Shown here one piece after another: positions 1-64,000 of a stretch of DNA of 64,000 nucleotides. A program made the translations under genes and the position numbers. The notes under the pieces are model-generated. The model ran no database searches. It was not told where the DNA came from and worked only from the letters and a program-made list of their open reading frames with translations. Source of the DNA: Polytrichum commune (lineage: Eukaryota > Streptophyta > Polytrichopsida > Polytrichales > Polytrichaceae); contig OX485808.1 of assembly GCA_950295325.1 (NCBI GenBank), positions 44,476,527 to 44,540,526 on the forward strand, read 5' to 3'. The stretch's first letter is position 1. Every line of letters begins with the position of its first letter.

Positions 1-825
1 ATCACAGTTCGTAGTAGTAGTGTTAGGGTAGGGAGGAAATGAAATGAGTTGCACACAAAAACAAAGGAATTACATGGGTGTCATGTCATGCGCCCATTAT
101 ATCACTATGACACATTCCATGTGTTGGACTTGAATTGCTTCAGTTTGTTCCTGTAAATAGAATGAAAATTAGAATGAATTTGCAGGGACATTATATATTA
201 TAATATATTTGTGGTCCTTAGATTTGCTGAACTGCACATTGTCATTGGAATCAGTGCCATGAAGCACCTTCAGAGCTCGAACTACACCTTACTAATGTGG
301 AGATACTTAAGATGATGTTGCTACCATTGGATATCTGGAATGCACATAACTATGACCTCAAAACTAATTATATCAAAATACTCAGCCTTAGCATGTCACA
401 GACGACAAGCTAGAAGCCAAGTTTACGTAACACATCCATGCTCAAAACATACAGAAAGTCGACAATTTAAAGTTCTTCCACATTATCAGATATGTGACTC
501 AAAGAGAACCACCCAATAAGGATTGAATGAGACTTTATCTCAGGAAATGGTGGAAGTAATAAAAACCAATGTAAGGTATATTCTTATGATAGTATCTTGG
601 TTCAATCGTAGGAAACGTTCGGCAATTTTTGCGCCGCCTGGATGAAAACTTGTCATGAGTTGGACAGAACTAGGTGTATGGGTGACTGGGTCTCAAAGAG
701 ATAGATAGGTATTTTCTTAGGTGATGAATTGTCTAAAGTTCCTTGTGCATCTGCATCCATTGTAAGAAAGCAAGCCCAAAAAAGAGAATTACAAGTAAAC
801 TTAAGGTTGATTTCAACAGTAACTC
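1..825. other. gene-free flank, nothing recognised
   Basis: AT-rich sequence without a convincing reading frame on either strand. It lies 3' of the broken proline-rich gene on the minus strand, so it may hold that gene's 3' end or further exons, but no family-like exon could be recognised. Confidence 0.4.
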
Positions 826-1546
826 TCAAAAGACATGGTAATCAATGAGACTGAGGAGGCCAGTAATATAGTACCTGTAGGTGTAAAGCCGTTGTAAATC
901 TGTGTACTCACAGTGAACGTCACAACTCTGTCGCTTCGTGTCAGTTTGCCACAACCTCCAATGTGTAAAGAAGGGGGTGTAGTATTTGTCAACCAAACCA
1001 ACATCAAAGTATGGATTTATGTGCAAGTTGGTGGTGCCCGCCCCGTACATGAAGTCTTCAAGTCGTTTTGCACTTTGATTAGAGTCTTCACAGTAGTAGT
1101 TGAACCTAACATATGATAAATTTTCTGGCCAGAGGATAAATTTGGCAACTGCTACTTCACTTCTAAAGTCAGAGGCTGGGTATCTATTCTTGACCCACAC
1201 CCTGTCCAATGTGGCATTTGTAGTTGGTACTGGTCCACTGACTGATGTAGAGGGGTTTGTGGGACTTGGTGTAATTGGGGGACTTGGTGTTGCAGTCGGT
1301 GCTGAGGTGTTCATGGTTGTAGTAGGGGGTCTTGTATTTAAGGTTGGGGGTGGGGGGGGGAGGTGGGGACAACAATGGAGGCATTGGAGGTGGTGAGCAT
1401 GGGTTATAGCTATTTTCACATGGAGATGATGAATATGACATAGTTTGCGGTATGGAGTAGAGAAGGAGGAGACTTTGAAGTGCTATGAAGACTACCCATC
1501 TCCATGTTGGTTGATATACACTATGCATGGTTGCAAGAGCGTGCAT
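826..1546 (-). pseudogene. frameshifted gene for a proline-rich signal-anchored protein (copy 1, long)
   Basis: Minus-strand coding in two frames. From the ATG at 1546 the first frame gives a short N-terminus, one hydrophobic segment (about 18 residues beginning WRWVVFIALQ, a likely signal anchor) and a Pro-rich stretch with PPPMPPLL and SPPPPP. At the G-rich tract near 1346-1372 coding moves to the neighbouring frame, which continues as a Pro/Thr-rich linker and then a folded-looking domain (LDRVWVKNRYP, then FNYYCEDSN and FMYGAGTTNLHINPYFD) to a stop at 826. Short tail, single membrane segment, proline stem and C-terminal domain is the layout of a Golgi type II enzyme or a wall-anchored protein, but the domain was not recognised. 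The shift is either a real disabling mutation or a homopolymer miscall. The truncated second copy has the same frame relation. Confidence 0.45.
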
Positions 1547-3343
1547 GTCGTAAATACCAAATCCTTCAAAAGTTAGTTGTTACTGCTTGGCCAACTTGAA
1601 CATGTCAACAATACAACCAAGTGTCAGATAATGAGAACTGCAATCACACTAAGACTTGCTTCGCATATAAATCTACAAATGTAAGGTATGTACAATTGCT
1701 TGGGCCAATTAAGCCTTAAAGAACGCACATAAGGCCTTCAACTACCCAGTGGTAATGCACAACTCTTGTGCTCATTTGAGAGCCAACAATCTCCTTTACG
1801 TTCGATCCAACTCCAACATCTCTTGGAATGCCAAGTCACTATATGTCAGTCCAGTTCATCATTGTGCTTAAAAGTTTGGCATATCCTTCTTGGGATTGGT
1901 TTGTATCACCGTGTGTACCCTAGAAAGTTTCCCCTCTCCTAGCTTTGGATCCTGGACCCCGATCTCGTATGTTTTTGGACAATGAAATAAAGGCATTCGA
2001 TTCTTTTTACAACAGATAGAACAAAACCAAAAACAATTATATACTTAGGATCTATGTGATTACTTAAAGAGAAAGAGAATCTTACACATTTTCAACACTT
2101 GTGATTTTTGAATCTGAATTCCACTTTAGAAACTTGAATCACAACGTATACAATCCAGCTCATCATACATCTCCCAAGCCGATCCCACAGCCAAAATTGT
2201 GTGTGGAGTTTGAAGTGCTTGCAATAGGGCCATATACCTTACTTACAATAAACTCAGAAGTCACTCTTTGCGTTAGACTGCCCACTGCAACCTGGAGGCT
2301 TCGAACTTCAGAGAATGATCGGTCGGCCGTAGACTTCCTTCAATTCAAGTAGTTGTGCAATCATCATCAGGCCAGCTGCATGTGCCCAGGCCCCATTATC
2401 CATATAGAAGGCAGAACAAGTAGCTATAAATTTCCCACCTGGCTATAAGGTACTGTAAGCATTCAAAAGACTTGCAGAAAACTAAGCTGTCTTTACAACC
2501 TCTACGCATACAGTTGAAACCACCATAGCAACTGAAAAACTTCACGCATTCACTAGACAAGGTAAGTCAATTCTTCCTAGTTCAGTTCCCCCTCTTTGAG
2601 TCTTTTCATCATCCAACAGCAAAGCATACATGACCCATGTAAGTAGATTTCTCTGCCTCTCCCATTGAACTTACAGGAAGTGCAAGCCGATCACAACCTC
2701 GCACTGAAAGTTTCAAGTGTGCGACCTAGTTCACCCACCGCGTACATATCCTTACTTATTGTAGCATGAAGAGGGTCAGGCACTGCCAGGTGATGGAGAC
2801 TCGTGGGAAGGAAGTGCATACCCAGCAGGCCCATATTTAGATTCCAATTTCAATTTGCATAAACAATGGCGACAGGGATCGCATGGCATCTCCTTTGAAT
2901 GGAAAAAATTAAGATCGTCAGTACAATATGGACAAAGGCATCTCCTTTGATTGGAAGGAATGAGGATCGTCGGTACAGACACAATAGGCAAAGGCATCTC
3001 CATCATTTAAAAGTATACAAAGATACTAACAATCATCATGTAAGCTGTAACTTGGGGGCGGACATTAAGTTTCCCCATACGAACTATGGGGCGTGTCAGA
3101 TCCGGGCGGGGCAGCCTCCGGTGAAATTTCTGAACCCGACCGAAAACTGCTGCTCGCCCCGCCCAACTTCGAAAAAAATATTGCCCTTGCATTCTTGAAG
3201 GCTGCTTGACTACAAATTCCATATTGAGTGCACTTCACCTTCAAGGTCTAAAATCCAATATATATGTGCACTTCCAACAAGTAAATAAGCAATTAATTGG
3301 GATTTCATTCCGGAAGTGAAACCATCAATGAAGCACGTAATTA
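1093..3343. repeat. segmental duplication, copy 1
   Basis: Matches 19302-21574 in the same orientation, almost base for base over long stretches; the main differences are small indels and a diverged patch around 3050-3130. It holds the 5' part of the proline-rich gene and about 1.8 kb upstream of it. The identity stops sharply at both ends. The offset between copies is about 18.2 kb. Confidence 0.9.
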
Positions 3344-4389
3344 TCAAAGGTTGTATGCTAGAATGTCTACTCGAATTGCAGCTGTTTTGGAAGCAAAAGG
3401 AAGGTGGACGATTTGTTGAGTGGTTAATAACAATTGCTCAAAATTGAGTCTATGTACACACCCAATTTAGAAATTGCATATCCTGCATTATATAAATCGA
3501 AATTGACTCTTTTCACTTCTATGTTGTTTATTACTTCGTGCCTCACAACTTTCATATATAGTTTATCATTTTGTTTATTCAATGTCATGACATTCTCATT
3601 TTTCAACAATAGAGTGAAACATAGACTCAGTTTTTTGAGTCGGTGTAATCTATGTGTATTATTGACTTCATGTAACCATACTCGTGCCGAATTCAGCAGC
3701 GCAAGCCTTCAAAAACACAATTTCTGGATGATGCTCAATCTCAATCTGCTGTGTGGATCATGTTGCCCAAGTTCTAGATATTCCATCATTTACCTGCCAT
3801 TTCTGATTGTGATTTCAGCAGCATGGTCCACTACAGGTTGTCATTTCTGATTTAGTTTCCGCAGTCATTTGAGGGAGGCTCTTTGGGTGATGAATTCCCC
3901 CTCTTATTTCTTTTCCTTTTCCCCCTTTGCAATCATGAGAACAGACCTTATCCTGGTTGTATTCATAACCTGAGGGATCATGTTGCCCAAGTTCCACAGA
4001 GTTTCAAGTTTAGCACTTACCTGCTATTCCTAATCATAATTTAAGACCCGGTTGTCATTTGGGGAACTCTGCGGGTGATGATCGGGCTCCACTTTCGGTT
4101 TTCATCTTCTGGCATGTTGGTGAAGTGAGGATTATCTTTGCTTTAGTTAGAACTAACCTTATCCTAAACGTAACCATAACCTAGAGTTTTATTTCAGGAC
4201 ACAGGCAATGAAGGGCAAGCATACCTATGCTCCATGAATGTGGGAGTATCAATAATGTGATAGATTCGGTTTATGGATATTAAGCGATGTTGCTGGGACA
4301 CGGTTCCCTCCGGTTGTCTTTGAATGAATCAAAGATGAGGTACGTTGGACAGTATGGTTTAACACGTGCTTTCATGAGCACTTAAAAAC
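3344..4389. other. gene-free spacer downstream of the kinase-ankyrin gene
   Basis: No supported gene. The longest plus-strand frame (about 138 codons, from 3434) looks random in composition and has no family resemblance. The part next to 4390 presumably contains the 3' UTR and polyadenylation site of the minus-strand kinase gene. Confidence 0.4.
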
Positions 4390-7300
4390 TCAGATGTTGG
4401 AAACCCGAGTCATATAGTCCTCCCCATACCTGTCTTTTCGTCCTAGATCAAACTTATGATCTATCAAGAACCGAACTACCTCCTTGTCGTGGAAATCTAA
4501 GGCCTGGTCCATAGCTGTGTAGCCACCGTGGTTCACAAAATTCGGATCCGCGCCCTTTTCTAACAGGAGAGATGCAATATCCAATTTCCGCTCTCTTTCA
4601 CCGGAGGTTGCATCAGGCCTTCTGGAGCAGGCGTGCTGAAGAGGGGTCTCTCCCAGAATCCAATTCGTGCTATCGACTGGAAATCCTCTCTGTAACAAAT
4701 ACTCGACCATATTTATGTGTGCTTCATCTACTGCGCAGTGAAGAATACTATCTCGCGTCTCATCGTCTCTGACGGCGTCCAGATCCACACGGCCAGATCG
4801 CTCATAGGACTTCAACACCTCCACGTTCCCCGTTCTACAGCACGCTAAAGCCAGGTCATATTGATTGTTCCTAAACTCAGGAATTGCGGCCTCTATACTC
4901 TCATCGTCAGTGATGGTACCTTCAGACGCTGAATCCTCTGGTTGCAACTTGAGAATATGCTGGACGACCTCTGTGTTGTGACTTACAGTGGCAACGTCTA
5001 GGACTGATAGGTCACCTTGATTGTTCCTAAACTCAGGAATTGCGGCCTCTATACTCTCATCGTCAGTGATGGTGCCTTCAGACGCTGAATCCTCTGGTTG
5101 CAACTTGAGAATATGCTGGACGACCTCTGTGTTGTGACTTACAGCGGCAACGTCTAGGACTGATATCCGCCCGACGCTATGGGGCGAGTCTAACAAGTTG
5201 GTTGAGGTGCCTTCAGCGAGTAGTAAAATAGCTACGTCCTGAATTGAGTACGTCTCGGAGACGAAATACTGGTCGACGAAAGTCTTCTTGGCTAGAATTA
5301 TGTCGATCATTTCCTTGCTTCCGCCTCTGGCAATGTAGAACATGAGAGCGCGTATAACGTAGAAGGATTCGTTGTAATCCACGAGGTTGAACGCAGCTTC
5401 GAATGCTCTTTCTCTGCCTTTCTGGCATGCCACATGCATTGGCTTGCGATTGGGATAAGAGAGCGCTACTTCCTCAACGTGCTGTCTCAGGATATCTAGA
5501 GAAGGATGAGAATATGAGGCATGCAACAGTTCTAGTGCTAGTGCAACGCCGATCGCGAAGTTCTCCCAAGCCAGATGCATCAGGCTGCTGAACCAGTAAC
5601 CCCGCTCATCGCTCAGGCTTATCACATCAAAGAATGATTTCTCAAAGTACACACCTCCTCGTTGCAAAATGAATTTCACAGTTTCCACCCGGTCCTCAAC
5701 CACAGCGTAATACAACGGGACGTATCGTGGGACATCTTCAAATTCACTCCACTGCAAATTCAGCAATTTCGGATCATCCATGCGCCTTACATCCATGTCC
5801 CTTAAACAGGATCTGATCTTCTCTCCGTTGTCTCCGTCGTAGCATCGTCCGTACCGAGGGGTCGCCGTGTTTATGTAGCTAGCGTCGTCTACTTGATCCA
5901 GAAGGCATCTCAGAAACTCCGTCTTGCCTTTGGCAGCCAGTTGGTGGATTGGTTTCATGAACGGCTCTTCGGCAACCCATGTATCCACGTCTATTCCGAT
6001 GTTTAACAGGAGCTGGAACATATCTAGATTGGAACTACTGCAAGCTCTGTGTATGAGCAGGTGTTGTCTTCTCAACAGGTCCCTCCAAGAGCTCGCAATG
6101 TACCTTAGGGTGTTCAGAGATTCGCTGTCCACGCACAGAAGAGACATGTATGGGATGTCCCTCTCCGCTTGAAACCCCCATGAAGCGCTTCTCTCAACGA
6201 TGTACTGCACACCCGCGACGAAGTCTAGACGACAAAACAGATGTACCAGTAAGGTTCCGTCTTCACTGACGACCATGTTCAACGAGGGGCTCAACACCAG
6301 ATAATCTCGCACCTCGGGGAACCTCTTACGAAATGTGCGCATCTCCTTGTATGTTTCCCCCGACTCAGTGAGCAGATCTTCGCGGTGGCCTGAATACTGG
6401 AGCAGATCGGAATGCACGTCCTCCACCTTATGAAGACACTCCTGCAGCGAAAGCCTAGACTCTCTGACTACTGCACAACAATCATCCACCAGTTCCTTGA
6501 GGCGTTTAATAACGCGCTCAGACACAAACGAATCGCTGCTGGGCGCAACTGCATCGAATTTGACAGGGTAGGCTCCGTCGAACTTGTCCAACATGACATA
6601 ATTCTCATCTGTGAAACTGTCCGGAACCTCACCATCAAGCAGAACCTCAAACAGGAGCATTCCCAGAGAATATACATCCGAAGGGAAGGGGTCTTCCTTC
6701 ACCCTAGGTATCTGTTCTGCATCCCTGACCTCCGGCGCCACCCAGAAGAGCGATCCGCCCACACCTCTACGCAGGTATTTCACGTCCCTCATCTGAAAGC
6801 TCAGTCCAAAGTCGATCAACTTCGGGATGAGTCGCTCGTCGAGCAGAATATTTTCTCCTTTCAAATCTCCATGGTATACACCTTTCTCGTGACACAACAT
6901 CAACGCGAGGACAATCTCTCTGAACACACTCAGCTTCTGAATCCACCACAAAACGTCGCACCGGGTACCATCATCTGTGTCTCTAGAGCGAAGGAACTGA
7001 TTGAGATTGCGTCCCGGGGATATCACTTCCATCACTATGCACACACTCTCCAGCTGCTTGCAATACGTCAGGCCATACACTGCGGCGAAGTTCCTGCAGC
7101 CCCAGAAAACTCTCAAGGTGCGAGCCTCCCTGTCAAGATCCTCTCTCGTGACCTCATCTGACAAAGCGATCCGCTTCACTGCTACCACGAATTCTTCCCC
7201 ATCATCTGCAGGCTCAGTAATTATATCAGAGCCTGACATTGATTTTTCCAGCAACACTCCGTGGAATCTTCCCAGCCTCTTGACTCCCTTGAACTCGGAG

Positions 7301-7923
7301 GTTCTTGCGCTTATGTTGCCCTGAGATATCTCCAACTTCTTCACTCCTTGAAACTCGTTGGCATTCGCGCTCATATCTCTGTGCTCTCTATGACGTAGAA
7401 CAATGCCCTTGTAAATGGAACCGAAACCACCTTTGCCAATGACCTCAAATTTACCACTACCCTGCCCTACTCCTTCGATCAGCTTCAAGCTTTGCAGCTC
7501 GTAAGAGCTTCGATCCTCCACCTGCACGAGCTCCAGGGACATCACATCTAACGGCAAAACCTGCACAATGGTACACTTACTTCATCAATTAAACTCAGAG
7601 TTAACCCCTAAGTGCCCTTGAAGAATAAAATGGAAATGGCACTCCATAGATACTTTCAATTCGCATCCAAACTACCTCATCAAACTACCCTACCCCCTCA
7701 ACCCTAGGATGATTCTTTTCTAAGTTTAATAAGCTATGGAAATGGACCCTTTGCCCTGATGGACAGTAAGGACTCAATCTGCTGTGGATGTATTTGTAAT
7801 CAAAATCCAAGAAAACATGCTTCTACTTCTCCCAGATATTTCTATTTAAGACATGTATGCACGAAGAGCTGATCAAAGCGTCCAAACGAAAGGAAGGACA
7901 TGACTTACTGAGTAGGAATACAT
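4390..7923 (-). CDS. non-RD protein kinase with C-terminal ankyrin repeats (RIPK4/ANKK1-like layout)
   Basis: Two coding exons: 7923-7909 (ATG plus four codons, donor GTAAGT) and 7560-4390 (acceptor TGCAG), phase 0, giving about 1061 residues. Without the small exon, the first in-frame ATG of the large exon is at 7542. Kinase landmarks: glycine loop GKGGFG (about 47-52), VAVK lysine (about 134), HGDLKGEN (HGD replaces HRD, catalytic Asp kept, about 235-237), DFG (about 255-257), APE (about 280-282). All residues needed for phosphotransfer are present, and the missing HRD arginine makes it a non-RD kinase, a class enriched in innate-immune kinases. About 65 extra residues sit between the glycine loop and the VAVK lysine. 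After about residue 430 come degenerate ankyrin repeats, clear at the C-terminus (HCAVDEAHINMVEYLLQRG, LDIASLLLEKGADPNFVNH). Two adjacent 52-codon units are near identical. No signal peptide or membrane segment, so probably cytosolic. Substrate unknown. Confidence 0.85.
4861..5165 (-). repeat. 156-bp in-frame tandem duplication in the ankyrin region
   Basis: Units at 4861-5016 and 5017-5165, with the second slightly incomplete. They differ at only a few bases and encode the same 52-residue block beginning around VLDVA and containing SHNTEVVQHILKLQPEDSAS. The period is an exact multiple of three, so the frame is kept. This is a recent internal duplication inside the kinase-ankyrin gene. Confidence 0.95.
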
Positions 7924-8022
7924 GTTGAATTCCAATGTTCTCAACGGGTATGCGGCTTGTGAGGGCCTCTGGGATCAAAGGACACGCAGTACCGCAGCTT
8001 CAGCATCAAAGGCAGACTGATC
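7924..8022 (-). other. probable 5' UTR part of the kinase-ankyrin start exon
   Basis: On the minus strand a TTTACAG acceptor ends at 8023 and an exon can run from 8022 to the donor at 7909/7908. The first ATG in it (7923) is in frame across the splice with the kinase reading frame and has A at -3. This supports a leader intron upstream of 8022, whose other end was not located. Confidence 0.4.
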
Positions 8023-8438
8023 CTGTAAATTAGATAGAAGGCAGAGTACTTATTAGTACTTGCAGTGAAGTTCATCATCTTACAACTAGATTCCAGTGAC
8101 AAACTTTGCTATCAATCCCACTTTCTAGAGTCTCTCAGAATGGACGGTCTCAAGAAACAAACTCTAATATTTCTCTACTAATTACTCATATCAATCTTTT
8201 GCTTCTGATCGACCGGTTTGCTAAAGAGCTGGTTCGGCAAAGACTTCTCGAAATCGACCTCACACGTGACCGTAGAAGGTTCACAAATCTTTCACGATCT
8301 CCGGTGAATCTAGTCCAACAAGGACAACTCAAACTCCCAATAGCAAGGTAGAATAAAGTCCACACATAATCGCCATTGAACTCTAGAACATTTCGGAGGA
8401 GTTTACGAGAATCAAACCTCAGCCAGAGTCCGCGAAAC

Positions 8439-8600
8439 CCTACGGGCCGGTGGAGAAGTGCTAGGGTAGACAAAATGGGCCATGCCCTGTCCAAGCCCCA
8501 CAGCACGGGTCACCCGGGCTTAAGGACCAGGCCACTCGTGGTGAAGGGCGGGGTATCTGTGGCTAAGCCCAGGGTAGCTCGGTCCGGTTACACGGTTTTT
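8439..8600. repeat. GC-rich repeat, left arm of an inverted pair
   Basis: GC-rich block in AT-rich surroundings. Its reverse complement resembles 11047-11200, sharing CCGTGTAACCGGACC at the inner edge and GGGCATGGCCC further out, with much divergence between. Old inverted-repeat element ends are likely. Confidence 0.6.
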
Positions 8601-9460
8601 TTGGCTCTGTCTGTAGGATAGAGACTATGCATCAACTTCTTCGTTTCAAGAGCAAATTTCTTAACCACTTTGCGTTCACACTTGGACATACTTGTTCTTG
8701 TTATTTTTGGTCCACTTTATTTAATGTGGATGTTAACTATAGTTTATATATATAGAGAGAGAGTGCTATAATTGCTCCCTAAAATGCATTGAAAGAAATC
8801 TAGCTAGTGAACTATAGTTATTTCGGCAGTTCTTGATTATTTATTGGCTCTGTCTGTAGGACAGAGACTATGCATCAACTTCTTCGTTTCAAGAGCAAAT
8901 TTCCTAAACACTTTGTGTTCACACTTGGACGTTACTTGTTCTTGTTATTTTTAGTCCACTGTATTTAATGTGGATGTTATCTATAGTTATATTTATATAT
9001 ATATATATGCATACAAGTGCTCCCTAAAGTGCATTGAAAGAAATCTAGTTAATTATAGTTATTTTGGTAGTTCTTGATTATTTATTTTAAAAAAATTGGT
9101 TGATAAATGAGTAGCTTCAATCCTTGACCCGTATTTGAGAAGAAGGTGCACAAAATCCAAGAAAGGTTTGGTATAGTGAATAGCCATGGATTGGCATGAG
9201 CAAAGTAATTAGCTACAATTGTAGTCTTTCATAGCAAAGGATAGAGCTTCACGGTTCTACCGTTTTCTTGTTTTAAAATTTTCGGGTGATAAATGAGTAG
9301 CTTCAATCCTTGACCCGCATTTGAGAAGAAGGTGCACAAAATCCAAGAGAGGTTTAGTATAGTAAATAGCCATGTATTGACATGAGCAAAGTGGACAACT
9401 ACAATTATAGTCTTTCATAGTAAAGGACAGAGCCTCACGGTTCTACCGTTTTCTTGTTGA
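8601..9460 (+). repeat. dispersed repeat family, tandem copies A and B
   Basis: Copy A (8601-8843) and copy B (8844-9272) each begin TTGGCTCTGTCTGTAGGA and run through the same AT-rich core. B continues into a tail beginning ATAAATGAGTAGCTTCAATC and ending ACGGTTCTACCGTTTTCTTG. The tail is duplicated again at 9283-9460. Other copies lie at 23576-23872 (inverted) and 24388-24799. Small hairpins mark both ends (CTCTGTC/GACAGAG and ACGGT/ACCGT). No coding capacity, so a non-autonomous mobile element of uncertain class. Confidence 0.8.
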
Positions 9461-9477
9461 AACCAACATGCGCATCT

Positions 9478-9536
9478 TTTCATCGGCGAACGGATGCAAT
9501 TTGCCTTTTCATGTTTTCATCCGTTCGCCGATGAAA
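9478..9536. repeat. perfect 19-bp stem hairpin
   Basis: TTTCATCGGCGAACGGATG at 9478-9496 is repeated as its exact reverse complement at 9518-9536, with a 21-nt loop. It begins about 20 bp after the end of the dispersed repeat. It could be a foldback element end or a small-RNA hairpin. Confidence 0.9.
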
Positions 9537-11046
9537 CTCGTTTGAACTTGCCACTGTGGTTCTGTGAGTCTAACCTACTGACGCTGGATGGCTTCTCATT
9601 TTTTCTTCCTTCTCGTGATGAAGTCCTGCAAATCCAACCCTGGCATGAAAATAATATGATCACCGATTCGATTTTCAATAGCAGTCATTCTAAGCAACGA
9701 ATGTGATTTTAATTGCTTATACTTCATGATACATAAGGTACAAATACCCAAACCGGTTAACCACCCTCTACCCATGCACTAGACTGCCATCATAATAGTG
9801 AAGTGCCATTTCTAGAACCGATCATGGCGAGGCGGCAACTTCAATACGTGTACATTTAGTGTAGCCAATGGAAATCAAGTTTAATGTACTCATGAGTTAA
9901 CCAGTTTAGGTGATGTTCTGTATGGAAATGTGGATTATTGTGTTCGGTGTAGGGAGAATCTAGTGAACAAGTAGGGGTTTTGACAACTTTCCACTTTGAA
10001 GAATTGTACAATTTTTTGTGCAAGGCAAAAAAATATGAAACAACTTGCATTCTTCATGAATCCTTCTTGTCTATCTTGGAAAATTATCTCATGATTGTAA
10101 GACCATATCTTCAATGCGAATCACCTTATTTTCACGGGTTATGGTATTTCTACCTTAGATCAATGATTGTAAGATCCGCTAAGAAATTACTTGAAGCAGG
10201 AGTCATTGAACGCAGGGTTTTTGTCCTCCAAGCTCACAGTGACAATAACGTACAAAGTTTGAAATATACTTCTCGTTCGACCTAGACTGCATGCCATTTT
10301 GTGCAGATGCACTTATATGTTATAACCCACAACTCCTGCCATCTCTTCCTTTGTAAGTCCGACTGTCAACTTGCGTAGCTTAAAGAGTAGGAGAGCTTTC
10401 AACTTGATATTGATTACAGAAAAAGCTGAAAGAAATTGAAAGAAGGCGTTCGACTGTTTCCACAGGTTTGGTGAAACAAGGTTTGCCACATTTGTAACAC
10501 AGCAAAGGCAATTGTGGACCCCGAGGTTATGGTCATGATGAAGTCCTGCGAATCCAACCCAAATAATATAAACAGCCATAGACATACTTCAAAAGACAGA
10601 TAATTACACTCCTGCTACGATTCCACATCGACACCCTACTTCCACATTCCACATCGAACCCTACTTCCCGATTCCACATCGACACCCTACTTCCCAATTA
10701 ATTCCACATCGAAACCAGACTTCTCAATTCCAACCAAACAACAGCACAGGACATACTCACCACCTCGCTCGTCAACTCTTGACACACCCACAGCTCGTTC
10801 TTCATCACTCGCACGCTCAGCTCCATGCTCAATCCTCACGCCCGCCACTCCATGCTCAATCCTCGCGCACTCCACTCCACTCCATGCTCAACCTCATGCG
10901 CCTGGAACTTGCTGCCAACAAGAAGGAAGGAAAAACGAAAGAAGCCATCCAGTGTCAGTAGGTTAGACGCGCAGAGCCACAGTAATAAGTTTGTGAGCAA
11001 ATTTCATGAGCGAATGGAGGAAAAAGATGCGCAGGCTGGTTTCAAC

Positions 11047-11200
11047 AAAACCGTGTAACCGGACCAGAGCTGAGCTACCTTAGGCTCGGCCCTTGCATTG
11101 CGGCTACCCCGTCCTTTACTATGGGTGGCCTGTGGGCTATGGACATGGGCAGGGCATGGCCCTTTTGGTCCACCCTAAAGTGCACCGATCCTCGAACGAT
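11047..11200. repeat. GC-rich repeat, right arm of an inverted pair
   Basis: Resembles the reverse complement of 8439-8600, with the same order of matching blocks. A 14-base cytosine run follows at about 11363, in otherwise AT-rich sequence. Confidence 0.55.
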
Positions 11201-12453
11201 AAACCTGGCCCTCGCCTCAATGACAAAGCATACCCTCCTCCAAACCTACGGGCTCCCATTGGTGGACAAAAAGCCCCGTATAATTTGATTGTTGGTTGTA
11301 GAAAAAAGAAGAAAAAAAAGGGGAAAAAAACCATGTTTACGTTGTCTCAAATTAACTAAGTGCCCCCCCCCCCCTAAGAGTAAAGCGGCTCGAAGTTAGT
11401 AATTAAGGATTTCTTATTGCATAACATTGATTAGAAGTATTTATTTTCAAATACAATAGTGCAATAAGATGAGGTGGAGAATATGATTTTTGTGTGGGAC
11501 GTGCGATGGTTGCTTATAAAATGCACCTCGGTTTAACTCCTTAGTTCCTAATCTAGTTACTTTGTACTTAATTATGGATAGAAACATTATCAAAATGGTA
11601 GTAAGTGATTGATGGATGATAGGAGTACAACAATGGGGTACTCTACCAACAATTATAGAAATCTCTACGAGTTTCCCTTAAGATAATCAAAATGATTTTT
11701 TTTAATCTAAAAAAATCAATTTTAGGTCTTCATTCAAATTTTTATGGTTGTGGATTTTTTCTTTCTAAAAATCATTGTTATAAGTATGTTGCATGTTGTT
11801 AATCAATAGGAATAGTGACTTCTACCTTAGTATGGCATTATAACAAGGTTGTTATATAAATCGGAAATTTGTATCAGAGTTATTTGTAAATTGAACACTA
11901 TATTCGTTAATTTGAGACTTTTTCTTGTCTCAAATTAATATATGGACCACAACAACATGAAGTCGCCCAAAACTATATTGTCAACAATCTCAAATATTTC
12001 ACCAGTCCTAGTATCCCAAAATCAATGGTTGCCCAACATAAGCACATTGGGTAGAGCACTCGAAACCAACTTCACCAAAAACAAATCATGTAGAATGATG
12101 ACTATTATTAGCATCGACAATAAAATATAGACACTACGACCTACAAAGCATCATGTATGAAGGCATATTTATTCAAAGTTGCAATTGAGTCCCAAACATA
12201 TTAATAAATTAAAGTTCATGATTGCTGTGAAATATTCTATATGGATATTCATCCAACCCCAAACTATATAGCATTCCTAAGTTCAACCCAAACTCTATCC
12301 CAATTTTAAGGAGCACATATATGACTCATATGTGTCTACTACTGTTACATTTGAACCTATAATCTTGATAGGGTTATTCTACCAACTTCTCATTCAATGT
12401 GGCTTCCTTCTAGTGCAATCCAAGCAAGGTTGTCTTTTGCAAAAGTTATGTAC

Positions 12454-13336
12454 TTTTGGGGGCCATTCACAATTGGGGTTCTACTTTTTGGACAAAGGAC
12501 TTAAGGACTAGGTCGCATTGGATGTTGACATTTGGGGTATTATTTATTTATTACTTAAAATTTGTGCTCTTGTATTCCACTGCCCGAGGGACCACTACCA
12601 TTAGCTAGCCCTAAACCCTAAACCTTAAACCCTAAACCCTACCTACAATTCATACTCCATATTGAGTACACCGACAAAGTTAATTTAGAAGGAATAGGGT
12701 CATCTAAGATATCATTTTTATTCCTTAAAGGACATTTAGGAGTGTTGTCTTAATTGTTCACCTTAGGATCAAGGAATGAAAAGGACAACAAGAATTAATC
12801 GAAACGATCCCAATTTTTTTCCTCACAATCATCGTTCAAGTGTGTACCAACAGAACCAAAAACGTATTGAATACCAATTGCCCAACTTTACATGTGGCAC
12901 CAAACATGGCCAAAAATACATATAATCACGGCCACACCTTAAAGGAATGTCTAGTATTAGAATTGGACAAAAAAAATTATATGAATGGACACATGACACT
13001 TATACCAAGGTACCAAGATGCAAAACAAGAAATAATTGACCACCAATGCACACCTAAATAGCAAAAAATGCCATTGATGTGGCCCAAACAAGTCATTTGA
13101 CCCCTTTTCAAGTTTTATGACTTATCTACTTATTTCATAGGGAATTTCTCTATTGTTGGTGGTTATTTAATAAGAAATAATATCTTTCTTGATATAGCCT
13201 ATGAACTATCTACTTATTTATTTAAAATGTATTGATCAAATAATAGTAAATCATGATAAACGCCGAAATCCACTAGTCCTTAAGTCCTTAAGTCCTTTGT
13301 CCCAAAAGTAGTACCTCAACCGTGAATGCCCCCGAA
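12454..13336. mobile_element. about 880-bp terminal-inverted-repeat element
   Basis: Left arm 12454-12511 and right arm 13273-13336 are inverted copies. Both contain GACAAAGGACTTAAGGACT, CTACTTTT and GGGGGC(C)ATTCAC reading inward. The right arm has one extra TTAAGGAC unit. The interior has no transposase frame but includes a short telomere-like tract. No convincing target duplication was seen. Confidence 0.7.
12609..12642. repeat. interstitial plant telomere repeats
   Basis: Five consecutive heptamers, CCCTAAA, CCCTAAA, CCTTAAA, CCCTAAA, CCCTACC. Three are perfect copies of the plant telomere unit. They lie inside the inverted-repeat element at 12454-13336 and not at a chromosome end. Confidence 0.85.
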
Positions 13337-14299
13337 TGGAAGTCCACATCTAACCATTGGTGATTAAGGGGTGAATTCCGAATGCAAGTGTAGGAGGGTT
13401 GGTTCCCCACTTATAAACTAAGAGGTCTACGGTATAGGGAGCTAACCATTCGCATGGCAGTATGCTAAGGGTTAACGCTCGTGACCCTTCCTAGAATTGA
13501 AAAATAACCATGATAGTTAAGGGGAACTAGCAAGGGTTGTGACAAATTTGGTAGGTGAAAACATTGTCTTCATCCAATTTTGTTCTAACTAGCCCCAACT
13601 TTCATCAAATTGAAATGGAATATTGCCGTCCAAAGACCAATAGGTGCTCTGCACTTATTTAGGTTGGGACACCTAAAAGGGTTTCAAATGGACAATGGAC
13701 TTAGCGTACAGACCAGTTTGGATAAATACAAATACCATCCTTTGTGCATGGAAGCTGCATAAGGGTTCCAAGTCGGAAACAATGACCATCCCCCATAAAC
13801 ATATTGATTTTGCCAAAGACTACTTGGCACGTATTGCAACTGCAAAAAATGACACCGATAATGGATATGAAGCGGAAGATGGTGATGGGGAAACATAACA
13901 TAAGTTGGAATTAATGTGATAAATAGGGGCAGTTCATAAACTTGGTTTTATTGTGGCTACATTCAAATTTATAAGTATATTTGGGATGTGCCATCCAATT
14001 TAATAAGACCCTTATATATGGGATGCACATCCTAGACTCTATAATGACATAAAACCATCTATTTTTGAGATTTCGTTGTTATTTCCATGTGTAGTTCATG
14101 TTTTGATAATGATTTAAAGAATTATTATATTTAAGAATGTGAATATTCTACACGTGCAAATTTATACACTGTCATGTTTCCGATGTTCCCAATGTTCCGT
14201 ATGCTCCCAATGTTTCCTATACTCACAATATCGGCATCTCAAACTATGGATGTATTTTATTTTGAGACTTTGCAAAGTCTCTGATTAATGATTATAGTG

Positions 14300-14805
14300 T
14301 TAAATATGAAATCACTTGGGATGAAATTGTAATATTTTGTACTATCGTTAAAAGTATATTTGATCACAATGCATCCCCTCCAAAAATGCACATTGCTTAT
14401 TGTGACAGTAATAGGCTGGGTTACCATAACCACATGAGCCAACAAGCTGATTCGACTACAACTACCCTAAATCCTAGACTCCTGGATCAAAAACTTAGAT
14501 TCACCAATGAGGTAGTTAGTAATGACCTCCCATGCACATTAGTAGTGACATGTCACATGCATGAACCAAGGGCGTGTAATTGATAGAGTAAATACACATA
14601 TCTGTTGGTGCAAAATCACACCTCTGCATCGAAGTTGATGAGAGATATTCTATACAAAATTATGACTGCTAGGCTTCTAAAACTATCACTGAGCACATGG
14701 TGTACTTAACTAAATCTCAGTAGCAGTAAAAGCTAACAACAAGGTTTATAGTTGAAGTGCTATATCATCAACAATTATATTGCCATTTAAACCACAAATT
14801 CTCAG
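14300..14805. other. spacer downstream of the MLKL-like gene
   Basis: AT-rich, no supported gene. The part next to 14806 should hold the 3' UTR of the minus-strand MLKL-like gene. Confidence 0.35.
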
Positions 14806-16173
14806 CTAGGAGAGCACGTGATTTACCATGTCTTCAGGTGCCAGAAACGAGAGACGGTGAAAAACGGAATCGACTGTGGGTCTCTGCTCAGGATCATCGT
14901 TCATACAATCAAGAGATATCTGCTTGAAAGTATCCAGGAACGGCGCATCTTGTGACTGGACTCCCTGAAAATGGAGCTTGATCTTGTCTTTCTTCCTTGC
15001 CGCCAACATCTGTAGCATTCCAGGGAATTCAGAGAATGGTGAGTCGCCTGTGATGAGCTCCCAAATGATGACACCCAAGGAGAATATGTCACATTTCTCG
15101 TTGTACTCGGGCCGGTCCTTGGGAAGCATTTCGGGAGCAGCCCACCTAGCCTGCTCGATGTCTAACCACTTCTTGTCGCTCGGAGTGCTCTTCACGCGGC
15201 CTTTGAAGAAGCCGAAGATCTTCGGGTGACCATCATCCGTTAGAAAGACATTTGTGCTCCTCATATTCCTGTGGAGGATGCCGACAGAGTGGGCAGAGGC
15301 AAGTCCCAAAGCGATCTCCAGAGCTATCATTCTCTTCAACCTCCAGTCGTCGACACCGTGATCCTCCATCTTCCATTCGTACAGTGTCGTCAACGGCTTG
15401 TTCAGACTCGGTCGCTCCATGACGAGGTACTTCTGAGAGTCAACCGAAAAGGTTCCATGAAACCGGAGAATAGACTCACTATCTGAAAGCCTCTTCAAAA
15501 TGGCCGCATCCTTCTTTTCCTGCTCCGTCGCCACGAGCATGACTTCATTACCTTCAAGCCGCCCGGCTAATATGTAGCCCTCTACCAAGGACTCTCCTAC
15601 ACTCACATTCTCTAGGTGCGTGTCATCCGGAGCCATGCGATCTTCCTTGAGCGCTTTCACATCCTCTTGCATGACCTTCAGTTTGTCCAGGCCATCGTCG
15701 AGCTTATCATCTTGGCCCCTCAGTCTGTCCCGGATGTCGTTAAGCATGATAGTCTGGTGCGTTTGTTGTTCCGTTACGAACCATTTGACGGTTTGGTCCA
15801 ATCTTTGGTTCAGAGAATCGAAAGCTTCCTCATACTTCAATGCTAGAAGCCCTCTGTTGAAAACACTCTTTGACCCATACATTTTTATACATGCTTCGCA
15901 GTCTTGGACGACGATCGCAAACTTCTGATAAGTATCGGGGTACTTTTCTTCAGAGATTGCCGCGATCGGTCCTTTCGATTCGATCTCCTTCTGAATGCGA
16001 TCCATAACACCAGCTGTACTCCTCACTTGTTCCACCAGTTGTTCACATTTCTGCTTGTTGTACCTCGCTGTCAAACCCAGGATCACAACGGACCTAACCA
16101 CCTTTCCAATGTCCCGACTTAGTAGGCCTGCGAATGTATCCAAAAGTAGTTGTTCCGTCTTCTCGGTGACCAT
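14806..16173 (-). CDS. MLKL-like protein: N-terminal helical bundle plus pseudokinase
   Basis: Single exon, 455 residues, ATG at 16173 with A at -3. Residues 1-140 are almost wholly helical and amphipathic, like the HeLo/four-helix-bundle domain of MLKL-type proteins. A charged helical linker follows (about 140-180, a possible brace). Residues about 195-445 are a kinase fold without catalytic residues: no glycine loop, a candidate beta-3 lysine in AAILKRL (about 227), HRN instead of HRD (301-303), and GFF instead of DFG (about 321-323). APE (346-348) and the C-lobe DIFSLGVIIWELITGDSPF are kept. Human MLKL also replaces DFG (with GFE), and known plant MLKLs combine a HeLo domain with a pseudokinase. 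Such proteins oligomerise and act at the plasma membrane in cell death; that role is inferred here. Neighbour of the kinase-ankyrin gene on the same strand, about 6.9 kb away. Confidence 0.85.
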   Translation of the reverse strand: MVTEKTEQLLLDTFAGLLSRDIGKVVRSVVILGLTARYNKQKCEQLVEQVRSTAGVMDRIQKEIESKGPIAAISEEKYPDTYQKFAIVVQDCEACIKMYGSKSVFNRGLLALKYEEAFDSLNQRLDQTVKWFVTEQQTHQTIMLNDIRDRLRGQDDKLDDGLDKLKVMQEDVKALKEDRMAPDDTHLENVSVGESLVEGYILAGRLEGNEVMLVATEQEKKDAAILKRLSDSESILRFHGTFSVDSQKYLVMERPSLNKPLTTLYEWKMEDHGVDDWRLKRMIALEIALGLASAHSVGILHRNMRSTNVFLTDDGHPKIFGFFKGRVKSTPSDKKWLDIEQARWAAPEMLPKDRPEYNEKCDIFSLGVIIWELITGDSPFSEFPGMLQMLAARKKDKIKLHFQGVQSQDAPFLDTFKQISLDCMNDDPEQRPTVDSVFHRLSFLAPEDMVNHVLS

Positions 16174-19100
16174 TTTGAAACCCTAATCAACGCTCTGAAT
16201 AAGAAAACCGCAGCAAAGATCCTTAGCTCAGATTACCAAATATCACACAACTGCTTCTCAGCTTTTGAATTTTACACAACACAGGGCTTACTAAGAACCA
16301 AGCCTCCCAATTTCATGAACTAACCAAGCACCATACAGAACAGTGTCTCAAATAGTGTTAGTCTCAAACCTAACTTGCTCATTTATTTTCGATGAACATC
16401 CATCAAGGACCTCAAAAGGTCACCATAACTTCATACCCTCCCTTTCACGTGAACCTGTATTTTTCATGTGGACTTCATGAAGGCAATAACCTCAGGATTT
16501 CAGGTGCTACCTCACCTGTGCACTAGTGTTATCAAGGCGTTGCCTCGACCATCTACAGTGTCTAAAGCATAAATTACAGCGGATCCACATCAATCAAGAA
16601 TCGAACTCAAGAAAGAAAGAAAAAAGCTAATCAATCAGGCAGCTTTCAGATTCCAAAATGTACCAAGAAATACCAGCTCAGATGGTCTCTGAATGAACTT
16701 CACCTTTTGTATTTTGGTTGTTCACTGCGGAGCACTGCTAAACGCGTTGCGGTAGAAGGAAGATCCACAAAGGTGCGCGCTAGCTGACGGGCCTTTCCTA
16801 CAAACCTGCTTCAAGTATGTTCAGTAAGTTCGGATATCCACTACGCCGGGTTTTACCTAGCATACACATGGAATTTGAAGACGTAATTCGGCGAGCTGAC
16901 GTAGGGATGTTTTAAGCTTTAAATTTGGTACCGCAATCAATACAATCACAAAGAAACACACAGAGACACGCTCGATCCTAACACCTTTACAGGAGAGACG
17001 CTCTTAGTAGAGCTCTCTCTTTATTCTTTACTATGGTCTAATCAGGTAGAATAAATAGCTTACACACGGTTCTTGTCAACAAACAGCGAATCTTGACTCA
17101 CTCATCACTCATGCATACGCTTATACTAAAAAGGCAGGAAACTAAGTCAAAGGAGGAGAGAAACAAAAGCGAGAGACGTATGACTTCATCACCGCAACCC
17201 TAATTCTCAGTAAGTCAATGGATGAAGAATCACCAAAAGAGTTTAAACACCAGAGAAAACAACAGGAAGTCTTACAGCAGCACTGTATTCTAGGGTCTTC
17301 TCGAAGGGTACCTCTCCTGTTTCGATCGATCCTTCTGCCCACAGCACAGACATAAAGTTCCGCTCTTAGTTTATCACTCTCCAGCTTCATCACAACGTTC
17401 AAACACCCCAGCAACAAGTCTCCGTCTGCAGGAAAAGCATAATGTACGTCATTGTCACATGCTTGCTACTGTCCACAATGATGGTTTGGCAGAGTCGATC
17501 TTAATCCCGTGACACATTAGGGTCTGGCGATCCTAAGCCCTAATCCGGCGATCGCTCACTTAGGTCCAAAATGCAAACTGGAAAGCGGAGAAGAAAGACA
17601 ACGAGCCTGCTAGTGCGCTTGTACCCTCAAAATATCATATCACCCCCTCCCCTTGAGCTCAATGAATCATGGAAGTGTTGTACACAGTAGCAAAACAGTA
17701 GCAGAACTCAACAATTCACTCATGAAACTGTAAACACTTTATTGATACTTCTTGATGCAACGATCAAGTAGGCTACAGATGACTACGGTACAGACACGTA
17801 CTTACAACAGTTCCGGCACAGACACACACACTAAACAGCAGTGATGCCTCCCTTTTATTCGTAATCTGAGGGAAGCTTCTATCACTAATTGGTAATCAAA
17901 TCTAACTAATCAGATGACTAATTCAAGAACAATGCTCAACGAACTATTTATCTCCAATAGGAAGCACTCACTTATGCCCTACATTTGGCACCATCAGAGA
18001 GGACCAGGGTCCACGTTTATCTAGCTACTGTAAGAAGTTGCAGATCAGATATTATTTGTTATGCGATGCTCAAACGGCAAAGTGCCCCAAGTTCTGGACG
18101 CAGTTTATGTAACTTCACAACCAAGTTACAGGATTAGTACATGCGGCACAGCCTAGTTCATGGCACACAGTTTATTTATATTGTAACGTACATACAGTTG
18201 AGCACGGTGCATGCAGCGGCATTGAATGTGGCGCAGTACTCTTTTTTTTCTTTTTCTTTTGGCACGCACATGAGCAGAAGAGATCAGGCGCAGGTTTTTG
18301 CATCAGGCAGTAAGGAGATTTGCTAAGTTAGTTTAAGGTCATTTTGGACCGTGGCACAATACTTTCAACAGCTCAACGTGAACCTGGACATAAGAGCAAT
18401 CGCACCCAGCAGCGATTCCAGAACCAATCTCTTGAAATTAACAGAAATGCTACAACCTGCAGGCTAAGCCACGTTGAAGAATTTAAGTGAGCTATTCAGG
18501 CACATGATATTTGGAGATACTTAGGCCATATCCTGCAATATCAGTGTTATACCTAGACGATACCCTATCATATTCATGCTATGCCTATGTGATACCCGTG
18601 GATATCACATAGGTGGCTAATTCTTATGATGCTCATCATCGTTCTGGCTGATTTTTATTATTATTATTTTTCATTTTTTCACAGTGTATAAGCAGCAACC
18701 CGACTTCTCTTGTAGTTTTTCAACTAATTTTAGCCATTTTAGAAATCTCTCGCACCCACATAACATTCTAGAACCAGTACTGGGGCGGCCCTTTATTTTA
18801 GAATCAAACATGGGAATGATGCCAGCACAGACGTACAGTACACTCTAAACTCCATAGTATCACACCTGTGGCAACCAAAGTGCATGTGATATAACAGACT
18901 TTTGTAGTGGTAACATGGATGTGTGATACTAGTGAATTAGTGTACCATGTGACACTATGGAATAACACAAAGACTAGTGCAACATATTAAATGGTGTGGT
19001 GTGGTCCACTCCGCTTCACTTTCCTGGGTGATGTGGCGGATGCATGCACCAACATTCAACAAGTGGCAGAAGAAGAAGAAAAAGAATAAGAAGGTAACAC

Positions 19101-19301
19101 TCCACATATTGACACATGGCGCAATGCAAGGGTGTGGGTTGACTTCTTTGGTGGTTTGCATTAATGACAAAATTTGTGATATAAGGGAGAGAAAGGTGAC
19201 AATAAGGAGTGAGATTTGAACTATGCACAATTGTTCCCTAGGGTTTCGGGATATAAGAGGGTGAGCGACATTATGGAGGTTGATCTTACAGAGTTTAGGG
19301 T
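16174..19301. other. gene-free region upstream of the MLKL-like gene
   Basis: No supported coding exon. The part near 16174-17700 has moderate GC and several splice-like sites and may contain the MLKL-like gene's leader and promoter. The rest is AT-rich, with a T-rich run near 18240 and an A/G-rich run near 19066-19095. Confidence 0.35.
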
Positions 19302-19731
19302 GTAGTAGTTGAACCTAACATATGATAAATATTATGGCCAGAGGATAAATTTAGCAACCACTACTTCACTTCTAAAGTCAGAGGATGCGTACCTATTCTT
19401 GACCCACAGCTTGTCCAATGTGGCAGTTGTAGTTGGTACTAGTCCATTGACTGATGTAGGGGGGTTTGTAGGACTTGGTGTTGCAATTGGTGTCGAGGTG
19501 TTCACGGTTGTAGTAGGGGGTCTTGTATTTAAGGTTTGGGGGGGGGGGGGGGGACAACAATGGAGGCATTGGAGGTGGTGAGCATGGGTTATAGCTATTT
19601 TCACATGGAGATGATGAATATGACATAGTTTGCGGTATGGAGTAGAGAAGGAGGAGACTTTGAAGTGCTATGAAGACTACCCATCTCCATGTTGGTTGAT
19701 ATACACTATGCATGGTTGCAAGAGCGTGCAT
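19302..19731 (-). pseudogene. truncated copy 2 of the proline-rich signal-anchored protein gene
   Basis: Same N-terminus as copy 1 from the ATG at 19731 (signal anchor, PPPMPPLL run), then a 16-base G tract (plus strand, about 19538-19553) where coding again moves to the neighbouring frame. The second frame carries the Pro/Thr linker and LDKLWVKNRY, and ends at the duplication edge after FILWP, so the C-terminal domain of copy 1 is missing. This copy is certainly incomplete. Confidence 0.6.
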
Positions 19732-21574
19732 GTCGTAAATACCAAATCCTTCAAAAGTTAGTTGTTACTGCTTGGCCAACTTGAACATGTCAACAATACA
19801 ACCAAGTGTCAGGTAATGAGAACTGCAATCACACTAAGACTTGCTTCGCATATAAATCTACAAATGTAAGGTATGTACAATTGCTTGGGCCAATTAAGCC
19901 TTAAAGAACGCACATAAGGCCTTCAACTACCCAGTGGTAATGTACAACTCTTGTGCTCATTTGGGAGCCAACAATCTCCTTTACGTTCGATCCAACTCCA
20001 ACATCTCTTGGAATGCCAAGTCACTATATGTCAGTCCAGTTCATCATTGTGCTTAAAAGTTTGGCATATCCTTCTTGGGATTGGTTTGTATCACCGTGTG
20101 TACCCTAGAAAGTTTCCCCTCTCCTAGCTTTGGATCCTGGACCCCGATCTCGTATGTTTTTGGACAATGAAATAAAGGCATTCGATTCTTTTTACAACAG
20201 ATAGAACAAAACCAAAAACAATTATATACTTAGGATCTATGTGATTACTTAAAGAGAAAGAGAATCTTACACATTTTCAACACTTGTGATTTTTGAATCT
20301 GAATTCCACTTTAGAAACTTGAATCACAACGTATACAATCCAGCTCATCATACATCTCCCAAGCCGATCCCACAGCCAAAATTGTGTGTGGAGTTTGAAG
20401 TGCTTGCAATAGGGCCACATACCTTACTTACAATAAACTCAGAAGTCACTCTTTGCGTTAGACTGCCCACTGCAACCTGGAGGCTTCGAACTTCAGAGAA
20501 TGATCGGTCGGCCGTAGACTTCCTTCAATTCAAGTAGTTGTGCAATCATCATCAGGCCAGCTGCATGTGCCCAGGCCCCATTATCCATATAGAAGGCAGA
20601 ACAAGTAGCTATAAATTTCCCACCTGGCTATAAGGTACTGTAAGCATTCAAAAGACTTGCAGAAAACTAAGCTGTCTTTACAACCTCTACGCATACAGTT
20701 GAAACCACCATAGCAACTGAAAAACTTCACGCATTCACTAGACAAGGTAAGTCAATTCTTCCTAGTTCAGTTCCCCCTCTTTGAGTCTTTTCATCATCCA
20801 ACAGCAAAGCATACATGACCCATGTAAGTAGATTTCTCTGCCTCTCCCATTGAACTTACAGGAAGTGCAAGCCGATCACAACCTCGCACTGAAAGTTTCA
20901 AGTGTGCGACCTAGTTCACCCACCGCGTACATATGCTTACTTATTGTAGCATGAAGACTGCCAGGTGATGGAGACTCGTGGGAAGGAAGTGCATACCCAG
21001 CAGGCCCATATTTCAATTCCAATTTCAATTTGCATAAACAATGGTGACAGGAATCGCCTGGCATCTTCTTTGAGTGGAAAAAATTAAGATCGTCAGTACA
21101 ATATGGACAAAGGCATCACCTTTGATTGGAAGGAATGAGGATCGTCGGTACAGACACAATAGGCAAAGGCATCTCCATCATTTAAAAGTATACAAAGAAA
21201 CTAACAATCATCATGTAAGCCGTAACCCACTGCATCATCGTCACGTCACTCAAAGAAAACAAAGTAACTTAGACAGATGATGATTGGCGGACGTTAAAGT
21301 AACACCTACGAACTTATTTGGGCTGGGGAAGCCTTCCAGGGTTCTTTTTAAAAATTTTGAACCTGACCACGAAACTGCTGTCCACCCCGCCCAACTTTGA
21401 AAAAAATATTGTCCTTGCATTCTTGAAGGCCGCTTGACTACAAATCCCATATTGAGTGCACTTCACCTTCAAGGTCTAGAATCCAATATATATATGCACT
21501 GCCAATTAGTAGATATTAAGCAATTAATTGGGATTTCATTCCGGAAGTGAAACCATCAATGAAGCATGTAATTA
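19302..21574. repeat. segmental duplication, copy 2
   Basis: Direct copy of 1093-3343. The left edge cuts the proline-rich gene in mid-domain, which shows that copy 1 is the more complete locus. Near 21210-21330 the copies differ, then realign through about 21574, after which the sequences are unrelated. No primer-binding site or polypurine tract was recognised at the edges. Confidence 0.9.
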
Positions 21575-22601
21575 ACTTGGAGGTCAAAACCATTACAAAA
21601 TCCTCATTAACATTGAGGTTATAATTTTTGTGACTTCCCATTTAAAAGTGTCTTTCTCATTCTAAAATGAAACTTAGATTAATGAATATAACCCATCATT
21701 TAAGAGGAATATATAGAATATATCAAATTACTCAAGAAAACTGAAAGATCACAACATGTAATAGGTTGGACTTGGAAACACCAAGATCTTGAACGATTAT
21801 GTCAAAAACTCTCCCCGGACATTGTTTTACTATCCACTAGGAGGGTCCATTGATGTTGGATTGCTAGGTGAGAATCACCACAAAATTAGGCTTAATATTA
21901 ATGAGGATCTTCTATTAAATGAAAGTGTTGTCCCCCTTATGTGGATAACTTCTTACACCACCTCGTTCAACAGATAGATCCCCAAATAAGCATAGTAATG
22001 CCAAAGTTGGTGCTCTTCTAAAAGCATACTTGCATCCTTCTTACACCATTACTATTAATGACCAAAGTGGTGCTATTTTGTACTTAATGTCGCATACGAT
22101 TAATTGCTTTTAATGATGACTTATGCGATGACATTGTTGCACTCACTTGTTGACAACTTAAGAATGGAAAATAAGTGTTGCCAAAAGGAAGGTGTTACCT
22201 TAAAGCCTCATTTTCTTAGCAATGTTTCAAAAATAGTGCATTTTTGAGAGCTTCAAATGTGTGATGGAGGTACAGAGCGTTGGTTATTGTCAAGGTTGCC
22301 TTTTGGTCCAAGGGTCTCTCAACCTTAGACGGTGTAACCCGCTACTTGACCAGTTGCATGATTATCATGCCTTGGGTAAATTAGAAAATTTTATGGAAAC
22401 CTAAAACATGAATCCAAGTTGTTTGTCTATAAACTTGCCTTATGAAGTGAGCTAGTTGAATCCATGTCCCTAAAGGTGAGGAGAATTATTTCTTTCTGGG
22501 TAACCTTTGAAGTCATCTAGTTCAAAGGTTATATAGATGCATCCACCAAGGGTAATCTTATGTTTCTTATCCCCTTTGTAATTTCAATATACATATATCA
22601 T
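21575..22601. other. decayed transposon sequence, no gene
   Basis: AT-rich with no long frame. The stretch about 21710-21830 is a diverged relative of 35220-35340 (both contain TATAGAATATA.., ACATGTAA..GGTTGGA and CCCGG(A/G)CATTG in order), so this is part of a dispersed repeat. Confidence 0.4.
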
Positions 22602-22854
22602 CATTATATTCGTTAATTTGAGATTTTCTCTTGTCTCAAATTAATATATGGACCACAACAACATGGTCTAATGTTTGGGTCGTCCTACCTAAACCATCTT
22701 GATATGAGTTCTTAATTGGGTTGTTGATATGAACACCCGCTTCAAAGTATTTGCATCTTACAACATTCTCCAATATCTGTGTGATTTTATCCATGTTCTT
22801 ATATTTGTAACTGTCTCAAAATGCTGAAAAAATCCCAAATTAACGAATATAGTG
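22602..22854. mobile_element. 253-bp MITE related to the CACTA-like element
   Basis: Left end CATTATATTCGTTAATTTG and right end CAAATTAACGAATATAGTG are inverted copies with one mismatch. The first 65 or so bases, including a TATGGACCACAACAACATG block, match the left end of the element at 11896. Non-coding, so probably an internally deleted derivative. Confidence 0.75.
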
Positions 22855-23575
22855 ATTATCTCATTAGTTTCAAAAGAGTTCAATTCTCCAATCTCTTAGG
22901 AATCTCCATGGAGTAGGTGCTCAAGCCTTACAAGTTTATGACATTGTTCCCCTAAGATACTAATGTCAAGGTTGAGAGTCTTTGGAGTAGAGTATGTTCA
23001 TACTTCCAACATCACTCCCAATGCCTAATATCATATGTAATTATTCTTATTCATTTCATGGTTTGAATGGTTTATATCAACATTCATTCAATCCAATTCC
23101 GTTCCAAATGTGCTTAATCAAAGTTCTAAAATCTTCACATCAACACATAAGCACATAATCATAATTCAAGTATATTCCCTTGCTAATTCAATACACCTAG
23201 ATCTAGAATGGCATGATGCTCTTTATGATGTAGATATCCAAGTTTAATATCAGGTATGGGTGATTTGGACTACTTGATGGTATCTAGAATCTCGTTTCTC
23301 ATGATAGCTTTGCACATGCTGAATTAGATTTCACACATTATTTCAAGTTTAACTCAAAACCTCAAATCCGATGTTGACTGAAAACAGTAGTGTATAGGTA
23401 AGTTTACATACTTATCAATTCATGTTTTAAAAATATCACACGTTCAGGAACACCTTCCATAAGTTTTGTAAGTTCCCGTTGAGACCCACTTCTCATATTT
23501 TAAGTCTTTTCTTTTATGAAAAAGTTTTGATGAATTTCTCTAAATCTTTGCTCCCTTTAGTCTTCAAGTCTTCAA
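22855..23575. other. AT-rich spacer, nothing recognised
   Basis: No coding frame, RNA gene or repeat structure could be supported here. Confidence 0.35.
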
Positions 23576-23678
23576 TGCTACTCATTTATCACCCAAAGTT
23601 TTTAAAATAAATAATCAAAAACTGCCGAATTAACTATAGTTAACCAGATTTCTTTCAATGCATTTTAGGGAGCAATTT

Positions 23679-23733
<55 letters not shown>

Positions 23734-23872
23734 CACATTAAATAAAGTGGACCAAAAATAACAAGAACAAGTAACGTCCAAGTGTGAATGCAAAGTGGTT
23801 AGGAAATTTACTCTTGAAACGAAGAAGTTGATGCATAGTCTATGTCCTACAGACAGAGCCAACAATTTTAAA
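23576..23872 (-). repeat. dispersed repeat family, copy C (inverted)
   Basis: Reverse complement of the family at 8601-9460, from the ATAAATGAGTAG side to the TTGGCTCTGTC start at 23872. It contains an expanded (TA)n(GA)n microsatellite at about 23677-23731, where copy A has only a short TATATA-GAGAGA run. Confidence 0.8.
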
Positions 23873-24060
23873 TTTTCTTTTCTTTTCAAACCTGAGAATA
23901 GCGAAGAAGAACCAAGAGTTGAAGTGGGCAAAGGTGGCGTTTCTAAACGTTTACTTGCTCTACCCCAAGCAAGATGACAAAAGACGTTATCGACCTTGTG
24001 TTGCAACTTAACTTTTGTTTGCCTCCGTGGCCAAAGGCGCAAAGTGGTGCCGCCAAATAG

Positions 24061-24261
24061 TTTGGCGGTGTTTTTTTTTCTGTACAAGCGCAGCAGCTGA
24101 TGGAGCTACTCCATCATCTCCATAGCCACTCACTTGGGGAGATGGAAAGTGCAAAAGTTGATGATGGCCCCAAAACTTTGGAGGACGACCAAACTGCGTT
24201 GCAAGATAAGTTAGATGGAGAGTATACGCAGGTGAAGTCCACAAGGCTCTCAGGAGAATAA
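24061..24261 (+). other. short open frame between inverted repeat copies C and D
   Basis: Open from 24061 with an ATG at 24100 and stop at 24259. The 53 codons from the ATG give a hydrophilic, Asp/Lys-rich product with exon-like composition (DDGPKTLEDDQTALQDKLDG). No family was recognised. It lies in the unique 515-bp interval between two inverted repeat copies, so a captured exon fragment is possible. Confidence 0.2.
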
Positions 24262-24387
24262 GAGTTGGTGAACCTGTTGCTGGCAAGTGCTACCACAAGG
24301 AAGAAGGCGGCATAACTTTCATGTATACATATATACCTCTCGTCAATGATCAACTGAGTACTCTGTAACACTATGCACTTCCTTTTA

Positions 24388-24799
24388 TTGGCTCTGTCTG
24401 TAGGATAGAGACTATGCATCAACTTCTTCGTTTCAAGAGCAAATTTCCTAACCACTTTGTGTTCACACTTGGACGTTACTTGTTCTTGTTATTTTTGGTC
24501 CACTTTATTTAATGTGGATGTTAACTATAGTTTATATATATAAGTGCTACCTAAAATGCATTGAAAGAAATCTAGTTAACTATAGTTATTTCGGCAGTTC
24601 TTGATTATTTATTTTTAAAATTTTGGGTGATAAATGAGTAGCTTCAATCCTTGACGTGTATTTGAGAAGAAGGTGCACAAAATCCAAGAAAGGTTTGGTA
24701 TAGTGAATAGCCATGGATTGGCATGAGCAAAGTAATTAGCTACAATTATAGTCTTTCATAGAAAAGGACAGAGCCTCACGGTTCTACCGTTTTCTTGTT
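24388..24799 (+). repeat. dispersed repeat family, copy D
   Basis: Begins TTGGCTCTGTCTGTAGGA and ends ACGGTTCTACCGTTTTCTTG, the full unit of the family seen as copy B at 8844-9272. It faces copy C head to head across about 515 bp. Confidence 0.85.
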
Positions 24800-27340
24800 C
24801 ATGATGCTCACAGTTGATGAAGCATCCCAATCTTCAAAAAGGTGACAGGCCCGGGTCAACTTATTATGCCGAAGCTACACTAAATAGTCATGTTACTGTG
24901 GGCCACAAATATTTCCAAGAGCCCACACTAAATCCCATAATGAGAATGAATGTGGGTCACATTCATTTTCAACGCGTGCTAAACTTTCGGTATAAAATTA
25001 GTGTGGGCCACATTAAAATTGTGTTTCTTGAAAGAAAAGTGTGGGCGATTATTTTAATTTGTGTTATTATTGTCCTATAACTAGTATTTGATGTGTTCGT
25101 CAAAGTCTTCACGAAGATTAGGGGAGGATCCGAGGTCATGAACCCACTTTAATTCCACCTTGACAAGAAAATTAGTGTGGTCCATGTTAATTACATCCAC
25201 ACTAATTTTCCACCCATGGGTATGGTTTTGGTTTAAGGAGCCAACCCACCACTTACATGCGCTACTTAATAAGGACCACATTATCCTCCCTTGACACTTG
25301 TACAATGTTGGTTGTCCAAGCTTGAAAATTGAATCAATGAAGCTCTCTCTCCCTCTCTCTCTCTCTCTAGTGGATGGGGTCATCTCACCCGCCCCCTCCC
25401 TCTCCATAGACCTTAATTATGCATTTTGCAGATGGGTGCTTGTTGAATGGTTGTAGAGTTTCACAACTACTTTCTTTCAAAATGCAAGAATCAAGTGTTG
25501 AGGTCATTCATCACTTATTTTCTTTGCCCTACTTCACATTCAAGAGTAGGCGCTTCTCTTAAATGCACATTCCTCTAAGGAATGCAATGCCTCTTTGAAT
25601 TAGAAGAAAGTATTGAAAACCAAGGATGAACTCATTCAAAACTAACTTCTAGTTTTTTAGCAGTGTTTGTTCTCTCCTTCATGAACTTAGAGAAGGATGA
25701 GGTCATTTTTTACATGGCTCTATGTTTGTAGTAGAATGTTCCTTCCAAACTAGCAACACTTACTCAAATGCTACTTAGGGACCGCTACTTGATTCTTGAC
25801 TAATGCTTGATTGTAAGTGACCAAAGTTACTTTGTAAAGTTACTTTGTAAATGACGAATGCTTGATAGAAAGGGACCAACGCTTGACTGTAAGTGGTCAC
25901 TAATTCATCTATTTCTCAAACATTAATTTAAGTAACACTCATCGTACTGTAAGTGACAACTACTTTAGTGTAGGTGACAATTACTTGAGTATAAGTGGCA
26001 GGTACAATAGTATTAATGACACTTACTTTAGTTTGAGGAGACACTACTTTATTTGTAGCACCTAGTGCTAATTTGTAGTGACCACCCGGGGTGCACCTTT
26101 CATTAAAAACCAAGAACCACGTGCATTTGCAACATATTCTAGAAACCCCCTATATACAAGTTATTTTGTTGTTAAATCCAACAATACACATATAATTTCA
26201 ACGATAAAAATATAAGTGGCAATAAACATAGTATTCATGAAAACATCATATTCACATGTGACATTTTCTTTTTCAATGCCGATTCAATATCTAGTCTTGT
26301 GGAGTGCACTTCAACTTTGGAAAATTTATATTTTGAAACTAAATTTTTTAAGGGCATATACAAGTTATAAAGTAAAGAAGAAGTCTCTTTATATAATGAA
26401 TATTATGTTTTGATTATTATCAAGAGTGCTTGAAGTAACAATGAAGAACATAACATTCATGATATAAAATGGCTCGTTCCCTCGTTATTACTTGCACATC
26501 CTACTAGCATTTGGTAAATATATGTAGATGTAGTTGGCTATAGCTACCTCCAAAGATCAATTCAAGTTGGCCTTCCTTGTATTTGAGAAAATGGCATTTA
26601 TGACATTTTTTGCGTGCCATGTGATGTTTTCACGAATACTATATTTTAATATGTATACATAAAAAATACATCCATGTATAGGCACTAACATAAGTATACA
26701 AATAAACTTTTGAATAATAATGAATTCCTATCATATGTATAATGTAAAATCCTAGCATTCATCAATAAAGTTGTTTTCGTCCCCGGAGGTAACTTATAAG
26801 CATCTAAGTCTACAATATATGTCATAGAATCTAATGCAATTTTTGTCTCTAAATCTACCATCAAATGAATTGTTAGATCGTAAGTCCACTTATTGTTGGT
26901 TCTATTTTGATACCAACATAAGCCAATCTCCGTGTTCGATGGATGGTTCATTAAGTCGATTGGATTTCTATACTCCATCCAATAATTAAATACTTATCCC
27001 ATAAAGTCTATTGCCCTACCATAAAAATATGAATTTTGTACAATTTCTAAAGGCCCTCCATACATGTACATAACTATGAGTTGTAATTTTTGTAGCATAT
27101 GTATATGTAGTACAAAAAAAAATCAAATTAATACCCTTTTTGTGCACTCATGTATACTCATAAGAAAGGTGCGCCCCCCAAGAGTGACCACAACTGATTT
27201 CTAAGTGATTGCTATTGATAGCAAGTGTTTGTAATTTAAATCAAGCGATTGCAACTAATTTGTAGTGCATGTAGCTTTTGTATAGTGATTGATATCAATT
27301 CATAAACTTGAACGCAGGTAGAGAGTGACTAATGCAATAA
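24800..27340. repeat. gene-free, with degenerate short tandem motifs
   Basis: No supported gene. At about 25790-26080 a motif of roughly 20-24 bp resembling GTAAGTGACAACTACTTTAGT recurs with many changes. A similar AGTGATTGCAACTAATTTGT-like motif recurs at 27185-27300. TGTGGGCCACA-like words recur at 24895-25180. A CT-rich run lies at about 25340-25370. Confidence 0.4.
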
Positions 27341-28105
27341 TATAGAGAATTATGTTCATGTTGCTTTGCCAATGCTTGAAGACTAATTGGTATGTGATTG
27401 CAATTCCGATAGCTATGGTGAAAGAGGAGAAAGAGAGGATGCTCAAGAAAGACCTCCTTGATAAGGAGTACCCACCATGGCCTCCCATTGAGTTTAGCCT
27501 TCAAACGATTCATTATTTCCAAGAGGTCATGAAACTTTGTGATAAGGGTCTAGATCCTAAGAGTAAGTCTGTACAGTAGTATGTTACTCATGATGATAAA
27601 GTCAAACTATTTGGTAATCCTCGCAAGTTTTAAGTCCAACTATGTAGATCTTCCTACAAAGGTTAGTAAGGTGTCCTTGATATATTTTGGAAGATTTATG
27701 ATCATGATCATGTCCCAAACAATGAGTACATAGCATGGGTGGTGAAAGGTTTTATAATGGAAAAGGGGTAATTAGTTAATTTGGGCCTCAGCTAAAAGGG
27801 AAAAACAAGGAACATATATGCATCTCAAAAGGGTTCACTTAATGATGTTCTTGATCAAAAGGGGTTAATGAAGGTACTTTCAACCTCCAAGTGCATCAAA
27901 TGATTTCACAATGAAGCATATGAAGGTGGAGAAATCAATGAGAATATTAAAACGAGGTTGTGATCTATCACAACCAAGAGTACATGTTGTTCATGAGTGT
28001 GTTATTCACAAAGGAGACCAATTGTTGGAGTTGAAGCAAGACATGTGGAAGTTTGCAAAAGCTAAAGCTAAAACTTTGGAAGAAGAAGAAAAAGGTCATT
28101 AAAGG
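27341..28105 (+). other. possible broken coding fragments, unrecognised
   Basis: Two short plus-strand frames have protein-like, charged composition: about 27412-27579 (KEEKERMLKKDLLDKEYPPW) and 27911-28102 (a Lys/Glu-rich frame containing KGDQLLELKQDMWKF). No family was recognised, and no splice sites join them cleanly. They border a hAT-type remnant on the opposite strand and may be debris of a mobile element. Confidence 0.2.
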
Positions 28106-28110
28106 AAAAA

Positions 28111-28700
28111 CTACTTGAGAATAGAGGTTAATATGGAAGACTGAAAATATACATCCCTAGAACCTAATGAGATGGAGAAATTAGTGGTAAAAACTTGCAG
28201 AACTTGAGAGTTGTCATTCATCCATCTTGGAAATGGTATTTCTTCGCATTGCTCATTCTTCAACCAGTTTTTGGAGAATGCACGAGGTTGGAACTTTGTA
28301 GAGTACTTGGTCATAGGATACAACTTGATTTTAGGTTGGAAAGGATTGAACTGCAAATACGAATGTCGAATGCGATCGCTAATAGTAGGATCATAGTTTA
28401 AAATTGGAAGGGGCTTGTTTGGGTCCCGTTCAATCATCAATTGGTCCGCTCCTGATTTTCTAGTTCCTCCATTTCCTTCAGATGGATCAAAATGACAACT
28501 ATTTTTGCAAACATGAGACCTGACAATATCATGCAATGATGGGGGTTGTACTTTGGACTCGGCCCTCTTCTCGCCAACTTCTTCTACCGGCTCAATGTCA
28601 TTTTTAGGTTGTCTGGTGAGTCTAGTCTCAAATTGCTTATCAAACACTTTAAAAAAAAATCAAAAATTGAACCTGATTTTTTCTTCCCGCATTTCGCCAT
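28111..28700 (-). mobile_element. hAT-type transposase remnant (TTF zinc-finger N-terminus)
   Basis: From the ATG at 28700 the frame reads MAKCGKKKSGSIFDFF, the typical start of plant TTF-type/ZMYM1-like hAT proteins. A nine-base A run (28651-28659, plus strand) breaks the frame; the next frame continues FDKQFETRLTRQ, then DPNKPLPILNYDPTISDRIR and the beginning of a TTF finger (FSKNWLKNEQ). The expected finger cysteines, dimerisation domain and catalytic core are absent, so this is a dead 5' fragment. Confidence 0.6.
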
Positions 28701-28719
28701 TTGAAGTGGTTTGAAGGGG

Positions 28720-29190
28720 TTTGGCTCTTGGCTTCTTTGAGTTGTGAAATGCCGTGCGCAAAGTCCCAACAACTGCAATTGGTACATCAATCTTGGCAGG
28801 GTTACGAGGCTTTAACTTCATATCTCATTTTCATAGATCTAACTACACTTAATTATCCAATCTCATTTTTCTCAGATGTCATTTCACTCCTTGCATATCT
28901 AAGGGTAATCTAGGTTTGAATTGAACGGAGGATCTAGTTCAAACTTCACAGCACAAATTTCGGTACTCAATCTTCACATCTCAAACTTTGGCACTTAACT
29001 TTGCATCTCCAACTTTCGGCACTCCAACTTCGTGGCACAATTTTTGGCACTCAATCTTCACAATTCAAACTTTGTAGCTCAAACTTTTAAATCTCAAACT
29101 TTGCAACACAACTTACAGAGCTTTAACTTCATATCTCACTTTCACATATCTAACTACACTTAGTCTCCGGATTTCACTCAGGGGTGATGC
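28720..29190. repeat. duplicated 60-bp block and degenerate CTCAAACTTTG array
   Basis: The block starting CTTTAACTTCATATCTCA near 28810 recurs near 29121. Between them (about 28930-29110) a motif like CTCAAACTTTGGCAC repeats many times with changes. No coding potential. Confidence 0.5.
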
Positions 29191-29253
29191 CGGGGGGGGG
29201 GGGCACTCTCCTTCAACGTCATGGGGGGCTCCCCCCCCCCCCCCCCCCCCCGG
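29191..29253. repeat. poly-G/poly-C inverted pair
   Basis: A 12-base G run (29192-29203) and a 21-base C run (29231-29251), flanked by CC(G)n and (C)nGG, with about 27 bases between them. The strand can fold on itself, and either strand can form quadruplex or i-motif structures. Run lengths are unreliable in any sequencing technology. Confidence 0.8.
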
Positions 29254-32200
29254 CTCCACTCTTGATAATCATCCAACAACTCAACTTCCTTCTTGAAAAC
29301 AACTTCTACTCAACTTGAAGGTAAGTTACCTACCTTTGCCAAAAACTAATGACATTGTGCAATATGGGTTGGTCCTTCTCAATGACTTGGTTGATTTTTT
29401 TCATGCTACTTTAAATTATAAAGAGGAAAAATGGGCAAAAAGTGATGCTCCATTCTCAGTACCATAGACACAAAAGCATTGAAGACGCCAATAATTATAA
29501 CAATCATTGGATGGCCCCACCAAAGAAAGAATAGCACCAAAATATCATGTTCGTGAAGAACTTATGAAGGGTTGCACTTACATCTTTTAGGAATGCAATA
29601 AATTTTGCTTCACTATATTTGGGAGTCTTCCCCCATATACAATGTTGTAGAAATATTATTCGAGCTTTTACACCATCATGAAGTGATGACTACTGCTCAT
29701 AATGTGATTCTAGAAATGTTGTGCTTTAGTAGTTTGAGTTGTTGACAAGATTTTTTACACCTCTTTAAATTATCTTCTCCCCATTACCTAACTGAAGTGC
29801 AACTTTCAAAAACAAGTTGTGGGCATATATATGACCCCTTGATCCACTTGCCTCATAATTACAATTTTTTATTATGTGACTACATTTTGAAACATGTGTG
29901 TAAAAGAAAAATTTCTACTTATTGCTAGGCTATAAAGCTCCTATTGGCCATTTCAACTACCTAATTTCTAGTCAAATGTTATAGATTGCTATATAAATTG
30001 TCCAACTTAAGAGGGTGGAAATGGTCACATTCCCTTCAGCACTATGAGCAGTAAGACATGTTTATCCTTTAAGAATTACCGGAAGGTACTGAAGATCATG
30101 AGCAACAAATGGGGAAAAACATTAGGATGGGCCAGTGAAAGCACTTGCAAGAACAAACCTCTTACATACAGGACATGAGGGTGAATAAGGATATCAATGT
30201 TGTATAGAATAACCTTAGAATAGTTTCTAACACACACGTTAATCCCAACAACATAATTGGCTATGAGTAGTGCACTCCAACATCATAAGTGACTTGAGAC
30301 TTGAGAACTTAAAATAAAAATAAAAATGGAAGACTTGTTTAGTAGGACTTTCCAATGCAAAAGAGTTGTCCTCACAATGTTAGACAACAAGAAACTTGGA
30401 CTTCATGAGCTCAAATGAAGCAAGAGGAATAATTCCCCAACATTCCTTGTTTTTCTTCACACTTCAAGCATATGAAGGCATGATGATGGGTCCTTCCAAG
30501 TTGATCGTTGGCCATCAATGTCACACATGCACAATAGTAATTTCATCTTGTTCTTGTTCTTCACAACTCAATTCCTTTGTAGACCTAATAATTTTTGTTG
30601 TCAATTCTCAAGTGCTTGTCATGACCGTTGCTATCACCCATTTCTTGGGTAGGAGCTTCGAAACCTTGATATTTTGGAGCATTTAGAATTTACTTCATGA
30701 TGAGCATGTCCTAATAAACAATTAATGTGACTCAAAAAAATGAACAATAAATTTCAAAGAGCGACATCACAATAAACCCACCTCTTGCATGCTTAGCTTC
30801 GCATTCCATAGCAACTATTGTTGGCGAAGAAGAGTGGATACTTATCGTAGACATAAGATCTCTTGTTTGCTGAACATGGGATTTCACAAACCTACCAATA
30901 TACAAGGCTATAGGAAACACATATTTAGTTAGACAAACTCAAACAAGTTGCAATTTCCAACATCTATATTGTCTTTATTTGGCAGTGAATCAACCAACAT
31001 AGCATTTCATTTATTTTGTACATCCAACATTAGAACTTTGCAAGCAAAGGTTGCAAGGGTTCACCATTCTTCATCTCCATCAAACATCCTCCAATTCTCA
31101 CATCAACAACCTCGCCGATTTGTAATATAAGCGGCTAGGTGGTAGCGCCACCATCATTAAGTATGAGGTCATAACATATATAAAAACATGTCTTTGGTGT
31201 CAAGGGTCAGATGTTACAATTGCATTCTCAGAACCTCGGTCTTCTTAAGATGATATTAACCCTCTAGGGTTTAGAAATTGATTACAAAGGAGAATACTCT
31301 TGTTGAGAAACATGATATACAAACCTCCAGAATCGTCAATTATTTGTCTTGGCAGCTTGTAGCTCTAGAAGATTTTAAGCATGCTCTCACTCTCCAGAGC
31401 AATCCTTAGGTTTCGCAAGAATTCTTGTTTCCATGAGATTTTTTGTCAAAAGGCAATCAACTTTGTCAACAATTGCTGAGGGTAGATTACTCTTCACCTG
31501 CTTTGAACCTCTATGGAGTTTGCAAAGGCGGCCATATAGGACGTTGATGTTGTTCTTTGTTTTAATAAATTCTAGTTACAAAACTCCAAACACAAAAATA
31601 ACTACCTAGTGGCTACCAAAGTGGTGACAGTTATTGTCCACATATATTATCGGTACCAAAATACATAATCTTTATTATACGTTATAATTGGATTCTACCC
31701 AATGCCACCCTCTTGGCAATCAAAACGGTAGTGGACTCAAAGCACACTCAAAGGCAACCGTCACCACAAACTAGGGTTCATTTGGACACGATTTCTTATA
31801 GTGCTCCCCTCTAAAGCCTTATGTCCCTTTTGCCTCCACCTTTTAGAGAAGCAAACTCCAACCCCTTTATAAGGAAATCAACTATGAATACCTCACAATG
31901 TTTGACCAAATAAAATAGGTTTCAACTATTTCTATGTAAAGCGTTGTGTATTGTAAGATTTTAATTTTGGTCATGAAACCACAGTTACGGAGCTCATATA
32001 TATAGAATGATCGTGTGGGACATATATAACGAGAGCACTCCCCTCTTAAATATTGTTACCCTTTTTAGCACCCTGTTGTGTGAATGTTTGGTGTGAGTTA
32101 CAACGTGTGATGATGCTGTAATAAATGAAGATGTGGCACTTGGCCAAAAATCAATTAATTTGTGTTGCAGCTGCTGATGAGAGCATCCCATCAGCACGGA

Positions 32201-32700
32201 TTACGGAGCCACTCCATGCTGCCTGGGCTCCAGAGTTCGGGAAGTTTTTGAAGCCTTAGTGGCTAATTGCCGGTAGTTGCTACGAAGGGTTGGATTTTTT
32301 CCAATTTACATCGGCAAGAGCCGGTCTTTTGTAAAATCAATCGGCCAATTGCCTATGTTTTCATATTTTCATTGGCCAATATCCGATTAAATGGAATTCA
32401 TATCGGCACTAATTGTTTTAAAAATGTATGAAAAGTTATTAGAAATCATTTCTTAGTACAAAATCTTGAATAAGTGAAAAGAAAGGCATGTTCAAAGCTT
32501 TAAATTTGAAGAGTTAATATCCTTGGCAGGAATTGAACCTAGCAATGCCTTCACCGCTTGAAGGCCAAGGGTCCCCCAATTCTTCATAGAAGCAATTGGA
32601 TTTGGTCATGGAAAGGTTGCATAATTCAAAAAGTTTAAGGTTTAGGGTACTTCCTCAAGTGCATCATCAGATGCCCTAGACAAATAGCGCTCTGGATGCT
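29254..32700. other. gene-free AT-rich region
   Basis: No frame above about 100 codons with protein-like composition, no recognisable splice-supported exon, and no strong inverted repeat. Probably decayed transposons. Confidence 0.35.
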
Positions 32701-32736
32701 TCCGGCTAAAATCCAGTAACTCACAAGAAGAATTGG

Positions 32737-33657
32737 CTACATTTCCGGGACATTTTCTAGTCCATCGGCTAATTGCCGGAGGATTGAAATTACAATCGGG
32801 TTGCCATTCGATGGTTGGAAATTTGGACCGGCCATGAGGGGAAATCCATCGGCTGATAATGAACTAGCCGTCGGTTTTCCCCAAACATAGCTGGGCTCTT
32901 GAGACTTGAGGCTTGGCGGGGGATGTGGCGGGACCAGTGCAGTGGCCGGAGCAAGGGAAGGTGGAGTGACCCGTAAGAGCAACTCCGAATGTAATGGATA
33001 AGGAAGGCCCCAGCCGCAACGCATTCCGTGGATACGGGCCAGCTGAGGGCAGGAGCCCCAGGGATGACCCGCATTTGTGGAAGGCCTTGCATCGAAGGCC
33101 TCATCGAACGTGAAGCTCGCCACAGACTTTGGCACCGCGCGATAAGGGTCTGATAAACAGTTCAAGACCAACTATGGAGATTCTTCATCCGTGTTAATCG
33201 GAGGACAATCATGCACCGAAAGGCATCCTCTTGCCTCCATTAGCACTGTAAGATTCTTTGGAGTGCTGTACGTAGAGGTGACGTCACCAAGGCTCGAGGA
33301 ACCTCCGGTGAAGACAAGTCCATGCTTCATGTGTTTTGTTCCACTGCCTTCAAATTTCTTGATCCAATAGCAAGGAGTGTGCAACCATTCGTATGCAGGT
33401 GGTAAATTGAATGTAAAATTAATGAGGTTTTGGGTGCATTTAGAGCACATACACTCCAACCCTCTAACCTGCAACAAGAAACCTTCAACCCTTCGGCAAA
33501 CCTGATGCCGGAAGGTCAAGCCTGGCTGAATCAAACAGAAAGATTCGCCGAGATATGGCCGATGTAGGGTCGAAATCAACCACATGGAGACAGAAGCAGA
33601 CACAAAGTTGTCCGCCTGAATCATGCACAAGGCCGAAAACATGGCCGAATCAAACAT
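32737..33657 (-). pseudogene. long minus-strand frame interrupted by one in-frame TAG
   Basis: A frame open from 33657 meets a TAG at 33172-33174 and then stays open in the same frame to 32737, about 306 codons in all. The first part has a CxxC pair (LECMCSKCTQ) and the second a Pro-rich segment (VPPHPPPSLKSQ). No family was recognised. GC is higher than in the surroundings. It could be a broken mobile-element gene or chance in GC-rich sequence. Confidence 0.2.
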
Positions 33658-34000
33658 AATTCTAGCTTCCTGGACATGTAGTCGCCATATGGCCGGAATT
33701 AATCACACGCTTCCCGAAGCCTACAAAAATATGCCATCTTGAATTATATATGAGGCCGAAATATGGCTGAAGCGAACACAAAGACGAATGAGTTCTACGC
33801 AAATGCTTGCTGGCCGAAGCAGACACAAAGCCAAGAATGTGGGTCTGCATTGACCTGAAAAATGAGGAAGCTCATCTTAATGCAGACTCAGTTCCTGATC
33901 TAACTTGGCCGAAATACAGACAGAGCCTTGCCGAAAGAAACATAGAATTGTATAAGCAAACTGTCCGAAAGACACACAACATGCCATGAAAGAAGTTGCT
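33480..34000. repeat. degenerate GGCCGAA-rich repeat tract
   Basis: Words of the type ATGGCCGAA followed by (G/T)C(A/G)(A/G)ACACA recur at irregular spacing of about 30-70 bp (for example near 33630, 33750, 33812, 33906 and 33965). The pattern suggests an old, diverged minisatellite. Confidence 0.5.
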
Positions 34001-34261
34001 CCAATTGAATCTGCACCAGTGGACTGAATTTGATTTGAATGACACGGGTTTGAAGGATTGAAGAGGCACACATACATGTTGAGTTTCCGGGTCAAGCTAA
34101 TGCGCAGAATCACCTCAGATGGAAGAAGTTAATGCTCAAGAGGTTGACAGCAACTACCAATTCAATAATGAACACATTTGAAACCAACATTGCCTGGAGA
34201 AGAGGTCTCGCTCCTGCTCCGGCACCTAACCCTGACGTCACCTCCGGAGGTGAGGAGAATT

Positions 34262-34620
34262 CTATAGCTCCCACATCTCGGGTCCAGCTTCCGGGTCTCG
34301 GGAGCTGGCTCGGGACAATTCTGTGACCCGTCACCGTAGAGCTTGGCGTGGTTCGGCCTGCGTGACCGATGCTACCCCAGTGACCACTAGGCTTTCCATT
34401 TGCCCGTTTCCACGGTCTCGGGAGCTGCCTTGGGACAATTTCGTGACCGTGGAGCTTCGAGTGCTTCCGACCTACGCATCCAGTGACCACTCAGTTTTTC
34501 ATTTGTCCGTTGTCATGGGTATTGGGAGCTGCCTCGGGACAATTCCGTGACCGTGGAGCTTGGTGTGGTCTGGCCTGCACGACCAATGCCATCCCAGTGA
34601 CCACTGGGTTTTCCATCTGT
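34262..34620 (+). repeat. minisatellite, three units of about 105-120 bp
   Basis: Three diverged copies of a GC-rich unit containing GGGAGCTG(G/C)CT(C/T)GGGACAATT, then GTGACCGTGGAGCTT and CAGTGACCACT. The GGAGCTG word begins at 34301, 34421 and 34525. Confidence 0.85.
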
Positions 34621-36860
34621 CCTCTACTACACATCCTGATGCTCCGGGTCTGTTAGCGAGACCAGTGTAGAGGACGATGGATTTGCTCTCACCTAAGGGC
34701 AAGGCCAGTGGCATGGCACCTACATCTGCATCTGCTCTTTTTCATCCAAGATGCAGATGCAGGTGCAGGGCCCGGGCCCAGTGATCGCCATTCTTGCAAA
34801 TCGGGGATGAAATTATATCCAGGGTCCAACCATTTGCCTGCATAACCCTCAGTTATGCAGGGTCCCTGCTATCCATATGAGACAAACCCATTTTAGTATA
34901 ATGACAGATGAGACGAGGTACAGGTGAGACTAGGGTTTAACCTTCTGTATTTGGGTAGAGGGGGAATTTACTGACGTGACCACTCCCGAGGTAACTTTCT
35001 TGAATAGTCTGTACTTGTTGCTCTAATAATTGTACTTGTTCTGATTTGGGCTTGCTCTAAGGCTTGCTCTATAACTAATTTGCTCCAACTACTATCAAAT
35101 TGATTCTCAAATGAACCTATGTCTCGGAAGAACCGATGGTTAGTTGCAGATGAACTGGTTGAGTTTGAGAAATATCCCGTTCAAGTTGGAGGCTTTAGGA
35201 ATTTGTCTGATCATTTTAGAAGAATCTATAGAATATACATCAAATGAATAAAAGCAAAGTTGGAAGATGTCTACATGTAACCGGTTGGATTTACAATCAG
35301 TAGGATCTTGACCAACTATGCCCAAAATTTTCCCGGGCATTGGAATGAACTGATTTTCTCGAATAAACTTATTAAGTTATTCTAGAATAAATTGATTATC
35401 GAATTAATTGATTCTTGAATTAACTGATTCTCGAGGTAACTTTCTCAAATTAACTTTCGTATTAACTTATTGTCAAATTAACTGAAAATACACATCGAAA
35501 TCTTAACTTTGAAGAGTATCTCCAAGGATAGGTTGAAATTCAAAACAAAAATCAACATTTTCAATTAAGGAACGACCTCATAAAACATTTATGGAATTTG
35601 AGGGGGAATTTATGACTTTTAGGTGTGTTTAGGGTGATTAGACTATGTTAGGAACCTATACATTATGCTTATGTTATATTTAGATTCATTTTAATAGATA
35701 ATAATCATCATTCAATATCGGACTATAAGGTGCTTGCATCTATTACATTCATATGAGTAGTAGAGACATGTGTATGGGGGACCCCGCAATAACAGATATT
35801 TATGATGGTCTGAATAAAATGCAATTATTTGTTTTTGGAATCCCCTAAATCTTGTTTTTTACAAATATATATATATATATATATATGTATCTTAGCCTAC
35901 ATGCAAGATTTATAATGTAACCTATATGCATGTTGAGTCGTAAACATGTGGTCGTAATAAGATTTTATAATAATATCCGAAAAATATTCCTTATAATGAA
36001 AACCCTAAGACCTACCTAAATCAAACACAACAATAATCTATATAGTTATAGTCGAGTGGTGTGTGGGTAAGAAATGAAATATTATCATGGATGATTGAAA
36101 TTTGGACAAAAAAACACTTAGTAAGTAACAGTAATAGCAACATTGTGAATAAAAAATATAATATAATATAATATAATATAATATATGTAATATATGATTA
36201 TCTGAATATTTTCATATAATTATCTGATTATATTGTATATGTAAATATATATAGACTACCAACTACCTAAATTATATGCATCTAATTATCTAATTATTTA
36301 TACAAAATATGCACCCTAAAGTAATATGTATATAAGCCGCTAAATATATTAGATGCTAATTATCTAACTAAATATATTAACCAGGAGGGGCAGCATCTCC
36401 GACTTCAGATATCGTAAAGTAAAGCTAATTACTGTTGAGTAAAGTTGAGTACCCTTTACTCGACGACGATACACGACGAGTGGGAGGCCTCCTTGCATCT
36501 GCATCTCGCATCCCGGACAGAGGCCACTTTCTGTTTCCGGATGCGGATGCAAATGCAGGCATCATTGGCTCAACTACAAACCGCAAAAACACACTCGCTT
36601 ACTTAGGGTCCATATACACCACTTAGATAAGAGAATTTACAAGTTAGTGAAGATTAGATGTCCAAAATATGGGCTAACTAAAATCTTGGTCAAACGTCCG
36701 CACGACCTAGTTAAGAGAAACAACTAATAAATATGAGTTAGTGAGAATCAATTTATTAATATGCTAGGCGATCAATCGCACACCCCACACATCCCAATTA
36801 CGACTAACCAAAGGGTGACCAATTTAAGAGAGGAGTTAAAGCTGACCAATTAAAAAAATC
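34621..36860. repeat. gene-free region with degenerate and simple repeats
   Basis: About 35340-35490 is a run of diverged GAATTAACTGATTCTCGA-like units. (AT)n lies at about 35866-35886 and a TATAA/ATATA pentamer run at about 36155-36185. About 35220-35340 is related to 21710-21830. No supported gene. Confidence 0.5.
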
Positions 36861-38029
36861 TCAACTTGCCCAGTTTTGGCTCAAACCGACCACCATTTGA
36901 TCGCATGAGCAAATGGGTTGCATCAACCCAGCTGCGCCTCGTGGCGGCGCCACCTCAGCAGAATCTAGTTGACGCAGCAAAGTCTCAACCGGCTAGCCCG
37001 GTCATCGTCTCTCTCATACGCAGGCAGGCAGGCAGGCAGAGAGAGAGAGAAATTCACCCGCCCTCTCTCCTCCTCTCCACGTCGCAGCAACCCCCATCGC
37101 TTGTGCTCCGACCTCGCTCGGCCTCGCGCCCAGCAAATTCGCGCTTATCCAAACTCCTGAGCCCCGGCTGAATCGATAGAGCACCCACTCTACCACTGTG
37201 GAGCCCATTGCCTCTAGTTGTGCCCCATATAATTTCTTCACAAACCCTCATAGCTGGCTTAAGTACAAATTCGGAAATATTTAGGATAATCTCGGGACCG
37301 GCTGGCTGGAATCATGCCGCGAAATCTCGTCGCCACGCCCTGAGTGTTTCTTTAAAACAGGTTTGGCAATTATTGCCGTTCGTTCGTTGGTGCTTGCTTG
37401 CTTGCTTCCTATGTTCTGGCTTGTGGAATGCAGCGTCACTAGGTTTTTGCAAAACCTTTTCTCTTATGGTGACTATAGGATTTTCCATTGCTGACACGGT
37501 GGCCGTATCTGCCGATGCTGTGATTTTTCTCAAACCGGCTGAAATATGGTGCTTGTAGGGTTTCGTGTTCGCAAATTTCTGTTGATGATAGCGAGCTCTG
37601 GGGACAACTCCTATCCTATTCCATCATAGTTCATCATCGGCAATAATAACCTTTGAGCCACTCATTCTTGGAGCTTGGAGGCGAGAATCTCGTGAAGAAA
37701 TTTGCAAGGATTTGAGCGTGGAATTTTTCTTTGGCGTGATACTCCCGCAACGTAATTCTGACAGTTTTGGCTACACCGAGGTCGCTAGGGAGGAATTCCG
37801 TTTTTCTTCCAACGATAATTGTATGCCGACTCGACCTGCCTTTATGTTGTGAGCTAAGATAAGCTACGGAAAGGCAGAAGGGAGGCTGGATTCCGTTCAC
37901 ACTGGTTATGAGCACGGCGTTAGAGACGGAGGGTGGGAGCGAAGAATTAGGATTAAAATTGGGGTGCGGGGAAGAATTAGACTTATTAGAATTAGGTGAG
38001 TGTAATAATCAGTTAGTCAGGTTTAAGGC
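36861..38029 (+). promoter_or_regulatory. GC-richer presumed promoter and leader of the RMR receptor gene
   Basis: GC content rises compared with the upstream 2 kb, and there is a GGCA-GGCA/GAGA microsatellite near 37020-37050. No conserved exon was recognised. Placement upstream of the signal-peptide exon at 38030 makes this the likely promoter and 5' UTR, but no transcription start can be fixed. Confidence 0.3.
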
Positions 38030-41000
38030 ATGCCGCCGGTGGCAGTGGAGTCGGGCTTTATTAGCAGGATCGTGAGCCACAGGGAGGTCATGATCTCATT
38101 AGGCTGTCTCATGCTCGTTCTTCTCACCCTTCTTCTCGGCCGTGGGAGTGCTGCCGTGCTTTTGCTCAACACAAAAAATGAATCTCGATCGTTCCCAGAC
38201 ATGGAAGCAGCCTTTGGTACGTTTTCAACTCTGTCTCTCTCTCTCTCTCGCAATTACCATCATCATCGTGTACATGAATACTAAGGTACACGCCCCTAAA
38301 TTTAAGATAGCAATGATGGGGACACCTATATTGGAGTGGTATGTGGTTAGGTGTGGATCTAAGAACGGATACCAAAAGGACATTATGTGTTTAAAAGAGA
38401 TGCTCACAATATGCTAACCATTCTAGGCTCAATTGTCAATATCATAAATGGGGACTTATATCAGCATTTAATGAGCACGAGAATCTTCACTTTGATAATG
38501 AATAAGATTTTCATATGAGCTCCGAAAATTATGAGCAAATGGCTACGGGCACGATGTGGATTTGCTGATTATCTCGCACTCTTTGCATGTTTCATATACT
38601 ACGAGAGTTGGGTGCAGAGAGAAAGATATCCAAATAATACATGTCTACCTTATTTCTTTTTGTGCAAGTTTGTTGTGGATCTTCCCAACATTTTGGCACC
38701 TATGGGCAATTAGAATGAATGTCAAAGAGGGGATTAAGATGGAAGATTCACATCCTAACAGAACGGAATAAATCTAGTCGACTAGGGTTTCTTCAATATT
38801 CTCTAACTACAGCACACTCATGTTGAAGGTTGGAACTCACACATTGTGCAAGCTCATAAAATCTGGTATATGAATTTTAGTTGGTTACTTCAAGGCGACT
38901 ATTTTAATCGACAATTCTGAGGTCATGCGTACAAGTTAGGATATTTTCATGCCTTTGTAAGTTTTCACAGCACAATAAATGCCAATAGTGAATGGCTTCA
39001 CCCAGACGTCCTCTTCTGACCTTTGGCTTATTTGTCACCCTTATAACCTGATGGTAACATCTGGCAGATTCATTATTTAACAAAGGTAGCACATGTTAAA
39101 ACTTATAGATTCTTTGTTAAATGCAATGTGTTTTGGGATCCGAGCTTTGAAGTATTGACTTGCTATCTATTTGGTCTGTTCAAGCGAAACGGATGCACAA
39201 ATTATGTCAGACCTTACAATAACGTTTGAGGGGTCAATCATTAGACAAACTTTGCATTTAGAATTTCCTTGCTAGGAAGTTTAAATGGGTCTGAAATCCA
39301 ATTTCATTCGTCATGGTTTCTGGCATTTCTTCGCAGTATTATGCATCGACAAGGTCCTCAATGTTGTCCTCAATGTTGTGTGGATCGTTGGCTATGGACT
39401 TGATGCTGAGGTTTGGGTACCATAATCTTGGTGGTGGTTGTGTAGGTTTGACTTCCTGTGCTTGTAATGTTGTATTTTGACAAGTTTGTTGTCACTGGCA
39501 GCTCCCCGGGTTCCAGCAGAAGGAATTTCAGGCATTTTACATGTGGCAAGTCCTCTAGATGCATGCTTGCCACTGATGAACCACCCCTCTAAGAAATCAG
39601 GTGTTGCCCCCTTTGTTCTAATATCGCGGGGGACTTGTAATTTTGACGAGAAGGTGAAGAATGCTCAGGATGCCGGGTTTGCAGCTGCAATCGTTTATAA
39701 CAGCATGGACTTCATTGACGATTTGGTCACGAGTAAGTACTTATTGCCTTAAAATGTGTGAAAGGCCTTGGTGAGGACTGGATGACAGATGTTCACTTCA
39801 ACGTGACTGCCCAATAGGGTGACAAGGTTCTGTGTTTGTTGTCAAGATAACCTTGCTGCTGCTGATATAGTGCAGCATTATTAAGTTCCTGACGGTGTTA
39901 GAGCTGCAGTTTAGCATCATGCAACTGTATCATGTTGGAACATGTTTCACTCTTCGTTCTGGTCGGTGCCCTGAAACTTTAAATTGTATCAAATCGAATT
40001 CGCAAAGCCATAGAGTGCACAAAATATAGGTTGTAGTTAGACTTGGTCCACTGATTGTTTGTGATTATCTATTAACCACTGATTGTCTATTATTTAGGCC
40101 TGTATTCAGGAAATGAAGGGAAAATTTACGGCTCTTGGCAGGCAGGAGAAATTTTTCTAGAGTAGAGACAGATGAGAAGATGGAAAGTACTAGAATATAG
40201 TATGTTTGATATCACCTTTAGGAGACAGGAAATGCAGATCATTATATGTCTCACCTTTCTGTGGCCTGACTTCCTAACATTCATAAATTTTGATGATAAG
40301 GAAACTTGGCACAAAGTACAGAGCATTCAGTTTTACTGATCTTTTACCTCTCCTGTATGCAGTGTCAGGCTCAGCAAATGACATTGAAATCTATGCAGTC
40401 TTTGTTTCCTGGGTTACTGGTCAAGCACTTTTGGGTGCTGTGGGAGACAAGAACACGACATGTACCCTGCAGCCAGCTTTTCAGAACACAGCATGGTCTA
40501 TCATGGCGGTTTCTTTTATCTCTCTTTTAGCTGTCTCGGCTATTTTAGCCACCTTCTTCTTTGTGCGACGGCACAGATTGCGCCACTTTCGGCTCCTTGC
40601 TATGGAACCTTCTGGAATGAATGCCAGAGAAGTGCAAGCATTACCCACGTTCATTTTCAAAGGCTGCGGAGATAGAGGTGGAACTGCAGAGACATGTGCA
40701 ATATGCTTGGAGGACTATGAGAGTGGCGAGAAACTGCGGCTTCTTCCTTGCCATCATGGTCTGCATATGCTTCTTCCCTATTCCCCTATTTTATTTGTTG
40801 TTCAATTTCCCAGCTCTTGACTAGATTGGACAAAGTCATGATTATTATTGTATTTCTGTCAGTGTATTTTATAGAGGTTCACACATTATACCTTGTCAGT
40901 GACTGCACTAGCGACCTGATTTTAGGGTTCACTTATGCATGCCACCTGTGGATTTTTGGTGCTTGCTATTGTGAGATTCCTCTTTGAATTATCTCTATTT

Positions 41001-41491
41001 GAGATGAAGCTGGAATGCTAGCTCTGCTATCTGTTATTTAAGCATGGGAGCAGAAAATGCTATTAAGTCTTAAAATTATAAGTAGCTGTACTGAACTGTA
41101 TTTTGAGAGTTTGTCCTTAAAAAGATGATTTTCATTGAACCTCAAATAAATTTGCAGATGAGAAGGGCTATAAAAGCTAACAAGTTTGTGTCAATACATG
41201 TTGTCTGCAGAGTTCCATGTTGGCTGCATTGACCAATGGCTTGTGACACGGAGGCCTTTTTGTCCAGTTTGCAAGCAGGATGCGCACATGACACCCAGTG
41301 AACCAGCAGCATCAGAGACGACTCCATTGCTAGTAGCTGCAGTGGGTCGGGCTTTGTCTGTTCCTCTGACAACATCAGCAACTCAAACGTCACCATTAAG
41401 CTCTCCAACAACAATTCAAACCACTCAATCTCTCCCTGCAAATGTCTATGATGGTTTGCATAACACCGAGCGGGGAGAAGAGTTGTGTTAA
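38030..41491 (+). CDS. RMR-type vacuolar sorting receptor (PA-TM-RING-H2)
   Basis: Four coding exons: 38030-38216, 39502-39732, 40363-40758, 41211-41491, all with GT-AG introns and all phase 1; 364 residues. Residues 21-42 are a signal peptide (MISLGCLMLVLLTLLLGRGS, alternative start at Met21). Residues about 43-178 are a protease-associated lumenal domain (EAAF-APRVPAEG, LDACLPL, LISRGTCNFDEKV, IYAVFVS). A transmembrane helix spans about 184-207 and a RING-H2 finger about 251-292 (CAIC, then CHHEFHVGC, then CPVC, all eight ligands present). A Ser/Thr-rich cytosolic tail follows. RMR proteins carry cargo to protein-storage vacuoles, and PA-TM-RING proteins can be E3 ligases. N-glycosylation sequons occur at NES and NTT. 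Length is normal for the family. The exact family member was not assigned. Confidence 0.9.
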
Positions 41492-43744
41492 CCTTTATCG
41501 ACAACTAAAAACCCTAGATGCTACAACTGGGGTAGTTTCTCTTCTTGCAGGAACCATCACATCTGTGTGCTGTGTGCTGGGTGTCAAGAATCTCCATTCA
41601 TGTTTTCTCAAGTGTGCTCTTGCAGCCTCCACCAACCTCGGCCAGTGCTGTTGATACTTGGGTGAGACTCTAGAAATGAGATTCATCAAGTTGTCACTAA
41701 TATATCCCCTCTTAGCTTGCTTGCTTGCAGGGCCTGTCTTACTGCAAGTAAATATTGAGGAGGATCTGCATATTGAGGCAGTGGACCCTTTTACTAAAGG
41801 TTAGTAAAGGACATTAGGGTGTCTCGGGATTTTTCTTAGTGTACCATAGGAGGTTTGTGTAGAGACAACAATAGAGTCATTCTTGTGAAATGTACATGCT
41901 AAAGTAAGAATCATCTATCATAGAAGAGTGTGTATTTCATTCAAACACTTCTGTCTGACAGACTTTGCTTATAATTGTAGTCTATCATATTGGATGTCTT
42001 GTGTACATTGATGGCATTCACGAATCAAATGGGTTTGTGTAGCCCACCATTGTGTTCATTGCCAACATGAATATCATCAATCCTTTGCCCTTGCATATTT
42101 GAACTGAAAGGATGTTAACGTTTTTTTGGCTACTATCTGAGCATGCCATGTAAGCATGCTGTATGACACAGTTAACCTTTAAATGTCTACAAGGATTTTT
42201 TTGCCCATTCTTTGGATCTTGCTTAAAAATAACTACTTGGTAGCCAATTTTTCTCCAGTGAGGCAGCCATTGGAATCATCTATCACCTCCAAAAGCTTGA
42301 TAGTGAAATTGCACGCATAGTTATTCTCTATATCTCATGAAGTGCTCACATATCAAGAGGCATTTTGACAATGTGATCACTCCAAGATCATGTCATGCTC
42401 ATGACTATTCACCAATCTATCTTCATAACTGGATAATGTAACCAATCATATCATGTTTCTTATCAAAATAATGAGGTTTTCGATTATAATGAAATTTCAA
42501 ACAAATTCAATTGTGAATTTATTACAGGAGGATTGATGTCTTTCTAACTGTTTACATCAAAAGGATTATTAACCTACACCAAGGGCTCTCTGTCCACAAT
42601 CAGCAACATAATAAAATTGAATCTTAAGTCAAGGAACTTAAAAGGTTTATACTAAAAGCCAAAAGGCAATGGCCAAAAGGCATATCGTCCCATGCCATGG
42701 ATTGCATGTGTGTACATCACTATATATTCAGTCTTTGAATCTCACACCAATAGGATTTTGAGAGAACAAAGATTCTCAGGCCCATGGCACCATCAGGGGG
42801 AGCTTAGTAATGTGATCTTTTTTTCTTTTTGCATCAAATGGAAAATTTCCAATTTGAAAATGTGATCCTTCTATGGTGTCTAACAAAGTCTTGTTTCCAA
42901 GGTTGATCCCGAGGAACCTTGGAAATGTTATTTTAATGCACATCTTACAAAATGCTCACCTCTTGCCCTTCTTAGCTTAAAAGTTAGGGGTTAAGGAATT
43001 ATATGGTTTACAAGACATGCTTATGCTATAAGCTTTTTTCATGTATAGAAATTACAGACCAGGGTGATAGATGAAATCAAATGAGAATCTGACATTTCCT
43101 GGGGGAGGGGGGGGGGGAGCAAACATAGGACTTCCACTTCCAAATGACATCTACAAAGCACCAGATTCAACAATGTCTTTCCTATGATTCTTGAAAGATA
43201 GAAGAGCCGATAATCTTGCATTCCATCGTATATAGGGATCCTAGAACAAATAAAATCACTTAAGCGCATTAGTGAATTCAGAGGAGAAACATAGCTGTTG
43301 AGCTTCCAAAAAAAACTTAAATTTGTCCTCTAAATTTTGTCTTTTTAACCATATTTTGAGCTTTCAAATTTTGGAATCAAGTTGAACATCTTTTGAATTC
43401 TCAAAGTGTCCTTTGTAAATTTACTCAAAGAATTGTGTGCTTTCCATACTTCAATAAGCACACGGGTGTTCAAAAGCATTCAAGACTGATGTTTTAATAA
43501 GGCATGCCTACCTCATCAGGATACTTAATACTTAAATTCACAATCTAATCATGCTAGACAGTAGACACCTCTGACAATTATTTGACCATCTCTAAATACA
43601 AAAAAATGGAATCTCCACACCGTGCGAATCTAACATTTCCATCTCCACACAACTGACCTAAATTCTCAACCATGAGGCTTGAAACAAGGGATCCCATCAA
43701 TCCAGCAGATGTCCAAAAAAAATTGTGCATTTAAATGAAGGAGC
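41492..43744. other. gap between convergent RMR and Tic22-like genes
   Basis: Expected to hold both 3' UTRs. No further exon or RNA gene was recognised. A G-rich run (GGGGGAGGGGGGGGGG) lies at about 43101-43118. Confidence 0.4.
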
Positions 43745-46700
43745 CTACCCTACCACAGTTGCTTGAGATTTCCCTAAATGACTTAAAGCATCCATACCAG
43801 GTGGAATGAAAACTATATCACCCCAGCCTGTCTCCTCCTCATTGCTCTGCAGAAACCAAAAAAATTATGGGTTTACCCACGATTCCAGCATGATTTGAAA
43901 TTACTCTACTTGAAAATGCAGAACCTTCAGAAACTTTAAATAAAGCTTGTGGAGGCCCGATATGTCAACATCCTAACATTTTCTTTCCAACGTATTGAAA
44001 CATCTTGCAATACTATGGACATGCGCAGGCACAGGAAATACATATCTTTGAGTATAACAATGTCACATATATCACTGTCACTTTGATGGTTTGAAACCAT
44101 AAATTGGAGATAATTTTAATATTATCCCTATAACCATTTCTCACATATTCTACTCTAGTCTCTCAGGGCCCACTACATTAAAAGACAATTGGAAGTAAGA
44201 AGTGGTCTACACAAACAAATATGACTTTCACTATAACAGAGTGGCAAATGTACCTCCATCCTCCTCAAAACATCCTCAAAGCTGCCCACCTGCCAGACGA
44301 AACCAATATATATTCTTCAAGATAGGCTCTCAAATGCAAATTGAATGCAAAGACGATGACAAAGAGAAACAAATGATGGGCTAAGGGTTTGGCCAGTATC
44401 AAATAGCAAGGATCGAATCCACATACAATCCAGTCTAGTTCCTAAAACACTAAGTTAGCCTGGCCAGGCACATTTAGCTTCAAAAGAAGTTGACTTGGGT
44501 GAAAGACATAGTGTCCAGATACTCTTGGTTCAAGGTCTACTATATACATGGGAGCTTCATTGTAGTGATCAATAGTAGGAAAACCCACAAATAGCATCAG
44601 AAGGATAGGAATTGATTGATACAGCTACTGAGAATACATGCGGATTTTGTGACTGAAGCACACTAGTAAAGTAGATGTAACAAAATATATCAAAACAAAG
44701 ACAACACACCTGTATATCTGTATTGACCCTTAATGCAGGGTTAACTCTTTGCTGTTGTTTAAAAGCTCTCTTTAGTGCACTTTCTAGATCCTCCTGTAAG
44801 AAGACAATTAAACATAAGGACGGTATATACAGAGCTGCATTCTCGACCATATAACCTGCAACCCCACTGGAACCCCAAACCAAACACAGCCAACTGGAAA
44901 ACTCCAAAGAGTTGATGATGACATCTACTTATCTTACAACAGCCTCAACAGAATCATCACTGCAGATTACAATAAATCGACCATAAAATCCATTCCTTGT
45001 CATTCCTAACACGAAACTAGACAAATCCCAAGATCCAACCCTATGTGCTGCTACAATGTAGGAAAAATATCTCAACCTTCCAAACAAATGAACACTAACA
45101 GTAATTGATGACTTTTGTGCAAGATCTCCTTTTTGTAAAGGATGCATCACCTTGGAGAAAAATATAGGACAAAAACGCCGGTTGTTGCTCCTCAAGATAA
45201 GGTTGTCGGACTGGAACATGTCAGCTTGGTAAGACATTGACTTACATGCACTCCTATACTCAATCATGATAACAAATGAAAGTTGACAAAAAAACACTTA
45301 CCACCAGACCTTTAAACTTGTACATGTATATGCTCTCAAGGCCTCCTCAAGAGTACAATGGACAAAAGACCAAAAGCTTGAACTGCACCAGAAAAAAGTT
45401 GGCAACTGATTGACTGAAATGTTTTGCAATTCAAAAGAGAACGCCTAGTTATTGTTCAGAGAAAACAATCCACTGAAGAGATCGATCTGAACTGCATTCT
45501 TATTAGAGCTTCGCCTCTTTAAGAAACAAGAAAATTTAGATTTAAAGACCTGAAAAACAGGCACCCCGTCAAAACCCCTGCCTGGATCCCCAGCTTTTGC
45601 CCTTGCCTGCCAAGAGGCCATTATATTAGTAGTGTGGAGATTAAAATATTGTTCAGGATATGAAGGCAACAGAAAAGGCGGAAAGCAGATACACATATTG
45701 AAAACAAATACCCTCCTCACAATCCTAGTGCTACCCAATATGCTAGTATATTAAGTTGGAATAATATGGTACCTCAAGTGCATTCTTGATCTGGTGGGGA
45801 TCTGGTAAGAACCGGAAGGCTATTCCTTCTGTATTGAGCTGGTACACCTTAAAAATGCAATTACGAATCAAATCAATTAGACATATACAGAAGTTCACCT
45901 CTCTTGACGTGTTCCTTTTGAATTCTAAACAACTGTAGAAACTTTAGCAACGGAGCCCTAAGCCGACCTGTTGCTATCTGATGTAACCAAGTACTTAATC
46001 TAAAAATAGAAAGGACAGCCACAAGTCAGGGGCCAAAATGTACCTTGTCAAGTGAGACAGCAACAACTTTTGCTCCACGGCCTAAGGATGGCTCTCGGTC
46101 TTTGATCTGCATATTGAACATGAAAGGGATCGTTGATATAATGCCCGTGCCATGAGAACACTGGGATGCATAAGGGTCAACTTAACGTAACCATGCCAGA
46201 CTCTGGAAGTATTTGTGCTCAATGAAAACGAGCATGAAAAGAATTTAGCAAGTAAAGTAGATATTGCTTAGCAATGTTGCTGCTTGCAAGACATGAACAA
46301 GTTCCACAACACATCTCCTCTACTAACCCCTTGACGTAAGGGTAGTGTTTCACTTGCGAAGTTGCCAATCATCCGCAAAGTGGAAGCTGGGAAATTAATT
46401 CTGGCGTCAAATTTTATTGCCTGTGTCTGATAGGCTACATTGGCATAACATCGTCAAGTGAAACTAGAAACTATGGTCATGAAATTGCGCGTTGGCTATT
46501 TGGAGTGTTCAGCCAAAGATGGCACCAATGCTTCCCACTTCACAATCCAATCAGCAGAAGAATGACTAACTACATCACATGTTATATTTCTTCAATTTAG
46601 GATGACACCAATACCCAACCTACCAAGATATTAACAAAATCAATAAACTCTGAAACGTGTATTTTGGGCATTGGTGTATGTCAAAAATCTTCTCTCCTTC

Positions 46701-47414
46701 GCCAATGAAATCCTTATTTGCATCATATAAGAAAATACCCAAACATCAGCCACATCCTTCTTCATCACGATATTGCAGCAAGCATACCTGAGTAAGAAGT
46801 GCCTCAGCATCTGCCTCACGGAAGCAAAAAATGCCCAAAGACTTGGCTGTATTAAAATCTGAAACAAGCACAAATTCATTGGCTGCATTGCTGACGGTGT
46901 ACACAGGAACTCCGTCCAACCTCCTGGCCACTTGCTCGGTACTCATGGCAATGTCGAATACGTGCTTGGCTTCCAGTTCTACTTCGTCTCCTCTGTTGTG
47001 AAAACCGAGCGACATAGCGGCCAGGAGAGGTCGTGGAGCTCCTCCATTGTTCATGTTCTTCACCATCCTAACCACTGCCTCCGGCATCTCACACCTCGTT
47101 CTCTGTACTGCAGCTTCGACTTGAGCTCCAAGCCCTTGCACCGACGTCCACAAATTCTTCTCCCAAGCATTTTGGCCTTGAAACCTGCAAGCTAAGATCT
47201 CTTTCCCATCCTCAAAACTCTTTCCGCATTGAGCAACTGTCCTCTTCCCTTCCTGCACACAATTCCCTATCCAGCTCTGAGCTCCCGCCACCCGTCTCTG
47301 GAGATCGGCCATCACGGCACCGCCGTCGAATTGCGGCCGCCACATAGCAGCCCGTCGCTGCCCGTCAACCGAAGACGACGATAAACCCAACCTCCGGCCC
47401 CGCGCTTCTCCCAT
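43745..47414 (-). CDS. TIC22-like: Tic22-like chloroplast protein import component
   Basis: Eight coding exons on the minus strand: 47414-46788, 46106-46044, 45847-45773, 45606-45550, 45210-45151, 44793-44710, 44289-44254, 43846-43745 (stop). Every intron is GT-AG and phase 0. Product 367 residues. The start is the first ATG in the open frame (47414). The N-terminus is Arg/Ser-rich and suits a plastid transit peptide. The Tic22 domain is unmistakable: RRLDGVPVYTVSNAANEFVL, GRGAKVVAVSLDKVYQL, GIAFRFLPDPHQIKNALE, GFDGVPVFQSDNLIL, RRFCPIFFSKEDLESAL and, near the end, GWGDIVFIPPG. Tic22 proteins act in the plastid intermembrane space as chaperone-like helpers for preproteins passing between TOC and TIC. 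Somewhat longer than typical plant Tic22 because of the N-terminal extension. Which Tic22 subfamily it belongs to was not resolved. Confidence 0.9.
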
Positions 47415-50019
47415 CTCTTCTCGTCTATTCTCTTCTCTTTCTCTTTCCTCCGAGCTCACTCCACACTTCCAACTTCTTCGACCTCCACCTCCCCACGAAC
47501 TCAAATGTCCAATCTCCGAACCTACAAATGCCGAAATTTCACCCCAAAGATCGTGAAGACCTTGGCCCTGATTGCCAAAACCCTAGCGCTCGCTTCAAAC
47601 TGCAAACTCCACCTTCTGTGGGCTATACAATTGTGTGGTTTCTGTTTGAGGATTGTGATTCCCGTGAGGACGGTTGAAGGTGGAGGGTGTGAGTTCGTTA
47701 AGTTAGTGGAGTTGGCAATTGCGACATCGGAGTGCCTCAGGGAGCAGAGGAGGGCGAAGCCATAGCCAGGCGAAGCAAGCTTGGGAGCGTCTGGATAACA
47801 ATTCTCACTAAACTTACTTATTAGTGTAACCTGGTGCTCGCTTAATTAACTTAGTTACTGTATTAGGTAACCCCGTCTTTGTTGGACGATATAAGCTTAT
47901 ATGGTGACAAGCCAAACACTTGACCCTTAAAGGGCGTGGGGTGCATTTATATGGAAAACGTGGCGATTTATACAAACGCCCAACAAGTATTGAAATCATA
48001 ACTTATTTCGCCTTTGGTATTATATCCATATTTAGTATAACTTATTAAAAGAGTAAGTGACAATTTAGTATATATGGCATGTATGTATTTGAGTCCACAT
48101 CACTTCTCATAATTCAAAATCCTTCATGATTCATTACGCATGTATGTGTGTTTAGATTGGATTATTGCATATGATTAATGAGATGATTTCATGTAAGCTT
48201 GTTTTATTTTTATCATATTTAAACATCGTTAAGGTTTTTTTGAGCCCCACCGTATGCCACGTTGCAGCCATATTGAATGGACCCTTAAATGTCTAAGAGA
48301 ACCTATCCGGGTCTCAAGACGTCATATGGAGAGGTTTTAAACTATTTCTTATATTTTTAGTTTAAATTTTCAAAAGTGGAATGTCTACAATTAGTCAAAT
48401 TACCTTGTGCAATAATATTTCTATTGGAGCATACATATACAAAATGAAAACTTAAGGTCATTTGAGCTCATATAAGTGACCAAGACTCAAATATATTCCA
48501 ATAGTGTAATAGCACAATTTCTCTCCTACAACATAATATTTTTGTTATGGTAATAATTAACTTCTCTCATAAAAAAACTAAGCACAATTTGGTGACAAAA
48601 AAAAACACCATGGACCACGAAAGTGTGAATTGCTTCCAAGGTCATCATTAAAAATGCTAGTGGATGCCCTTCACATGTAAACCCTACATGCATTCCTCAA
48701 TGACAAAAACTATATTTAAAAAGGAGGCACCTCCACACACAACAACATCTCAGTATGTAGAATTGTCAATCTCTTACCAGCTTGACAAAGGAAGCCACAT
48801 AGATGAAAGTCATTGTAGTTAGATTTTGCTATGCTTCAAAACAACCAAAGCCCTTGGTATAAACTCTCAAGGAAGGATTAATTGGTGTCTCTTACAAGCA
48901 TTTATCACATTACACTCATAAATCAAGGGTTGTTAATTCATTATAAAAACACAATTGACATGTCTTTCACTTTTCTTTCTTTCAAGGGTTCCTCTCAAGA
49001 CCTCAAATTTAGTATCTCATAATTTAGTCTTGTCTATTAATTGTGGTCTATGAGTTTATGTTTCCTAATTGTAAATCGTAATAATACTCTTTGACAATCA
49101 TGATATTTTGAGTGTAACAATTGTCTTTGTAATGATTGGTCAATGCATCTTCAAATCACAACAAGTTCCTTCATTCCAATGCAAGACAAATTGTTTATTC
49201 ATTACTTCCAACATTATAACATCATTCACAATAATGCAACTAATAGCTAAATCCAAGGTCAAGCTATAGTCTTGATTGTCATGCAGAACCTGCAATAACA
49301 ACTACCACCAGGGTAGCACACAAGACCATAGTTAATATGGTTAACTTACACTTCACTCTCATACATCATAATTCCTAGACTATATATTAATCTAAGGTTC
49401 CTACTAGCTCTAGAATAATTCATGCCTAAATAAGAACAATAATAAGGAGTTTGTCCTCTCACTCCTACAAATGTTAACTCTCAATCTACCATCCCCACAA
49501 TTACTCAACAACTCTTAATTCTATTTTCATCATCTTCAATTGGTAAGAGGGTTCAACCCTTAAACTCCAATGCCTCGACATTCTACAAATACACCAATAA
49601 GATTATAGTGTTTTCTTTCACTATAAACCACAAATTCAATCACATGATCCCTCATGTTCTCCACTTTTCACAAGTTTTAAGACTTGTCAAGTGACCTACC
49701 TCTTAGACTAACCCTCGACCTTCTACCTCTCAAACATTTCCCATGCCTTTCACAGCATTTACTCATACTCAAGTGCTTCCTCTCTCATGTAACCCTTGGT
49801 AACACTTAGCATTTCCCTATCACAAGGTGTTTCTTCCTCTCAATCATCAATGATCTCTTTCTTTGTCACTTACTTCACATGTTTATGCTTCAATTCGTCT
49901 CACTCACTCAAAGTCACTCTCTTTAAAGGGTTGATCAACTATAGTTATGCGACGCTTTACATCTAACACCTTCCTCAACAAATGAATCTACATTTTCTCT
50001 TAAGTGTATATAATTTGCA
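47415..50019. other. promoter side of the Tic22-like gene and AT-rich gap
   Basis: The first few hundred bases upstream of 47414 are CT/GA-rich and would contain the Tic22-like leader. From about 47800 the sequence is AT-rich, with no supported gene or structured repeat. Confidence 0.35.
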
Positions 50020-50384
50020 TTCATCGTCTCGGGGGGGGGGGGGTTAGTCATTGGTTGGAGTAGCAATATACATGCGAACAAATGATAGGGTATTTTAAAA
50101 ACATGGGGGCTAAAAATTATAATTGGACTTAAGAGTAATATAGGGTATCAAAAATGGCACTGGACGTCTTTAAAGTACTATAGGGTATGGAATAATAGGT
50201 AATTTGGAATCATAAGTAATGCAAGCCATTTTTCTATTAACCCAAAGCATAAATTTACATAATGATAGCATGTGAAAAAAAGAAGAGAATTGAAAGTAAT
50301 ACCCCCCTATAAAATAGTGGTTGTTCGCACCTATATCCTTAACTTTTCAACACACTGCCCCCCCCCCCCCCCCGAGTTCATCGT
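50020..50384. mobile_element. 349-bp hAT-like MITE with G-run termini and 8-bp target duplication
   Basis: The element (50028-50376) starts CTC followed by 13 G and ends with 16 C followed by GAG. The word TGCGAACAA lies about 45-47 bp inside both ends in inverted orientation. It is flanked on both sides by the identical octamer TTCATCGT (50020-50027 and 50377-50384). Eight-bp target duplications are characteristic of the hAT superfamily. No coding capacity. Confidence 0.8.
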
Positions 50385-52960
50385 TCTTCTAATAGTTTCA
50401 TTTACTCACTCCTTCATTAATGTTATTCGATTCTTCATCTAGTCTACATTCAAGGGTTCCTAATTACTAGAGAATGGTTTGATCATGTTGTCAGTCTCTC
50501 AAAGTATATTGTTTAACTCTATATTTCCTTCCGCTTTAGTGTCGTCAATTCTTCATACGTTAAATTGTTTTTCTGTTACTTATTCTCTAGCACCTAATTT
50601 GCCTTGTTTCACTCTTTCTCTTACAAGCATCAAATCTTTGTCTTCCTCTTACAATGTTGGTTCATTTACGCTTTCAATTCTTTCTTTTAACCTCATTTGA
50701 TTTCTATCAACCTTAAATCGCTCCTTGCGATGATCAAATCCAATTAATCTCATTTTTTCCTACTATACATCTCTACATGAAAGTTTTTTCTTAGATAGAC
50801 ACTTTCACTAACTCCCATAACTCTAGCAATCCCGAATCTCTCATGCTCACAACTAGACTTACTCATAATTTTTATTAGCTCAAAGACAACTCAATCAAAG
50901 GACAATTGTTTACAATTCCACGCAACAAGAAAATCATCATGTCGGCCATCAACTAACATTCAAACTCACCCATAAGCTTCCTCACAAGACTACAACTCCA
51001 CAATCACTACGGCAATTGTAATATGTTCATAGTTTAATTATAATATCTCACACTCGTTGTGTAAGGGAGAAAAATCTATAAACTTAACAATGCGCTCAAG
51101 ATGTTTGAAGAAATGTTTGTCTACTTTGGCTTGCTTTGCCTCCTTATGACGAGGCGGGGAAGAAGATAGTTCTAACCAACTAGGGGCTCCTACGCCCATG
51201 GTAATAATACAAACCACTTAATTCCATCCATAGTTTATTGTTTCCATTCATCTAAGTACAAATTATGTCAAATTATTACTAAAATGTTTATAATAAAACT
51301 ATTAGCCTAAACTTTTGGCTCACAATCATCAACAAAAGGAAATAAAACAGTGGACCTATATACCCCGACAAAATGAATGGGTACCTAAATGTTCCAATCA
51401 TGTAAAGAAGCTTTATAAATCAAGAACAAGGACAAGTGCAAGTATGTATAGAGGAAACAATAGAAGGAGGTTTGGGTGATTTTGTTCAATTCATTTGTTG
51501 CAATTGTTTACACAACAACATTCATGCAATTTTGGCATCCCTCTAACACAAGTATGTGTCTTAAATTTATATCCATGTCTAGGATCTTCCCAATGTGCAT
51601 TTGAGATACTTGTTGATAACAATGTGGGACAACATCAAAACAAATAAGACATATTTCCTTGTTGTTAGCATCTTTCTCAATGAAATAAGTGGTATCTAGG
51701 TATTTTTAATTATTGTACTCGTTATGTTTGTAGTCTTATATGCACCCTAGTGAAATACATGGGTCTACATGCACCCTATGTTGTGCCAACAACACACTTG
51801 ACATTGAGGTTAACCATGGATTATGGACCTAGTATAGCAACGTGATTGTATTCCATTCTCCCATCAAATTCATCACAAAAGTACACTCATAAGGCTTAAG
51901 CTCAAGAGGTACTCAATCATGTAATTTATTTAAGGTATTGAATCAATTTGAATTTGCACTTAGTGAGTGAGTTGATTTTAGACACGGTTGTTCTTCACAC
52001 AAGTCATAATTAGCAAAATGTGAAGGCATGTGTTTGAAATACAATATTTTGTGCATGCTAAGCCCCTAATAGGGCCTAGGAGTGAGGGTTATATTGGGCC
52101 CAAAGTTTTGGAGCCAGAACTTCAGTGTCAAGCCAACATACCCTAACCAATGAAGGGGACCATAGACAATACTAAAACCTTCACATTGAGCATGCTAATT
52201 ATAACTTATTCTATTATTGTCATCCCAACTGATTGATAAAAACAATCCTCCCAATTATGTTAACAATTGAACCTATGATGTACATATTTTCAACACATAA
52301 TCCAATTCTGTAACATAAGTTGTTGTTGGTGTCCATTTTAAACTACCGACCTTCTCGTGTTCCACTCAAATAAGGTGCCCAAATAATGCTCGACATAACT
52401 TTTTTTAAAAGCACTTGAGTAAAAACAATTGAGAAAATATATAAAACTCATATTGAATGGGACTAAGGTTAGATGGTCAATCACAAATATGTACTTACTT
52501 ATCATGAGAGAGAATTGTCCCATATAAGTGCACCTCTTCATAACATTAATAAGCAACTAATCGGCGGTTTTATTTTAATAATGTTCAGTGACAATACTTC
52601 ACCCAAATCTCACTTGTCTTTTAAGCTAAATTTGTTGACCGACAAGCATCCGTAAGATATAATTCTAGCACCTTACATGACATATTCCCGGCCCCACCTA
52701 ACTTGATCACTCAAGTGAATAATGTCATGCCATCTATCCAACATAGAAACTTGATTTCCTAAATGAGCCTCCAATTCATCTCAAATGACTGGATTTAAAC
52801 TAATGCCAGACCTTTAAACTGAAATCAACTTTAAAAAGCAGACCTCCAAACTGCATGACTTGTATCATTGAATGGATGAGAGGCAGGCTGCCCCCCCTAA
52901 TCGCCTCTATCTTCACTTGCTTAGTACTACTGTATTGTGCAAGCTGATTGTGGGGTGTTG
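50385..52960. other. gene-free AT-rich region
   Basis: No frame with protein-like composition, no conserved exon and no clear inverted repeats. Probably degraded mobile-element sequence. Confidence 0.35.
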
Positions 52961-54970
52961 GTAGGTAGGTAGTGCGTGGGGCCAGCCGGAGTTGGCCGTT
53001 GGGCCTGCTGGGATCCCGGCAGGGCAGGGCCGGGCAGTTCGGGTCCCGCCCCGTCCCGTCCCGTCGACCCGAAGTCTACAGCGCAGGGGGAGGCCTCCCG
53101 GTGGGGTCCGTCCGAGGTCACGTAGGGGGTGACGGAACGGGGCCGGCCGGGTGAGGCAAAGAAGCGCGGGAGCGCCACTCCCGCTCTTGAGGGTGGGACC
53201 GTGCCATTCATACACTAGTGTCCTAGTGCCTCTGCCTGCCCTTCCCGCCATCGCCATAGCCACCGCCATAGCCATAGCCTCTCTCTCTCTCTCCCTCCTT
53301 CCTTGCTTTCGCACTTGTAGCCAGTCAGTCACTTAGGCGGGCCAAATCTAGGAGTTGGCCGTTGCATTTTTTCTCGCTGCCGTTTGCCGTTCTCTCGCCG
53401 TGGATCATCACAAGCGGACTCAGGAAGAAGACCTCTCGCGAGCGAGGCCGCATTTGGCGTTGCGCAAATCAATCTGTGCGCAGAGAGAGAGAGAGAGACG
53501 CCGCGCGCTGTCAGTGTTGTGGAGTCGGTCACAGGCTCGTAGGAGTTGATTGCAGATTGTTCAAGTCTTAGATCTTTTTCTTGAAGGAATATTCGTGTGC
53601 CGATGATAGTGGCTTAGATTACTTGACTTGGCTTGCCCAACTTCCACTTGTATCTGTGTCCCGGCGGCTTCCTGGAGATGTATAAATTTCAGCTCATTGC
53701 GAGTGAGTGAGGTGCATGCGGGCATCGAGTTCGTTTGGGGGTTCAGGTTTCCTTCATGTACGGTGCTCGGGGTAGGTCCGACGAAGTTTGGAAGTCGTCT
53801 CAGGCTTCACGGGCGTTCGCCTGTGAGACAGATCGAGGACCATCCATTTCCATCCACCTGGATGACACGAGGTTCAACGGCAACCTTATTATTTTACCTT
53901 AGCAGAGGTTGATTACAAGAAAAGAGTCAACAACAAATGTGGAGGTTGTTCATCTCTCCCTTCTCTATATCCTTGTCAGTCTCTGTGTTCTGTCCCAGTT
54001 GTCTCTGAGTTTATGAGCTACTATGCTGAAGTTCTGTTCATGTAGGTTGATAAAAGTTTGATTCCTTTATGACGTTAGTCACATGGAACTTAATACGGAC
54101 ATGTGTGCATTCTACTTGGGATTCTGTGTCTTCCATTTGGCATCTGATTAGCGCATGTGGGCATTTTATTTCCTGATGCTGGAAGTTGATGGCTTCTCTT
54201 GGCACTTATGGTTGTTTCTGCACTTCTTAAGTAATATACCTTGACGGACACATTTGATGCCGCAGAAAAGTAGGATCCGTCTTAGTTATGCCATTTCTAT
54301 AGCCACTACAATGCCTTTGAAATGGGTTCATGCCTTATAGGAGAAGCAAGTCTTTAAATAGCAGATAGGGCAGGTTGACCACAATCACATGTGCTTAATG
54401 AGAGTCTACATGTTAAGTTTTGACCAGGTGTAACCAGGAGTTATTATGTTGCTATTGAATGAACATATGGCCTTGGTCAAATTGGAACCATCCCACAAGT
54501 GCATTAATTCATTCGTGCTGAATTGCATCGCCTTCTGCGGATGTTATCCCTGTGCGGACATACCGACGTTTGAGAAATATTGTTGGGATTTTCCGAAGGT
54601 TAGTTTAATTTTTTAGTCGGTAGCTCATAAGGCGGAGGTGTGTAAGGTGCTGTTTAAGGATGACCTGTACTTATAATTGTCTGAGGTCTCAAACTTTTTT
54701 CTGTAAGTATGTACGAGTGAGTCGGACGAGGAGCTGCAGCGGGATTAGTCTCATTTTATTATAAATGTTAGCTGAACATCGCTGATATACTGAAGAACGC
54801 GTAGATCAGCAAGAATAACATTATATCACTGATGAAGGATTTGATGTGGTTTGTGCAGTCTCTGTGGGGCCTCTTCTTCATGCTCCTTTGACTAATTTCA
54901 CAGAATGATGTCAAAGGACTACATTAAGTGAGTGTGCTGATCAAAGCAAGTAAAGAAATCAGTTAAAGCC
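52961..54970 (+). promoter_or_regulatory. GC-rich presumed promoter and leader of the 1386-residue protein gene
   Basis: About 52970-53240 is strongly GC-rich, with repeated GTCCC words (CCCGTCCCGTCCCGTC). CT and GA runs follow near 53281 and 53486, both common in plant leaders. The long frames here are GC artefacts on both strands. From about 53900 the base composition is intron-like, so at least one 5' UTR intron before the ATG at 54971 is plausible. Confidence 0.35.
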
Positions 54971-57900
54971 ATGGAAGCTCTCATCAACCATGAGTTCTAC
55001 ATGACGACTTACAGAGGAACAAAGTTTCAGAAAGTTTCAAACACGAGGGCTGGTGCTCCACCCTTAAAGATCAGGAAAGTAGAAGACTTCAATGTGAAGG
55101 TGGAACTAGAAGAGCTAGCAAAGGAAGAGCCACTGCTTTGCAGACAAAATCTGTCAATTGCGGCTTTCCAAAAGCAGACAGACACATGCTGCATTGAAAG
55201 TGAAAATGAGCTAACTCTGAAGGAGTTTTTGCAAGGCGTGAAACAGAAGAAAAGCAAGAGGTCTCTAGCATGTGTAGTGAGGAGTGCTCCCCTAGTAGAG
55301 GATTATTCAGGCAACATACTTGTTCCTGCTAAGAAGAGGAAGAGGAAAAGGCTAAGAAGTACAGGTGAATTGTATTCTCACGCCAAGCTGCTGGATCTCA
55401 CTCAAGAGAAGGATGAAACTCTTGATGAATGGCTTAAGAGAACCAGTGGCAATAGCAGGAAGAGTGACTCGAAAGATGAGAATAGGGACGTCAAAGTTTT
55501 TGAACGTCGGAAGGTTAGAGTCAATTCTCTTGGGGGTCGAAAAGTTAAACTTGAGGCTATTGAGGGTGGAGAAGTTGAACCATGTATGGGTATACATTCT
55601 ACCCAATCAAGCACGAAGTTGCAGAATTCAGCAGATGATATCCCAAGTGCTGTCATCAACCTTGAAGAAAACAAGCCTCAGATATTTATCTGTAAGGGCT
55701 TGAGGACATCATCATCATCTATACCAGATGTGCAGGAAGCAGTGACGGAGTTGAAGGTAAGCATATGATATGTAATGTAAGTAGCACATCAAACTGGTTG
55801 TCTTGTGAGCTGATAGGATTTTGCAAGGCTCTTCCCAGTCTTTTGGCAGGTTGTGTGAATGGACCACAAGCAACAACCCCCAAAAGAGTCTTTCAGTTGG
55901 ACATTGGCAAGACTTATGCGGAGCTCACTAGCTTGAAAATTCTGGACACCAGGCTAGTAGCTTCTCGATGTCCCTATATCAAACATAGCTCCATCATCTT
56001 GTGAGAGCTTTTCTCTATTTCAACTGACAGTGCTCCTTTCTGTTGATCTTCATCACCAGATCCCCACCCTTCAAAGCGATTGTGCACAACAAGCAGCTTT
56101 CAGAGGTGAAGAACTCACTCAAGATATGGGTACCAAGCCTGAAGCTGTAACTCTTCTCCAATGTTCAGAGGTGGAATGCTGTGATAATTCTTCTCACACA
56201 GTAATTCTAGATTTAGAAGGTTCTCATGAGCAGTCCTCAGAAACTTCTGTGGAAGTGGCAGATGCCTTTGAGGGAAATGTACAGATCCTTGCCCTTCTTG
56301 AAGGCGTTCATTTTGAAATGGAACAAGATGAATGGCGCCAGTCAAACAGCATCAAGAATTCAAATGCTCAATTCTTACCTCCAATGGAAGATATGTTAGA
56401 AAATGAAGGGGAGTGTGAAATCCAACAGTCAGCTTGTGGGACAAGAAATGAATTGCTGGAAGTCTCTGAAACTTCAGAAGTTATGGAGGTGCACTTAGAG
56501 GACTTGGCTTTGAGGTCAAAACCTTCAGATCAATGTGTAAATGCAACATCTCCATCAGATGTGCCATTCCTTCAGAAGTATGGGGATGAGCAACCCAGGG
56601 GGGCATTAGTTACTCAGATGGAAGCAGGAACAGAGATGGAGCTGGATGCTTATACTCAGTTGGAGACAGTGATTGTAGCTGATTTGTCTGATGCACCCAT
56701 CATGCATCCAGTTGCAACTGAGACAATCCCAAGTGAGCATAGAAGTACACTATATTTTATCTTTCCAGTGCCAGAATTTGACGTCCAAGGTTTTGATATT
56801 GTGCACCGAGCATGTTGATGCAGAATTTATTGTGCATCATCATGTCTGCTTCCTTCAAATTTGGTATCAAAGTGCACTTGCCTCTGGTTCCTAACTGGAC
56901 TTCAGACACATGGGTCGTAGTTGCTTCCTGATTTTCTTTGGATGTATTGTAGTACATGTCTACATATCCTGCACAATGAAGCACATGTACAATCCTTGGA
57001 CTGATATTGTAAAACTTGTTTTTATTTCAGAAGGAGCTGAGGAGCAACTTGGTGTTGTTCTAGAATCAGACTCTTCTGTACCTGAGCCAAGTGAGATCTC
57101 GAGTTTGGTTGCCATCCCTAGTGCCCTTGACATATGCTCAAGTGCTAAGTTGAGTTCTAACAACTTGAACTGTTCTCCGAAGCAGAAAATTTTATGCGAA
57201 CCAAGGCTGATGTCTGCTTCTGTTGGTTTGCCCTCTTGGAATGATATGGGATCTGACAAGGAGAGCAATACTGGTGATGCACAAGGTGAAGGAGCTGAAT
57301 GTATCCCTCAACCAGAATATGATGGAGAGCAGGACAAATTGAGTCTGCTTACAAGTATCAATTCAAAGAACAGTCTGGGTGAAAGTTCTCCCTGTGTTGA
57401 TAACGTAGAGGAGGAACTGACAATATTGGAGGACAAAGAGTCAAGGCTGAAGTCTGCTTCTGTTGGCGTGCCCTTTTGGAATGATATGGGATCTAACAAG
57501 GAGAGCAATAATGGTGATGCACAAGGTGAAGGAGCTGAATGTATCCCTCATTCAGAATACGATGGAGAGCAAGACAATTTGAGTCTGCTTACAAGTATCA
57601 ATTTAAAGAACAGTATGGATGAAATTTCTCCCTGTGTTGATATCATAGAGGAGGAACTGACAATTTTGGATGACAAAGAGTCAAACATCTCAACCAAAAT
57701 GTCCGAGAGTGTTACTGCAGTGATGCCTGATTCAATTGTTTCCAGGAGTTTTGTTGATAATTCTTCCTCTGAAGACAAGTTAGGGGCAGCTAATTCGACT
57801 AACTTGCAACCTAGATGTAAAGTATCAGATGCGGAAGCTCCTGGCCAAGGCGATAGTGCTAGCAAATTCCTGGGTGGTTGTGCTTCTCCTCAGCACTGTG

Positions 57901-60900
57901 ATGATTGCACTATCTCCCCTTCAAAAAAATCGAGCAAGAAAAGAAAAGCAACAAGTGTGGACAATTCTCCCCAAGAAGGAAGTACAGACATTCCTTTAAA
58001 AGTGAATGAAGATTGCGCAAGCAACACCTTAGAAGGAACTCTCTCAGCGGAAGAGCTTCCAGTCTTGCTGGAGAAGGAGGGACTTGGGCTGGAAGAAGGT
58101 CAGGAAATGTCTGACAGAAACGGAGGTTCTAATGCTTGCCCAGCAGAATTGCATAATGATATAGCTTTGGATGTGAACAAGTGGAGCACAGTATCCTCAG
58201 AGGGAGGCGAAGTGTGTCGGGAGAGGGACAGTCTCGTTGATATTGCTATTGTAGAGGGTCAAATTATCAAGAAATCTGAAACGAACTACGGTTCTTTACC
58301 AAACTTTGAGAGAGTAAGAGATGATTTTGAAGCAGAGGGTATTTTAGCATCTGAGAAAATGGTGATGGACTTGTCCCCGGAAATAGGCAGCTTGGTGAAG
58401 AGCTTTACTTCCATGGATATTCCCTTTTCTGAATATTCTCCAGAAGCAACACAAGAAAATGATCCAACTGGAGAGAATACACATGATGAAGAATGTTGGA
58501 ATGAGGTAACTACTTGTAGCAGTCCAGCTGAAACGAATGAAGGTTTTCAAGGTGTAGATGGTGGTAATCATACAACAACAGAGTTTCTGGGAAGCAGTGG
58601 CATGAAGTCAGCTGAAGAAAAAGGACAGTGCCCTGATTCTCCCCTGCCGGGTCCATCCAAGATGCCCTGCAAGCGTAAGGTATGAATCTGCTTCAGAACA
58701 CATTCGAGTTGTCTTGATATGCTTAGACCTTGTAATCAAGTCTCCTTATTTGGGTTGTTTGATACAGATTGATTTTGCATACAAATCTCAAGAATTCCCT
58801 CTGTTGGATAATTTAATTGAAACTTGATGAGAATGATTTTCAAATAGTAACTCATGGTGTGGTTATTAGAACTGGCATCTTATCATTGCATCTCTGATGA
58901 ATGTTGAAACGATTAGTTACCTTGAGAGTGTCAACGTCTTGGCTTTTCCCCTGGGCAGGGACAGGGACATGCAATTGGTTGCTTAGTTGTATTTGGTTTA
59001 GTCCTTGTCTATAATCTCATTGGAGGTAGCTCCTTCGTTGTTACTTGCAGAATAAATGAGATACTTTATAATGAACATGATTTGATACATTCATTGTTGT
59101 ATTTCTGTCACAGGCTATATCACCTCGGTCTCAGCAAGAACTCTTAAGAGCTTCCCGTCCCCAGTCTGGAAGAATACCTTTCAGGATCAAGCTTTTGAAG
59201 TCCTTCTCAAGTATGCAAAACCTGGCATGATTATAGGAGTGCAATGATGCATCTCATCTCTTTTTCAATTTGAACATTATGTTGAATATGGTACCTTCCA
59301 AAGTTTTGGATTTACATGGACCGTGTTTGTTTTGTGAACTGCACCTACTACACTGTGTTCAGTATATAGCTACAAGTTAATTGAGAAAAATGACTCTGCA
59401 GAACACGAAAGTGCTGATTGCCAAAGCTGGAGCAAGGAGAGCTCTCAAAATTTTGTTCTTGGAAATGATGACGTGAACTTTTCATTTGGGGACTCTGCTT
59501 TTTCAGAAAGCCAAGATGATCCTGATCATACTGAACAAGATGGACAGCAATCTGCATCACTCTCACCTATGTCTCCACCTTTTTCTCCACCTCTACAGCT
59601 CACCCAAAATGACCCATCAAGTCTTTGTACTTTTTTTTCAGAAGATCCTCTAGAGACTATTGGCTGCAGCAATGAGCACATTGGAATAGGGTCTCCTGAA
59701 CACAACAAACAACCTACTTCTTCCCATAGTACTGACACCCAGCATGTGCTCTTACAAACAACTGAGGAATCAAATGTTAAATTAATCTCTTTCCAGGAAT
59801 CTCCTACTAGAATATCAAACTGTTCTCAATTACCCATTTCTTCAGGTAGCCCACACACCCCAGTCAAATCACAGGAATCTACTCAGCAAATCAGAAGTAT
59901 TCTTAAAACTAGTTCACTCAAATGCAATATTGATGTTGTGCCCTGCCAGGGGAGCTGTAAGTGCCCAAAGTGTATAACTTCGTGTGAGCACTCAAAAACT
60001 GCCATTGAGTTCATTGCTTCTCAAATGTCTTTTGCTGACCGAATAGCCGGACGCTTAATAGCTGAAATGACAAACATGCGCAACATCATGGAAGAGGAGC
60101 ACAAGTCTGGTGGTGAGGGAGAGCAGTCAGCCTCCTCTTCTACTCCCAAGAAGGTGATTGCAAGCACCTTTAGCTTTTCCTTGGTATGGGGGTTGATTGT
60201 CCATCACATCTTGACAAAGACTAGTATGTACATCTATTTGTTTGCTATGTATGAGGAAGTTTGGTCTACCTACACATAGAACTAGAGGAACGTACAACAT
60301 GTGACTGCCCTAAAATGTTTTTATCTTGTTCAAGCGCTCCCTATTTAAAACTGACCTTGCTGAGTACTGTTTTTCACTTTTCTATTGGTGTGTAATCAAG
60401 GACATCGGGTGCGACCTTAAATGTACTAGTACCTGGACACTGATCTGCAGATATGCCTCACTTGTGTTTGCAGGTGGCTCTTGAAAGTGCTGTAAAGGCA
60501 CAGGAATGGGCTCGCAAGGAGCTTCTGAAGATGAGTCGAGATAGCAAAAGGGTGTGCCGTCTGATTGTAAGTATTGTATTGTGACTTTTAAGCATAATGC
60601 AAGGGAGCATACAAGTAGAGTGTAGAGGGTGTCATTTCCTTCCTCCATCTGCTTCTGTATGTATTTGATTGGTATGATGGATCATATGTTTAATTGCTGG
60701 AATCTCCGTGTACATTGAATACCATTCCACCTTGGAAGAAGAAACTTAGCAATTGCAGTCAATTTTCACTGTTTGTGATGTGGGCTCTTAGTGAAGTTCC
60801 TTCCTTTTGAAATCTTGCAGGATACTGGACCACGAAGAATAATATTTGCTGATGAAGCAGGGAGGCGCCTGTGCCATGTCAAGTTCTTGCCGGGAAAGAA

Positions 60901-60931
60901 AACTCCGGAGGATTCCCAGTTACTGGCATGA
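54971..60931 (+). CDS. large nuclear-type protein of unknown function with C-terminal PP1-docking-like motif
   Basis: Seven coding exons: 54971-55756, 56060-56732, 57031-58679, 59114-59210, 59402-60153, 60474-60566, 60821-60931; all GT-AG, frames agree, 1386 residues. The ATG sits in GCCATGG. Residues 1-130 are basic, with an NLS (KKRKRKRLR, about 121-129); a second basic cluster (KKSSKKRKA) lies in exon 3. The middle is acidic, Ser/Glu-rich, probably disordered, and contains an 80-residue tandem repeat. Conserved-looking parts are at the ends: a Cys cluster GSCKCPKCITSC (about 1251-1262), a helical region FADRIAGRLIAEMTNMRNIM, and a last exon with RRIIFADEAGRRLCHVKF. This C-terminus resembles uncharacterised land-plant proteins as I recall them, and its RxIxF-ADxxGxxL pattern resembles the PP1-binding site of animal PPP1R3 glycogen-targeting subunits. 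Function not assigned. Confidence 0.8.
57202..57681 (+). repeat. 240-bp in-frame tandem repeat inside exon 3
   Basis: Two adjacent units with an exact 240-bp period, encoding two 80-residue blocks of high identity (both contain GDAQGEGAECIP, SLLTSIN and EEELTIL). The period is a multiple of three. The divergence is clearly greater than in the kinase-ankyrin duplication, so this event is older. Confidence 0.95.
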
Positions 60932-63214
60932 GGGTTGAGCTTTGGATCTTCTAATTGGAACCTGTGGTGAGAAAGCAATCACCACTGATATGTAAGATTT
61001 GTCCTTCATGTTAGGACCTTGAAGATTGGTTAGAGAGTTGTATGATATTGAAGCAGGTTATGAGAGTCTACCCTTTTGGGACTCGGAATGAGGAGATAGA
61101 AGTCTCCATGCCTTCACTATGTTCATCGGCAAGGGAGCTCCCCCATCACATTGTTAATTACAGTTCCGGTCTCTGTGCAGAGGTGGAGTGTACTCCCTGA
61201 TGAGTAAAATGCACTGCCTTTCAGGCTTTTGCCGCATGTGTGATATGTTTTCCATTTTATTGTAATCTATTTTTGCTTCTTTTTTATTCCTTTGTAAAGT
61301 ATGTAATTCTAAAAGCTCTATTTTAACCATCTGTCACTATCCTTATTTTATAATGGGAAACATTCACCAGTAAGCTTTAAGGGTAATCAGGCTATAAGTT
61401 TAATGCCTTGACTCAGTGTTCAAGTTTGAAGTGTGCACATGCATTTCAATGTGAAGGGCTTCAAAATAATCAAACTTTCAAACTTTTTTGCAACACTTCA
61501 CCAAAAACAAAAAACAAAACAAAAGCAAAAGCCGTTTTGTATTGCATATGAAAATAATATGATGTCTCACTATATTGAAGAAGTACATGAAATGAAATGA
61601 TGCACTAAAATTATTTATTTTCCCTACATAATGCACTTGATCATCATCCAGCTCCAAAGGCAAAGCCCTCCAGTTTTTGGTTGATTTCCAAGTGCATGTT
61701 TTTCATTGGATGATTGCATAATGACACTTGCATCAATGCATCCAATGTTTCAAGTTTCAATTGATTTCTACAATCACTCTTCACCCAATGTTTGGAGAAT
61801 TCACGTTCACATATAGCTATGCTTGCCAAGCCAAAGTTGTAGTTAGTGCTGAGTCGAAATTGCAGGAGTTATTGGAATTTGGAAGTGTCTACTAGATTGT
61901 GAAGATTGGAGTCTAGCTATGTCTCTATTTGCAAATTACAGCCACCGTATTTTGAGACATGCACTTTTAGGAGAGGCAGTCACTATGAAGGGTGGAAACT
62001 TAGCATAGCACATTTTTGTGAAGTACCAAAAAATATGTAATTAATAATAATAATAATTTGACAGCCAAAATGGCATTTGACAAGTGTTGAAGACTTCAAA
62101 TTGAACACTGCCTTGACTCATATCATTTTAGGAGGGTCTAAACTGCTCTACTCATTACATGAAACTTTGTGGGTGGAAATATAGTATGCATTGACACTCT
62201 CTTTTGAAATACTTTCTATGAAAAGCAACTTATGAAAACTCCTCCTTGTTTTAGATTCCTTCATATGGAATCTTCAACATATAGTATGACGGTGGAACCC
62301 TAGTTTGTGTTGCCTAATGATAATAAAGGTCATGTTCAACTTGGAGGCTGGAATGTACTATCATTGGTGTCATGGATGAAAATTTTGCCTAGCCATGAAA
62401 ACTACACAACATGTTGTGAATTCATGGAAGAAATTACATCCTCTAAAAAGTCATAAATCCTCATTTTGCCAACAATAACTATCACCTATGACACATTTAC
62501 CAAGAAAATTAGTGGGGAAAGTGGAATGTCTTGGTTTTCATGAGCACCTTTGCAATGTGATTATTTCCATTTACTCACACTCATGTCAACTCAATATGAT
62601 GACCTATGGCTAATTAATAATTTGTGTCATCTTGTTTTGGGGGCAAGAACCCCATTTCAATGATGACCAACTTGAAGTGCTCATTCTCAAAAAGCAATAA
62701 GACCAAATTAATAAGATGTTGTTGGTGTCCAATAAGAAGAGTGACTACACACCTTATCATCAAGAGAGGTTATCTTAATTTTGGAGGACTAACAAATAAC
62801 TCACATGAAGGTAACCAACTCGAGTTGGTATTTGACAACATCTTATTAATTCGACCATGAAGTTGGTATTTGACAAGGCTTGTGGTTGATCCTTAAGCTA
62901 AAGACACTCAAGCCCATATTGGTCGAATTTTGGTTTCCCCTATACCAATGCTAAAGTGCGTTTCCTTATGCTAAATGTAAAGTGGATGCAAGCATTTCAT
63001 CCATACTAATTGAAAACTAACTAGCATAATGACATGTCCACAAAATTTCAATTCAATTCAACCACATCTTCTATGTCAATTTAAGGTCCAAAATCACACT
63101 TATTTGGGTGGTACAAATATTATAAACGAGACCTACTAAGGAGGATTTGGGGGAAAAAAAACATCAATGCTTGGCAAGTCCCCCCTATATGCTCACTTAA
63201 AACTAACCCAATTC
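60932..63214. other. 3' flank and gene-free region
   Basis: The first 400 bases probably hold the 3' UTR; T-rich sequence with TTTGTAA and TGTAATT lies around 61255-61310. Further on, an imperfect inverted pair built on TTAATAAGATGTTGT lies at about 62706-62722 and 62837-62853. No gene is supported. Confidence 0.4.
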
Positions 63215-63762
63215 GGGCCAAGTTCCATGTGCCGGTCCCGGTCCGTTTTTTAAATGGGTGAGAAACAAGTGACATCATCCAAAAAATGGGTGATGTCACC
63301 CATTTTATGGAGGGGTACTTCTATGTGGGGTGGCGGGTTTTTCCGATTTCCTACTTTCTAACTAAATTTGGTGAGTGATAAGACTTGACACTTCATGAAG
63401 GTCACCGGCAATGAAGGTCATCTAGATTCTAAAAACATCATAAAATACACTTTCCCTAGGATTACTCCTCAAAAGAAGGGACTAGAAGAACAAAGTGGCC
63501 TTTAGTATCCAAGGGTGTACCCTAGGTGACCGGCCGATCCGGTCACCGGAGCTTTCTAACCGGCACATGTCCTTCTTGTGACCGTTAGGACCGCCGGTCC
63601 TTTGGCACCCGTTCTTGCACAACACAAAATGTGGGACACCCATCCATGGGGGGTACCGGTCCTTGGGTGAGAAGGATGGACACATGGCACCACCCTCTTT
63701 TCACCGGCCCACCCATTTATTTTGAAAAAAACGGACCGGGACCGGCACATGGAACTTGGCCC
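63215..63762. mobile_element. 548-bp MITE with long perfect terminal inverted repeats
   Basis: 37 bp at 63215-63251, starting GGGCCAAGTTCCATGTGCCG, are the exact reverse complement of 63726-63762. Similarity continues inward through an AAATGGGTG block. The interior is GC-rich around CCGG words (ACCGGTCC, CACCGGCC) with no transposase frame. The flanks do not show an obvious equal-length target duplication; CAATTC outside the left end is mirrored as GAATTG outside the right end. Confidence 0.85.
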
Positions 63763-64000
63763 TTAGAATTGATCACAAGGCAAACCCAATTCTTGCAATA
63801 AAATAACCCTAGATTGATGCAAAAAGAAAAAACTTTCAATACAAAACTTTTGTACTTGATAAATAAATACAATCCCAACATTAGGTGTGATCCTTTTGCA
63901 TAACATACTTTACCCAAAAAAATTGAGTTGATTGGAATCAAACAACTTTAGATGTACAATCCTAAAACAAGTAGCCAACAATGCATCTCAAGATAGTACA
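63763..64000. other. right edge, nothing recognised
   Basis: AT-rich sequence without a supported feature. Confidence 0.3.

What the first reader, a model, noticed from the sequence alone, without database searches (positions are those of the whole stretch)
4390..16173. RIPK-like kinase-ankyrin gene beside an MLKL-like gene: a candidate plant necroptosis-type module
Seen: two same-strand genes about 6.9 kb apart with no other intact gene between them, one a catalytically complete kinase with C-terminal ankyrins, the other a helical bundle plus pseudokinase. Known: in animals RIPK-family kinases activate MLKL, RIPK4/ANKK1 have kinase-ankyrin architecture, and plants have HeLo-pseudokinase MLKLs. 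Inferred: the pair could be activator and executioner. Shared strand and proximity are suggestive but not proof.
Basis: partly seen in the sequence, partly recalled or inferred. Interest (0 to 1): 0.75.

Follow-up and report, generated by a model that had tools for sequence, protein, structure and literature searches.

The report
Linked MLKL-like and kinase-ankyrin plant genes
In this plant genome a gene resembling an animal cell-death protein sits next to a gene for a probably active kinase with ankyrin repeats, and the only other close copies found of both genes also sit side by side on another chromosome, which makes a working partnership plausible but unproven.

Summary
Window 4390-7581(-) encodes a 1063-aa frame with a motif-complete, non-RD (HGD) kinase and C-terminal ankyrin repeats. 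Window 14806-16173(-) encodes 455 aa: an MLKL_N (HeLo-type) helical domain plus a pseudokinase (no beta3 Lys, HRN for HRD, GFF for DFG).

New: within the searches' sensitivity each gene has one close relative in the 408-Mb genome, and those relatives are also neighbours, 17.1 kb apart on C7, divergently oriented, with a piggyBac-type transposase frame between them. A 114-kb C6 block and a 100-kb C7 block share no other recognised gene, and six flanking genes searched genome-wide have no partner near the other pair.

Against: retained linkage is not function. The kinase is RIPK-like in architecture only (no strict RHIM tetrad; nearest solved kinases are MAP4K, Pto, MST and Raf). The pseudokinase gene lacks the DUF1221 domain of Arabidopsis MLKLs. 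The C7 MLKL-like copy is split by a frame change. Synonymous divergence differs between the two gene pairs. Expression, interaction and other plants could not be examined. A sensor-kinase/HeLo-effector pair is my leading reading (0.45), not a demonstrated one.

The parts
7909..7923 (-). predicted first coding exon of the kinase-ankyrin gene (5 codons)
   Evidence: donor and acceptor consensus in frame; sequence inference only
4390..7560 (-). main exon of the kinase-ankyrin gene, stop at 4390-4392 (open frame extends to 7581)
6427..7449 (-). protein kinase domain with intact VAVK, HGDLK (non-RD), DFG, APE; about 70-residue insert between glycine loop and VAVK
   Evidence: Pkinase 4.6e-29 over residues 132-385; motifs
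4423..4749 (-). C-terminal ankyrin repeats (best Pfam stretches, residues 945-1053); further repeat-like helical sequence lies between the kinase and this part
   Evidence: Ank_2, Ank_3, Ank_4, Ank_5
4853..5165 (-). 157-bp tandem duplication inside the ankyrin-side coding sequence, 97.5% identical
14806..16173 (-). MLKL-like gene, 455 aa, read as a single exon
15685..16065 (-). MLKL_N / HeLo-type helical domain
   Evidence: PF22215 4.3e-7 over residues 37-163
14854..15516 (-). pseudokinase domain; HRN at residue 301, GFF at residue 321, loop Ser329 and Ser332 kept in the C7 copy
   Evidence: Pkinase 5.5e-27; motifs

Best explanation
The two genes form an old, co-retained pair that works as a sensor kinase with a HeLo-type effector. 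Shown: the domain anatomy; the presence or absence of catalytic motifs; and linkage of the two families at both places where they were found in this genome. Inferred: the ankyrin array senses a pathogen- or damage-derived ligand or binds a client; that releases or activates the non-RD kinase; the kinase engages the pseudokinase and changes its state by binding it or by phosphorylating its activation loop (Ser329 and Ser332 are kept in both copies); the pseudokinase lets go of the N-terminal HeLo domain, which oligomerises at a membrane and harms the cell or starts a local defence signal. It would work like RIPK3-MLKL without being homologous to it at the kinase end.
For: Close relatives of both genes occur once more in the genome and are again neighbours: C7:41445335-41446739(-) and C7:41463861-41467406(+), 17,121 bp between frames; the reverse search with the C7 kinase finds only the window gene as a close relative. 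If the second pair had been placed independently and uniformly, the chance of lying within 17.3 kb is about 8.5e-5; a joint duplication removes that argument for coincidence, but the pair then stayed together through a change of relative orientation, transposon insertion and large divergence (kinase 51%, pseudokinase 65%, HeLo plus brace 41% identity). No other recognised gene is shared by the compared blocks, and none of six flanking genes or families has a partner near the other pair. Motif status is the same in both copies: active kinase, HRN/GFF pseudokinase. The kinase domains are under constraint (dN 0.39 against dS about 2.7). The same genome holds single frames that fuse a HeLo domain, a pseudokinase-like domain and a second kinase (L017, L023, L024; second kinase motif-complete in L017 and L024), so the same three parts are also found joined. 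In human cells RIPK3 holds unphosphorylated MLKL in a kinase-pseudokinase complex (PMC8608796, abstract and one section).
Against: No binding, phosphorylation, expression or cell-death data. Linkage may be passive. The C7 MLKL-like gene has its HeLo and pseudokinase parts in different frames (2-nt length difference; assembly error not excluded), so that copy may be broken or may make a HeLo-only product. Synonymous differences at fourfold sites of conserved residues are fewer in the MLKL pair (37 of 87) than in the kinase-ankyrin pair (64 of 102; Fisher p=0.008), which does not fit one simple duplication event unless rates differ or conversion occurred. The tree gives no sign that the window kinase is related to the second kinase of the fused proteins, or the window pseudokinase to their first kinase; it is short and has long branches. 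A phosphomimetic AtMLKL reportedly did not kill Arabidopsis cells (PMC11932488, passage citing earlier work).
Confidence: 0.45

Rival explanations
1. The two genes are neighbours only because an old linked pair was duplicated (segmental or whole-genome event with loss of the other duplicates); they do unrelated jobs and linkage was never broken by chance.
For: Both copies of each family are sisters with full support, as a joint duplication would give. Orientation, spacing and flanks are not kept, so nothing shows selection for a fixed arrangement. One C7 gene is split.
Against: No other recognised gene is shared in 114 kb against 100 kb, and six flanking genes or families searched give no partner near the other pair; where these have paralogs the best are on C5, C2/C3, C1 or in a local cluster. 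The two gene pairs differ in synonymous divergence.
Confidence: 0.35
2. Both belong to a loosely clustered immune neighbourhood: the kinase-ankyrin protein acts as a sensor, decoy or guard in its own pathway and the HeLo pseudokinase is a separate resistance or signalling protein, as Pm13-type HeLo-kinases are in wheat.
For: HeLo-kinases are a sizeable family: 32 MLKL_N matches at E<=1, 8 over the cut-off; 9 of the 15 further loci that I read encode HeLo- or DUF1221-type plus kinase proteins. Pm13, a MLKL_NTD protein with a motif-complete kinase, gives mildew resistance (PMC10951266, passages). The variable ankyrin part is only 25% identical between copies and holds a recent tandem duplication.
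Against: Does not by itself explain why precisely these two families, each found twice, are paired at both loci.
Confidence: 0.15
3. The kinase-ankyrin gene's neighbour is a HeLo pseudokinase that is a scaffold or trafficking factor and does not kill; the HeLo name misleads.
For: U-box/ARM proteins in this genome also match MLKL_N at their N-termini (L019, L021), so the model is not specific to killers. The first helix is not unusually amphipathic (154 and 188 of 2000 shuffles as high). No solved structure matches the HeLo part by sequence at E<=10, and single-sequence folds were too poor to use.
Against: MLKL_N plus pseudokinase is the MLKL layout, and the C7 HeLo part matches at 1.1e-11.
Confidence: 0.05

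Closest known systems
Animal RIPK3-MLKL necroptosis pair
   Same: An active kinase and a HeLo-pseudokinase protein; DFG replaced by G-F-x (human MLKL GFE is recalled); Ser/Thr in the pseudokinase loop
   Different: No strict RHIM tetrad in the window proteins; the kinase has ankyrins; no special kinase-domain similarity to RIPK3 (row 55 of 60); genes here are linked
RIPK4 / ANKK1 (animal kinase-ankyrin proteins)
   Same: N-terminal kinase, C-terminal ankyrins (PMC9573974, passages)
   Different: Non-RD HGD motif, long N-lobe insert, no RIPK4 or ANKK1 among the 60 structure hits shown (whether such structures are held was not checked); not known to activate MLKL (recalled)
Plant AtMLKL family (DUF1221 type)
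   Same: N-terminal HeLo-type bundle plus C-terminal pseudokinase
   Different: Window protein does not match DUF1221 at E<=1, and the 15 DUF1221 matches in the genome lie elsewhere; family described as conserved across seed plants (PMC9950082, passages)
Wheat Pm13 and other MLKL_NTD-kinase proteins
   Same: MLKL_NTD fused to a kinase-fold domain
   Different: Pm13 keeps catalytic residues (PMC10951266, passages); the window protein has lost three key motifs
HeLo + pseudokinase-like + second kinase frames in this genome (L017, L023, L024)
   Same: The three kinds of part in one polypeptide
   Different: Single gene, no ankyrins seen, and not sister to the window domains in a 16-domain tree

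Membership tests
MLKL-like (HeLo/MLKL_N + pseudokinase) | MLKL_N / HeLo-type N-terminal bundle | tested here: met
   PF22215 4.3e-7 (window), 1.1e-11 (C7 copy), both over cut-off; fold itself not confirmed
MLKL-like (HeLo/MLKL_N + pseudokinase) | C-terminal kinase fold lacking catalytic residues | tested here: met
   Pkinase 5.5e-27 with no beta3 Lys, HRN, GFF; same in C7 copy
MLKL-like (HeLo/MLKL_N + pseudokinase) | causes membrane damage or cell death when activated | not testable with these tools
   needs expression assay
Plant AtMLKL family (DUF1221) | DUF1221 N-terminal domain (PF06760) | tested here: not met
   absent from the window protein's hits at E<=1; none of 15 genome matches at this locus
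RIP kinase family | kinase domain closest to RIPKs | tested here: not met
   against solved structures only: TNIK, MINK, MAP4K4, Pto, MST and Raf rank above; RIPK3 first at row 55 of 60 shown, 1632 matched; no phylogeny with RIPKs was built
RIP kinase family | RHIM (RIPK1/RIPK3 only) | tested here: not met
   no [IV]Q[VIL]G in five sequences; one relaxed match LNIG at residue 526 of the kinase frame
RIP kinase family | RIPK4/ANKK1 layout, kinase then ankyrins | tested here: met
RIPK3-MLKL type activator-executioner pair | kinase binds and phosphorylates the pseudokinase | not testable with these tools
   loop Ser329 and Ser332 kept in both copies but no biochemical data
   same genome only: C6 and C7 pairs; other species not available

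The most novel reading that the evidence does not exclude
Some plants carry a two-gene necroptosis-like cassette that arose independently of animal RIPK3-MLKL: an ankyrin-sensing non-RD kinase that directly licenses a HeLo pseudokinase, kept together as a unit at two chromosomal sites, with a parallel one-gene version (HeLo-pseudokinase-kinase fusions) in the same genome. It would supply the missing upstream kinase for a plant MLKL-type protein.
Probability: 0.25. Interest if true: 0.85.

Novelty: new variant of a known kind. Interest (0 to 1): 0.55.

Why it matters
The passages that I read describe plant MLKL-type proteins but name no kinase that activates them. A kinase gene that stays linked to a HeLo-pseudokinase gene at both sites where the two families were found is a concrete candidate, testable by co-expression in leaves. 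If true, it would show that an activating kinase and a HeLo pseudokinase were paired independently in plants and animals, and would give a genomic signature (linked or fused kinase, pseudokinase and HeLo) for finding more such modules.

Tried and rejected
RIPK kinship by sequence: solved-structure searches with the whole kinase frame, its kinase part and the MLKL-like protein. The MLKL-like query ranks OSR1, MAP3K12, B-Raf and TNNI3K first; MLKL first appears at row 22 of 60. The HeLo part alone gives no solved-structure hit at E<=10.

Structure: AlphaFold2 on the single sequence gave mean pLDDT 36.5 (whole protein) and 50.0 (residues 1-145, five helices). Both too poor, so no fold search was run.

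Block duplication of C6 and C7: not supported. Window genes Tic22 and 59338-60279 gave no second match; the RING gene's best paralog is on C5, with weak matches on C7 at 1.4, 6.5 and 18.1 Mb; C7's cation transporter pairs with C2/C3 and its GH81 gene with C1; a Cys-rich cluster left of the window has its best matches in its own cluster. The comparison also lists many short DNA and ORF matches outside the pair, up to 96.5% over 662 bp; I took these as repeats, but only one, window 13336-13544, was tested and proved repetitive. Homology of these stretches therefore remains possible, and larger blocks were not compared.

Fusion argument: a tree of 16 kinase domains did not group the window kinase with the second kinase of the fused frames, nor the window pseudokinase with their first kinase; the program warned that long branches meet. 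I keep the fused frames as a parallel, not as proof.

Amphipathic first helix: not above shuffles in a convincing way (154 and 188 of 2000).

Organism: one paper search for a seven-chromosome Polytrichum assembly found nothing. The genome is a plant by its Tic22 gene; which plant is unknown to me.

Literature: searches for plant MLKL with RIPK, moss, Physcomitrium, ankyrin, tandem kinase and kinase-ankyrin terms listed no paper on a linked kinase-ankyrin/MLKL pair. The library lacks most subscription papers, including the primary plant MLKL paper as far as I could see.
Full report
What is there. The window is C6:44476527-44540526 of a 408-Mb plant genome in 64 contigs; the plant identity rests on a Tic22 gene in the window. 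On the minus strand, window 4390-7581 is an open frame of 1063 aa, and window 14806-16173 an ATG-to-stop frame of 455 aa. The first has a kinase domain (Pkinase 4.6e-29) and ankyrin repeats towards the C-terminus; the second has MLKL_N (4.3e-7) and a kinase-fold domain (5.5e-27). Four gap ORFs that I scanned have no Pfam domain.

Catalytic status. The kinase keeps VAVK, HGDLK, DFG and APE, so it should be active, but of the non-RD type; the C7 relative keeps the same motifs. The MLKL-like domain has no beta3 lysine, HRN in place of HRD and GFF in place of DFG, again shared with its C7 relative. So each protein's character predates the duplication. I read 15 further loci: 11 of the 30 other MLKL_N matches (all 6 of those over the cut-off), 2 of 15 DUF1221 matches, and 2 next-best kinase hits. 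Nine encode a HeLo- or DUF1221-type domain plus a kinase; of their 12 kinase domains some have lost one or two motifs, but by reading none lacks all three. The other six are two U-box/ARM frames, one short RPW8/CC-like frame, one ARM-repeat frame, and two Raf-like kinase loci without a HeLo domain that I could see (labels by reading, not by search).

The pair recurs. A search with the MLKL-like protein finds one close relative, C7:41445359-41446670 (pieces at 66% and 42% identity); the next match is 39% over 110 residues. A search with the kinase-ankyrin protein finds one close relative, C7:41463999-41467370 (51% over the kinase side); the next is 30%. The reverse search with the C7 kinase agrees. 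Only part of the candidates is scored in such searches, so the counts are lower bounds. The two relatives are 17,121 bp apart between frames, on opposite strands, head to head. Between them lie a piggyBac-type transposase frame (DDE_Tnp_1_7, 3.9e-71) and a weak B3-like match below cut-off. On C6 the two genes are in tandem, so orientation has changed.

Is it a large duplicated block? I compared all ORFs of at least 40 aa in C6:44446527-44560526 with those of C7:41408001-41508000. Apart from the pair, the matches are short; I could not recognise a gene among them, and one tested is a genome-wide repeat. Six flanking genes or families searched genome-wide have no partner near the other pair. Under independent uniform placement the second pair would lie within 17.3 kb with a chance near 8.5e-5. 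The simplest alternative is one duplication of an already linked pair, so the figure shows that linkage is not a new accident of this locus, not that it is functional.

Divergence. Identity between the copies: kinase 0.51, segment after the kinase 0.54, variable ankyrin part 0.25, last ankyrins 0.39, HeLo plus brace 0.41, pseudokinase 0.65. Kinase dN is 0.39 with dS about 2.7 (near saturation); pseudokinase dN 0.26, dS 1.1. At fourfold sites of conserved residues, 37 of 87 differ in the MLKL pair and 64 of 102 in the kinase-ankyrin pair (residues 14-580 only; p=0.008); at all third positions of conserved codons, 86 of 229 and 140 of 260 (p=0.0004). Either the MLKL copies separated later, or conversion or gene-specific rates are at work. 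If they truly separated later, a second MLKL copy came to lie by the second kinase, which would favour selection for linkage; I cannot decide. The ankyrin part also has a recent 157-bp tandem duplication, as a fast-changing sensing part might.

The C7 copy. Its HeLo part and its pseudokinase part are each open, but in different frames, with 2 nt fewer than C6 at the junction. It may be newly broken, an assembly error, or a source of a HeLo-only product. This counts against a simple picture of two working cassettes.

Mechanism. My leading reading is a sensor kinase acting on a HeLo pseudokinase. Anatomy and linkage are shown; sensing, activation, binding, phosphorylation and membrane action are inferred. 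In human cells RIPK3 binds unphosphorylated MLKL mainly by the C-lobes (PMC8608796, abstract and one section), so the pairing of kinase and pseudokinase domains matters there as much as the phosphate. A report on sea cucumber MLKL says activation there is by cleavage and not by RIPK3, and cites that a phosphomimetic AtMLKL did not kill (PMC11932488, passages); so phosphorylation should not be assumed.

Relation to known kinds. It is MLKL-like by layout and Pfam model. It is not a DUF1221-type plant MLKL by the test. MLKL-class proteins have been listed for non-seed plants by an NLR survey (PMC11218826, passages), and MLKL_NTD-kinases are many in grasses (PMC10951266, passages), so the class is known. 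The kinase is not a RIPK by the evidence here: no strict RHIM and no special similarity. What is new is the recurrent linkage with a kinase-ankyrin gene, and beside it the three HeLo/pseudokinase/kinase fusion frames. My paper searches listed no report of such a pair, in an open-access library only.

Verdict. Observation confirmed; interpretation partly supported and strengthened in one respect (recurrence), weakened in others (RIPK kinship, same strand, intactness of the second copy).

Noticed in passing
window 1093-3345 and 19302-21576: A direct repeat of about 2.2 kb, 96.4% identical over 1959 bp with a long nearly identical core, flanks the gene pair on both sides. Origin (local duplication, conversion or mobile element) not settled.
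   Followed up: partly
L017, L023, L024: Single frames with a HeLo-type N-terminus, a pseudokinase-like domain (HGELK, D/N-F-H) and a second kinase domain.
   Followed up: partly
L003:9442-9795 (C7:41467442-41467795): A kinase C-lobe fragment (PK_Tyr_Ser-Thr 8.9e-13) lies just downstream of the C7 kinase-ankyrin stop.
   Followed up: no
C7:41488322-41489710 and C1:52954703-52956091: A GH81 glycosyl hydrolase frame has a 98% identical copy on another chromosome, a far younger duplication than the gene pair.
   Followed up: no
C6:44467869-44472993: Tandem cluster of a Cys-rich family (motif ECPHC by reading) just left of the window, several copies in about 5 kb.
   Followed up: no
L019, L021: U-box/ARM-repeat frames match MLKL_N at their N-termini, so this helical domain type is not limited to kinases here.
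   Followed up: no
window 13336-13544: A repeat of about 210 bp, high in number in the genome (40 scored matches of 2460 candidates).
   Followed up: partly
C5:49.25-49.40 Mb: Cluster of weak DUF1221 matches in frames of 281-596 aa; the one read, L026, carries a kinase domain with GFG in place of DFG.
   Followed up: partly
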